From a virus: DNA of 42,727 nt. The stretch is from positions 1 through 42,727 of the IMG/VR virus record IMGVR_UViG_3300035670_000460. The stretch is one strand, 5' to 3'. The translations under genes and the position numbers were made by a program. The notes below the pieces were generated by a model, which worked only from the letters and a program-made list of their open reading frames with translations, ran no database searches and was not told where the DNA came from. Of this stretch, positions 1 through 42,727 are shown piece after piece; position 1 is the first letter of the stretch; each line of letters starts with the position of its first letter.

Positions 1-1629
1 GATAGCTTTTTAAATTTATTGAATTATTTAGCATCGAATGCAGTAGATTCTAATAATGTTCCTAATTTTTTCTTTTGGAAAGATTTAAATTCTACTAATT
101 TTATTAGTTTTGAGGATATGCAAAACACAACAACAAATCCAATTGCAATGTTTTTATCTACTACAACGATTGATGCAATCGGACCAAATGGAGAAATAAA
201 AATAAATTCCATAGATCCAGTTCCTAATTTTTCATTTATGGAATTAGAAAATAATGGTGCATTCTGTTCTTATTATGAAAGAATAGATCCAGATTTTGAG
301 AATCCTTATTTTAGTTTTAGTGATTTAAGTAAGGGATATACCAAATATCCAGTAACATATTCTCTAAATTCAGCATTTAAAAAGGGCGGTAAACTTTTTT
401 CACCATATCAAACGAGTGCAAATATCGCAGATGGTATAAACATACCTATGGATCCGTTTGATCCAGCAGATGGTATAGCTCAAGATTTCTTTCCAGTTGC
501 TGGAGCTACATTAATAAATATCACCCCAAAAAGAATGTATGATGATGGCCAATGGGGATATTTCGATACAACCTACAATAATAGTGATATGCCAGAACCA
601 ACATTTAGTCTTTATACTGAACAAGGTATAACTGGTAAGTATGATAAATCAAATCGTTTATCATCTGCTGCATGGCAGACTATGTTTGATATTGATGAAC
701 TTGATCCGATTTTAGGTGTTACCCTACAATTTGAATCAGAAATAAAAGAAGATAATCCTCAAGGAAATTCGTATCAAAAAATAAATTATATACAAAAATT
801 TATAGAAATAAAAAAAGGTATTTCTGCCGCTAGAAAAGAATATTATGAACTTAGAGAGCTAAAGGAAAGATGGAATATTTTTAAATATGTTGTTTGCTGT
901 ATCAACGATATTAGCGATTCTTTCTATGCTATTATTTTAGGAGCAACTGCTCTAGATGGTTCAGATGATGTTATAATAGATCCAGTTCCATCAAAGTCAA
1001 AAGCATTTAAATATGCTTGGAAAGAAATACAATTCTTGCCAAAAGAATATCAAGGAATTTCTGGTTCTGATATTGTTTCCATATTTCCTGAATTTGGTGC
1101 TTCTGGATCTTCAGAAGGATGCACATGCGGTATTCCTACAGGACTTTCTCTTTCGGCTGGAATAACTGGTATTACATTCTCTTGGGCGCATCCATTCTTT
1201 GAAGTTATGCTACCAAACGATGCTAGATCTGGAGGATTCACAGGATTTACTGCTGGATTTACGGCTGATGAATTTATATCAGTTAACACATATCCATATT
1301 TTGCAGCATTCAATATAAACGAATTTGCAAATTACGAAATATCTGAAACTGGATTAAGAAGAAAATATTCTGGTCCTGGAATTAATATGCAATTAGAAAC
1401 ATTTCCCCAAGGAAACAAAATTATTCCTGTAGGTTACATGCCATCATATGATGATCCATGTAAACATCAATTCCACGGTCAAATTGTAAAAATGTATCAA
1501 CTACCATTAAAGGGAATTAAAGGTATTAGTCTTTCTCAAGAAGATTTGAAAGCCGCTCCAGTCATATATGTTTTTGATGTTCAAAATGCCATTGAAGGTC
1601 AATGCGAAGAATGTGAAGGAGAAGGATAA
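1..1629 (+). CDS. Baseplate-region structural protein, 5'-truncated by window edge
   Basis: The reading frame is open from base 1, so the gene starts outside the window. A TTG at 19 is only an internal codon. At least 542 residues are visible and I do not recognise the family. The product is soluble-looking, with no signal peptide or membrane segment. A short helical stretch lies near residues 260-290. There are cysteine clusters: a CC pair near residue 300, a C-T-C motif near residue 375, and a C-E-E-C motif in the last residues before an acidic tail. The stop overlaps the next start (TAATG at 1627-1631). Its position, directly upstream of hub-like, gp25-like and gp6 genes, suggests a baseplate or hub component. 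That role rests on context only. Confidence 0.5.
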   Translation, partial: DSFLNLLNYLASNAVDSNNVPNFFFWKDLNSTNFISFEDMQNTTTNPIAMFLSTTTIDAIGPNGEIKINSIDPVPNFSFMELENNGAFCSYYERIDPDFENPYFSFSDLSKGYTKYPVTYSLNSAFKKGGKLFSPYQTSANIADGINIPMDPFDPADGIAQDFFPVAGATLINITPKRMYDDGQWGYFDTTYNNSDMPEPTFSLYTEQGITGKYDKSNRLSSAAWQTMFDIDELDPILGVTLQFESEIKEDNPQGNSYQKINYIQKFIEIKKGISAARKEYYELRELKERWNIFKYVVCCINDISDSFYAIILGATALDGSDDVIIDPVPSKSKAFKYAWKEIQFLPKEYQGISGSDIVSIFPEFGASGSSEGCTCGIPTGLSLSAGITGITFSWAHPFFEVMLPNDARSGGFTGFTAGFTADEFISVNTYPYFAAFNINEFANYEISETGLRRKYSGPGINMQLETFPQGNKIIPVGYMPSYDDPCKHQFHGQIVKMYQLPLKGIKGISLSQEDLKAAPVIYVFDVQNAIEGQCEECEGEG

Positions 1630-2423
1630 TGTCAAAAAATGTATTTTTAAATAAAGTAATAGCAACCACAGCGGTACAGACAAATCAAATTGACGAAGAG
1701 CATATTGAAGCTAAAGAATATGTTTGCGCTAATCCATTGGCAATATATGGAGCACCACCAAGAACAGTTTCAGAATGCCTTGAAAAGTTTTTCCCTGGAT
1801 ATACACAAAATGCTGCTCTTAATGATATGGTCGCTAAATTAAGACCATCAAAGCCATCCATATCGTCAGATATGGAAACTGGACTTGCTATTTACGAAGA
1901 AAATCCAGAACCAGATGGTTGCACATTGACATGTGCATTTGTAGAAACAAAGATGTGCGATGATATCAAAGAAAAACTCGGAGATACATTTTTAGGGTGT
2001 TTTTATTCAGAACCAAATGCACCATTTAGTTGTGATTGCCCAGCGTTTGGAAAAGATTTTCCAAAACTATTAAGTATTGCTGTTAAAAATTCTACATTTT
2101 GGAATACCCCTCTTGAATCTCCTTTAGTTAGAAGAGCATTTCTAGCCTTTTTAAACGCGACAAAGGTAAAAGTAACAATAGATGGTAATTTTAGTATTAG
2201 ACCTGGATATTCAGTATTCATCAATGATCCCGGAAATTCATTTTCTGGATCTCAAACAGGCAAATTGCATGGATTTTGGGTTATAACTGCTATAACTCAT
2301 ACTATTTTTAAAGATAGACACCATGAATCTACCTTGACATTAGCCAGACATTATACGCCAGCAAATAATGCTAATACAAATACAGTATTTCAAAATCTAC
2401 CCGGCCTAAATATTCAAAGATGA
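1629..2423 (+). CDS. Putative baseplate hub protein (gp27 / late-control-D-like C-terminus)
   Basis: This is a 264-residue protein. The C-terminal ~80 residues have the layout seen in baseplate hub proteins of the gp27/gpD type: a beta segment (V-T-I-D-G), then 'I-R-P-G-Y-S-V-F', a short loop, then 'G-F-W-V-I-T-A-I-T-H' and a strand with alternating hydrophobics ending 'L-T-L-A-R-H'. The first ~150 residues hold an unusual number of cysteines, including C-T-L-T-C and C-D-C. The start ATG overlaps the upstream stop, and a purine-rich GAGAAGGA lies just before it. The end overlaps the next gene by ATGA. The hub role is inferred from the C-terminal pattern and from its position before gp25-like and gp6. 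A profile search would be needed to tell gp27 from other hub or spike proteins. Confidence 0.5.
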   Translation: MSKNVFLNKVIATTAVQTNQIDEEHIEAKEYVCANPLAIYGAPPRTVSECLEKFFPGYTQNAALNDMVAKLRPSKPSISSDMETGLAIYEENPEPDGCTLTCAFVETKMCDDIKEKLGDTFLGCFYSEPNAPFSCDCPAFGKDFPKLLSIAVKNSTFWNTPLESPLVRRAFLAFLNATKVKVTIDGNFSIRPGYSVFINDPGNSFSGSQTGKLHGFWVITAITHTIFKDRHHESTLTLARHYTPANNANTNTVFQNLPGLNIQR

Positions 2424-2797
2424 GCTATCTTAAAGACATCAATATTTTGGGATATATCGACGCAAAAGGGGATATAGCGAAGGTATCAAAAATACCATTT
2501 ACTAATCAAATAGTAAAAAATTTATTAAATCTTAAGGGTGGAGATATAAGATTATCTGATAATTTTCCATCCCATAGTTTAGATGACTATAAATTTCAAA
2601 GTAATAGCCCTAAATTGTTGATAACAAATACAAAATTAACCTCAAGAGTAAAAAATGCTCTTAAAGAGGTAAAGGATATAAAGGTAAAACCAATTCAGGG
2701 GTTAAATAGTATTACATTTGATGTTTCGTATCAAATATTAGACTCGGTATCAAAAAATCTACAGACTTCAAGCTTTAAGTTCACAATAGATAAATAA
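2420..2797 (+). CDS. gp25-like baseplate wedge protein (divergent)
   Basis: This is a 125-residue protein, about the size of T4 gp25 (132). The region 'I-V-K-N-L-L-N-L-K-G-G-D-I-R' resembles the gp25/GpW-family opening in which a helix leads into a 'K-G-E-R' turn. Later, 'R-V-K-N-A-L-K-E-V-K-D-I-K-V' and 'I-T-F-D-V-S-Y-Q-I' fit the family's helix and final beta strands. The usual E-P-R motif is not evident, so the match is weak in sequence. gp25 immediately before gp6 is the standard T4-like order. In T4 it is a sheath-polymerisation nucleus attached to the wedge. It overlaps the previous gene by ATGA and is followed by a late-promoter-like GATAAATA that includes its stop codon. Confidence 0.5.
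   Translation: MSYLKDINILGYIDAKGDIAKVSKIPFTNQIVKNLLNLKGGDIRLSDNFPSHSLDDYKFQSNSPKLLITNTKLTSRVKNALKEVKDIKVKPIQGLNSITFDVSYQILDSVSKNLQTSSFKFTIDK
2789..2796 (+). promoter_or_regulatory. Late promoter-like GATAAATA upstream of gp6
   Basis: GATAAATA matches the T4 gp55-dependent late consensus TATAAATA at 7 of 8 positions. It ends 5 bases before the gp6 ATG at 2802. No Shine-Dalgarno sequence lies between. If the start site is placed as in T4, the mRNA would begin at or next to the ATG. Confidence 0.55.
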
Positions 2798-2801
2798 TTT
2801 C

Positions 2802-4517
2802 ATGAATTATGATATTAATCTGGTAGATCTTGATAAAGACTCATTAAAACAAAATTTAACCGATTATCTAAAATCTACTGAAGTCGGTAAGCAGTATGAT
2901 TTGGATACTAATGGTACTGCTGTAAAGATGCTAATAGATCTTTTTAGCTATAATACGCTAATTTGGGCGCATTATCTACATCTTGTCAATAAAGAATCTT
3001 TTATTTCCACTGCTCAAAGAACAGATTCTATCTCAAAGTTATTACAATCTTCTGGTTTCACTGTATCAAATAAAAATTCTGCTATTAGTCTTGTAACATT
3101 CACCAAAACAAATGCGAGTCTTGCTCAGATTGATAGATTTGCAGTTGTTCGTGGTAGAAATGCAAATAATAGCATAGAAAATTTTTATTATGTTGATGAT
3201 TTGGTAACTTTAGATGCCTCTACAACTCTTACTTTTTATGCTGGTAATTCTCTCGTCAAAGAAACCAGAATATATGTTGATTTAGATAATCAGGAATATC
3301 AAATTCCAGATGTGGATGTAGATGTTAGGACAATAAGAATATCTGTAAATTCCATATATTGGAATAATCATACAAACAATCCACTACAAGATACAAACGA
3401 AAATTCTCAAATTTTCTTTGTTGTTAGAAAAGGTAAATATTATTACATTAAATTTGGAAAAGATTTACAGAGTCAAAATATTAATAGTATAGGTAAATCT
3501 GTTACTGGGGCAGATATAGTAAAATTGTCGTATGTCATATCATCTGGTTTGGACGGCAATGGTGTAAAAATTACAGAACTTGTATCTAATGGTTCTAAAA
3601 CAATACCAACAGTTTTAGTATCTTCTACTACCTCAAGTGGAGGATATGATACGCCAGATTTAAATTATCTAAAATATGTTGGACCAAGATATTACGGATA
3701 TCAGGGGTTAATTACAAAATCTGATTATGAAGCTGCCATAATATCTTCTGGATATTTGTCAGATTATACAGATCCTCAAAACAAAATAGCTGTTTTTGAC
3801 GGTCAGACACATAATAATAACTATGGAAAAATTTATTTTTCTATAATAAATCTTGATGTTGATTCAGAGCAAATATCCTCAATAAAGACTTTATTACAAA
3901 ATAAAGCTGTATTTGGATTAAATGTGGAATACAAAACAAGTGAAAATTTTACAGGGAATATAACAATTGCCTGTACTAGAGATGGAACAAAAACCACAAA
4001 AACAATAGGACAATTACAAAATGATTATGAAGATGCAATTGAGTCTGCATATTCTGATCTTAGATTTAACAATTCGATATCAAAAGCAGATTTGATCGTT
4101 CTTGCAAATGAAGTAGATGCAGGATTAGTCGTAAAAGATTCAAATATATCATTTACTTTTACAAAGACATTAAATCTTACAGAAAATAAAACAGTTTATT
4201 TTTACAATCCAATTTCAAGTATAACTACCGATCTAGTATCAAGCAATCTATCAACTAGCAATGTAAAATTTATTTCTACATCAACTAGTGTTCCTGAACT
4301 AAATGGATTTAAATATATCGATGCAGTCTTATCAAACGGAACTGTAGTAAAATCAAAAGTAGGAGTATTTAATGCTACAACTGGTTTTATATTATTCTAT
4401 GATTCTTTAGTGGTAAGTGATGAATTTGATATAACAATAACTCCAAATACTGATCAAATTTCTCCTGTACAGAATATGGCCGTTGAATATTCAATTTCTA
4501 GTTTAACAGTAACATGA
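2802..4517 (+). CDS. 6: Baseplate wedge protein gp6
   Basis: This is a 571-residue baseplate-J-type protein. The N-terminus (L-K-Q-N-L-T-D-Y-L-K near residues 15-24, then 'D-T-N-G-T-A-V-K-M-L-I-D-L-F-S-Y-N' near 36-52) is the characteristic gp6 start. It is followed by 'E-S-F-I-S-T-A-Q-R' and the beta-rich wedge body. T4 gp6 is 660 residues, so this version is somewhat short. gp6 dimers form the continuous ring of the T4 baseplate wedge with gp7, gp8, gp10, gp25 and gp53. The ATG at 2802 is chosen because it directly follows a GATAAATA site. There is no Shine-Dalgarno sequence. The end overlaps the next gene by ATGA. Confidence 0.85.
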   Translation: MNYDINLVDLDKDSLKQNLTDYLKSTEVGKQYDLDTNGTAVKMLIDLFSYNTLIWAHYLHLVNKESFISTAQRTDSISKLLQSSGFTVSNKNSAISLVTFTKTNASLAQIDRFAVVRGRNANNSIENFYYVDDLVTLDASTTLTFYAGNSLVKETRIYVDLDNQEYQIPDVDVDVRTIRISVNSIYWNNHTNNPLQDTNENSQIFFVVRKGKYYYIKFGKDLQSQNINSIGKSVTGADIVKLSYVISSGLDGNGVKITELVSNGSKTIPTVLVSSTTSSGGYDTPDLNYLKYVGPRYYGYQGLITKSDYEAAIISSGYLSDYTDPQNKIAVFDGQTHNNNYGKIYFSIINLDVDSEQISSIKTLLQNKAVFGLNVEYKTSENFTGNITIACTRDGTKTTKTIGQLQNDYEDAIESAYSDLRFNNSISKADLIVLANEVDAGLVVKDSNISFTFTKTLNLTENKTVYFYNPISSITTDLVSSNLSTSNVKFISTSTSVPELNGFKYIDAVLSNGTVVKSKVGVFNATTGFILFYDSLVVSDEFDITITPNTDQISPVQNMAVEYSISSLTVT

Positions 4518-5269
4518 TAATTTTATTTAACCCAACAATAGGACAATCTTCAAGTCCAGCTCAATTCAGTATTGATGTTGGGGCTGAATATGCTATTGAT
4601 CAACTTAAAGAAATATACGATTTTAATAAACTTTTTAGAACAGATCTAAATTTTAGATATTATATTGAAAATCAATTTCCTCAATGGATTCAAGATCAAG
4701 CTAAAAAGAATACTGATGTTAAAATTATAGATCTAATTCAAGAATTTTATAATTTTTACTTTTCAACTAATGGTTTGAATTTATATCCAAATTACGAACA
4801 TATTCAGAGTGCATTTTTCTCAAATCAGGATGGTCTTAGATCTATGTACTCATCGATGTTCTCTGATTTTGATTTTGATGATTTTATCGAAACAAAAGAA
4901 CAAGAATTGAGAGAATTCTTAATTTCAAATAAAAGTAGATTTGTGGCAAATAAGGGAACAGAATCTTCTTATGATTATTTCCTAGCTACACTTTTTGCTG
5001 ACATAGAATATCAATTATCCAAAGGTGTAGATGATACTTTTGTTTTAAATGCATCTGAAATGAATGATAAGGTAATTACTGATGGTACTGATTACCAAGA
5101 ATTTTCTATTGTAGTAGAAGCATCTATAGATGAAAAATATCAAGATGATTTTATTTCAATGTTGAAACCAGTTGGTTTTTATATGAATCTAAAGCAATCT
5201 CCAATAACATTTAACTCTCTACTTTCTTCTATTAGTAAGAACAATCCACTTGCAATTACTATATCCTAA
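4514..5269 (+). CDS. Baseplate wedge protein, gp7-like / tail-protein-I-like
   Basis: This is a 251-residue acidic protein. The signature 'F-R-Y-Y-I-E-N-Q-F-P-Q-W-I' near residues 46-58 and 'F-V-A-N-K-G-T-E-S-S-Y-D-Y-F-L-A-T-L-F' near 143-161 are typical of baseplate proteins of the tail-protein-I / gp7 class, where a 'K-G-T' element precedes the wedge-binding helix. T4 gp7 is more than 1000 residues, so this may be a minimal version that keeps only the core-bundle-binding part. It is translationally coupled to gp6 through ATGA. It lies between gp6 and gp8, exactly where T4-like phages place gp7. The exact homology is inferred. Confidence 0.55.
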   Translation: MIILFNPTIGQSSSPAQFSIDVGAEYAIDQLKEIYDFNKLFRTDLNFRYYIENQFPQWIQDQAKKNTDVKIIDLIQEFYNFYFSTNGLNLYPNYEHIQSAFFSNQDGLRSMYSSMFSDFDFDDFIETKEQELREFLISNKSRFVANKGTESSYDYFLATLFADIEYQLSKGVDDTFVLNASEMNDKVITDGTDYQEFSIVVEASIDEKYQDDFISMLKPVGFYMNLKQSPITFNSLLSSISKNNPLAITIS

Positions 5270-5275
5270 TTTTAT

Positions 5276-5283
5276 CATAAATA
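5276..5283 (+). promoter_or_regulatory. Late promoter-like CATAAATA upstream of gp8
   Basis: CATAAATA (7 of 8 to the T4 late consensus) lies in the 20-base gap after the gp7-like gene. It ends 6 bases before the ATG at 5290, with no Shine-Dalgarno sequence between. The predicted start site falls on or beside the initiation codon. Confidence 0.6.
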
Positions 5284-5289
5284 AACAGT

Positions 5290-7128
5290 ATGACAAACGC
5301 AAATAAATCTGAAAAATTATACTCTTCAAGTGCAGAAGAATTCATCAAATCTGCGTTTAAGGAAGATTACTATCTTGGCTTTGGTGTTGGTAAAGCGGGA
5401 TATGAAAAATACACAAATAAGTTATCAAAAGTTGCTGCCAATAATGCAATTTTTGGAAAAAGAGTATTGCCAAATAGCATAACAGCTGTTATCGAAAGAA
5501 AAAACTGGGAATCAAAATCATACATTCCATACAATCCTGGAGTTGATATAACAAATAGCATCTGTTTTAATAGTACAGATGCTGGTTTATATCTTTGCCT
5601 AAAGGACGGAAGCAATAATAAACAAAGTTCTTTTGGGACAGAAAAATCCAGATATCAACCCTCTGGTTCTGCTGGAGTTATTTTAGATTATCCAGACGGA
5701 TATCAATGGATTTTAATATCAAAAGATCAATTAAATGATTATTTGACAAATTATACTCGTATTCGTGGTATTGATACCATGATTCAATTTAAAGGCCCTA
5801 CAGCTGATGCAGGAAGTCCAACTGGATCTACTGGCGGTGGTGGAGCTACTGGGCTTAGTGCTGGCACATGCTGCCTATACGCCAAAAGAGCGATTGATAT
5901 CAATGGCGTTTGCTTAAATAAAGGCGATATAGTACAAGCATTTACAGTTCCAAATAAAATTACATGTGAAATTTTTGGAACTCTTTTAGATTTACATCCA
6001 GTATTCAAGGATTCTTTGCTTGGTGTATGCGGAGGATTCTTCAATTACTCAGGAACAGCTGGATGTACTCCCTGCAACGATACTACATCAAGCGTGACAG
6101 TATTTGAAGTTTATGGTGATATAGTTTCTCAATATTCTACAACAAATCCATTTAGAATAAATTACGAAACACAATCTACAAACTTTAAATCTGGTGGGAT
6201 CTTAAATGTTGTCTGGTGGGATGATCCCACAAAGGCATTCTATGTAAGTAAAGAAGATCCAGAACTTGTTTTGGATTACGATGGTACAGTAGGAAATTTC
6301 AAGGCATATTTAAAAACTGAATATGTTGGTTCTAACTTAGGATATAAAGTAATTGGTGTTAAATGGAACAATGCTTTAGATGTTCAAAATTGTGTTTATA
6401 TAGAACCAATTGCTTTAGAAGCTGGAGTAATCGGAACAAGCCCAAATGGAGATTTTTCTGAATGTTTAACTCAAATAGAATTTGGATTTACTCCAGAATC
6501 TGATGGAAATTATCTCAATGTTTATGGTTTATTAAGACCCTCTAAAATTGCAATTGAACAATCTCTAACAAAAACAGAATTGCAGCAACTTACTCCAACA
6601 ACCATAAATCCAACATTTCAGTTAGATTCTGTTTTCATCTCTAAAGGAATAAAGTATCCAGATGGAAGAAAATTATCCCCTCTCGTCAACAGAGCATATA
6701 CTCCATCACTAAATAAAACTGCCGCAAATGCTACAATTCTTGATACTGCTACTATTACAGAATCTAGTTTTATTCATGATCCCGTATCAGCATCTTCTAA
6801 TTATTTTTCAAATAAATTAAATAGAACAAAGACATCAAAATATTCAGCAGATTCTGTTGAACCAGCAAATCCTTTGTCATCGTATAAAATAACAAATTTC
6901 GGTGGAACTGATTTGCTTATAGCATCATATAATGCTGCCACATCTCTTACTGGTGGAATAACATTAGATTATGCTAATACTGACAAGAGCAGTGGATCTA
7001 TTACTATAAGTTCAGTGATAAAAGCACCATATACTTTTGATGGTTGCGAAATAATTTTTGCATCAGATACTGATGTCAACGACTCATCGTCTACATATAA
7101 AGTAACAGCAATTTTTGATATATCATGA
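5290..7128 (+). CDS. 8: Baseplate wedge protein gp8, enlarged
   Basis: This is a 612-residue protein. Residues 59-75 ('V-L-P-N-S-I-T-A-V-I-E-R-K-N-W') match the conserved T4 gp8 segment around 'V-L-P-S-M-L-D-A-V-I-P-R-R-D-W'. The following region ends in 'D-G-Y-Q-W' near 136-140, as in gp8 ('D-G-Y-V-W'). T4 gp8 has 334 residues. The extra length includes a glycine-rich linker at about 170-190 and a cysteine-rich module at about 194-262 (C194, C195, C208, C226, C247, C259, C262), followed by a long beta-rich C-terminus. gp8 is a wedge component that contacts gp7 and gp10. It starts 6 bases after a late-promoter-like site and ends in an ATGA overlap with the next gene. Confidence 0.75.
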   Translation: MTNANKSEKLYSSSAEEFIKSAFKEDYYLGFGVGKAGYEKYTNKLSKVAANNAIFGKRVLPNSITAVIERKNWESKSYIPYNPGVDITNSICFNSTDAGLYLCLKDGSNNKQSSFGTEKSRYQPSGSAGVILDYPDGYQWILISKDQLNDYLTNYTRIRGIDTMIQFKGPTADAGSPTGSTGGGGATGLSAGTCCLYAKRAIDINGVCLNKGDIVQAFTVPNKITCEIFGTLLDLHPVFKDSLLGVCGGFFNYSGTAGCTPCNDTTSSVTVFEVYGDIVSQYSTTNPFRINYETQSTNFKSGGILNVVWWDDPTKAFYVSKEDPELVLDYDGTVGNFKAYLKTEYVGSNLGYKVIGVKWNNALDVQNCVYIEPIALEAGVIGTSPNGDFSECLTQIEFGFTPESDGNYLNVYGLLRPSKIAIEQSLTKTELQQLTPTTINPTFQLDSVFISKGIKYPDGRKLSPLVNRAYTPSLNKTAANATILDTATITESSFIHDPVSASSNYFSNKLNRTKTSKYSADSVEPANPLSSYKITNFGGTDLLIASYNAATSLTGGITLDYANTDKSSGSITISSVIKAPYTFDGCEIIFASDTDVNDSSSTYKVTAIFDIS

Positions 7129-7832
7129 CATACCCATTAGATAATAATCAATTTCCCCTAACGAATTATCCATACTCAAGTAGAGCATGGAGCAATAATG
7201 AAAATTTGGATCCAAAGAAGAATTATACTTCTGTTGGATTTAAACCAGGCTCAAAATTGCAAGCATCAGAATTGAACGAAATTCAAGAAAATGCTATGCT
7301 TCAACAAACCTTAACTCTTACCATGACAAGAGAGTGGTTTAATGAGCTTCTAGGCAAGACTGCTGGAGGACCAGCATGGGAAGGAGCAATGCCTCTTTTT
7401 CCAAAGACTCATCCTCTCGGCGGAACATACGAAAAATTAATAGGTTATACATTTGTAAATGGAACTGGAATAACACTAACATTTAATTCTGGATGGTATT
7501 TACTTACATTGCCATCAGGGTTAAAGCAATGGTTCCATTTAAATTCCGGCCAAACTGCTTTTATTAATCCAGTATCAACTGTAGAATACTACGCAGGAAT
7601 TTCATTTGGACAAGATTACATAGATTGTTCTGAAGATTCTACCCTATACGATACTTCAAGCGGATCACCAGCAGTTTCAATTTGTGGTGCTGATCGCCAT
7701 CAATTAAATTTTACTAGTCTATCAATTACTGGTGCATCTGGATTTAGTGATTCTACATTTAATAAAGTTCTTTCGATTACCTTGACAGGATCTACACTAG
7801 GAGTAAAATATATTAATGGTCTGACTATTTGA
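7125..7832 (+). CDS. Putative baseplate/tail-fibre connector protein
   Basis: This is a 235-residue protein. Residues ~33-56 contain 'Y-T-S-V-G-F-K-P-G', then 'L-Q-A-S-E-L-N-E-I-Q'. This 'F-x-P-G ... L-x-A-x-E-L-N-E-I-Q' signature recurs in baseplate and fibre-base proteins of T4-like phages, where it marks an N-terminal attachment region. The rest is rich in Gly, Thr and Ser with alternating hydrophobics, fitting a beta-structured virion protein. It overlaps gp8 by ATGA, so it is probably made and assembled with the wedge. Its place after gp8 resembles that of gp9/gp10 in other phages, but I see no direct gp9 or gp10 similarity. Confidence 0.45.
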   Translation: MTYPLDNNQFPLTNYPYSSRAWSNNENLDPKKNYTSVGFKPGSKLQASELNEIQENAMLQQTLTLTMTREWFNELLGKTAGGPAWEGAMPLFPKTHPLGGTYEKLIGYTFVNGTGITLTFNSGWYLLTLPSGLKQWFHLNSGQTAFINPVSTVEYYAGISFGQDYIDCSEDSTLYDTSSGSPAVSICGADRHQLNFTSLSITGASGFSDSTFNKVLSITLTGSTLGVKYINGLTI

Positions 7833-7843
7833 GGTATTAATTT

Positions 7844-8419
7844 ATGAGTGAACCTAAAAAAGATTGTGGTTGTAAAAAGAAAAAGTTTTCAGATTCTCCT
7901 CTACCAAATAAAGAACCAGCCTTAAAAAAGGCTTTAAGCATGATCCAAAGCTATTCTATGGCTATTGCATCAAGAGGGCTTAAAGATAAGAAAGTAGATA
8001 GGACGGTAAAGCAGCTTAGAGTTTTGAGTTGCTTTGGCAATGAGCATGTTGGTGGCGAATTACCCCCATGCGCCCATTTAAAGAAGTCTGAAACTGATGG
8101 TAAATTCTTCTGCGGTGGGTGTGGATGTGGAGACAGAAAGAATACTTGGTTAAATGGCACAAATGAAGAATATAGTAAACTGGACTATCCTTCTGTGAAT
8201 TGCCCTCTTTCTATGCCAGGTTTTACAAACTATACAGTAAGTCTTCCACAAGAAGCTCAAGAGCCAGAATCTAGAAAGCATTACATCGAAAATTTAGAAT
8301 TTAATTCGGTTCAAAAAATTGATGTAACCATGCCAGATACGCCAAAAGAGATAGCTGAGATCCTTGATAAGCTAAAACAGCGAATGGAAGAATCTAAAAA
8401 TACTACCCCAAAGGAATAA
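7844..8419 (+). CDS. Cysteine-rich, probably metal-binding protein
   Basis: This is a 191-residue protein of unknown function. It begins with a Lys-rich stretch holding C-G-C. A helical segment follows at about 25-60. The core has 'L-S-C-F-G-N-E', 'P-P-C-A-H-L', 'F-F-C-G-G-C-G-C-G' and 'V-N-C-P-L', spaced like a zinc ribbon or a small Fe-S or treble-clef fold. Near 'Y-S-K-L-D-Y-P-S-V-N-C-P' the pattern looks conserved rather than random. The C-terminus is a charged helix. A good Shine-Dalgarno sequence (GAGGT at 7831-7835) supports the ATG at 7844. It sits between baseplate and neck genes. It could be a metal-bearing virion part or an assembly factor, and the sequence does not decide between these. 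Confidence 0.6.
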   Translation: MSEPKKDCGCKKKKFSDSPLPNKEPALKKALSMIQSYSMAIASRGLKDKKVDRTVKQLRVLSCFGNEHVGGELPPCAHLKKSETDGKFFCGGCGCGDRKNTWLNGTNEEYSKLDYPSVNCPLSMPGFTNYTVSLPQEAQEPESRKHYIENLEFNSVQKIDVTMPDTPKEIAEILDKLKQRMEESKNTTPKE

Positions 8420-8435
8420 GTAGAGTTTTGTTGTG

Positions 8436-8443
8436 CATAAATA
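8436..8443 (+). promoter_or_regulatory. Late promoter-like CATAAATA upstream of gp13
   Basis: CATAAATA ends 6 bases before the gp13 ATG at 8450, the same spacing as the gp8 site. There is no Shine-Dalgarno sequence in the 30-base intergenic gap. This predicts a nearly leaderless late transcript for the neck-terminase operon. Confidence 0.6.
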
Positions 8444-8449
8444 TTTTCA

Positions 8450-9253
8450 ATGGCACAACCAACCTCAAGAGATTCTTTAATCCAGTATGCTTATAGGCAG
8501 CTAGGTGCTCCAGTAGTTGAAATCAATGTAGACTACGAACAGGCTAGTGATCGTCTTGATGACGCTCTCCAATTCTTTGCTGAGAGGCATTATGATGGTG
8601 TGGAAAGAGCATATTTTAGCTATCAGTTAACAGGCACTGATATCTCTAATAAGTTTATTGATACCAATTCTTTAGGTCCAATAGTTGGAGCTTCTGGATC
8701 CAATCCTAATGGATATGACATTCTTTCAATCATTAGAGTTTTTCCTTTTGGAACTTTGAATACAAATGAACTATTTGATGTCAGATATCAAATGGCTTTA
8801 AACGATGTATATGGTATTAATACAAATTTAGGATTCGTAAATTCTGCCCCAATTGCAAATTATGATTTAACGAAGAGATATATTAGATTAATTGAAATGA
8901 TGTTTGATCCAGAAAGAACCATCAGATTCAATAAAGTAACTAATAAACTATACATTGAAACTGATTGGTCTGCTCTTACAGCAGGAACATATCTTTCAAT
9001 AGAAGCATATGTAAATTTAAATCCAGATTTATATCCTGAAATTTACAATGATCGTATGCTTAAAAAATATTTTACAGCTCTGATTAAAAAACAGTGGGGA
9101 GCAAATCTTTCAAAATTTGATGGCGTATCTCTTCCTGGTGGTGTTTCTCTCCGTGGAGGGCAAATATTCGCTGAAGCAATGCAAGAGATAGCGATATTAG
9201 AAGAGCAAATAGTTTCTTCATACGAATTACCTCCAGATATGATGACTGGATAA
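8450..9253 (+). CDS. 13: Neck protein gp13 (head completion)
   Basis: This is a 267-residue protein. The N-terminus 'L-I-Q-Y-A-Y-R-Q-L-G-A-P-V-V-E-I-N-V-D' followed by 'Q-A-S-D-R-L-D-D-A-L-Q-F-F' and 'H-Y-D-G' is the hallmark opening of T4-like gp13. T4 gp13 has 309 residues. With gp14 it forms the neck that closes the filled head below the portal and allows tail joining. It is followed, one base after the stop, by gp14, as in T4. The ATG follows a CATAAATA site with no ribosome-binding sequence, so initiation may be leaderless. No unusual features are seen inside the gene. Confidence 0.9.
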   Translation: MAQPTSRDSLIQYAYRQLGAPVVEINVDYEQASDRLDDALQFFAERHYDGVERAYFSYQLTGTDISNKFIDTNSLGPIVGASGSNPNGYDILSIIRVFPFGTLNTNELFDVRYQMALNDVYGINTNLGFVNSAPIANYDLTKRYIRLIEMMFDPERTIRFNKVTNKLYIETDWSALTAGTYLSIEAYVNLNPDLYPEIYNDRMLKKYFTALIKKQWGANLSKFDGVSLPGGVSLRGGQIFAEAMQEIAILEEQIVSSYELPPDMMTG

Positions 9254-9254
9254 T

Positions 9255-10193
9255 ATGGCACTAAATCCTTATTTTAAATTTCAAGGAACCGAACAAAATG
9301 TTGTCGAGGATAACATTGTTGAAATAATTCGGATGATGGGAAAAAATGTTTGGTATATTCCTAGAGAAAGTGTAAATTTAGATAGACTTTTTGGTGAGGA
9401 TCAATTAAACAGATTCACAAAAGCTTATCAAGTGGAAATGTATGTTGCTTCTGTTGCTGGATTTGAGGGATCTGATCTTGTAACTAAATTTGGTCTTGAA
9501 ATCAAAGATAGAGTGAATCTGATTGTTAGTAAGAAAAGATTTTCAAAAGAAATTACAACAAAAAATTCTACTATAATTAGACCAAGAGAAGGAGATTTAA
9601 TTTTCTTTCCTTTGACTAAAACTTTATTTGAAATTAATTTTGTAGAGCACGAATTACCTTTCTATCAATTAGATAAAAACTATGTGTATACTTTGAGCTG
9701 TGAGACATTTGTTTATTCGGCTGAACATTTCGATACTGGAAATACCGATATGGATACTTTATCTGATACAAAGCAAAGTGTATTTAATTTCTCAATCGGT
9801 GCTACCTTCTCTGGGTTTACAGCAGCATATAATAAAGCTGTTCGTGGAGAAAAATATTTTGTTACTGGATCTATTGCAGGAACAACAGCATACTTTAGAC
9901 TACTTGACTTTGATTTAGAGGGTAGTGGAATGACTGCTTTGATGGCATCTATCGATGGAGTCACATTTAATAATCCAATTACCGTTACTAGTGATGTTTC
10001 TGGATCTACATTCAGAGTTCTATCTGTTTCTACAACTAATAAATCAGTTACTATTAATCCAGTTCTTGATGATCTTGAAGGAGAAATTAGTCCTCTAGAT
10101 TACCAACGAGGGTTTACTGGTAGCGGAAGCAAGATAGATACTCCTATCATCAACTTCAGTGAGGTTGATCCATTCTCAGAGGGCAACTATTAA
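9255..10193 (+). CDS. 14: Neck protein gp14
   Basis: This is a 312-residue protein. The start 'A-L-N-P-Y-F' and the segment 'M-G-K-N-V-W-Y-I-P-R-E' with 'D-R-L-F-G-E-D' are the standard gp14 N-terminal landmarks, followed by 'F-S-K-E' and 'R-P-R-E-G-D-L-I-F-F-P'. T4 gp14 has 256 residues. The extra length lies mainly in a Thr/Ser/Gly-rich beta region at about 180-300. gp14 builds the neck with gp13 and takes part in head-tail joining. The stop overlaps the gp15 start (TAATG), so the two are translationally coupled. Confidence 0.9.
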   Translation: MALNPYFKFQGTEQNVVEDNIVEIIRMMGKNVWYIPRESVNLDRLFGEDQLNRFTKAYQVEMYVASVAGFEGSDLVTKFGLEIKDRVNLIVSKKRFSKEITTKNSTIIRPREGDLIFFPLTKTLFEINFVEHELPFYQLDKNYVYTLSCETFVYSAEHFDTGNTDMDTLSDTKQSVFNFSIGATFSGFTAAYNKAVRGEKYFVTGSIAGTTAYFRLLDFDLEGSGMTALMASIDGVTFNNPITVTSDVSGSTFRVLSVSTTNKSVTINPVLDDLEGEISPLDYQRGFTGSGSKIDTPIINFSEVDPFSEGNY

Positions 10194-11257
10194 TGTTTGG
10201 TTCATATAATAATCAATCAATACGAAAATTAGTTGTTGCTTTTGGTTCTTTATTTGATGAACTTTATGTTACTAGAAAAAATGATACAACTGGTGTAGTT
10301 GAAAATGTTAAAGTTCCTATTACTTTTTCCTCAAAAGAAAAATTTCTAAGAAGATTAGAGTCAAATTCGTCCATTACTGATAATGTAAAAACTCAAATTA
10401 ATTTACCATATATGAGTTTTGAAGTTTCGAATATTCTCTACGATACTGCGAGAAAGAGAAATAAATTAACAACAACAACTCAAATAGTTACTGAGGCAAT
10501 TGGTGGAATAGAAAATTCTTATAAAACATTTTCAGAAACTCCAATTATAGTTGCATTTAATGTTTATTTCTATTCAAGAAGTTTAAATGAAATATTTCAA
10601 ATTGTTGAACAGATTATGCCTTATTTTAATCCTGAATTCAACATAAGAATGAATTTTAATAAAATATTTGAGAATGTAAATATTCCAATATCTTATAGAG
10701 AATTTAAACTTATTGATGATTATGAAGGATCATTAAATACTAGAAGAATGGCAATTGGAGTTATTAGTTTTACTGCTGCCTCATATGTTTTTGGTGAAAT
10801 TAAACCAACAATTATAATTGAAGATGTAATTGATGATACTGATTTAAATCCTGACGATGATTCTGATGACGACGGAACTACAGATCCTGTAATACCAACT
10901 ACAGAAATAAGAATAAATACAAATTTTGGAATAACCACTTATTTCTTACCAATTTCTCAAACTAATTTTAGAACTGATTTATCTTGGACTGAAACATCAG
11001 TTACTTCTTTAACGACAAATGTATCGATAATGACAGAGACAAATCGTTTACTTTATACAGTAAATGTTCCTGCAAATACATTGCAGTTATCGGTAGCACA
11101 AGTAACAGAGGCCATAAATAGTATATGTACCGAGCTTAACATTTGTGGTTTAGATGATGGTGTTCTTAGAAAATTAAAAGTAGTAATAACTAATGGTACT
11201 ACTGTTGCTTCTAAGGGTTTTAGAGCTGTGATGGATTGTACAACTATATGTCCGTAG
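10193..11257 (+). CDS. 15: Tail completion / sheath terminator protein gp15, with C-terminal extension
   Basis: This is a 354-residue protein. Residues 1-205 match gp15: 'M-F-G' start, 'V-P-I-T-F-S-S-K-E-K-F' at 41-51 (T4 'V-P-I-T-Y-A-S-K-E-H-F') and 'L-P-Y-M-S-F-E' at 71-77. T4 gp15 has 272 residues and caps the tail as a hexamer that connects to the neck. Here an acidic Asp-rich linker at about 210-228 leads into an extra Thr/Val-rich domain at about 232-354 that ends in C-T-T-I-C-P. The extension is not expected from T4 and may be an added surface domain. It overlaps the gp16 start by 10 bases. Confidence 0.85.
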   Translation: MFGSYNNQSIRKLVVAFGSLFDELYVTRKNDTTGVVENVKVPITFSSKEKFLRRLESNSSITDNVKTQINLPYMSFEVSNILYDTARKRNKLTTTTQIVTEAIGGIENSYKTFSETPIIVAFNVYFYSRSLNEIFQIVEQIMPYFNPEFNIRMNFNKIFENVNIPISYREFKLIDDYEGSLNTRRMAIGVISFTAASYVFGEIKPTIIIEDVIDDTDLNPDDDSDDDGTTDPVIPTTEIRINTNFGITTYFLPISQTNFRTDLSWTETSVTSLTTNVSIMTETNRLLYTVNVPANTLQLSVAQVTEAINSICTELNICGLDDGVLRKLKVVITNGTTVASKGFRAVMDCTTICP

Positions 11258-11673
11258 AAAAGTTAAATGAATTTTTTAATATTGAGCCTTCTGGTAGAAC
11301 TTTAGAAACAAAAGATCTAACAAAACCAGATGCTGATTATGATTTTGCAAAACAAAATTTATACGATATCATAGAAAAATCAAAAATTGCTCTTAATGGT
11401 ATTATGAAGGTTGCAACTGAGGGTGATTCCCCAAGAGCATATGAAGTAGTAACTCAAATGTTGAAAACCATGTCAGAGATCAACAAAGATCTTATAGATC
11501 TTGAGAAGATAAAGAATGAAGCAAATAAGACCACTATAAAAACAACAAACAATAATTCATTCTTCATAGGCTCCACTAGTGATCTACAGGACTTAATCAA
11601 TCCTGAAAGAAGCAAGAATAAAGCTATAGAAATGATTGATGCGAAGGTGGTAGAGGATGTCAAGGAAATTTAA
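11248..11673 (+). CDS. 16: Small terminase subunit gp16
   Basis: This is a 141-residue protein from the ATG at 11248. A TTG 12 bases upstream is possible but unlikely. The region 'D-Y-D-F-A-K-Q-N-L-Y-D-I-I-E-K' and the long central helices ('Y-E-V-V-T-Q-M-L-K-T-M-S-E-I-N-K-D-L') match the coiled-coil core of T4-like gp16. The tail 'F-I-G-S-T-S-D-L-Q-D-L-I' matches the conserved C-terminal segment. It forms the ring that recognises concatemer DNA and regulates the gp17 motor. T4 gp16 has 164 residues. The gene overlaps gp15 at its start and gp17 at its end, typical of this operon. Confidence 0.85.
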   Translation: MSVEKLNEFFNIEPSGRTLETKDLTKPDADYDFAKQNLYDIIEKSKIALNGIMKVATEGDSPRAYEVVTQMLKTMSEINKDLIDLEKIKNEANKTTIKTTNNNSFFIGSTSDLQDLINPERSKNKAIEMIDAKVVEDVKEI

Positions 11674-13306
11674 GGGTTACTTAGGTAATCCAAATTTAAA
11701 AGAAGCTGGAGTAAAGATTGACTTTACCGAAGAACAAATTCGGGAATATGTTCGTTGTTCCCAAGATCCTATTTACTTTATCAAGAAATATGTAAAGGTA
11801 GTGTCTCTTGATAAGGGTCTTGTTCCTTTTGAATTATATGATTACCAAGAGGACATGATTAATAAAATGCATAACAATCGTTATATCATTGCCAAACTGC
11901 CTCGTCAGTCTGGTAAGAGCACAACGATTGTTGCATTTATTCTTCACTACATTCTCTTCAACCAGAGCATGAGCGTTGGTATTCTGGCGAACAAGATGAA
12001 TACGGCTAGAGAAATTCTTGGCCGTCTTCGTCTGGCTTATGAGTATCTTCCCAAGTGGCTTCAGCAAGGTATCATCGAATGGAACAAGACATCCATTCAG
12101 CTAGAGAATGGTTCAAAGGTCATGGCATCAGCCACATCCTCATCAGCAGTTCGTGGTGGATCGTTCAATCTCATTTTCTTGGACGAATTTGCCCATGTCT
12201 CTCAAAATATTGCAGAAGAGTTCTTTAGCTCAGTTTACCCCACGATTACCTCTGGTCAGACCACAAAGGTATTCATGGTATCCACCCCAAACGGACTCAA
12301 TATGTTCTATTCCTTCTGGAAGGGGGCTACAAGGAAGCAGGGCGAGGAGGGGAAGAACGAGTATATACCCATAGAGGTATCCTGGAGACAGGTCCCTAAG
12401 TACGCTGGTGGGCCTCTACGCGACGAGCAGTGGAAGCAGCAGATGATTGCCCAGACCAGCGAACAACAGTTTGAGCAGGAGTTTGAATGTTCGTTCCTTG
12501 GTTCGTCAAATACCCTAATCAGTGCTAGTAAGTTAAATTTGCTTCAATTTGATAAACCTCTGGCAAAGGAGCCAGGAGGTCTTTACATCTACGACGAGCC
12601 AGTTGAGGGTCATGCGTACTTCATCATGGTCGATGTCGCCAGAGGTCAGGGTAGAGACTATACGGCTATGGTGGTGGTCGATTCTACTGAAAAGCCTCAT
12701 AAGGTCGTGGCTAGATATAGAAATAATCTTATATCCCCCTTTGATGTTCCTCCAGAACTTTACAATCTGGCAATAAAATATAATAATGCACACCTACTGA
12801 TTGAAGTCAATGATATCGGAGGTCAGATTGCCGATGCCATGCACGAAGATTACGAGTATGAAAATATCATTCAGACTCAGATGATGGGCCGTGCAGGACA
12901 AAAAGTAACCTTGGGATTCGGTCGCGGAACAAAACAAAGAGGCGTAAGAACCAGCTCTGCGGTCAAAAAACTGGGTTGTGCGGTTCTAAAAAATTTAATT
13001 GAGCAAGATAGGCTCTTGGTCAGAGATTTTGATATCATTCAAGAATTGATGACTTTTGTTTCAAAACATCAGACACATTGTGCAGATGATGGTTATACAG
13101 ACGATTTGGTTATGTGTCTTGTTCTTTTTGGGTGGCTAACTCGTCAGGGCTACTTTGAAGAGATTATAGACATGCAGAAGAAAAAAATTATAAATACCAC
13201 AGAGAAAGAGGAGGAAGAGAATACCACTTTTTTTATGGGTACACTTGAGATTGATGTAGAAAAAACATTCAAAGAAGGTAATTCTCTTTGGTTTACTGAG
13301 GAATAA
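11657..13306 (+). CDS. 17: Large terminase subunit gp17 (packaging ATPase-nuclease)
   Basis: This is a 549-residue protein. The ATPase domain shows the Walker A variant 'L-P-R-Q-S-G-K-S-T' at 81-89 and Walker B 'L-I-F-L-D-E-F-A-H-V' at 172-181, followed by the coupling motif 'V-S-T-P-N-G'. The RNase-H-like nuclease domain starts near 310 with 'I-M-V-D-V-A-R-G-Q-G-R-D-Y' and ends with the conserved Asp of 'D-D-L-V-M-C-L'. T4 gp17 has 610 residues. It translocates DNA into the prohead through the gp20 portal and cuts the concatemer. The start at 11657 has a GAAGGTGGTAGAGG purine tract just upstream and overlaps gp16. Codon use in the middle of the gene (about 12290-12690) is GC-richer than in its neighbours. 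Confidence 0.95.
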   Translation: MSRKFKGYLGNPNLKEAGVKIDFTEEQIREYVRCSQDPIYFIKKYVKVVSLDKGLVPFELYDYQEDMINKMHNNRYIIAKLPRQSGKSTTIVAFILHYILFNQSMSVGILANKMNTAREILGRLRLAYEYLPKWLQQGIIEWNKTSIQLENGSKVMASATSSSAVRGGSFNLIFLDEFAHVSQNIAEEFFSSVYPTITSGQTTKVFMVSTPNGLNMFYSFWKGATRKQGEEGKNEYIPIEVSWRQVPKYAGGPLRDEQWKQQMIAQTSEQQFEQEFECSFLGSSNTLISASKLNLLQFDKPLAKEPGGLYIYDEPVEGHAYFIMVDVARGQGRDYTAMVVVDSTEKPHKVVARYRNNLISPFDVPPELYNLAIKYNNAHLLIEVNDIGGQIADAMHEDYEYENIIQTQMMGRAGQKVTLGFGRGTKQRGVRTSSAVKKLGCAVLKNLIEQDRLLVRDFDIIQELMTFVSKHQTHCADDGYTDDLVMCLVLFGWLTRQGYFEEIIDMQKKKIINTTEKEEEENTTFFMGTLEIDVEKTFKEGNSLWFTEE

Positions 13307-13311
13307 CAAAT

Positions 13312-14481
13312 ATGCCATCAATCAACATTTTCGAAAACTCAACCCCAATCATTCAAGGAAGCGATGCAGAGGCATCGACCCATTTATCAGCATTTATCTG
13401 CGGATATTCTTTATATCACAAAATAACTCAGAATGATACTATTCAGCTAGGTTATAAAATTTTTAATACAAAAGATGAATTAATTTCAGTTTTTAATATT
13501 GATGTTCTGAGTGGTGTATCTTCTGGTTTTCCAACAGGAGCTGGTTTCAGCGGCGGAACTATCCATGATAGAGAATTGCACTCAGCAATAAATTATCTTC
13601 TTTATGGAGGTATTTTAGTTGCAGCAACTGGGGCAAGCGCACTAAATAATACAAATCTTGCAATCGATAGCGTATTCTGCGAGGATAATGCCAAATTCCA
13701 AGATGTAATTACTTTAGTAAATTTACGCCAAGACTGCGTTGGTATTTTAGGATCATCAGCAGAATATCACAATGGATCTTCTGCAACATATCCAACAGCA
13801 ACATTTGCCACTTATTCGGTTTATGGCATAACAGGAATTACAGGCAATACGGGAACTGATGAAAATTTCTTTAGTGTTCTTGGCAGAAAAACAGTAGATA
13901 GATTCTATGGCACAACCGGATCTATTAACCTTCTATTAACCTCTGATATTGCAGGTTTAATGGCATCTGTAGATGCTGGTTTTGGCCCCTGGAATCCACC
14001 TTCAGGAATTCGTAAAGGCGAAATTCAAAGATTTACAAACTACGAACCAAAATTAAGCGAAACTAATATTGATACATTAAAAGATTCTTATGGTATCAAT
14101 AGTCTTAGTGGGATTTATGGATATCCTGATAGAGTCTTTGTTATGGGCGATTCTACTCTTGAACAGGTAGATCCTGATAGAATGCATATTGGTATCTCTA
14201 GACTTATTCTTCATATTAAGAGAGGAATAAAGCCACTTCTACAAGGCGTTCTATTTGAAGTGAACAACAATAGCACAAGAACTGCTCTAACAAATGTTGT
14301 AACCAGCTTCCTTGAAAGAATAAAAAATAAGGGTGGTATTTCAACCTACACTGTTACTTGCAATGAAACTAATAATACGGAAACTATTATTACTTCTAAA
14401 CAATTGGTAATTGATATTACATTCGTTCCATATTATACAATCGAAACAGTAACATTTAGATTTGTCCTATCACAAGCTTAA
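13312..14481 (+). CDS. 18: Tail sheath protein gp18, paralogue 1 (compact)
   Basis: This is a 389-residue protein. The conserved sheath C-terminus is clear: 'W-N-P-P-S-G-I-R-K-G' near 227-236, 'V-M-G-D-S-T-L' near 275-285, then the helix 'I-S-R-L-I-L-H-I-K-R-G-I', 'F-E-V-N-N-N-S-T-R', and a final 'Y-T-V-T-C-N-E-T-N-N-T' with the C-terminal strand. T4 gp18 has 659 residues, so the protruding outer domains are mostly absent. The sheath contracts to drive the tube into the cell. The next gene is a second sheath paralogue, and the two overlap by one base (TAATG). Two sheath genes in tandem are unusual. Confidence 0.85.
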   Translation: MPSINIFENSTPIIQGSDAEASTHLSAFICGYSLYHKITQNDTIQLGYKIFNTKDELISVFNIDVLSGVSSGFPTGAGFSGGTIHDRELHSAINYLLYGGILVAATGASALNNTNLAIDSVFCEDNAKFQDVITLVNLRQDCVGILGSSAEYHNGSSATYPTATFATYSVYGITGITGNTGTDENFFSVLGRKTVDRFYGTTGSINLLLTSDIAGLMASVDAGFGPWNPPSGIRKGEIQRFTNYEPKLSETNIDTLKDSYGINSLSGIYGYPDRVFVMGDSTLEQVDPDRMHIGISRLILHIKRGIKPLLQGVLFEVNNNSTRTALTNVVTSFLERIKNKGGISTYTVTCNETNNTETIITSKQLVIDITFVPYYTIETVTFRFVLSQA

Positions 14482-15776
14482 TGGCTTTAAATTATTCCAT
14501 AAAGGAAATAGAAAATAAAAAAATCGTAGATGGGGGATTCCTCATCTACGATTCTCTATTTTTTAGTGTGCTTGGAATAACAGAAAAACATAAAACTTTA
14601 GAATCAGTTTACGATTTTACTAAACTTATAAATTCTAGCGACTTTACGCAAATAGATTCCAGTATTACTGATTCTGATTTGTTTTTAAAAGAGTTAAATA
14701 GTTCATCTTCAACTTCATATAGAAGCAATCTTAGAAAAATAGATTTCTACTTTAATTTTATTTTAGATGCTCTGCATTATAACTATAAAATATATCTAAT
14801 TAATGCTTCTACAGAAAATAATGTATTTGAGATATTAAATAGATACGATCTTGATTTTTTAGTATATGACCCATTAAAAACTACAGTATCAACAGAATTT
14901 AAGACAGAAGTAAAATTAAAGAATATACCAGTTTTATTTAATTCATCAATATCATCTTCAACATTTAACCCAATTGAAAATTTTTATATTCTTAATAATG
15001 TTACTGATTTGAATTATCAATTTGATAATTTTTATGTAAGATCAGAATTGAATGATACTGATTTCAATCAATTATCGTTTACTGTTGCTGGTGTTAAAAG
15101 GATAAAAAGATATTATGGAGATGAGAATATAACAGACGATAGCGAATATTCAAATTCTCCTTATGTTTTAATTTCTTTGTTGAGTGATATTTCAGGTATG
15201 TTATCTAGATCATATTCAGAATATCCTTGGTATTCCATTGCTGGTTTTAGAAATGGAAGAGTTTTAAATCAAAGATTTACTAAAATAGCATTATCTTCTA
15301 TAAGATATTCTGAAGATATAATTCCTCAAACTCCAACAAATATAACTCTTTCTTCGGGTTCAAAATTAAATACAGCCCATTCTAGAGGAATTAATACGGT
15401 ATTAAATTTGCCAAGTCCTTCTGGAAAAGAATATTATCTTGCTAGTGATTTATCTGGTATAACTTCTTCTGAAAATGAAGTTAAAAAAACATTTTCATAT
15501 GGTAATTTATTTTCCTATATTTCAAGAAATAGCAAAAAGGTGATAAACGAATACTTATTTGAACCCAATAATACAGAAAATAGAGGACAAATAACAAATA
15601 AATTGAATAGAATGATGGAAAATGTAAAAGTTAATAATGGTATAGAATTCTATACTGTTACATGCAATGATACTAATAACACAACAACAACGATTGCTCA
15701 GAGTAAACTTATCGTTGATATATCCTATAAACCTATACAAAGCCCAAGCGTAATAAATCTAAATTTTACTACATAA
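14481..15776 (+). CDS. Tail sheath protein, paralogue 2
   Basis: This is a 431-residue protein. The C-terminal half parallels the upstream sheath: 'W-Y-S-I-A-G-F-R-N-G' near 247-256, 'Y-L-F-E-P-N-N-T-E' near 355-363, and 'F-Y-T-V-T-C-N-D-T-N-N-T' near 392-403 followed by the closing beta strand. The N-terminal half is more divergent and very Asn/Ser/Asp-rich. It may be a second sheath subunit used at a particular position or in different amounts from paralogue 1. A strong inverted repeat followed by a T-tract lies only 41 bases inside the gene (14522-14564), which could lower its expression. It shares the TAATG junction with paralogue 1, so translation is probably coupled. Confidence 0.8.
   Translation: MALNYSIKEIENKKIVDGGFLIYDSLFFSVLGITEKHKTLESVYDFTKLINSSDFTQIDSSITDSDLFLKELNSSSSTSYRSNLRKIDFYFNFILDALHYNYKIYLINASTENNVFEILNRYDLDFLVYDPLKTTVSTEFKTEVKLKNIPVLFNSSISSSTFNPIENFYILNNVTDLNYQFDNFYVRSELNDTDFNQLSFTVAGVKRIKRYYGDENITDDSEYSNSPYVLISLLSDISGMLSRSYSEYPWYSIAGFRNGRVLNQRFTKIALSSIRYSEDIIPQTPTNITLSSGSKLNTAHSRGINTVLNLPSPSGKEYYLASDLSGITSSENEVKKTFSYGNLFSYISRNSKKVINEYLFEPNNTENRGQITNKLNRMMENVKVNNGIEFYTVTCNDTNNTTTTIAQSKLIVDISYKPIQSPSVINLNFTT
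14522..14564 (+). terminator. Terminator-like hairpin inside the second sheath gene
   Basis: AATCGTAGATG (14522-14532) is perfectly complementary to CATCTACGATT (14543-14553). The stem can be extended inward by a G-U pair and two G-C pairs, leaving the loop GATT. A T-run (14559-14564) follows after five bases. This is the form of an intrinsic terminator, but it lies inside coding sequence just after the start of sheath paralogue 2. It could act as an attenuator or mRNA stability element. Confidence 0.5.
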
Positions 15777-15799
15777 TAAAAGAATTAGAGGGTAATTAT

Positions 15800-16354
15800 A
15801 TGGCAAATAGTATCCAAGATTTCATTAATGGATTTAGAGGCGGTACTAGAAAAAATCGTTTTAAAGTAACTGGAGCGTTTCCATCTGGATCTGGAGGAGA
15901 TGCAACAAAGTTACAATTTCATGTACTTTCCGCCTCTTTACCGAATTCTACACTAGGTATTGTAAATTTTCCATATAGAGGAAGATTAATTCCATATGTC
16001 GGAGATAGAACATATGAGCCTTGGGATATTTTAGTTTTAGACGATAGCGGTGCTGGTCTTTATAATGCATTTCAAGGATGGACGGAACTAATAAACAATC
16101 AAGCAACAAATGAACATGCCTATGTTGCAGATGATAGCTGGTTTGGTGGAGATGCAGACGGAGCGGCAATTCAAGACGATTCCTGGTATATTGAACAGCT
16201 AGATTTAAATGGTGATACAACTAAAAAAATTATTTTAAGATCTTGTTGGCCCAGCACTGTTAGCGCATTACAATTTAATATGGCAGAAACTGGATTTAAT
16301 TCATTTGCTGTAAGAATGAATTACAATTATATTCAAGTAGATGGCATCAATTAA
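15800..16354 (+). CDS. 19: Tail tube protein gp19, paralogue 1
   Basis: This is a 184-residue protein that starts with the tube-family signature 'I-Q-D-F-I-N-G-F-R-G-G-T-R-K-N-R-F', followed by 'F-H-V-L-S-A-S-L-P' and 'Y-R-G-R-L-I-P-Y-V-G-D-R-T-Y-E-P-W'. The C-terminus 'N-S-F-A-V-R-M-N-Y-N-Y-I' is the usual last beta strand. T4 gp19 has 163 residues and forms hexameric rings stacked inside the sheath. The ATG at 15800 has a Shine-Dalgarno AGAGGG at 15787-15792. This copy differs more from the two following paralogues than they differ from each other, particularly in the central loop. Confidence 0.85.
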   Translation: MANSIQDFINGFRGGTRKNRFKVTGAFPSGSGGDATKLQFHVLSASLPNSTLGIVNFPYRGRLIPYVGDRTYEPWDILVLDDSGAGLYNAFQGWTELINNQATNEHAYVADDSWFGGDADGAAIQDDSWYIEQLDLNGDTTKKIILRSCWPSTVSALQFNMAETGFNSFAVRMNYNYIQVDGIN

Positions 16355-16356
16355 TC

Positions 16357-16986
16357 ATGTCTATCCAGTCCTTTATTACTAATTTTAGAGGAGGAACACG
16401 AAAAAATAGATTTCGTGTAATATGCAATATTCCGGGTTTTACAATACCTACTATTATAGGACAACCTTCTGATTTTAAACCATCAGCTATCGCATCAGCT
16501 GGACCTGGAGATATTTCTGGCCAAGGAGGATTTGACGATTTTCATGTTCTTGCTGCCGCATTACCAACATCTATAATAACTACAAATCCTATAGATTATC
16601 AGGGTAGAAGAATCTTATATCCTGGAGATAGAATTTATAGTGGTGATGGATTTAATGTTTGGACTGCTACAATTCAAGACGATATTTCTACTAGTGGAAG
16701 TTTAAGTCCTGCTGCCAGAAGAAATAATTTATGGTCTAGATTGCATGCATGGTGCAATGGAATAAATTCACACAGATATAATACTGGTAATACTACAACT
16801 GCCGTAGAATCAGATATTATAGTTGAACAATTAAATTTAAATGATACTGGTGTTCCTCTTAAGAAAGCCACTTTAAAAAATGCTTGGCCGCAATCAATAA
16901 CTCCAATTGATATGGAAATGCAAGCAAGAGATCAATATAATACATTTGATGTGACTTTTTGTTTCAAATATGTAATATATGAATAA
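16357..16986 (+). CDS. Tail tube protein gp19, paralogue 2
   Basis: This is a 209-residue protein. It has the same N-terminal signature ('F-R-G-G-T-R-K-N-R-F-R-V') and the core 'A-A-A-L-P-T-S-I-I-T-T-N-P-I-D-Y', then 'R-I-L-Y-P-G-D-R-I-Y-S-G-D-G-F'. Relative to paralogue 3 it carries about 25 extra residues after the first strand (Pro/Gly-rich, near residues 27-58). It shares a 112-base perfectly identical block with paralogue 3. It follows paralogue 1 by two bases and has no evident Shine-Dalgarno sequence, so it may be translated by re-initiation. It is probably a tube ring variant or a tube component at one end. Confidence 0.85.
   Translation: MSIQSFITNFRGGTRKNRFRVICNIPGFTIPTIIGQPSDFKPSAIASAGPGDISGQGGFDDFHVLAAALPTSIITTNPIDYQGRRILYPGDRIYSGDGFNVWTATIQDDISTSGSLSPAARRNNLWSRLHAWCNGINSHRYNTGNTTTAVESDIIVEQLNLNDTGVPLKKATLKNAWPQSITPIDMEMQARDQYNTFDVTFCFKYVIYE
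16553..16664 (+). repeat. 112-bp perfect direct repeat, copy 1 (tube paralogue 2)
   Basis: Bases 16553-16664 are identical at every position to 17130-17241 (offset 577). The block encodes the conserved central tube segment. Synonymous sites are identical too, although the flanking DNA has diverged. That indicates recent duplication or gene conversion. Confidence 0.95.
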
Positions 16987-17008
16987 TTAAAACACTAAAG
17001 GTAATAAA

Positions 17009-17587
17009 ATGTCAATTCAAAATTTTATAGACAATTTCGAAGGCGGAACAAGAAAGAATAGATTCAGAGTTAGAATGACTTCTGGACCTTCTTATGTAAC
17101 AAACAACATAGATGATTTTCATATAGAATCTGCCGCATTACCAACATCTATAATAACTACAAATCCTATAGATTATCAGGGTAGAAGAATCTTATATCCT
17201 GGAGATAGAATTTATAGTGGTGATGGATTTAATGTTTGGACAATGCGTGTTCTAGACGATTTAGACGATCCAGCATCAAGTGAAACGCATAAAAATTTAT
17301 GGAAAGGTTTGCATGCTTGGAGTGATAGCATAAATGATCATGTAACAAATACAGGTAATGCTTTAGAATTTGGAACAATAGTTGTTGAACAATTAAATTT
17401 AAATGCTAAAGATTCAAGTCCTCTTAATCCTGATGGTGAGGAGGGAGGGGTATTAAAAATTGCAACTTTAGTTGAATGCTGGCCTCAATCAATTAGCACA
17501 ATTGATTTTGAGATGCAAGCTAGAGATCAATATAATTATTTTGATGTTACCTTCTGTTTCAAATATGTTCAATATTCTGGTGGATAA
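17009..17587 (+). CDS. Tail tube protein gp19, paralogue 3
   Basis: This is a 192-residue protein opening with 'I-Q-N-F-I-D-N-F-E-G-G-T-R-K-N-R-F-R-V'. The core is identical in protein and DNA to paralogue 2 over the 112-base block. The C-terminal half is related ('E-M-Q-A-R-D-Q-Y-N-Y-F-D-V-T-F-C-F-K-Y-V' against a near-identical segment in paralogue 2) but carries an acidic insertion ('P-D-G-E-E-G-G') near residue 150. A Shine-Dalgarno AAAGG (16997-17001) precedes the ATG, so it may be translated more strongly than paralogue 2. The stop codon lies within a GATAAATA late-promoter-like site. Confidence 0.85.
   Translation: MSIQNFIDNFEGGTRKNRFRVRMTSGPSYVTNNIDDFHIESAALPTSIITTNPIDYQGRRILYPGDRIYSGDGFNVWTMRVLDDLDDPASSETHKNLWKGLHAWSDSINDHVTNTGNALEFGTIVVEQLNLNAKDSSPLNPDGEEGGVLKIATLVECWPQSISTIDFEMQARDQYNYFDVTFCFKYVQYSGG
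17130..17241 (+). repeat. 112-bp perfect direct repeat, copy 2 (tube paralogue 3)
   Basis: Second copy of the block at 16553-16664. The mismatches that bound it are at 17129 and 17242. The two copies lie in the same reading frame of adjacent paralogues, so recombination between them would delete 577 bases and fuse paralogues 2 and 3 less one base out of frame-multiple (577 is not divisible by 3). Confidence 0.95.
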
Positions 17588-17590
17588 ATA
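17583..17590 (+). promoter_or_regulatory. Late promoter-like GATAAATA upstream of portal gene
   Basis: GATAAATA overlaps the stop of tube paralogue 3 and ends 20 bases before the gp20 ATG at 17611. A Shine-Dalgarno AAGG lies at 17597-17600. This is the leadered class of late promoter in this window. Confidence 0.5.
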
Positions 17591-17610
17591 ACAGATAAGG
17601 ATTTTATATA

Positions 17611-19146
17611 ATGGCTTATAAATTATTTGGTTTTACTATACGCGGAAAAGGGGAGGAAGAACAACTTTCTCTTCAGAATTTTACTACTCCAGAAGAATTT
17701 GATGGCTCTTACACCGTAGAAGGAGCTGGAGTATATGGTACTTTTATAGACTTTATGGGTTCGTTGAAAGACGAACAAGCATTAATTGCTCAATATAGAG
17801 CAATGGCATTATTTCCAGAAGTAGATACTGCAATTGATGAGATAACAAATGAATGCATCGTAATGGGTGCAGATAGAAAAGCTGTAAAGCTGGATTTATC
17901 TAAAATTCAATTTTCAGATAATATTAAAAGTAAAATTTATAGCGAATTTGATAACATCTTAAAGTTATTAGATTTTCAAGATAAAGGCTATGAAATTTTT
18001 AGACGATGGTATGTAGATTCTAAACTTTATTATTATATCTCTATAAATTCTGAAAATCCATCAGAAGGAATAAAACAATTAATACCTTTAGATTCTACAA
18101 AAGTAAAGAAAGTAAAGAAAGTAAAAACTAAAAATACTCGCCAAGATGGGAGTAGTCTGTCTTTAATCAAAGATATAGAAGAATTCTATGTCTATACTAA
18201 TACCGATAGGAATTCAGTAGTAGGAACTCCTACATCTGGTCTTAAGATATCCCCAGATTCAATAGTGTTCTGCCACTCAGGAATGGTTGATATGAACTCT
18301 AAGAGAGTTGTTGGCTATCTTCATAAGGCAATCAGACCATTAAATATGTTACGACAAGTAGAAGATGCTATTGTCGTATATCGCATTTCTCGCGCTCCTG
18401 AGCGTCGTATTTTTTACATCGATGTTGGTAATTTGCCAAAACAAAAAGCCGAACAATATGTTCGTGAGCTTATGAATAAGTATCGTAATCGTATGATCTA
18501 TAACCAGACAACTGGCGAAATCAAAGACGATAGAAATCAAATGGCAATGCTTGAAGATTACTGGCTACCTCGCCGCGAAGGTGGTAGGGGAACTGAAATT
18601 TCTACCCTAGATGGGGGACAGAATCTTGGTGAATTGACCGATGTTGAATATTTCAAGAAAAAGCTCTACTACGCTTTGAATATTCCTCCCTCAAGACTTG
18701 TAGGAGAAAATGGATTCAATCTTGGAAGATCGGCTGAAATCACGCGAGATGAGGTCAAGTTCTACAAATTTATTGAAAGATTAAGAAATAAATTTGCACA
18801 GGCATTTATGCAGCTCTTAAGAGTTCAGTTAATTCTTAAGGGAATAATTACTGAAACTGATTGGGAAGATATTAGCCATAACATTAATTTTGTTTTTAAT
18901 AAAGATTCATATTTCACAGATCTAAAAGATGCTGAGATTTTATCCGCAAGAATGGAATTGGCCACTCAAATGGAACCAATGATTGGCAAGTACTACTCGA
19001 CTCTTTATATAAAGAAAAATATTCTAAAGCAAACAGACGAAGAAATAGATCAATTAAATAGGGAAATGGCCATTGATATAGCCAAACAGCAACAAGAACA
19101 AATGATGCAGATGCAAATGGCACAAGAAGCAGAGCAGCCAGAATAA
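17611..19146 (+). CDS. 20: Portal vertex protein gp20
   Basis: This is a 511-residue protein, close to T4 gp20 (524). Landmarks include 'Y-R-A-M-A-L-F-P-E-V-D-T-A-I-D-E-I-T-N-E' near 61-80, 'R-P-L-N-M-L-R-Q-V-E-D-A-I-V-V-Y-R' near 240-256 and 'P-E-R-R-I-F-Y-I-D-V-G-N-L-P' near 261-274. 'Y-W-L-P-R-R-E-G-G-R-G-T-E-I' follows. The C-terminus is Gln/Met-rich. The portal dodecamer is the entry channel for DNA and the docking site for terminase and neck. An unusual nine-base near-repeat at 18100-18126 encodes K-V-K-K-V-K-K-V-K. The start is supported by AAGG at 17597-17600. Confidence 0.95.
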   Translation: MAYKLFGFTIRGKGEEEQLSLQNFTTPEEFDGSYTVEGAGVYGTFIDFMGSLKDEQALIAQYRAMALFPEVDTAIDEITNECIVMGADRKAVKLDLSKIQFSDNIKSKIYSEFDNILKLLDFQDKGYEIFRRWYVDSKLYYYISINSENPSEGIKQLIPLDSTKVKKVKKVKTKNTRQDGSSLSLIKDIEEFYVYTNTDRNSVVGTPTSGLKISPDSIVFCHSGMVDMNSKRVVGYLHKAIRPLNMLRQVEDAIVVYRISRAPERRIFYIDVGNLPKQKAEQYVRELMNKYRNRMIYNQTTGEIKDDRNQMAMLEDYWLPRREGGRGTEISTLDGGQNLGELTDVEYFKKKLYYALNIPPSRLVGENGFNLGRSAEITRDEVKFYKFIERLRNKFAQAFMQLLRVQLILKGIITETDWEDISHNINFVFNKDSYFTDLKDAEILSARMELATQMEPMIGKYYSTLYIKKNILKQTDEEIDQLNREMAIDIAKQQQEQMMQMQMAQEAEQPE

Positions 19147-19151
19147 TAATT

Positions 19152-19159
19152 TATAAATA
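19152..19159 (+). promoter_or_regulatory. Late promoter TATAAATA upstream of the gp67-like gene
   Basis: An exact match to the T4 late consensus TATAAATA. It ends 15 bases before the ATG at 19175, with a Shine-Dalgarno AAAGGA between. It is expected to serve the prohead core and protease genes. Confidence 0.75.
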
Positions 19160-19174
19160 ATAAAGGAAAAAAAT

Positions 19175-19483
19175 ATGAAAGCTAAAACTATACTCAAAAA
19201 AATTCTGGAAGAAAATGCAATCGGAGCAAAAAAGCTAATTGCTGAGGAATTGACCCTAAAATTAGGTCAGAGATTGGCCGAAGAATATATTGTTGTCGCT
19301 AAATCGACATTCAATGAAGCTGATAATAATCTAGCAAACAATTATCCTCCGTTCGATAAAGTAACCAGAGGTGACATCATTGCTGCTGGTAGAAACGAAG
19401 AGCAAGACGGAAACGAGGACGGAGAAGAAGAAGAAATGGATGAAGAGGAATGTGATTGCGAAGATTGCGATAAGGAAGAATAA
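19175..19483 (+). CDS. Small acidic prohead core protein, gp67-like by position
   Basis: This is a 102-residue protein with a helical, charged N-terminal half and a strongly acidic C-terminal tail of Glu/Asp containing C-D-C-E-D-C. In T4-like phages a short acidic core protein (gp67, and gp68 in T4) lies between portal and protease. Its size, charge and place fit that role: prohead scaffold core, processed by gp21. There is little sequence-level evidence beyond this. The segment 'V-T-R-G-D-I-I-A-A-G-R' is the best candidate for a conserved motif. The stop overlaps the gp21 start (TAATG). Confidence 0.55.
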   Translation: MKAKTILKKILEENAIGAKKLIAEELTLKLGQRLAEEYIVVAKSTFNEADNNLANNYPPFDKVTRGDIIAAGRNEEQDGNEDGEEEEMDEEECDCEDCDKEE

Positions 19484-20127
19484 TGAAATTAATCACAGAA
19501 ACAATAGAAGAAGTAGCTTATTTAACTGAAAACAAAGACGGTGAAAAACAATTTTTCATCGAAGGTGTTTTCATGCAGGCAGAACAAAAGAATAAGAATG
19601 GTAGAGTTTATCCAAAGCCAATTCTTGCCAAAGAAGCTAATCGCTATGTTACTGAATATGTAAATAAAAATCGTGCTCTTGGAGAATTAAATCACCCAAC
19701 TGGTCCTTCTGTAAATCTTGATCGCGTTTCCCATAAAGTCACTTGGCTATATGAAAACAATAATGATTTCTATGGTAAAGCTAAAATTCTTGACACTCCA
19801 TGCGGACAGATTGTAAAAAATCTAATGAGCGAAGGTGTTAAGCTTGGTGTATCAACCCGTGGAATGGGTTCTTTAGAAAAGAGAGGCGGGGTCAATGTTG
19901 TCAAAGAAGACTTCATGCTTGCCGCTATTGATATTGTCGCTGATCCTTCAGCCCCAAATGCTTTTGTAAATGGAATCATGGAAGGCAGAGAATGGATCTG
20001 GGACAACGGTATTCTCAAGGAACAGCAGATTGCTGAATACCACAATTCCTTAAAGAAGACTCCTTCAAGAAAACTACAGGCAGAATCTATAAAACTTTTT
20101 GCAGATTTCTTAAGAAAAATCAAATGA
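19483..20127 (+). CDS. 21: Prohead core protease gp21
   Basis: This is a 214-residue protein, matching T4 gp21 (212). The serine-protease residues of the herpes-assemblin-like fold are visible: His71 in 'G-E-L-N-H-P-T', Ser124 in 'L-G-V-S-T-R-G-M-G-S' and an acidic 'A-I-D-I-V-A-D-P-S' at 148-156. 'N-K-N-G-R-V-Y-P' near 38-44 is also typical. It cleaves scaffold and capsid proteins after an L/I-x-E motif during head maturation. Its ATG overlaps the upstream stop, and its end overlaps the next start by ATGA. Confidence 0.95.
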   Translation: MKLITETIEEVAYLTENKDGEKQFFIEGVFMQAEQKNKNGRVYPKPILAKEANRYVTEYVNKNRALGELNHPTGPSVNLDRVSHKVTWLYENNNDFYGKAKILDTPCGQIVKNLMSEGVKLGVSTRGMGSLEKRGGVNVVKEDFMLAAIDIVADPSAPNAFVNGIMEGREWIWDNGILKEQQIAEYHNSLKKTPSRKLQAESIKLFADFLRKIK

Positions 20128-20570
20128 ATTTAGATAGTAGAAAATTTTATTTTTTAGAAGAAAGTAATAGAAATATTGATTTCAAAGAATTAAATTCTAT
20201 TATTTTAAATAATACATTAAATGAAGGTGTTGGCACTAGAGTTCTTGGTGGACTAAATAATGCTCTTGGTAGAGCGAGTGGGGGAACAAAAAAATTCTTA
20301 AAAGATATATACGATTCAGATGTATTTAAAAAGATTACTTCTCTAATTCTACCCGATAGTCCAGAATTTCAAGCTTACTTGGCGAATAAAGAATCCCAAG
20401 GTCCTCTTGGAAGACTTGGTGGGGAATATAAAGAGGCTGGATTAAAAACCTTTATTGCCCCATATAGAATGGCCCCACAAGCTTTAGAAGGAAGCGCACT
20501 AGCAAATCTAAGCAGATCTGGAAGAACATCTAAATCATCACAAATACAATACGGTCCTGTAAAATTTTAA
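20124..20570 (+). CDS. Hypothetical protein between protease and scaffold
   Basis: This is a 148-residue basic protein that I do not recognise. The first 50 residues are Asn/Glu/Leu-rich and probably helical. The middle contains Gly/Arg-rich segments ('G-T-R-V-L-G-G-L-N-N-A-L-G-R'). The C-terminus ends 'G-P-V-K-F'. It is translationally coupled to gp21 through ATGA and precedes the scaffold. That suggests a prohead core or internal head protein, possibly processed by gp21, because I/L-x-E-like tripeptides are present ('L-E-E' and 'L-N-E'). The role is inferred from position only. Confidence 0.5.
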   Translation: MNLDSRKFYFLEESNRNIDFKELNSIILNNTLNEGVGTRVLGGLNNALGRASGGTKKFLKDIYDSDVFKKITSLILPDSPEFQAYLANKESQGPLGRLGGEYKEAGLKTFIAPYRMAPQALEGSALANLSRSGRTSKSSQIQYGPVKF

Positions 20571-20595
20571 ACATATATAAAACGGAGAAAATAAT

Positions 20596-21555
20596 ATGAA
20601 CGACACATCAGTAGAAATGGATATTTTAGGCAAATCAGCATTCGATGCCGAAGGAAAGGGATTTATTCTTCAGACAAAGAATCCTCCCGCCGAAGGTTTA
20701 GCTCAAATGAACATGAGAACTGTTCAGGGTCCAATGGGCCAAATGATGCAACCAGGTCAAGAACAACAAGCACAAGGTCAGGAAGAAGAAGATGAATCCT
20801 CAGAAGAAAATTTGAAGGAACATTTAGCTGCCCTTTTCGCTAATACAAATCTATCAGAAGATTTTGTTGAAAAGGCAAAGACTATTTTTGTTGCAGCAGT
20901 CAATGAAAGAGCCAATGCTTTAGCCACTCGTATCAATGAAGCATATAAGGCTGAATACTCAGCTGCTCTAGCAGGCACTGTAAACGAACTAACCGAGAAG
21001 GTTGATGATTATCTAACTTATGTCGTTGAAGAATGGGTAAATGAAAATAAGCTTCAGGTAGAAAGAGGAATCAAAGTCGAATTGGCTGAAAATTTCATCT
21101 TCGGCCTTAAGAAGCTTTTTGAATCAAACTTCATCGATGTACCAAACGAAAAATATGATGTTCTTGATGAGCTATATTCAACCATTGAAGAACAAAATGA
21201 TCAACTCAATGGTGCAATGAACGAAAACATCAATCTAAAGAAGAAATTACTTGAATCAGCCGCTGTTGCTGTATTTGCTCAAGAGACTCAAGGTCTTGCC
21301 CATACTCAAATTGAAAAACTAGCAAATCTAGCTGAGGGTATGGAATACGATAGTGCAGATCAATTCAGAAATAAGATTCAAATTTTAAAGGAAAGCTATT
21401 TTGGTAATGGTCATGCTTCTTCACAATCAGCTCCAGTTGCAATGCCAAGAGTTTCTAGAAAATTAGATATTCTTGACACTTCCTCTGAACCAGAAATGAT
21501 TAATGAGGGCATGGACATTTACAGAAAAGCCATCAGTAGACACTTAAAGAAATAA
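20596..21555 (+). CDS. 22: Prohead scaffold core protein gp22
   Basis: This is a 319-residue acidic, helical protein. Residues ~70-100 ('L-K-E-H-L-A-A-L-F-A-N-T-N-L-S-E-D-F' then 'K-A-K-T-I-F-V-A-A-V-N-E-R') match the conserved scaffold core of T4-like gp22. It has long predicted helices from 100 to 260, a Gln/Met/Gly-rich N-terminal linker and a flexible C-terminus with many charged residues. T4 gp22 has 269 residues. It forms the inner core on which gp23 assembles and is later degraded by gp21. A Shine-Dalgarno GGAGA lies at 20584-20588. A weak TATATAAA lies upstream at 20574-20581. Confidence 0.9.
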   Translation: MNDTSVEMDILGKSAFDAEGKGFILQTKNPPAEGLAQMNMRTVQGPMGQMMQPGQEQQAQGQEEEDESSEENLKEHLAALFANTNLSEDFVEKAKTIFVAAVNERANALATRINEAYKAEYSAALAGTVNELTEKVDDYLTYVVEEWVNENKLQVERGIKVELAENFIFGLKKLFESNFIDVPNEKYDVLDELYSTIEEQNDQLNGAMNENINLKKKLLESAAVAVFAQETQGLAHTQIEKLANLAEGMEYDSADQFRNKIQILKESYFGNGHASSQSAPVAMPRVSRKLDILDTSSEPEMINEGMDIYRKAISRHLKK

Positions 21556-21559
21556 AAAT

Positions 21560-21567
21560 TATAAATA
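21560..21567 (+). promoter_or_regulatory. Late promoter TATAAATA upstream of major capsid gene
   Basis: An exact TATAAATA ends 18 bases before the gp23 ATG at 21586. A good Shine-Dalgarno TAGGAGA follows. Consensus promoter, strong ribosome-binding site and downstream terminator together fit the most abundant late mRNA. Confidence 0.8.
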
Positions 21568-21585
21568 AAACATTAGGAGATACAA

Positions 21586-22992
21586 ATGAATTTTGACGAT
21601 ACAACCCCATACGATATTCTAACTGAAAAGTGGGAACCAGTTCTAAAACACGACGCACTCCCACAGATCGAAGATTCTTATAAAACTAAGGTAACTGCTG
21701 TTCTACTTGAGAACCAAGAGCAGGCCATTCGCGCTCAGAGACTAACTGAAGATAACACCCTCGGTGGAGTCATCAGCAATGTCGCTAGCCCATCATCAAG
21801 CAACATCGCTGGTTACGATCCAATTCTAATCAGCCTCGTTCGTCGCGCAATGCCAAACCTCATTGCTTACGACATCTGCGGCGTTCAGCCCATGACCGCT
21901 CCAACCGGACTCATCTTCGCAATGCGTCCCAAGTACGATCCAAGCAACGCAGCAAATCGTAAGGAAGCAATGTTCCAGGAACCATTCGTACCATTCGGTG
22001 GTTCAGGTGGTATTACTGGTACTACCGCTGCTATCGGAGGTGGCTATCCATCTTACGATGAGACTTATGGTCTAACACTATTCGGTGGTACTACTGGCGC
22101 AACCAGAGGAGCTTTCTACGCAACAGACTTCAAGGGTATGCTAGTAGGAGATGCTGAAAATCTTGGTACATCATCCAAGCCTTTCGCTGAAATGGCATTC
22201 ACCATTGACAAGGTTGCTGTTCAGGCTAAGACTCGCGCTCTAAAGGCCGATTACACCACTGAACTTGCTCAGGACCTCAAGGCTGTTCACGGACTTGATG
22301 CTGAAACCGAACTCGCCAATATTCTCAGCACTGAAATTCTTGCTGAAATCAACCGCGAAGTCGTTCGTGGCATCTACCATGTCGCCAAACTAGGCTGCAA
22401 GCAGACCGACCTAAGCTCAAATGGTTTCGGTGGCGGTGTATATGACCTTCTAACCGACTCAGACGGTCGTTGGTCAGCTGAACGCTTCCGTGGCCTCATG
22501 TTCCAGATCGAACGCGAAGCCAACCAGATCGCCAAGGAAACCCGTCGTGGTAAGGGTAACTTCATCGTCTGCTCGTCAGATGTTGCTTCAGCCCTCGCAA
22601 TGGGTGGTTGGCTAAACATCAGCCCAGCTCTAAACAACCAGCTTGAAATTGATGACACTGGCAACACCTTTGCTGGCGTACTCAACGGCAAGATGCGCGT
22701 TTACATCGATCCTTATGTTCAGTCTGGTGTAGATTTCGTTTGCGTCGGCTACCGTGGTGCAAGCCCATACGACGCTGGCCTCTTCTACTGCCCCTATGTC
22801 CCACTCCAGATGGTCCGCGCAGTCGATCCTGATACCTTCCAGCCCAAGATCGGCTTCAAGACCCGCTACGGCATGGTTGCTAATCCGTTCGTTCTCAACA
22901 GCGGAACTCCAGACGGCGAAGCTATGACCGCCAACATCAACCAGTACTACCGTATCTTCCGTGTTACCAACCTCCACGGCAACACCAACTGA
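21586..22992 (+). CDS. 23: Major capsid protein gp23
   Basis: This is a 468-residue HK97-fold capsid protein. Characteristic T4-like gp23 segments are visible: 'L-V-R-R-A-M-P-N-L-I-A-Y-D-I-C-G-V-Q-P-M' near 85-104, 'I-F-A-M-R-P-K-Y' near 110-117, 'K-T-R-A-L-K-A-D-Y-T' near 213-222, and 'V-V-R-G-I-Y-H-V-A'. The possible gp21 cleavage site is L-T-E at 53-55, before the mature N-terminus. T4 gp23 has 521 residues. Codon use is much GC-richer than in flanking genes (35 of 60 bases G/C in 22801-22860), consistent with selection for high expression. It has its own consensus late promoter and is followed by a strong terminator. Confidence 0.97.
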   Translation: MNFDDTTPYDILTEKWEPVLKHDALPQIEDSYKTKVTAVLLENQEQAIRAQRLTEDNTLGGVISNVASPSSSNIAGYDPILISLVRRAMPNLIAYDICGVQPMTAPTGLIFAMRPKYDPSNAANRKEAMFQEPFVPFGGSGGITGTTAAIGGGYPSYDETYGLTLFGGTTGATRGAFYATDFKGMLVGDAENLGTSSKPFAEMAFTIDKVAVQAKTRALKADYTTELAQDLKAVHGLDAETELANILSTEILAEINREVVRGIYHVAKLGCKQTDLSSNGFGGGVYDLLTDSDGRWSAERFRGLMFQIEREANQIAKETRRGKGNFIVCSSDVASALAMGGWLNISPALNNQLEIDDTGNTFAGVLNGKMRVYIDPYVQSGVDFVCVGYRGASPYDAGLFYCPYVPLQMVRAVDPDTFQPKIGFKTRYGMVANPFVLNSGTPDGEAMTANINQYYRIFRVTNLHGNTN

Positions 22993-23016
22993 TAAGTAGT
23001 ATCTAAGACTTCGGGG

Positions 23017-23049
23017 ACGGGAGCCAGAAATGGCTCCCGTTTTCTTTTC
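23017..23049 (+). terminator. Intrinsic terminator after major capsid gene
   Basis: A perfect 10-bp stem, ACGGGAGCCA (23017-23026) with TGGCTCCCGT (23031-23040), closes a GAAA tetraloop. It is followed by TTTCTTTTC. This is a textbook rho-independent terminator that ends the late head operon. Confidence 0.95.
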
Positions 23050-23059
23050 TACATAGTTT

Positions 23060-23569
23060 ATGTCATTAACAGAAATTTCAACTGTTGGTCAAAATTATTT
23101 TCGCTTTGAATTGGCAAGAATTCCAACAGTAACTTATTATACCCAAGAAGTAAATCTTCCAAATATAATTCAAGAAACACAAGATCAACCAACTATTTTT
23201 GGAATTCCAATCAAAAGACCAATCGGGTCATATAGATTTGAAAATTTAACTGTATCTTTTTTGGTTGATGAAAAATTAACAAACTGGTTTGAAATTTATA
23301 AATGGATGCGTCATTTGGGTAATATAGACACAGACGATCAAAATAATCAACTTCCATTTGATTCTTGGATGACAACAGCATACTTATATGTGACAAAAGG
23401 AACATATAACGATTTTAATAAAGTTATATTCCATGAAGTCTTTCCAGTAGCTTTATCTGGTCTTAAATTTACCACAGAGAGTAGTATTCATATTCCTCAA
23501 AAGGCAACTGCTACATTTGCTTATACTTATTACTCTTTTGATCCAGATCCAGGTAATATAACAAGTTGA
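23060..23569 (+). CDS. Tail-tube-fold virion protein (gp3 position; gp19/gp54-like pattern)
   Basis: This is a 169-residue protein. The pattern 'F-R-F-E-L-A-R-I-P-T-V' then 'Q-E-V-N-L-P', 'F-E-N-L-T-V-S-F-L-V-D-E' and 'W-F-E-I-Y-K-W-M' is shared with tube-fold proteins such as gp19 and gp54 ('L-V-I-S-F-R-M-D-S-E' then 'M-Q-D-W'). The C-terminal strand 'A-T-A-T-F-A-Y-T-Y-Y' fits as well. Its position between gp23 and uvsY is where many T4-like phages carry gp3, the tail-tube terminator, and its size fits gp3 (176). It may be gp3 or a tube initiator. There is no clear Shine-Dalgarno sequence. A poor TACATA lies four bases before the ATG. Confidence 0.6.
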   Translation: MSLTEISTVGQNYFRFELARIPTVTYYTQEVNLPNIIQETQDQPTIFGIPIKRPIGSYRFENLTVSFLVDEKLTNWFEIYKWMRHLGNIDTDDQNNQLPFDSWMTTAYLYVTKGTYNDFNKVIFHEVFPVALSGLKFTTESSIHIPQKATATFAYTYYSFDPDPGNITS

Positions 23570-23592
23570 CTTTATTTACTAATGTGTATACT
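23566..23592 (+). promoter_or_regulatory. Sigma-70-like promoter for uvsY, start site near ATG
   Basis: TTGACT (23566-23571), a 15-base spacer and TATACT (23587-23592). The -10 box ends 6 bases before the uvsY ATG at 23599, so transcription would start on or beside the start codon. No Shine-Dalgarno sequence is present. The spacer is slightly short. It overlaps the end of the upstream gene. Confidence 0.6.
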
Positions 23593-23598
23593 TAAATT

Positions 23599-24033
23599 AT
23601 GAATTTTGATGAATTAAAACAACAAGTACAAGAAGATCTCAAGATAGATTCCACAGAACTTGCCATTGAATCTGTAAATACTCCACAGATCCATAACAAG
23701 TATCTACTGTTCCTTAAGAAGCATAAGGAAGCCCTTGCAGAGGACGAGAGAACCCTTCGTGTCATGAAGAAGTACAAGTGGCTCTATTACACAGGAAAGC
23801 TGTCTAAAGAGGAATTAGACCAGTTTAAATGGGAGCCATTTGACCTAAATATACTAAAGACTGATGTTGATAAGTTTATTGACGCAGATGATGATGTCAT
23901 CAAGCTAGAGCGTCAAATTACTGAAAAGAAAGAACTAGTCAGTTACTTGGACGGAGTAGTAAAGATAGTCGCAAATAGACAATGGAATATTCGTTCAGCG
24001 ATTGAGTGGATCAAGTTTAGTCATGGCCAATGA
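23599..24033 (+). CDS. uvsY: UvsY recombination mediator
   Basis: This is a 144-residue helical, charged protein, the size of T4 UvsY (137). The conserved core 'N-T-P-Q-I-H-N-K-Y-L-L-F-L' and 'Y-K-W-L-Y-Y-T-G-K-L' near 25-75 and the C-terminal 'R-Q-W-N-I-R-S-A-I-E-W-I-K-F-S-H-G' are standard UvsY landmarks. It loads UvsX recombinase onto gp32-covered single-stranded DNA. A sigma-70-like promoter ends 6 bases upstream and no ribosome-binding site is seen, so it may be leaderless and expressed before late genes. It overlaps uvsW by 11 bases. Confidence 0.92.
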   Translation: MNFDELKQQVQEDLKIDSTELAIESVNTPQIHNKYLLFLKKHKEALAEDERTLRVMKKYKWLYYTGKLSKEELDQFKWEPFDLNILKTDVDKFIDADDDVIKLERQITEKKELVSYLDGVVKIVANRQWNIRSAIEWIKFSHGQ

Positions 24034-25495
24034 AGAAGTAAAAATAGAAAAAATAGATGGTACATTCATCAAAGTTCATTGCGAAAATTCAGTAGCAAAA
24101 GAGATATCCGATTACTTCACATTCAAAGTTCCAAACTCACAATATTCCCCAGCATTCAAGCGTAGGGTATGGGACGGTCAGATTCGCCTATTCAATTACT
24201 TTACTCGTAAGATCTATACTGGTCTGAGAAATAAGATCGTTCAGTTTTGCCTTGATCGAAACTACGAATGCAAGTTTGAAAATTTTAAGGAAGAATTTTT
24301 TGAAGATTATAAGTCTTTTATTGATGCTCTACCTCTATACTCAGATTCTGGCCAAATCAAGCTCAGAGACTATCAGCAGAGGGCTGTGGAAATGGCTCTT
24401 GATCACAAGCGTAGTCTACTGATATCTCCAACTGGTAGCGGCAAGTCTCTTATCATCTATACGATACTAAGATATCTTCTAAGCAAGAATAAGAAGATTC
24501 TTGTCCTTGTTCCTACCACAAGTCTAGTTCACCAGATGCGTTCAGACTTCATTGAATACTCTGGCAAAGACTGGAATGCGGACAAAAACATTCATATCAT
24601 CTACGCTGGTAAAGATAAGGAAACAACAAAGCCCATAGCAATATCGACATGGCAGAGTGTTTATGATCTTCCAGAGAAATTCTTTGCTGAATACGATGCT
24701 GTTATTGGTGATGAATGCCATCTATTCAAGGCCAAATCACTTGTTCGTCTGATGAACAAGCTCAGAAACTGTCACATTCGCATTGGGACTACAGGGACAC
24801 TTGATAATATCCAGGTTCATAAACTAGTTCTTGAAGGACTATTTGGGCCACCAATTCGTGTCACCAGTACGAAGAATCTTATTGATAATAAGGTTCTTTC
24901 AAATCTTGATATAAATTGCATTCAGCTGAAATATGCAAAAGAAGAATGCGATAGCATGAAGCGCAAAACATATCAAGAAGAAATAGATTACATCATATCA
25001 CATGAGAGAAGAAATAAAGTAGCAGAAAAACTTTGCGCTTCTCTCAAAGGAAATACATTAGTTCTATTCTCACAAGTTCAAAAGCACGGTCTTCCATTCT
25101 TTGAATCAATACAAAAGACTTGCACAGATAAGAAGTGTTACTTTATTTCTGGAATGACTGATGCTGAAGATAGAGAAGAGATTCGTAAGATTGTGGATAA
25201 GTCAGAAAACTCTATTCTTGTTGCATCATATGGAACTTGCAGCACAGGCATAAATATCAAGAACATTCACAACATTGTATTTCTTCATCCATCAAAATCC
25301 GTTGTGCGTGTTCTTCAGTCTATTGGTCGTGGTTTGAGAATGTCGGAAACAAAAGATCGTGTAATGGTTTTTGATTTAGTTGATGATTTGAGACATAAGA
25401 AATATCGAAATCATGCATTCAATCATTTTCTTGAACGAATAAAAATTTATGATAGCGAACAATTTTCTCATAAATTGGTTACAATAGATCTCTGA
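24023..25495 (+). CDS. uvsW: UvsW superfamily-2 DNA helicase
   Basis: This is a 490-residue protein from the ATG at 24023. A TTG at 24002 would add 7 residues and is less likely. The helicase motifs are Q-like 'L-R-D-Y-Q-Q' near 114-119, Walker A 'P-T-G-S-G-K-S' near 136-142, DECH box near 230-233, 'G-T-T-G-T-L' and motif VI 'Q-S-I-G-R-G-L-R-M'. The N-terminal ~75 residues contain 'F-K-R-R-V-W-D-G-Q-I-R-L', the UvsW substrate-binding region. T4 UvsW unwinds R-loops and branched recombination intermediates and drives the switch to recombination-dependent replication. It is translationally coupled to uvsY. Confidence 0.93.
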   Translation: MANEEVKIEKIDGTFIKVHCENSVAKEISDYFTFKVPNSQYSPAFKRRVWDGQIRLFNYFTRKIYTGLRNKIVQFCLDRNYECKFENFKEEFFEDYKSFIDALPLYSDSGQIKLRDYQQRAVEMALDHKRSLLISPTGSGKSLIIYTILRYLLSKNKKILVLVPTTSLVHQMRSDFIEYSGKDWNADKNIHIIYAGKDKETTKPIAISTWQSVYDLPEKFFAEYDAVIGDECHLFKAKSLVRLMNKLRNCHIRIGTTGTLDNIQVHKLVLEGLFGPPIRVTSTKNLIDNKVLSNLDINCIQLKYAKEECDSMKRKTYQEEIDYIISHERRNKVAEKLCASLKGNTLVLFSQVQKHGLPFFESIQKTCTDKKCYFISGMTDAEDREEIRKIVDKSENSILVASYGTCSTGINIKNIHNIVFLHPSKSVVRVLQSIGRGLRMSETKDRVMVFDLVDDLRHKKYRNHAFNHFLERIKIYDSEQFSHKLVTIDL

Positions 25496-25498
25496 AAG

Positions 25499-25506
25499 GA
25501 TAAATA
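25499..25506 (+). promoter_or_regulatory. Late promoter-like GATAAATA
   Basis: GATAAATA ends 5 bases before the ATG at 25512. An upstream GAAAGGA (25494-25500) overlaps it and could instead serve as a distant Shine-Dalgarno sequence (about 11 bases from ATG). Promoter and ribosome-binding readings cannot be separated by eye. Confidence 0.4.
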
Positions 25507-25511
25507 GTCAT

Positions 25512-26234
25512 ATGGAAACTACTTGCAGATTGTTTAAGCTGAGAAGTGGTGAAGAAGTTCTCGGATTATTATCCGGGGAAAACGATTCTACCATTAGTAT
25601 TCTAAAGCCAATGGTAATTAAGACGCATATATCTCCAGACTCATTTGGAGTAACTAGAGAAATAACACTTCTAAGAAATTGGCTTGAGTTTACAGATCAA
25701 ACACATATTGATCTTCCTAGAGATCACATTGCTTCTGTGTTAATGCCATCTGAGAGTACAGTTATTTTGTATCAAAAGTCTTTAAAGACTGAGGAAAATT
25801 ACAAAGAGTCTCTTAAGAAAGCAGAAGAAAAAACAAAAGAAGTTATGGATAATCCACAAGGATTCCAAGATATGTTAAATTCTTTATTCGATGATATCAT
25901 TGAAGGTGATATTCAAACAAGTGAACCAAAAAACCCATTGGCAAAGCCATCATCAATGCCATTTCCTTTCATGAATACAAATACAAATGTTGGAATGTTC
26001 TTTTCAATTCCACCTGATGTATTTCAGGATATGATAGAAAATGGACTTTTAGATTTCGATGGATTTGGTTCTCTACGCGATGAGGATGAGGAAGAAGACT
26101 TTTTAATTCCAGAAATGGAATTTCTCACAGACAAAGAAAAAGAAAAGATGAAAAGAAAGGGAATTAACTTAGAAGACTTCCCTGACGATCCTCGTAAGTA
26201 TATCGATGATATATCTGAGGATACTAAAGAGTAA
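25512..26234 (+). CDS. Hypothetical protein, Sm-like N-terminus and acidic tail
   Basis: This is a 240-residue protein. The first ~90 residues ('F-K-L-R-S-G-E-E-V-L-G-L-L', 'I-S-I-L-K-P-M-V-I-K', 'I-A-S-V-L-M-P-S', 'V-I-L-Y') resemble the small beta-barrel (Sm-like) proteins found in T4-like phage replication regions. A charged helix follows at about 95-120. After it come a Pro/Met-rich linker and an acidic C-terminus with many Asp/Glu. The lysine-rich segment 'K-E-K-E-K-M-K-R-K-G' lies near 215. It could bind RNA or DNA-associated proteins. It lies between uvsW and gp55. Function is not known, and the Sm-like call rests on pattern only. Confidence 0.5.
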   Translation: METTCRLFKLRSGEEVLGLLSGENDSTISILKPMVIKTHISPDSFGVTREITLLRNWLEFTDQTHIDLPRDHIASVLMPSESTVILYQKSLKTEENYKESLKKAEEKTKEVMDNPQGFQDMLNSLFDDIIEGDIQTSEPKNPLAKPSSMPFPFMNTNTNVGMFFSIPPDVFQDMIENGLLDFDGFGSLRDEDEEEDFLIPEMEFLTDKEKEKMKRKGINLEDFPDDPRKYIDDISEDTKE

Positions 26235-26255
26235 CTAATCAGTTACAAATTTTCT
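26231..26255 (+). terminator. Possible weak terminator before gp55
   Basis: GTAACT (26231-26236) and AGTTAC (26241-26246) form a perfect 6-bp stem with loop AATC over the stop codon of the preceding gene. They are followed by AAATTTTCTT. The stem is short and AT-rich. It lies just ahead of a promoter-like region, which fits the end of one transcription unit. Confidence 0.4.
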
Positions 26256-26305
26256 TATTGATCGCCTACACAGCGAAGTGTATCCATAAACCCAAATTTT
26301 GTCAA

Positions 26306-26333
26306 TTGATTTTTTCTGGAATTATGATATTAT
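26306..26333 (+). promoter_or_regulatory. Sigma-70-like promoter for gp55, start site near ATG
   Basis: TTGATT (26306-26311), a 16-base spacer and TATTAT (26328-26333). The -10 box ends 6 bases before the gp55 ATG at 26340. An alternative pairing is TTGTCA (26299) with TATGAT (26323-26328), 18 bases apart, giving about a 5-base leader. No Shine-Dalgarno sequence. The preceding gap (26235-26339, about 105 bases) otherwise holds only the weak hairpin. Confidence 0.6.
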
Positions 26334-26339
26334 TTGGTA

Positions 26340-26930
26340 ATGAAAAAAAATAAAAAAATAGAAGAATCGGATGATATAATAGAGCCAGAATTAGTTCCTA
26401 TAGTAGAGGAAGAAGAAAAATCCCACTATGTGGATAATAAAGAATTTTTGGCTGAGATGATAAAATGGAAAAAACGGTATAATGCAGCTGAAGATTCTGG
26501 ACGAAAAAAACCACCAGTTTCAAATTACATAGCAGAATCTTTTCTAAAGATAGCAGAGCATCTTTCCTATAGACCAAATTTTATGAATTACCCCTATAGA
26601 GAAGAAATGGTAGGGGATGGTATAGAAAATTGTTTAATGTATGCTCATAATTTTGATCCAGAAAAATCAAAAAATCCCTTTTCTTATTTTACGCAAATCA
26701 TATACTTTGCCTTTCTAAGACGCATAGAAAAGGAAAAGAAGCAGTCTTATATCAAGTATAAGATCATGGAAGATAATGCTGATGAAAAATTTCATCGGTG
26801 GTTCAAAGAAAATTATTTCGCAAAAGATAGTTCAGCCAGCTTCAGAGAAATTTTTAGTCTTTCAGAAAACGATGTGACTAAATTTGAAGATGTGAAGATC
26901 AAAAAGAAAAAAAAGAAAAAGCGTAAATGA
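26340..26930 (+). CDS. 55: Late transcription sigma factor gp55
   Basis: This is a 196-residue protein from ATG 26340. A TTG six bases earlier is unlikely. The core matches gp55: 'P-P-V-S-N-Y-I-A-E-S-F-L-K-I-A-E-H-L-S-Y', 'F-M-N-Y-P-Y-R-E-E-M-V-G-D-G-I-E-N-C' and 'F-D-P-E-K-S-K-N-P-F-S-Y-F-T-Q', the region-2-like part that recognises the TATAAATA element. T4 gp55 has 185 residues. The N-terminus is acidic. The C-terminus is a run of Lys encoded by an A-tract and could be the tail that contacts gp45. With gp45 it directs host RNA polymerase to the late sites found in this window. It overlaps gp47 by ATGA. Confidence 0.93.
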   Translation: MKKNKKIEESDDIIEPELVPIVEEEEKSHYVDNKEFLAEMIKWKKRYNAAEDSGRKKPPVSNYIAESFLKIAEHLSYRPNFMNYPYREEMVGDGIENCLMYAHNFDPEKSKNPFSYFTQIIYFAFLRRIEKEKKQSYIKYKIMEDNADEKFHRWFKENYFAKDSSASFREIFSLSENDVTKFEDVKIKKKKKKKRK

Positions 26931-27979
26931 AAATTGCAATAATTAACGATACTCATTTCGGCGCAAAGAACGATTCTCCTGTTCTATTAGAACACTTTAT
27001 TCAGTTTTTCGAAAAGCAGTTTTTTCCATATTGCGTAAAACACAATATTGAAAATATAATTCATCTTGGTGATTTCTTTGATCGTCGTAAGTATGTTAAT
27101 TTTAATACGCTGAATCAAGTTCGTACTAGGGTCATTGAGCCTATGGAAAAGATGGGCATGTCAATGAAGATTATCATTGGCAATCATGACACCTATTTCA
27201 GGAATACGAATAAGACGAATTCTCCACAGGAACTTCTAGAAAAGTATTTTCATATTGAAGTTGTGAATGAACCAAAGGAACTTGCTTATCCAGATGTTTC
27301 TATTGGTGCTGTTCCTTGGATGTGCGAAGATAATATGGATGCATGTGTTGACTTCATAAAGAACACGAAGGCTCATATCCTATTAGGTCACTTTGAGATT
27401 GTTGGATTTGAGGTTCTTCGTGGAGTATATCACGACAGCGGACTTCAGAGAGAAATGTTTAATAAGTTTGAAACTGTTATGTCGGGACATTTCCACCTGA
27501 AATCAAGACATAAGAATATCGAATATCTTGGTACTCAGTATCAAATGGGATTCACGGATGTCAACGAGCGAAAAGGATTTCATGTCTTTGATACAAAGAC
27601 TAGAGATCTAGAATTTATACAGAACACAGAAGAGCTGTTTCACAGAATTGTTTATGATGATTCTCTTCCAGAAGATCTTGAGAAACTTGACTTTCCGAGT
27701 TTCAAGGATAAGTATGTAAGACTGATTGTTCAGAGAAGAAACAAGCCAGTCTTTTACGAAAAGTTCATGACAAAGCTAAACGAAGCCAAGCCATATGATG
27801 TAACTGTGGTGGATGAAGAAATTGAAATGAATTATTCGTCTATTGATATTGATATGAATATGGATACAATAACGATGATCTGCAAAGAGATAGACGATCT
27901 ATCTGAGATCACGAACAAGGACGATATCAAGAACATAATTAAAGATCTTTATCAAGAATCCCTTACCATAGATGATTAA
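26927..27979 (+). CDS. 47: Recombination endonuclease subunit gp47 (Mre11/SbcD-like)
   Basis: This is a 350-residue metallophosphoesterase. The nuclease motifs are Asp8 and His10 in 'I-N-D-T-H-F-G', 'H-L-G-D-F-F-D-R-R' at 46-54, 'G-N-H-D' at 85-88, 'L-L-G-H-F-E' and 'S-G-H-F-H-L-K-S-R-H' near 185-194. T4 gp47 has 339 residues. With gp46 it resects DNA ends for recombination-dependent replication and host DNA degradation. It overlaps gp55 by ATGA and gp46 by 8 bases. Confidence 0.95.
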   Translation: MKIAIINDTHFGAKNDSPVLLEHFIQFFEKQFFPYCVKHNIENIIHLGDFFDRRKYVNFNTLNQVRTRVIEPMEKMGMSMKIIIGNHDTYFRNTNKTNSPQELLEKYFHIEVVNEPKELAYPDVSIGAVPWMCEDNMDACVDFIKNTKAHILLGHFEIVGFEVLRGVYHDSGLQREMFNKFETVMSGHFHLKSRHKNIEYLGTQYQMGFTDVNERKGFHVFDTKTRDLEFIQNTEELFHRIVYDDSLPEDLEKLDFPSFKDKYVRLIVQRRNKPVFYEKFMTKLNEAKPYDVTVVDEEIEMNYSSIDIDMNMDTITMICKEIDDLSEITNKDDIKNIIKDLYQESLTIDD

Positions 27980-29687
27980 CTTCAAAAAGATTAAATTCAA
28001 GAACTTCGGCTCATTCGGAAACACCTTTTCCGAGATTGATTTTCAGAAGAGTCAGACTACACTTGTCAGCGGATCAAACGGAAACGGTAAGTCGTTTGCG
28101 TTTCTTGATGCAATTACATTTGCGCTCTTTGGCAATCCTTTTAGAAACATCAACATACCGCAACTTGTAAATAGCGTAAACAAAGGCAAGTGCCTAGTCG
28201 AACTAGAGTTTGAGATTAACAAGACTGAATATATGATTCGTCGTGGCCTCGCCCCAAAGATCTTTGAGATCTATAAGAACGGGGAGATGATAGAGCAAGC
28301 AGCCAAGACCAAAGATTACCAAGACATGCTTGAGAATCAGATACTCAAGATGAACAGAAAGACTTTCATGCAAGTCATCATTCTTGGTAAATCTTCGTTC
28401 GTTCCCTTCATGGAATTACCCCCGGCTGATCGCCGCCAGGTCATTGAAACAATCCTAGATATTGATGTCTTCTCGTCAATGAACTTGATCCTAAAGGGCA
28501 AGCTTTCACAGATAAGGGAAAGTATTAAGATTAATAAGCTTGATCAACGAGTTATAGACGAAAAGATAAAACTGTATGAAACTAATCTCAAAAATTTACA
28601 GTCCAATATGGAGAAGAGCCTTGAAGTGTTGGATAATAAAATCAAAGAGGCGACTGAAGAGATTGATGGATCTAAAAGAAAGATTAAGCTTTTAAATAAA
28701 GAGATCCTTCAGGAAGGCAAAAAGCTAGAACAATTTAAGATTACAGATGAAGATCTGGCTCTCTTAAGAGAAAAGAAAGCCGATCTTACTGTTAATATCA
28801 ATACTATAAATGAAGAACTGGAATTCTTTAATAACAATGAGACTTGCCCAACTTGTAAGCAAGCCATTGAAGAATCCCATAAATGTTCTATTGTTTCGGC
28901 TAAGAAGAATAAGCTAGCCAAACTAGGAACCAATACCGAAGAGATTATTAATTCGATAGCTTGGCATAACGATATTCTAACCAAGAGCAAAGAGGTTCAA
29001 GAGAGAATCAAAGAGCTTGTTAGAGAGGTTAAATCTCTGGAACGGGAAGTAGCTAGCCTAGAAAAAGTAAAGGCAGGCTACGAAGCAGATAAGCATTCAG
29101 TTAATGAAGATCAAATCTACACAACCAAAGCAGAATTAGAATCTGTAAGAATTGAGAAGAAAATAAAAGAAACTGCTTTGATCTCTCTCGAAAAACAACA
29201 AAATGATCACGAACTTGTAGTGGATCTCTTGAAGGATAGTGGAATCAAAGGAAAAATTATAAATCACTATCTTCCGATTATAAATAAGTTAGTGAATAAG
29301 AACCTCAGTAATATGGGATTCTTTGTGAAGTTCAATCTTGACGGCGAATTTAACGAAAAGATTGAAAGTAGGCATCGTGACGAATTTTCGTATTTGAGTT
29401 TCAGTGAAGGAGAAAAGATGAGAATCGACATTTCTCTACTCCTAGCATGGCGAGAAGTTGCAAGAATGAAGAACAGTCTTCACTGCAACCTACTCATCCT
29501 TGACGAAGTATTTGATTCTTCGCTGGATTCTATCGGAACCGATGAACTTATGAAGTTGCTCAACGGCCTGAAGAAGGGTTGTAATGTCTTTGTAATCAGC
29601 CACAAGACAGATCAACTACACGACAAGTTCAAAAATACGGTTACTCTAGAAAAGAAAAACAACTTTAGCAAACTGGTACAAAACTAA
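27972..29687 (+). CDS. 46: Recombination endonuclease subunit gp46 (Rad50/SbcC-like)
   Basis: This is a 571-residue SMC-like ATPase, close to T4 gp46 (560). It has Walker A 'G-S-N-G-N-G-K-S' at 34-41, long coiled coil with the zinc-hook 'C-P-T-C' at 292-295, the ABC signature 'L-S-F-S-E-G-E-K-M-R' and Walker B 'L-L-I-L-D-E-V-F-D' followed by 'S-L-D'. The final switch His is in 'V-I-S-H-K'. It partners gp47. The stop overlaps the next start (TAATG). Confidence 0.95.
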   Translation: MINFKKIKFKNFGSFGNTFSEIDFQKSQTTLVSGSNGNGKSFAFLDAITFALFGNPFRNINIPQLVNSVNKGKCLVELEFEINKTEYMIRRGLAPKIFEIYKNGEMIEQAAKTKDYQDMLENQILKMNRKTFMQVIILGKSSFVPFMELPPADRRQVIETILDIDVFSSMNLILKGKLSQIRESIKINKLDQRVIDEKIKLYETNLKNLQSNMEKSLEVLDNKIKEATEEIDGSKRKIKLLNKEILQEGKKLEQFKITDEDLALLREKKADLTVNINTINEELEFFNNNETCPTCKQAIEESHKCSIVSAKKNKLAKLGTNTEEIINSIAWHNDILTKSKEVQERIKELVREVKSLEREVASLEKVKAGYEADKHSVNEDQIYTTKAELESVRIEKKIKETALISLEKQQNDHELVVDLLKDSGIKGKIINHYLPIINKLVNKNLSNMGFFVKFNLDGEFNEKIESRHRDEFSYLSFSEGEKMRIDISLLLAWREVARMKNSLHCNLLILDEVFDSSLDSIGTDELMKLLNGLKKGCNVFVISHKTDQLHDKFKNTVTLEKKNNFSKLVQN

Positions 29688-29992
29688 TGAGTTTGAATTT
29701 TATAGGAAAATTTAAAATTTCAAACCCAGACGGTACACTCAAGGTATACGACGAGGGAGATGTTGTCGAGAAAGAAGGCAAATATTTTGTTGCTTCTTTT
29801 GAGACAAGCGGATTTTCTCCTGAGCATGGCGAAAAAAGGGGTTGGAAGCTCTTGAACTCTGCTGGAGTCCATACAGGAGGATCTGCCCCTTACGAACCAG
29901 TTGTTGGTCAAAGATGGCTCAATACAACGAATGGTATGTTGTATGAGTATGTCTATGACGGCAACTCGTATTCTTGGGTAGGTATCTTATGA
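29687..29992 (+). CDS. Small carbohydrate-binding or fibre-tip-like module
   Basis: This is a 101-residue protein with two parts. Residues ~17-57 ('Y-D-E-G-D-V-V-E-K-E-G-K-Y-F-V-A', then 'R-G-W-K-L-L') resemble small chitin-binding or fibre-attached beta modules. Residues ~69-101 ('P-V-V-G-Q-R-W-L-N', then 'G-M-L-Y-E-Y-V-Y-D-G-N-S', ending 'W-V-G-I-L') resemble the last 35 residues of the collagen-like fibre at the end of this window. Such a module is a surprise between gp46 and gp45. It may be a virion decoration or receptor-binding part placed among replication genes. It overlaps the next small gene by ATGA. Confidence 0.5.
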   Translation: MSLNFIGKFKISNPDGTLKVYDEGDVVEKEGKYFVASFETSGFSPEHGEKRGWKLLNSAGVHTGGSAPYEPVVGQRWLNTTNGMLYEYVYDGNSYSWVGIL

Positions 29993-30150
29993 AAAAACAT
30001 CCACTTTGGAAAATCATTCGGGCCAGGAAACTCGCAAGATTCTTTAGAAAGAAAAAACTTCGTGATTTGCGTCACGCCACGAAGAAATTGATGCATGATT
30101 TGCGTGACGGGAGCCTTGACTTTTACGACTATTTGCAGGACAATACCTGA
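29989..30150 (+). CDS. Small basic protein, 53 residues
   Basis: This ORF starts at ATG 29989, overlapping the previous stop by ATGA, and ends at TGA 30150. It encodes 53 residues: a Lys/Arg-rich N-terminal half ('K-I-I-R-A-R-K-L-A-R-F-F-R-K-K-K'), two similar 'L-R-D-L-R-H' and 'L-R-D-G-S-L' segments, and an acidic Tyr-rich end. The predicted amphipathic basic helix could bind nucleic acid or a partner of the replisome. It fills the gap before gp45. I do not recognise a family, and the coding call rests on the coupled start and good open frame. Confidence 0.55.
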   Translation: MKKHPLWKIIRARKLARFFRKKKLRDLRHATKKLMHDLRDGSLDFYDYLQDNT

Positions 30151-30171
30151 TCGAAAGGTGAATTTTATATT

Positions 30172-30882
30172 ATGAAAACTACATCCAAACTAACTCTCAG
30201 CAAGCCCACTCTTCAGATCCTGAAGAACTTCTCAACGATCAACAGCAATCTGCTGATCCGTCCCGGAAACAAGCTTGCTACGATGTCTTCCTACAAGAAT
30301 ATCGTGGCTGAAGCCACGGTAGAGGAGACATTTGATCAGGAATTCGGTATCTGGGATCTATCCCAGTTCCTAGGTATTCTGTCGCTATTTGAAAACCCGG
30401 AACTGGAGTTCCACGATAAGTACCTTGAAATTTCGAACGATACCGGATCTTCGGTCAAGTACTTCTACTGTGAGCCAAAGCTGATCACCAGCAACCCACC
30501 AAAGGCCCTTACGATGCCCTCCGTGGTCCTAGAGTTCGGCCTGTCGGACAAGAAGCTGAACGAGCTACAGAAGGCTTCTGGAGTCCTTCAGGTGGCTGAT
30601 ATGTCGATCTATGCTGAGGACGGGGAGGTGTTTGCCAAGGTCTGTGATGTCAAGGACAGCACCACAAACACCTACTCAATCAGCCTCGGAAGCACCGAAG
30701 ACTGCCTTGATGCCGATTTTGATGATGATTTTGAATTCCGTCTAAAGATGGAAAACCTCAAGATGATCCCAGGCTCTTACGATGTCCAAATCGGAAGCAA
30801 GATCATCAGCAAGTTTACTTCAAAGAATCTAAATCTTACCTATTGGATCGCCCTAGAATCTAGCAGTAACAGCGGGAGCTAA
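30172..30882 (+). CDS. 45: Sliding clamp gp45
   Basis: This is a 236-residue protein, matching T4 gp45 (228). Typical parts include 'L-S-K-P-T-L-Q-I-L-K-N-F-S-T-I-N-S-N-L', 'F-G-I-W-D-L-S-Q-F-L-G-I-L-S-L-F', 'V-K-Y-F-Y-C-E-P' and the C-terminal 'L-N-L-T-Y-W-I-A-L-E'. It is a trimeric ring that tethers polymerase and, with gp55 and gp33, activates late promoters. A Shine-Dalgarno GAAAGG lies at 30153-30158. Codon use is GC-richer than the flanking AT-rich genes, like gp23. Confidence 0.93.
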   Translation: MKTTSKLTLSKPTLQILKNFSTINSNLLIRPGNKLATMSSYKNIVAEATVEETFDQEFGIWDLSQFLGILSLFENPELEFHDKYLEISNDTGSSVKYFYCEPKLITSNPPKALTMPSVVLEFGLSDKKLNELQKASGVLQVADMSIYAEDGEVFAKVCDVKDSTTNTYSISLGSTEDCLDADFDDDFEFRLKMENLKMIPGSYDVQIGSKIISKFTSKNLNLTYWIALESSSNSGS

Positions 30883-30884
30883 TC

Positions 30885-31835
30885 ATGACAACTGACCAGT
30901 ACCTGTGGGTCGAAAAGTATCGACCCCAGACGCTATCCGATTGTGTTCTTCCAAAGGAACTAAAAGCTACCTTTAGCGAAATGGTAAAGGGTGGTGAATT
31001 GCAGAACATGATGTTTGTCGGTAAGCCTGGGTGCGGTAAGACCACCGTTGCCAAGGCCCTCTGCAATGATCTTGGGTGCGATTACATTCTCATCAACTGC
31101 TCAGAGGATGGGAATATTGATACTCTGCGAACAAAGATTCGTGGCTTTGCCAGCACTGTATCATTGACGGATGCCAAGAAGGTAGTGATTCTGGACGAGT
31201 TCGATTACTCAAATGCCCAGAGTATTCAGCCTGCTCTGCGCGGGGCCATTGAGGAATTTGCAGCCAACTGCCGATTCATCATGACCTGTAACTGGAAGTA
31301 TCGAATCATTGAACCTCTTCACTCTCGCTGCACAGAGATCAACTTCAATATTCAATCAGGGGAAAACTCCACGCTCGGTCTTGAAATGTACAAGCGAGTT
31401 TGCAAAATTCTAACTGCTGAAAATATTGAATACAATGACAATGCAGTTAGACAACTAGTAATCAAGCATTTCCCGGACTTCAGGCGAATCATCAATGAAC
31501 TTCAGAGGTATTCTGTGTCTGGAAAGATCGACATCGGAATTCTCTCTGAGGTCAAGGATGTTGATGTTGCCAAGCTGATCGGTTTCATGGCACAAAAGAA
31601 CTTCAAGTCTGTTCGTGAATGGATTGTGAAGAATCTGGATAATAGTACGGATATCTTCCGTAAGATCTACGACAATCTACAGGAGATGCTAGTCCCAAGC
31701 AGCATTCCGCAAGCAATCACCATCATTGCTGAGTATCAATACAAGTCTGCTTTCGTAGCTGATCAGGAGATCAATCTCACAGCCATGATGGTGGAGATCA
31801 TGATGAACTGCGAGTTTAAGGGCATCAGCAAATGA
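30885..31835 (+). CDS. 44: Clamp-loader large subunit gp44
   Basis: This is a 316-residue AAA+ ATPase, like T4 gp44 (319). It has 'W-V-E-K-Y-R-P-Q-T-L' at the N-terminus, Walker A 'G-K-P-G-C-G-K-T-T' at 46-54, Walker B 'V-I-L-D-E-F-D' at 101-107 and the SRC arginine finger at 147-149. With gp62 it loads gp45 on primer-template DNA. It follows gp45 by two bases and overlaps gp62 by ATGA. Confidence 0.96.
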   Translation: MTTDQYLWVEKYRPQTLSDCVLPKELKATFSEMVKGGELQNMMFVGKPGCGKTTVAKALCNDLGCDYILINCSEDGNIDTLRTKIRGFASTVSLTDAKKVVILDEFDYSNAQSIQPALRGAIEEFAANCRFIMTCNWKYRIIEPLHSRCTEINFNIQSGENSTLGLEMYKRVCKILTAENIEYNDNAVRQLVIKHFPDFRRIINELQRYSVSGKIDIGILSEVKDVDVAKLIGFMAQKNFKSVREWIVKNLDNSTDIFRKIYDNLQEMLVPSSIPQAITIIAEYQYKSAFVADQEINLTAMMVEIMMNCEFKGISK

Positions 31836-32200
31836 ATCTAGGAAAGGTTCTAGAATCCATCAACTATACTAAGGAAGATATTCTCGACCAAGATGGTCGG
31901 GATTATGTTCCTTTTATAGTCAACAAGTCTCTCTCTTATTTTATGGATACCGTGGCCTATGCCAACGAAATGAACAAGTACCCATTCCTAGACAAGAGAA
32001 TGCAGTACGATTACTACAGATTGGCTGTCCGTAAGCGAAAGCGGTTCAGCGGATGGGCCAAGAAGGATAAGAGCGATGTAATTCAAGCTATTATCAAGTA
32101 TTACGATGTCTCCTACCGTAAAGCATGTGAATATGAGGTTCTTTTGACCCAGGAACAAAAGGATGCTATTTTAAAGCATGTAGAAACATTCAAAATTTAA
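31832..32200 (+). CDS. 62: Clamp-loader small subunit gp62
   Basis: This is a 122-residue protein, shorter than T4 gp62 (187). The segment 'Y-V-P-F-I-V-N-K-S-L-S-Y-F-M-D-T', then 'D-K-R-M-Q-Y-D-Y-Y' and 'R-K-R-F-S-G-W-A-K', matches the conserved core of phage clamp-loader small subunits. It lacks an ATPase domain and completes the gp44 tetramer. It is always next to gp44, as here (ATGA overlap). The short length agrees with minimal forms in T4-like phages outside the enterobacterial group. Confidence 0.9.
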   Translation: MNLGKVLESINYTKEDILDQDGRDYVPFIVNKSLSYFMDTVAYANEMNKYPFLDKRMQYDYYRLAVRKRKRFSGWAKKDKSDVIQAIIKYYDVSYRKACEYEVLLTQEQKDAILKHVETFKI

Positions 32201-32206
32201 TAAATA
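32199..32206 (+). promoter_or_regulatory. Late promoter-like AATAAATA upstream of regA
   Basis: AATAAATA (7 of 8) overlaps the gp62 stop and ends 18 bases before the regA ATG at 32225. A Shine-Dalgarno TGGAGA is at 32215-32220. It may give regA late expression in addition to readthrough from gp45-gp62. Confidence 0.45.
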
Positions 32207-32224
32207 TCCTTGTATGGAGATATT

Positions 32225-32635
32225 ATGAACCCAGTTGACGAGGATATTTTTCAAGGTTTAGGTGTAGAAGTAAAGCTAAAGTCTGAACAGGACTTTTTGA
32301 AGGTTAAGGAAACACTAACTCGGTTAGGAGTTTCTTCCAAGCAAGAAAAGAAGCTTTATCAATCGTGTCATATCCTGCATAAGAGAGGAAGATACGCAAT
32401 CATGCACTTCAAGGAGATGTTTGTTCTTGATGGTCTTAAAAGCGATATGGACGAGAATGATCTCGGCAGAAGAAATGTAATTGTGAAACTTCTTACTGAA
32501 TGGGGACTTGTTCAGCCTACAAACCCAGATAAATACAAAGAACCACAGTTGGGGATTAATCAAATCAAGATTCTTCCCCACTCGGAAAAGAAGGATTGGA
32601 CTTTAATTCAAAAATATCATATCGGTAAAAAATAA
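32225..32635 (+). CDS. regA: Translational repressor RegA
   Basis: This is a 136-residue protein. The ATG at 32225 is preferred over a TTG at 32210 because TGGAGA sits just before it. 'E-V-K-L-K-S-E-Q-D-F-L-K-V-K-E-T-L-T-R-L-G', 'L-Y-Q-S-C-H-I-L-H-K-R-G-R-Y-A-I-M-H-F-K-E-M-F' and 'W-G-L-V' are RegA landmarks. T4 RegA has 122 residues and binds the start regions of early phage mRNAs to stop their translation. It follows gp62, as in T4. In many relatives the DNA polymerase gene (43) follows; here an unrelated gene does. Confidence 0.93.
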   Translation: MNPVDEDIFQGLGVEVKLKSEQDFLKVKETLTRLGVSSKQEKKLYQSCHILHKRGRYAIMHFKEMFVLDGLKSDMDENDLGRRNVIVKLLTEWGLVQPTNPDKYKEPQLGINQIKILPHSEKKDWTLIQKYHIGKK

Positions 32636-32943
32636 TGTATATTTGTAATGAAGATTATATGCCCCTCGACATAAAAGAGGTCGTTTACAAGTTTTTAAAT
32701 AAGAGAAATGTTACCAAGCCAGTAGAGGTCTACTGGGGTAGAGGTATAGATGAAGCCGTATTTCTCTATAGCAAAGATAAGACTAAGACAACTTTAGCCT
32801 TCATAGATGATCCTGTGATGACTGAATTTGCATTACAGAATCTTGCTGAAGTAGAATCTCGTTTTGATTATATCTTGACAAATTCTCAAGAACTTTTAGA
32901 ATACTCTAACAAATTTATTAATTATGAAAATAGATCTTCGTGA
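32635..32943 (+). CDS. Hypothetical protein, possible glycosyltransferase fragment
   Basis: This is a 102-residue protein of unknown function. The central part is beta-alpha ('F-L-Y-S-K-D-K-T-K-T-T-L-A-F-I-D-D'). The end 'F-D-Y-I-L-T-N-S-Q-E-L-L' resembles the 'F-D-x-I-x-T-x-x-x-E-L-L' strand-helix seen in N-terminal Rossmann halves of GT-B glycosyltransferases. It may be the truncated start of such an enzyme or a stand-alone small protein. The start overlaps the regA stop (TAATG), and the end overlaps the following GT25-like gene by 20 bases. Confidence 0.4.
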   Translation: MYICNEDYMPLDIKEVVYKFLNKRNVTKPVEVYWGRGIDEAVFLYSKDKTKTTLAFIDDPVMTEFALQNLAEVESRFDYILTNSQELLEYSNKFINYENRSS

Positions 32944-33550
32944 AATACCAGTATATTGGATTAATCTAGACACAGCAACTAAAAACGCAGAACGAATGAC
33001 TAAGATGTTTGAGAAGCTAGGCTTCAAGAACACTATTAGAAAGTCTGCTAGAATTATTCCATCTCCACCGGAAACTATACCAGCAAATAAGCACTATGTT
33101 GGTTGTGCTCAATCCCATATTGATATATTTGAACTTTCAGATCTCAAAACACCATTTTTAATTCTTGAAGATGATGCTGAAGTCATCGAAGAGAACTTTA
33201 ATCCTGTATTAGAAGTTCCAGACGAAACAGATGCAGTATATCTGGGAGTTAGTATAGGTAATAGAGGATATAGCTGTATCCAATACAATGCGGATTACAA
33301 AAGAATTGCTGGAATTTTGGCAACTCACGCAATCCTATACACAAGCGAAAGATACAGAAAAGATGCAATAATTATGTCAAAGGATTTGGTTTATAATCGA
33401 CATACTCCATTTGATGTCGGTTGTGCTTTTCTTCAAAGATATTTTCAGGTATTAACTCCAAATAAACCAGTTTTTTATCAGGCAGATGCTGCCGAAAGCG
33501 CAAATAAATGGGAATATTTGACTAAATGTGAATTAGAGATTAAACCATGA
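32924..33550 (+). CDS. GT25-like glycosyltransferase
   Basis: This is a 208-residue protein. 'V-Y-W-I-N-L-D' at 10-16 is the GT25 opening ('I-N-L-D-x-x-x-x-R'), 'G-C-A-Q-S-H' at 60-65 matches the 'G-C-x-x-S-H' motif, and 'F-L-I-L-E-D-D-A-E' at 78-86 contains the D-D nucleotide/metal site. GT25 includes bacterial LPS galactosyltransferases and animal procollagen galactosyltransferases. It lies at the head of an overlapping cassette (ATGA with the next gene). The substrate is not known. The collagen-like fibre downstream is one candidate acceptor. Confidence 0.75.
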   Translation: MKIDLREIPVYWINLDTATKNAERMTKMFEKLGFKNTIRKSARIIPSPPETIPANKHYVGCAQSHIDIFELSDLKTPFLILEDDAEVIEENFNPVLEVPDETDAVYLGVSIGNRGYSCIQYNADYKRIAGILATHAILYTSERYRKDAIIMSKDLVYNRHTPFDVGCAFLQRYFQVLTPNKPVFYQADAAESANKWEYLTKCELEIKP

Positions 33551-34314
33551 TTACATTTAAGCACTTGGGAAAAAAAGGTAGATTGGGCAATCAAATGTTT
33601 CAATTTGCTTTTATATACCATGTAGGAAAGAAAAAGGGATTTGAAATAGGATATGATTATTCTAATAATCCTTTAATTGCAAAAATATTTAATTTGCCTG
33701 CAAAAAATTCCGATTCAATACGACCACAAAACATAGCCATTGAAAATAATAATTCTGGTTATTTTGATGTATCAAATGTACCAGATAATACAGATTTTCA
33801 GGGATTTTTTCAAAATAGTAGATATGTTGATGAAAATGAATTTGATCTAAAACAAATTTATTCATTTAATACTGAAAAGCATTTAAAATGTTTTAATTTT
33901 ATTAAATCTTTTAAAGAAAAAGTTCAAAAAGAATTAGTTGCCATGCATGTTAGAAGAACTGACTATCTTGTAGCAGAACATATGCATTTTGTATGTGATA
34001 AAAATTATTATGATAGAGCTATTTCAAATTTTGGCGACAAATATTATTATATTCTTTTTACTGATGATAAACAATGGTGTTCTAATGAATTTAAACACAT
34101 ACCAAATATCATAATGAATAATGATACAGAAACTGATTTAATATTAATGTCTTTATGTGATCATAATATTATATCTAATAGCTCATATTCGTGGTGGGGA
34201 TCTTGGTTAAATGAAAATTTAAATAAAAAAATAATTGCACCTAATAGATGGTATAATAGAATTGGTCCCCAAAATTGGCATGAAATATACAGAAAAGATA
34301 TGGTATTGATATGA
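33547..34314 (+). CDS. GT11 alpha-1,2-fucosyltransferase-like
   Basis: This is a 255-residue protein. The three GT11 motifs are present: 'G-R-L-G-N-Q-M-F-Q' at 11-19, 'H-V-R-R-T-D-Y' at 134-140 (GDP-fucose binding) and 'S-N-S-S-Y-S-W-W-G-S-W' at 210-220. GT11 enzymes transfer fucose from GDP-fucose to galactose in glycans. It is coupled to its neighbours by ATGA at both ends. The codon use is very AT-rich, unlike the T4 core genes. No GDP-fucose synthesis gene is recognised in the window, so donor would come from the host or from elsewhere in the genome. Confidence 0.88.
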   Translation: MITFKHLGKKGRLGNQMFQFAFIYHVGKKKGFEIGYDYSNNPLIAKIFNLPAKNSDSIRPQNIAIENNNSGYFDVSNVPDNTDFQGFFQNSRYVDENEFDLKQIYSFNTEKHLKCFNFIKSFKEKVQKELVAMHVRRTDYLVAEHMHFVCDKNYYDRAISNFGDKYYYILFTDDKQWCSNEFKHIPNIIMNNDTETDLILMSLCDHNIISNSSYSWWGSWLNENLNKKIIAPNRWYNRIGPQNWHEIYRKDMVLI

Positions 34315-35090
34315 AATCTGTTTTCATTATACCATCAGATTACGATCCATTAACATGGGACAATTTTATTCCAGATGGATCTGGAGATTGGTATAGAGGC
34401 GATAAGAATTCAGATATTCATTTAGGAATTAATAGTTTAAATTTTAATTTTTCTTCGACTGCAAAAAAAGTGTTAATATTAACAGAACCTATAGCAGTTA
34501 TACCCAAATTATATTCAATTTTTGATGATAAAGAAATATTAAATAAGTTAGATATTATTGGAACCCATCACAAAAGATTTTGTGATGGAAAAAAAGTAGT
34601 TTATATAAATCCTCCAGCCCCATCTTGGATACATTCACCTAAGATATATCCTAAATCTAAATTATGTTCAATAATTGCATCATCTAAAAATTCAGCTCCT
34701 GGCCATAAAATAAGATTAAATTTATTGAAAAATTTAATGGGAAGTATTGATAAATTTGGTTCTGGAATAAACCCTATAGAGACAAAAGAAATAGGTTTGG
34801 CTAATTATTGTTTTTCATTTGCTATAGAAAATTGTTCAGAACCTGGATATTATACAGAAAAAATTTTAGATTGTTTCCTCACAGGGACAGTTCCAATTTA
34901 TTGGGGCGATCCAATGATAGAAAATATATTTGACAAAAATGGAATAATTTTTTATAATGAAATGAATTATTCTGATATAACATTTGACAAATATAATTCA
35001 ATCAAAGAAAGTATCAATAATAATTTTATTAAAGCATTAGAGATAACTAAAACTAATACTATAAACAATTCAATAAATGGATTAATATAA
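34311..35090 (+). CDS. GT10 fucosyltransferase-like
   Basis: This is a 259-residue protein. The C-terminal GT10 motif is clear: 'F-S-F-A-I-E-N', then 'G-Y-Y-T-E-K-I-L-D' and 'G-T-V-P-I-Y-W-G-D-P' at 168-201. GT10 enzymes make alpha-1,3/1,4-fucose linkages. The N-terminal part is short and AT-rich, with 11 of 60 bases G/C in 34981-35040. Together with the adjacent GT11 enzyme it suggests a fucosylated product. The next gene begins right after its stop. Confidence 0.85.
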   Translation: MKSVFIIPSDYDPLTWDNFIPDGSGDWYRGDKNSDIHLGINSLNFNFSSTAKKVLILTEPIAVIPKLYSIFDDKEILNKLDIIGTHHKRFCDGKKVVYINPPAPSWIHSPKIYPKSKLCSIIASSKNSAPGHKIRLNLLKNLMGSIDKFGSGINPIETKEIGLANYCFSFAIENCSEPGYYTEKILDCFLTGTVPIYWGDPMIENIFDKNGIIFYNEMNYSDITFDKYNSIKESINNNFIKALEITKTNTINNSINGLI

Positions 35091-36044
35091 ATGCATACTA
35101 TTAGTAATTTAAATTTAATAGAACAAATATATCAAGGTTATCATCAAAAAAATACTAATCCATATAAAGCAGATGATAGCATTATATCTGATGATTCAGA
35201 ATCTGATATTACAATTTCAATCGGTGCTAAAGGTAGATTAGATTATCTAAAAACTACAATTTCATACTTTAAAAAAGCACAAGAATCTACAAAATTAAAA
35301 ATAAATTATGTTATTTGTGAACATGATTCCAAGCAACTGTTAAAGGATTATTGTGTAACAAATAACATAAATTATTTGTTTAAAGATCTTAAAAATACAA
35401 ATACAAAAAATATGTTTTCTAGATCTTTAGCTTTCAATATAATAGCTAAAAATTTTGATAAATCTAAAAATTGGTTATTTCATGATTCAGATTTATTAGT
35501 GAATCATGATTTTTTTCTAAAAATAGAGGATCTATTATCTAGATGCAATACATGGATACAGCCATATTCAAATTTCTCAGTATTAAACTTAAATAAAGAA
35601 GATACAGTAACAATTCAAAATAATAAAAATTGTTATAATTTAGATGAACAATTTTTACAAAAAATTTCACATAATTTACCAGGAGCAGTTGGTGGTAGTT
35701 TATTAATTTCTAATAAATTATTTAAAGATGTTGGTGGTTATGATGATGAATTATTTTTTGGCTATGCCCCAGAAGATGCATTATTCTGGTTTAAATTAGA
35801 ATGTATGTTTAAACCTATAGAATTCCATAAAAATTGGTGCGTACATTTAGGAAGTGCCTGTTATCCAGATCAAAAGCAAAATAAAATTAACATGTACCAT
35901 CAATGGCATGTTCCTCTGTATAATTCAAATCCAGATGAAAAAATAATGAATCAAATTAAAATGCAATATTTTAATTTAGATCATGATTCAATAATAAAAA
36001 TAATAGAACTTAAGAAAAAACTTTTTAAAGAAAGCAAGATATGA
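35091..36044 (+). CDS. GT-A glycosyltransferase, galactosyltransferase-type C-terminus
   Basis: This is a 317-residue protein. It has a GT-A fold start ('I-S-I-G-A-K-G-R-L-D-Y-L' near 43-54), a metal-binding 'F-H-D-S-D' at 130-134 and 'G-G-S-L-L-I-S-N-K-L-F-K-D-V-G-G-Y-D-D-E' at 201-220. 'G-Y-A-P-E-D-A-L-F-W' follows at 224-233, the pattern of the GT7/GT27 C-terminal domain. It probably adds a hexose or N-acetylhexosamine. The exact sugar is not known. It overlaps the next gene by ATGA. Confidence 0.72.
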   Translation: MHTISNLNLIEQIYQGYHQKNTNPYKADDSIISDDSESDITISIGAKGRLDYLKTTISYFKKAQESTKLKINYVICEHDSKQLLKDYCVTNNINYLFKDLKNTNTKNMFSRSLAFNIIAKNFDKSKNWLFHDSDLLVNHDFFLKIEDLLSRCNTWIQPYSNFSVLNLNKEDTVTIQNNKNCYNLDEQFLQKISHNLPGAVGGSLLISNKLFKDVGGYDDELFFGYAPEDALFWFKLECMFKPIEFHKNWCVHLGSACYPDQKQNKINMYHQWHVPLYNSNPDEKIMNQIKMQYFNLDHDSIIKIIELKKKLFKESKI

Positions 36045-36781
36045 AATATGGATTTATTTGTTGCGGTTACAATTGTCAGACATGGGTAGAGCATTCTATT
36101 GCTACAATGCTCGGTCAACAATATCAAAACTTTAGAATTATTTGTATAGATGCAATGAGCAATGACGGCACATATGAAAAACTAAAAAAGATAGAAGAAA
36201 ATCATAAAGACAAAATAACTGTTGTAAGAAACGAAACTAGAAAATATCAAGTAGAGAATACATTAGCTGCTGTAAAGATGGCAGATGATTGTGATGTCAT
36301 GGTAACTGTTGATCTTGATGATTGGTTGCCAAGAAATGATGTATTAGATATTTTAAATTCCTATTACAAAAATGATGATATATGGATGACTTACGGGACA
36401 TATTGCCATTATCCATTTCAAGATGTAAGTTCTTCCTACCACGAATATCCTGAAGAAGTTAAAAAAATGGGAACATTTAGAAAATATCCTAAATGGTTAG
36501 CATCACATTTAAGAACTTTTAGAAGAAAATTGTTCTTAAATATTAATGATAATGATTTACGAGATGCACATGGAAATTATATTGACATGGCAGGAGATGC
36601 AGCTTTCATGTATCCAATGTTAGAAATGGCTAGAGAAAGATCGTCTTATATTAAAGATATAATGTATGTTTATAATAAAACAAATCCTTTAAGTGAAGAT
36701 AGGATTAATCTTAAAAAGCAAGAAGATATAGCAGCATACATAAGATCTAAGAAGATTAATAATAGATTGGATTCGTTATGA
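36041..36781 (+). CDS. GT2-family glycosyltransferase
   Basis: This is a 246-residue GT-A protein. 'I-D-A-M-S-N-D-G-T-Y-E' at 36-46 matches the family 'D-x-x-S-x-D-G-T' nucleotide-binding motif and 'V-D-L-D-D-W' at 90-95 is the D-x-D metal motif. A cluster of Cys occurs at the N-terminus. GT2 enzymes transfer many sugars, so no substrate can be given. It is part of the coupled cassette, overlapping both neighbours by ATGA. Confidence 0.8.
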   Translation: MKYGFICCGYNCQTWVEHSIATMLGQQYQNFRIICIDAMSNDGTYEKLKKIEENHKDKITVVRNETRKYQVENTLAAVKMADDCDVMVTVDLDDWLPRNDVLDILNSYYKNDDIWMTYGTYCHYPFQDVSSSYHEYPEEVKKMGTFRKYPKWLASHLRTFRRKLFLNINDNDLRDAHGNYIDMAGDAAFMYPMLEMARERSSYIKDIMYVYNKTNPLSEDRINLKKQEDIAAYIRSKKINNRLDSL

Positions 36782-37650
36782 GTGATTACTTTATATTTAC
36801 CGAAGCTTATAATTGTTCTGAAATTTTAAAAAATTGCCTTGAAAGTTTTTACAGATATCATGATGATACAGTTCATGTTTTTTGTACGAAGAATGATTTA
36901 AATGATCTAAAGCAATTTAAGAAAATTATTCCAATTTTAATTAATGATGGAAGTCCTATTGATAGAGCTTATGCAAAAGGACATTTGGGTACTGCTGCTA
37001 TATTTACAGAATCAATTTTTACTTATAGCAAAACAAATAATATAATACATTTTGATAGTGATTTAATATTCAAACAAGAATGTTTAAGCAATATTAAAAA
37101 TAAATTATCAGAAGGTTATGATTTAGTTGGACCAGTAAGACCCTATAAATTCAATCTTAATAATAGAGATGATATTAGACACATGAAAGATGTAGTGGCT
37201 ACATGCTTTTTAGGATTTAATAAATCTAAAATTTCTATTAAAAATATGGATGAAATGGTTATGTCCATACACGGAAGATCATTTAAAGGAAATCCGACAT
37301 TAGACTTTTTTGATTACATATCTTTTGATATATTAGAAAATGGTGGAAAAATATTTACTTTTGATTATGAATTTACTGGTGGTCCAAACCAATACGGTAA
37401 TAGAAAAAATAAGTATGGCAATTTAAATGAAGATTTGGATTGCGGTGATTGGTTTATTCATTTTGCTGGAATAGGAACAGGAGCTAAAGTCTATAAAAAA
37501 GGATATGAATCAACTAACATCAATTATTCCAATTGGGCATTAAAAAGATATGCTTTGTATAAAAAATTAATAGAAAATATCGAAATACCAGGCATTGAAA
37601 TAGATCAAGAAAAATATGAAAATTATAAAAATAATTTAATCTATGGATGA
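36778..37650 (+). CDS. Putative GT-A glycosyltransferase
   Basis: This is a 290-residue protein. The opening 'F-I-F-T-E-A-Y-N-C-S-E-I-L' and 'I-I-H-F-D-S-D-L-I-F' at 89-98 (D-S-D metal motif) fit a GT-A fold glycosyltransferase. 'Y-D-L-V-G-P-V-R-P' follows, a frequent feature after that motif. It lacks a strong family signature, so the substrate is unknown. It overlaps the methyltransferase gene by 8 bases. Confidence 0.6.
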   Translation: MSDYFIFTEAYNCSEILKNCLESFYRYHDDTVHVFCTKNDLNDLKQFKKIIPILINDGSPIDRAYAKGHLGTAAIFTESIFTYSKTNNIIHFDSDLIFKQECLSNIKNKLSEGYDLVGPVRPYKFNLNNRDDIRHMKDVVATCFLGFNKSKISIKNMDEMVMSIHGRSFKGNPTLDFFDYISFDILENGGKIFTFDYEFTGGPNQYGNRKNKYGNLNEDLDCGDWFIHFAGIGTGAKVYKKGYESTNINYSNWALKRYALYKKLIENIEIPGIEIDQEKYENYKNNLIYG

Positions 37651-38251
37651 AATATTCTTTGAAAATATAAATTGGGCTGATAGCGACCATCCAAAATGGT
37701 TACAAGATAATTGTGAGCCTTTATTATATGATAATCAGTTATCAACTAATAGTAAAGTTTTGGATATAGGTTGTTATGAAGGAAAATGGATTTCCGAAAT
37801 ATATTCTAAATATAATTGTAAATGTATTGGTCTAGAGCCAGTTACTAAATTTTACAATTCTTGTCCAAATTCATCTAATATAACATACCATAACTTTGGG
37901 CTTACAACCAAGGACGATTACTTTGCTCCAATGAGCATTAATCGTGATGAAAGTAAAATAAATGCAAATGGAGAAAATGCATTTTTTAAAAATGCAAAAA
38001 CATTTTTTAGCAAATATAATACTGTATTTGATTTAGTTCAAATGAATATTGAGGGATATGAGTATGATCTTATTCCATATATGTTTGAAAATGATATTTT
38101 TAAATATATTAAAACAATACAAATACAATTTCATAATATTTCTAACTTAAGTGAAATAAAATATAATAAAATTAAGCAACTATTTCTAGAAAATAAATTT
38201 AATGTAGTTTTTGATTATAGATTTGTGTGGAGTAAATTTACAAAGGAATAA
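37643..38251 (+). CDS. FkbM-type methyltransferase 1
   Basis: This is a 202-residue Rossmann-fold methyltransferase. S-adenosylmethionine motif I is 'V-L-D-I-G-C-Y-E-G' at 39-47, and the FkbM hallmark 'D-L-V-Q-M-N-I-E-G-Y-E-Y-D-L-I' is at 130-144. FkbM-type enzymes usually O-methylate sugars or polyketides. In this cassette it probably caps a sugar residue of the glycan. A second, related methyltransferase follows directly, separated by one base. Confidence 0.78.
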   Translation: MDEIFFENINWADSDHPKWLQDNCEPLLYDNQLSTNSKVLDIGCYEGKWISEIYSKYNCKCIGLEPVTKFYNSCPNSSNITYHNFGLTTKDDYFAPMSINRDESKINANGENAFFKNAKTFFSKYNTVFDLVQMNIEGYEYDLIPYMFENDIFKYIKTIQIQFHNISNLSEIKYNKIKQLFLENKFNVVFDYRFVWSKFTKE

Positions 38252-38252
38252 T

Positions 38253-38780
38253 ATGAAAACATATTCGCAAGCTAAACAAGATCTTTTTGTTATAAATCAT
38301 TTAAAAGAAATTAAAAATGGAATATTTGTTGATATTGCAGCTGGACATCCAACTAATATAAACAATACTTATCTTCTTGAATCCGAATACGATTGGGATG
38401 GCATAAGCATTGAACTAGATTCTTCATTTAATAATCAATGGATTGATAGAAAAACAAAATATATTAATGCAAATGCATTTGATGTTGATTATAAGAAAGA
38501 ATTTGATCAAATATTAAAGAAACATAATATTAAAGACAAAAAAATGAATTATCTTTCTTTAGATCTTGAGCCACCAGAATTGACTAATAAACTTCTTCAT
38601 TTTTTACCATTGCAGGAATATAAATTTGATGTACTTACATACGAACACGATCTTTATCGTGTAGGGGATCGTTTTAAAAATGATGCTAGAAATTATTTAG
38701 AAAGTATTGGATATAAACTAGAAAGAGATAATGTTAGCAATGATGGTTATCCGTTTGAAGATTGGTATGTACTGAAATGA
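38253..38780 (+). CDS. FkbM-type methyltransferase 2
   Basis: This is a 175-residue protein from ATG 38253, with Shine-Dalgarno AAAGGA at 38242-38247. An upstream in-frame start inside the preceding gene is unlikely. 'G-I-F-V-D-I-A-A-G-H-P' at 23-33 is motif I, and 'N-Y-L-S-L-D-L-E-P-P-E-L' near 107-118 stands where FkbM enzymes have 'D-x-x-x-I-D-x-E-G'. It is likely to methylate another sugar or position than methyltransferase 1. It overlaps the epimerase gene by ATGA. Confidence 0.7.
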   Translation: MKTYSQAKQDLFVINHLKEIKNGIFVDIAAGHPTNINNTYLLESEYDWDGISIELDSSFNNQWIDRKTKYINANAFDVDYKKEFDQILKKHNIKDKKMNYLSLDLEPPELTNKLLHFLPLQEYKFDVLTYEHDLYRVGDRFKNDARNYLESIGYKLERDNVSNDGYPFEDWYVLK

Positions 38781-39670
38781 AATACTTAGTAACTGGTGGC
38801 TGTGGATTTATTGGATCGAATCTAGTTGATCGTCTTATAGAAGATGGTCATGAAGTAAATGTCATTGACAATCTCTCGTCAGACGCACATAATGAATTTT
38901 ACTTCAATAAAAAAGCAAAGTATAATCATCACTGCGTAACTGATTATGTCATGACGAGTGACATGTATAATCATGTTGATGTAGTATTTCATCTGGCAGC
39001 AGAGGCTAGAATACAGAATTGCATTGAAGATCCTCTCAAGGCAATAGAAGTCAATGTTCTTGGAACAGGAACGGTTCTTCAGCTAGCACGAAAATACCAA
39101 GTCAAAAAAGTCCTTCTTTCATCAACTTCCGCAATTTATGGTAATAGCGGAAAGAGCAACGAAGCAGCTCCACCAGATTGCCTAAATGCATATTCTGTAA
39201 CTAAGCAAAATGCCGAAGAATTGTGCAAATTATATTCTAAAATGTATGGTCTAGAAACACACATTTTTAGATATTTCAATGTCTTTGGAGAAAGGCAACC
39301 AGTAAAAGGGCAATATGCACCTGTAATTGGTATCTTCGGAAGACAGAAGGCAGCTGGAGAACCACTTACTATAGTCGGTAATGGAGAACAAAGAAGAGAT
39401 TTTGTTCATGTTTCCGATGTGGTTGAAGCAAACATTCTTTTGGCCAATCATGATTATGGTGATACTAGATTACTAACCAGAACATTGAATGTTGGTACGG
39501 GAAAGAATTATTCAGTAAATGAAATAGCAAAAATGGTTGGTGGACCAACTAAGTATTTGCCCCCAAGAGAGGGAGAAGCTAAATCGACTTTAGCAAATAT
39601 AGAACAAATAAGTCATCTAGGATGGAAACCAAAAATAGATGTGGAAACTTGGATTAATAATAACACTTGA
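38777..39670 (+). CDS. NAD-dependent sugar-nucleotide epimerase/dehydratase
   Basis: This is a 297-residue extended short-chain dehydrogenase from ATG 38777. A TTG 15 bases earlier is less likely. It has 'T-G-G-C-G-F-I-G-S' at 6-14 (NAD binding), 'F-H-L-A-A-E-A-R' near 71-78, Ser/Thr at 116-118 and Y139-x-x-x-K143 of the catalytic triad. 'R-Y-F-N-V-F-G' and 'R-D-F-V-H-V-S-D-V' follow. It resembles UDP-glucose 4-epimerase and related enzymes that prepare sugar donors. Its GC content is a little higher than that of the preceding glycosyltransferases. It ends the coupled cassette. Confidence 0.88.
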   Translation: MKYLVTGGCGFIGSNLVDRLIEDGHEVNVIDNLSSDAHNEFYFNKKAKYNHHCVTDYVMTSDMYNHVDVVFHLAAEARIQNCIEDPLKAIEVNVLGTGTVLQLARKYQVKKVLLSSTSAIYGNSGKSNEAAPPDCLNAYSVTKQNAEELCKLYSKMYGLETHIFRYFNVFGERQPVKGQYAPVIGIFGRQKAAGEPLTIVGNGEQRRDFVHVSDVVEANILLANHDYGDTRLLTRTLNVGTGKNYSVNEIAKMVGGPTKYLPPREGEAKSTLANIEQISHLGWKPKIDVETWINNNT

Positions 39671-39694
39671 TTTTATCGTTCCAAAAAGTAGAAT
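39667..39694 (+). promoter_or_regulatory. Sigma-70-like promoter for the final gene cluster
   Basis: TTGATT (39667-39672), a 16-base spacer and TAGAAT (39689-39694). The -10 box ends 9 bases before the ATG at 39704, giving a leader of about 2-3 bases and no Shine-Dalgarno sequence. An overlapping AATAGATA (39692-39699) is a poor late-type match. Confidence 0.5.
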
Positions 39695-39703
39695 AGATAC
39701 AAT

Positions 39704-40921
39704 ATGAAGCCTACAATTACACTATGCATGATCGTGAAGAATGAAACCCATGTCATTCTTCGTTGCCTTGAATCAGTTTACAAGTACATAGATCGTTACG
39801 ATATTACAGATACTGGTTCTACTGATGGAACCCAGGATATGATTCGTAAGTTCTTTGCTGAGAAGGGTATTCCCGGAGAAGTTTACCAGTCTGACTGGAA
39901 GGGGTTCGGTGATCACGCAGGCAAGATAGGCTCTCGCACAGAAGCATTCCAGAATGCCAAGGGTAAGGCAGACTATGCTTGGGTCATAGACGCGGACGAT
40001 TCTTTGTCTGGAGATCTAATCTTACCAGAAGGAACAGATGTAGATGCATATACCCTACAATTCTCAAGAGGAGAGTTCAGTTGGTGGAGAACTCAGATTT
40101 TTAAGAACAATAGAGATTGGAGATATGTTGGCGTTCTACACGAATACCCAGACTCTGATCCTAAACCATATAGAATCGAAAAGTTAAATGGAAATTATTT
40201 TATTGAAGCAAGAACCGAAGGTGCAAGAAATATTGGTGTTTCTGCAATAGAAAAATATAGCAAAGATGCAGAAGCATTAGAAAAAGCTATTGTAGAAGAT
40301 CCAACTAATGTTCGATATCAATTCTATCTTGCTCAAAGTTATTTTGATTCGCAACAATGGGAAAAGGCAATTGGTGCTTATAAAAGAAGAGCTGAAATGG
40401 GTGGTTGGGAAGAAGAAGTGTTCTTCTCCCTATACCGCGTAGCTATTTGCAAGGTATTTTTACAACACCCTTGGTCTGAAATTTATGATGCATTTATGAT
40501 GTCATACGAATCAAGACCAACAAGAGCTGAACCTCTATATCAATTAGCCAGATTACATAGAATGCACAATAGACCAAAAGCAGCATATGTGTATGCTAGA
40601 ATGGCTTTAGAAATCCCAAGACCAATGGAAGATACTTTATTCATCGAAGAAATTCCGTATGCATGGGGAAATCTAGATGAATTAGGAGCTGTTGCCCACA
40701 CAGTTGGTAAGTTTCATTTAGGAATGCAAGTTTGTCATAAACTTTTATGCGAAAATAAATTTCCACCAGAACATAAACAAAGAATCGAAAACAATTTCAA
40801 TTCATATAAGCAAATAGTAACTAAAATTCAGCACGAAAGAGGTGTGGCTGAAATGATGGAAAAACAAAAAGAAAAAGAATCTAAGAAGATAAATAAAAAG
40901 AAGCATAAGGTTAAACAATGA
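39704..40921 (+). CDS. GT2 glycosyltransferase fused to TPR repeats
   Basis: This is a 405-residue protein. The N-terminal GT2 domain has 'L-C-M-I-V-K-N-E' at 7-14, 'D-T-G-S-T-D-G-T-Q-D' near 36-45 and 'V-I-D-A-D-D-S-L' near 94-101. From about residue 190 there are tetratricopeptide-like helical repeats ('Y-Q-F-Y-L-A-Q-S-Y-F-D-S-Q-Q-W-E-K-A', and later 'Y-Q-L-A-R-L-H'), with a Lys-rich tail after 385. GT2-TPR proteins of this type occur in bacteria and large phages and may act on protein or glycan acceptors through the TPR part. It overlaps the next gene by ATGA and has its own promoter. Confidence 0.85.
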   Translation: MKPTITLCMIVKNETHVILRCLESVYKYIDRYDITDTGSTDGTQDMIRKFFAEKGIPGEVYQSDWKGFGDHAGKIGSRTEAFQNAKGKADYAWVIDADDSLSGDLILPEGTDVDAYTLQFSRGEFSWWRTQIFKNNRDWRYVGVLHEYPDSDPKPYRIEKLNGNYFIEARTEGARNIGVSAIEKYSKDAEALEKAIVEDPTNVRYQFYLAQSYFDSQQWEKAIGAYKRRAEMGGWEEEVFFSLYRVAICKVFLQHPWSEIYDAFMMSYESRPTRAEPLYQLARLHRMHNRPKAAYVYARMALEIPRPMEDTLFIEEIPYAWGNLDELGAVAHTVGKFHLGMQVCHKLLCENKFPPEHKQRIENNFNSYKQIVTKIQHERGVAEMMEKQKEKESKKINKKKHKVKQ

Positions 40922-41343
40922 CACCAGAGATAGATCTAAACGCAATAAAAGGTAGTAATTTTAATCTAGTATTGAGTTATTATGATGAAAATGACAATGC
41001 AATTTCTGCCACTTTTGAGCGAATAGAATTTAAAATCTTCAAGACTCTTCCAATATCAGAACATTTAGTTTTATATGCGGGATTGACTGGTGTTACATAT
41101 GCAATCGATGGTTCTACTGGTATTTCTCATGATAATTCCAAAAGATTCATTGGAGTAAATCAAAATGAGAATGAAACAACAACAACTGGTTCAATTTTCT
41201 TTAAGTTTCAGTCCGATGTAATGGATAGAATACCAGCAGGAAGACATTTCTATAACATAGAAATCATAAAGGGAACAACCTTTTCTGATATTTTAAGTAG
41301 AGGAAGATTTGAACTTTTAAATGAGGACGGTGGATTAATATGA
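40918..41343 (+). CDS. Putative fibre- or baseplate-associated beta protein
   Basis: This is a 141-residue protein. It starts 'I-K-G-S-N-F-N-L-V-L-S-Y-Y-D-E', a beta-sandwich-like opening that occurs in fibre-base and receptor-binding carrier proteins. A central region is rich in Thr/Gly. It ends 'G-R-H-F-Y-N-I-E-I-I-K-G' and 'R-G-R-F-E-L-L-N-E'. No enzymatic motif is seen. Placement before the collagen-like fibre gene suggests an adaptor or chaperone for the fibre. It overlaps both neighbours by ATGA. Confidence 0.5.
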   Translation: MTPEIDLNAIKGSNFNLVLSYYDENDNAISATFERIEFKIFKTLPISEHLVLYAGLTGVTYAIDGSTGISHDNSKRFIGVNQNENETTTTGSIFFKFQSDVMDRIPAGRHFYNIEIIKGTTFSDILSRGRFELLNEDGGLI

Positions 41344-41468
41344 AAATTGTCATTAAAAAGTTCAATAAAGCAATAACATATCAGAATAAAACAAACTCCT
41401 CACAAAGAGGAATGATAAACAAATTAAAAATAAAAAAGACTGCTAGTACTGAAACATTCTACAGATAA
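41340..41468 (+). CDS. Small basic protein, 42 residues
   Basis: The ORF starts at ATG 41340, overlapping the previous stop by ATGA, and ends at TAA 41468, one base before the collagen-like gene. It encodes 42 residues rich in Lys, Asn and Thr ('[11 protein letters not shown]', 'K-L-K-I-K-K-T-A'). There is no family that I recognise. The tight coupling on both sides and lack of a gap support a real gene, perhaps a small virion or assembly peptide. Confidence 0.5.
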
Positions 41469-41469
41469 T

Positions 41470-42654
41470 ATGTTCCCATATGGAAAAAAGATTCTTCTAA
41501 AGAAAAATCTCGCTAATCTGAAAAGGGATAGCGTATTTGAATCTATTGGGCCACAATGGTACTCTAAAAGCTATAATGTAGAAAATGGATTAGATGCAGT
41601 TTTTCTCAAAGAACAATCTGGAGAAATTATCTGCGTTAAAATCAACAAAGATAAAATAAACGAATATTTTTCTGTTTTACCAGAACCAAAACCAGTTTCA
41701 TCAAAGCCTAAAAAACTTTCTTCACAAAAACTTGAGATAGTAGAACAAGTAGGTATTCCGGGAACTCCCGGAGCAGCAGGCCCACCCGGTATTCAAGGCC
41801 CACAGGGACCAAGAGGCCGACAGGGTATCATGGGTGATGCCGGGGCAGAAGGTCTTCCTGGCAGAGATGGCAAGGACGGGGAAAAGGGCGATAAAGGCGA
41901 TCAGGGTCCACCTGGCCCACAGGGTCCTATGGGTCCAAGAGGCTTACAGGGCGAACAAGGACCACAAGGCGAACAAGGCCCAGCTGGTGCTGATGGAAAG
42001 CAAGGACCCAAAGGACAAAGAGGAGAAAAGGGGCCACAAGGCCCACAGGGAGAAGTTGGTCCTGTAGGACCAGTTGGCCCAGAAGGTCCTATGGGACCAC
42101 AGGGGCCACAAGGCGAACAAGGCCCAATAGGACCAGCCGGAAGAGATGGCAAAGCAGGACCACGGGGACTACAGGGAGAACAAGGTCCAGTTGGTCCTAT
42201 GGGGCCACAAGGCCCACAAGGAGAACAGGGACAAAAGGGCGAACAAGGAGATTCTGGTGTTGTTTCGGCTTCTTATCCTTTACGCTACGACGAAAAGAAA
42301 AAAGAGCTTTCTTTTGACATAAAATTTGTCAATGATAAACTAGCAGCAATACCAGTTAATCCAATGACAATCGATCCGCTACACAATAGCGGTGGTAGCG
42401 GTTTAGGAGTAAAGAAAAATGGTAGCGTTGTACTTCGTACTGGTGTTGCTTTTATTGACTTCGGCAATAATCTTACTGTTACGCGATCCGGGGCAAATGT
42501 AAGAGTTGATGCTACTGGTGGCGGAGGTTCTTCTTTTACAGAAAGTTCTACCGCACCATCAAACCCAAATCCAGGTGATCGTTGGTATCATTTGGATGAT
42601 GGAATAATCTACACTTCAGTAACCAAAAACGGATCTCAAGTTTGGATCAGTTAA
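41470..42654 (+). CDS. Collagen-like tail fibre protein
   Basis: This is a 394-residue protein. Residues 1-90 form a unique N-terminal domain with 'Q-W-Y-S-K-S-Y-N-V'. Residues 95-262 are about 56 uninterrupted Gly-X-Y triplets, rich in G-P-Q, G-E-Q, G-P-M and G-D-K types, which should form a trimeric triple helix. Residues 263-330 are a beta region. The end has 'G-G-G-G-S-S', then 'P-G-D-R-W-Y-H-L' and a final 'V-W-I-S'. The tip resembles the C-terminal part of the 101-residue protein at 29687-29992. It probably is a fibre or fibrous decoration with a receptor-contacting C-terminus. The Lys residues at Y positions (G-E-K, G-D-K, G-P-K) are of the kind modified in other collagens. Confidence 0.88.
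41752..42255 (+). repeat. Gly-X-Y triplet coding repeat
   Basis: Fifty-six consecutive Gly-X-Y codon triplets form a nine-base periodic DNA tract with many near-identical units. Such tracts change length by slipped or unequal recombination. The opposite strand contains long open frames rich in Gly, Pro and Cys that are artefacts of this repeat. Confidence 0.9.
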
Positions 42655-42658
42655 CAAC

Positions 42659-42666
42659 CATAAATA
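42659..42666 (+). promoter_or_regulatory. Late promoter-like CATAAATA near window end
   Basis: CATAAATA ends 8 bases before the ATG at 42675. No Shine-Dalgarno sequence lies between. It starts a new late transcription unit, again with a leader of only a few bases. Confidence 0.55.
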
Positions 42667-42674
42667 TATGACAT

Positions 42675-42727
42675 ATGCCAATTAGTTTCCCAAGCAATCC
42701 TTCAAGCGGTGATACCTACGATTTCGG
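42675..42727 (+). CDS. Start of a further structural gene, cut by window edge
   Basis: The frame opens at ATG 42675 and runs to the window end (17 complete codons): 'M-P-I-S-F-P-S-N-P-S-S-G-D-T-Y-D-F'. The 'F-P-S-x-P-x-x-G-D-x-Y' pattern is common at the start of fibre and baseplate proteins of T4-like phages. It follows a late-promoter-like site. An earlier ATG at 42668 reads into a stop after five codons and is rejected. The product is likely structural, but the visible part is too short for a firm call. Confidence 0.5.
   Translation, partial: MPISFPSNPSSGDTYDF

Follow-up and report, generated by a model that had tools for sequence, protein, structure and literature searches.

A T4-like virus of bacteria, from an uncultured group, carries two tail sheath genes (SH1 and SH2) and three tail tube genes (A, B1 and B2) in the interval between the large terminase (gp17) and the portal (gp20). 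The array lies in a 42.7-kb IMG/VR virus record, the whole of which was analysed and is referred to here as the window. In T4 the equivalent place is occupied by one gp18 (659 aa) and one gp19, just as the original prediction had stated. The array is a lineage trait, with extra copies retained across a lineage. Since tubes A and B differ most at the hairpin that stacks successive rings, and SH2 has weaker translation signals than SH1, it is plausible that the rings are specialised. By analogy with AFP and PVC particles, we propose a model, which we regard as evenly poised, in which the T4-like contractile tail would contain paralogous rings at specific positions.

A five-gene tail array between terminase and portal

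The window resembles T4 in gene order and protein families across the gp17-gp18-gp19-gp20 tail module, with T4-type terminase, portal, neck, sheath terminator and capsid genes in T4 order, and its gene order is that of P-RSM4 and HTVC008M. It differs from T4 in having two sheaths and three tubes rather than one of each between gp17 and gp20, and in sheath length (about 390-430 aa against 659). The array genes, the two flanking genes, gp15 and the gene at 23060..23569 are all on the plus strand. The array is bounded on the left by gp17 (11657..13306; PF03237, E 1.4e-29) and on the right by gp20 (17611..19146; phrog_213, E 1.7e-196). SH1 (13312..14481, 389 aa) and SH2 (14481..15776, 431 aa), whose start overlaps the SH1 stop (TAATG), match phrog_23 with E-values of 6.6e-31 and 5e-16, respectively, and both score above the cut-off for the C-terminal sheath domain PF17482. 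Tube A (15800..16354, 184 aa; E 5.8e-35), tube B1 (16357..16986, 209 aa; E 1.7e-21) and tube B2 (17009..17587, 192 aa; E 1.6e-23) all match the gp19-like family phrog_45, while the Pfam gp19 family (PF06841) is sub-threshold for two of them and has no match for the third. Structure prediction, proposed earlier as a check, returned a sheath fold for SH2 (AlphaFold2, pLDDT 92; Foldseek matches to T4 gp18 and to PVC and AFP sheaths) and a tube fold for B2 (AlphaFold2, pLDDT 78.6; Foldseek match to the T4 tail tube 5w5f, E 2.8e-9). Open frames, family searches, structure models and relatives agree, and the two sheath and three tube paralogues are therefore real.

Relatives were drawn from IMG/VR loci fetched via SH1 and the portal, and the counts given here describe these fetched loci rather than a census. 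Their terminase-portal arrays hold sheaths and tubes in the combinations 1/1, 1/2, 2/2, 2/3 and, once, 3/2, so that the homology and synteny search suggested at the outset did recover recurring multi-sheath/multi-tube arrays. An assembly accident is rejected, as independent IMG/VR contigs obtained from many metagenomes carry the array too. A one-tube (2/1) reading of L005 was also rejected because an internal deletion disrupts tube A there. Among cultured phages, SH1 matched 2037 places in 2036 records, and tubes A and B1 gave one significant match per record in T4-like phages, searches in which a divergent second copy could be missed. A compact sheath of 423-452 aa is also present in most single-sheath relatives carrying two tubes, and compactness is thus not tied to the two-gene state. 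Single-sheath relatives likewise carry both A and B, indicating no tight link between expansion of the sheath and that of the tube. The genome contig search for a host gave a single match, to a Flavobacteriales MAG contig (L102; portal 47% identical, 1/1 tail array), a possible lead that is too weak for host assignment.

Tube divergence and the shared B1/B2 hairpin

Tubes A and B form two clades in the tree, with window A in the first and B1 in the second, and each clade is retained across 1/2, 2/2, 2/3 and 3/2 loci. The two are about 40% identical and remain open across many genomes. When the hairpin blocks of A and B were compared with those of twelve canonical gp19s, identity in the window was 46% for A and 36% for both B1 and B2, and in L054 it was 46% for A versus 26% for B. 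The A hairpin is nearer to canonical gp19s than the B hairpin in most genomes, and the remainder of both proteins is about equally distant. As judged from these sequences, the A/B split is an old one between paralogues that have diverged chiefly in the beta2-beta3 hairpin by which rings stack, A having the canonical form. The beta2-beta3 loop is a main inter-ring contact in tail tubes (PMC8718954). The B2 model places strands at residues 48-56 and 59-68, within block residues 45-77, and this block would correspond to the inter-ring loop, an assignment made from that single model of moderate confidence. No conversion between A and B was seen, the longest shared runs being 2-5 codons where measured.

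B1 and B2 are tandem duplicates, with B1 carrying an insertion ahead of the hairpin, and they share an exact 112-bp repeat (16553..16664 in B1, where it spans the beta2-beta3 stacking-hairpin codons, and 17130..17241 in B2, both on the plus strand). In the window, a 33-codon block is 100% identical in nucleotides between the two genes and the rest of the alignment 62%; in near relatives having both genes, the corresponding values are 89-100% for the block and 59-77% elsewhere. The window's longest stretch of identical codons spans 36, where column shuffles reach 11 at their 99.9th percentile. Runs of 13-37 codons overlapping the hairpin block occur in additional loci, with long ones over the hairpin in L106, L107, L109, L111 and L112. 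Orthologues in different genomes lack this pattern: L001 has a portal 99% identical to that of the window, yet its orthologous blocks are only 89-90% identical in nucleotides, and the codon differs at 10-11 of 32 shared residues. In a tree built without the block, the B1 copies of the window, L001, L007, L009, L041 and L016 cluster, whereas the block itself is shared within genomes, and the trees with and without it disagree in the direction expected of conversion. Since near relatives also have paralogues matching in this region while orthologues differ at silent sites, this pattern suggests that regional gene conversion is the likely, and simplest, cause of the B1/B2 block. RNA-level or general constraint is disfavoured by the silent-codon differences between orthologous blocks, and an assembly artefact by the recurrence of the pattern in independent contigs. 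The original prediction had also envisaged switching between tube variants; for B1 and B2 this finds no support, as their stacking hairpin is kept identical.

Sheath paralogues, end proteins and ring composition

SH1 and SH2 are about 30% identical, with frames open across many genomes, and the node uniting them has moderate support (80/80). Against the PDB, a profile built from SH2 and its relatives finds Pvc2/3/4 and Afp2/3/4 as well. Between the two sheaths no gene conversion was seen, the longest identical-codon run being 2-4. Codon adaptation was measured against each genome's own gp23, with one gp23 gene per genome as reference, and in the window it is 0.43 for SH1 and 0.30 for SH2. SH1 exceeds SH2 in 16/16 loci, which represent 15 distinct contigs, some near-identical, and hence fewer independent cases. 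Across loci, SH1 is usually preceded by a Shine-Dalgarno (SD)-like GAGG or AGGA (GAGG in the window), whereas SH2 usually has no such motif and has none in the window. These expression proxies suggest that SH1 is probably the major sheath and SH2 a lower-copy one. Among the tubes, an SD-like motif is present on B2 and mostly lacking on B1 (there is none in the window), and codon adaptation is similar for A and B in most genomes, with no consistent difference between them. A relative, L043, encodes a 1460-aa sheath-family protein (1906-6288) with about 1,080 extra N-terminal residues, and two shorter sheath genes come after it.

Proteins for the known T4 end-ring roles exist separately from the array, in the window or in a close relative. 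The window encodes the tail-sheath terminator gp15 (10193..11257; PF16724, E 1.7e-48) and, at 23060..23569, a 169-aa protein that had been put forward as a fourth tube-fold protein. The tube fold stands, since T4 gp3 likewise has it, but its reading as an extra tube isoform is rejected: the gene has gp23 on one side and uvsY/uvsW on the other, the arrangement of P-RSM4 and HTVC008M, and groups in the gp3 clade, making it a gp3-like tail-tube terminator. Records related to the window hold a further tube-fold gene, which in the close relative L103 is a 181-aa gp54-like gene adjoining gp48-like, gp53-like, gp4-like and gp26-type hub genes. Because this gp54-like gene exists separately, alongside a gp48-like gene, the extra tubes probably do not stand in for the T4 initiator, and replacement of gp54 by tube A or B is disfavoured. 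In L103, a 441-aa acidic-repeat protein (STIDLLPQEDVQEVEQ-like; 1775-3100) adjoins a baseplate-hub gene and a gp32-like gene. Elsewhere in the window, a collagen-like repeat protein with tail-fibre family matches is encoded at 41470-42654, and a run of glycosyltransferase-, methyltransferase- and epimerase-like genes, judged by eye from their translations, follows gp62 at 32924-40921.

In the proposed model, the contractile tail would be assembled from paralogous ring proteins, with SH1 forming the bulk of the sheath and SH2 most likely contributing one or more rings in a fixed place, probably an end of the tail. Tube A would retain the canonical gp19 stacking hairpin, and tube B, with its altered hairpin, would form rings of another type that have neighbours of their own. 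With their hairpin codons homogenised by the proposed gene conversion, which would act repeatedly while other loops diverge, the tandem copies B1 and B2 would share one stacking surface. A precedent for special rings comes from PVC structure entries, in which Pvc2 accounts for 30 chains and Pvc3 and Pvc4 for 6 apiece. The full form of the model, with two tube-ring kinds of different stacking surface, two sheath-ring kinds at fixed positions, and hairpin-confined conversion that keeps the duplicated tubes co-polymerising while the rest diverges, is more tentative and, in our view, somewhat doubtful. Three observations count against specialised rings: the similar codon adaptation of A and B suggests that neither is clearly minor, gp54-like, gp48-like, gp3 and gp15 proteins already fill the known T4 end-ring roles, and single-sheath relatives also have A together with B. 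The idea of a tail of several isoforms therefore survives in part, in that the paralogues are real and retained and specialised rings are plausible, whereas B1/B2 switching is unsupported.

The same near-equal codon adaptation of A and B, their joint retention wherever the pair occurs and the separate existence of end-ring proteins would also fit a heteromeric tail body. In this reading A rings would alternate with B rings, or hexamers would contain both proteins, over the full length, and the same would hold for SH1 and SH2, as it might in a two-component sheath, which phage PaBG has (PMC7412058). We consider this rather unlikely, given that SH2 looks less expressed than SH1, that one-sheath loci carry both A and B, and that the hairpin divergence speaks against free A/B mixing.

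Copy-number variation and known multi-ring systems

Copy number varies among the relatives, with tube B1 absent from L006, L018 and L113, a separate duplication of a longer sheath in L049, and a second tube in L011-L013 that falls outside the main A/B clades. The variable copy number, the missing B1 genes and the L049 duplication would all be expected of a transient, low-function duplication, in which copies come and go through dosage or drift. That account is quite improbable, because A/B and SH1/SH2 are old pairs yet open in many genomes, and the A/B hairpin difference is patterned. In the window's group, divergence is faster in sheath, tube and gp15 than in portal, terminase and capsid, a difference that is also present, but weaker, in the 1/1 group. 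It is highly improbable that the additional genes encode interchangeable variants of one part whose surfaces have diversified against a tube-sensing host defence such as DSR2, which is activated by a tail tube and requires its beta2-beta3 loop (PMC10981675). The fast evolution of sheath and tube and the different B1/B2 loops outside the hairpin would fit this, but the loop sensed by DSR2 is exactly the part kept identical in B1 and B2, and gp15 evolves fast too.

Position-specialised rings would place this phage beside systems with several ring paralogues, and multi-sheath phages and two-sheath/two-tube injection systems are already known. AFP and PVC particles have several sheath and several tube paralogues, a likeness that holds here at the gene level; they are particles without a capsid or DNA packaging genes, whereas portal, terminase and capsid genes flank the present array, and its sheaths and tubes are nearest to T4-like ones. 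Bacteroidales injection systems (BIS) of architecture 1 have two sheath and two tube genes per cluster (PMC7394362), and differ in being contractile injection systems rather than phages and in having two tubes rather than three. Some phage genomes carry two sheath genes (PMC9230969). In Pseudomonas phage PaBG (PMC7412058), the two-component sheath is encoded by two duplicated sheath genes; the likeness is thus two sheath genes in a phage, established in our case at the gene level. PaBG is a jumbo phage and not T4-like, its two genes, gp213 and gp76, are widely separated by gene number, and the text consulted mentions no tube expansion, whereas both sheath and tube are expanded in the window. 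Whether such arrays had been described before was left undecided in the original prediction. Two-sheath phages (PaBG) and the AFP, PVC and BIS systems had been, and a search of the open-access literature turned up neither a 2-sheath/3-tube array in any T4-like phage nor a precedent for such a module with hairpin conversion.

In T4 and the cultured relatives examined, a single tube protein and a single sheath protein make up the tail, and special proteins are confined to its ends. A lineage in which both have multiplied provides a natural experiment on what encodes ring identity and stacking, and the conversion pattern suggests that the hairpin is the region that has to match for rings to co-assemble. 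The array thereby lets one ask whether phage tails use position-specific rings as injection systems do.
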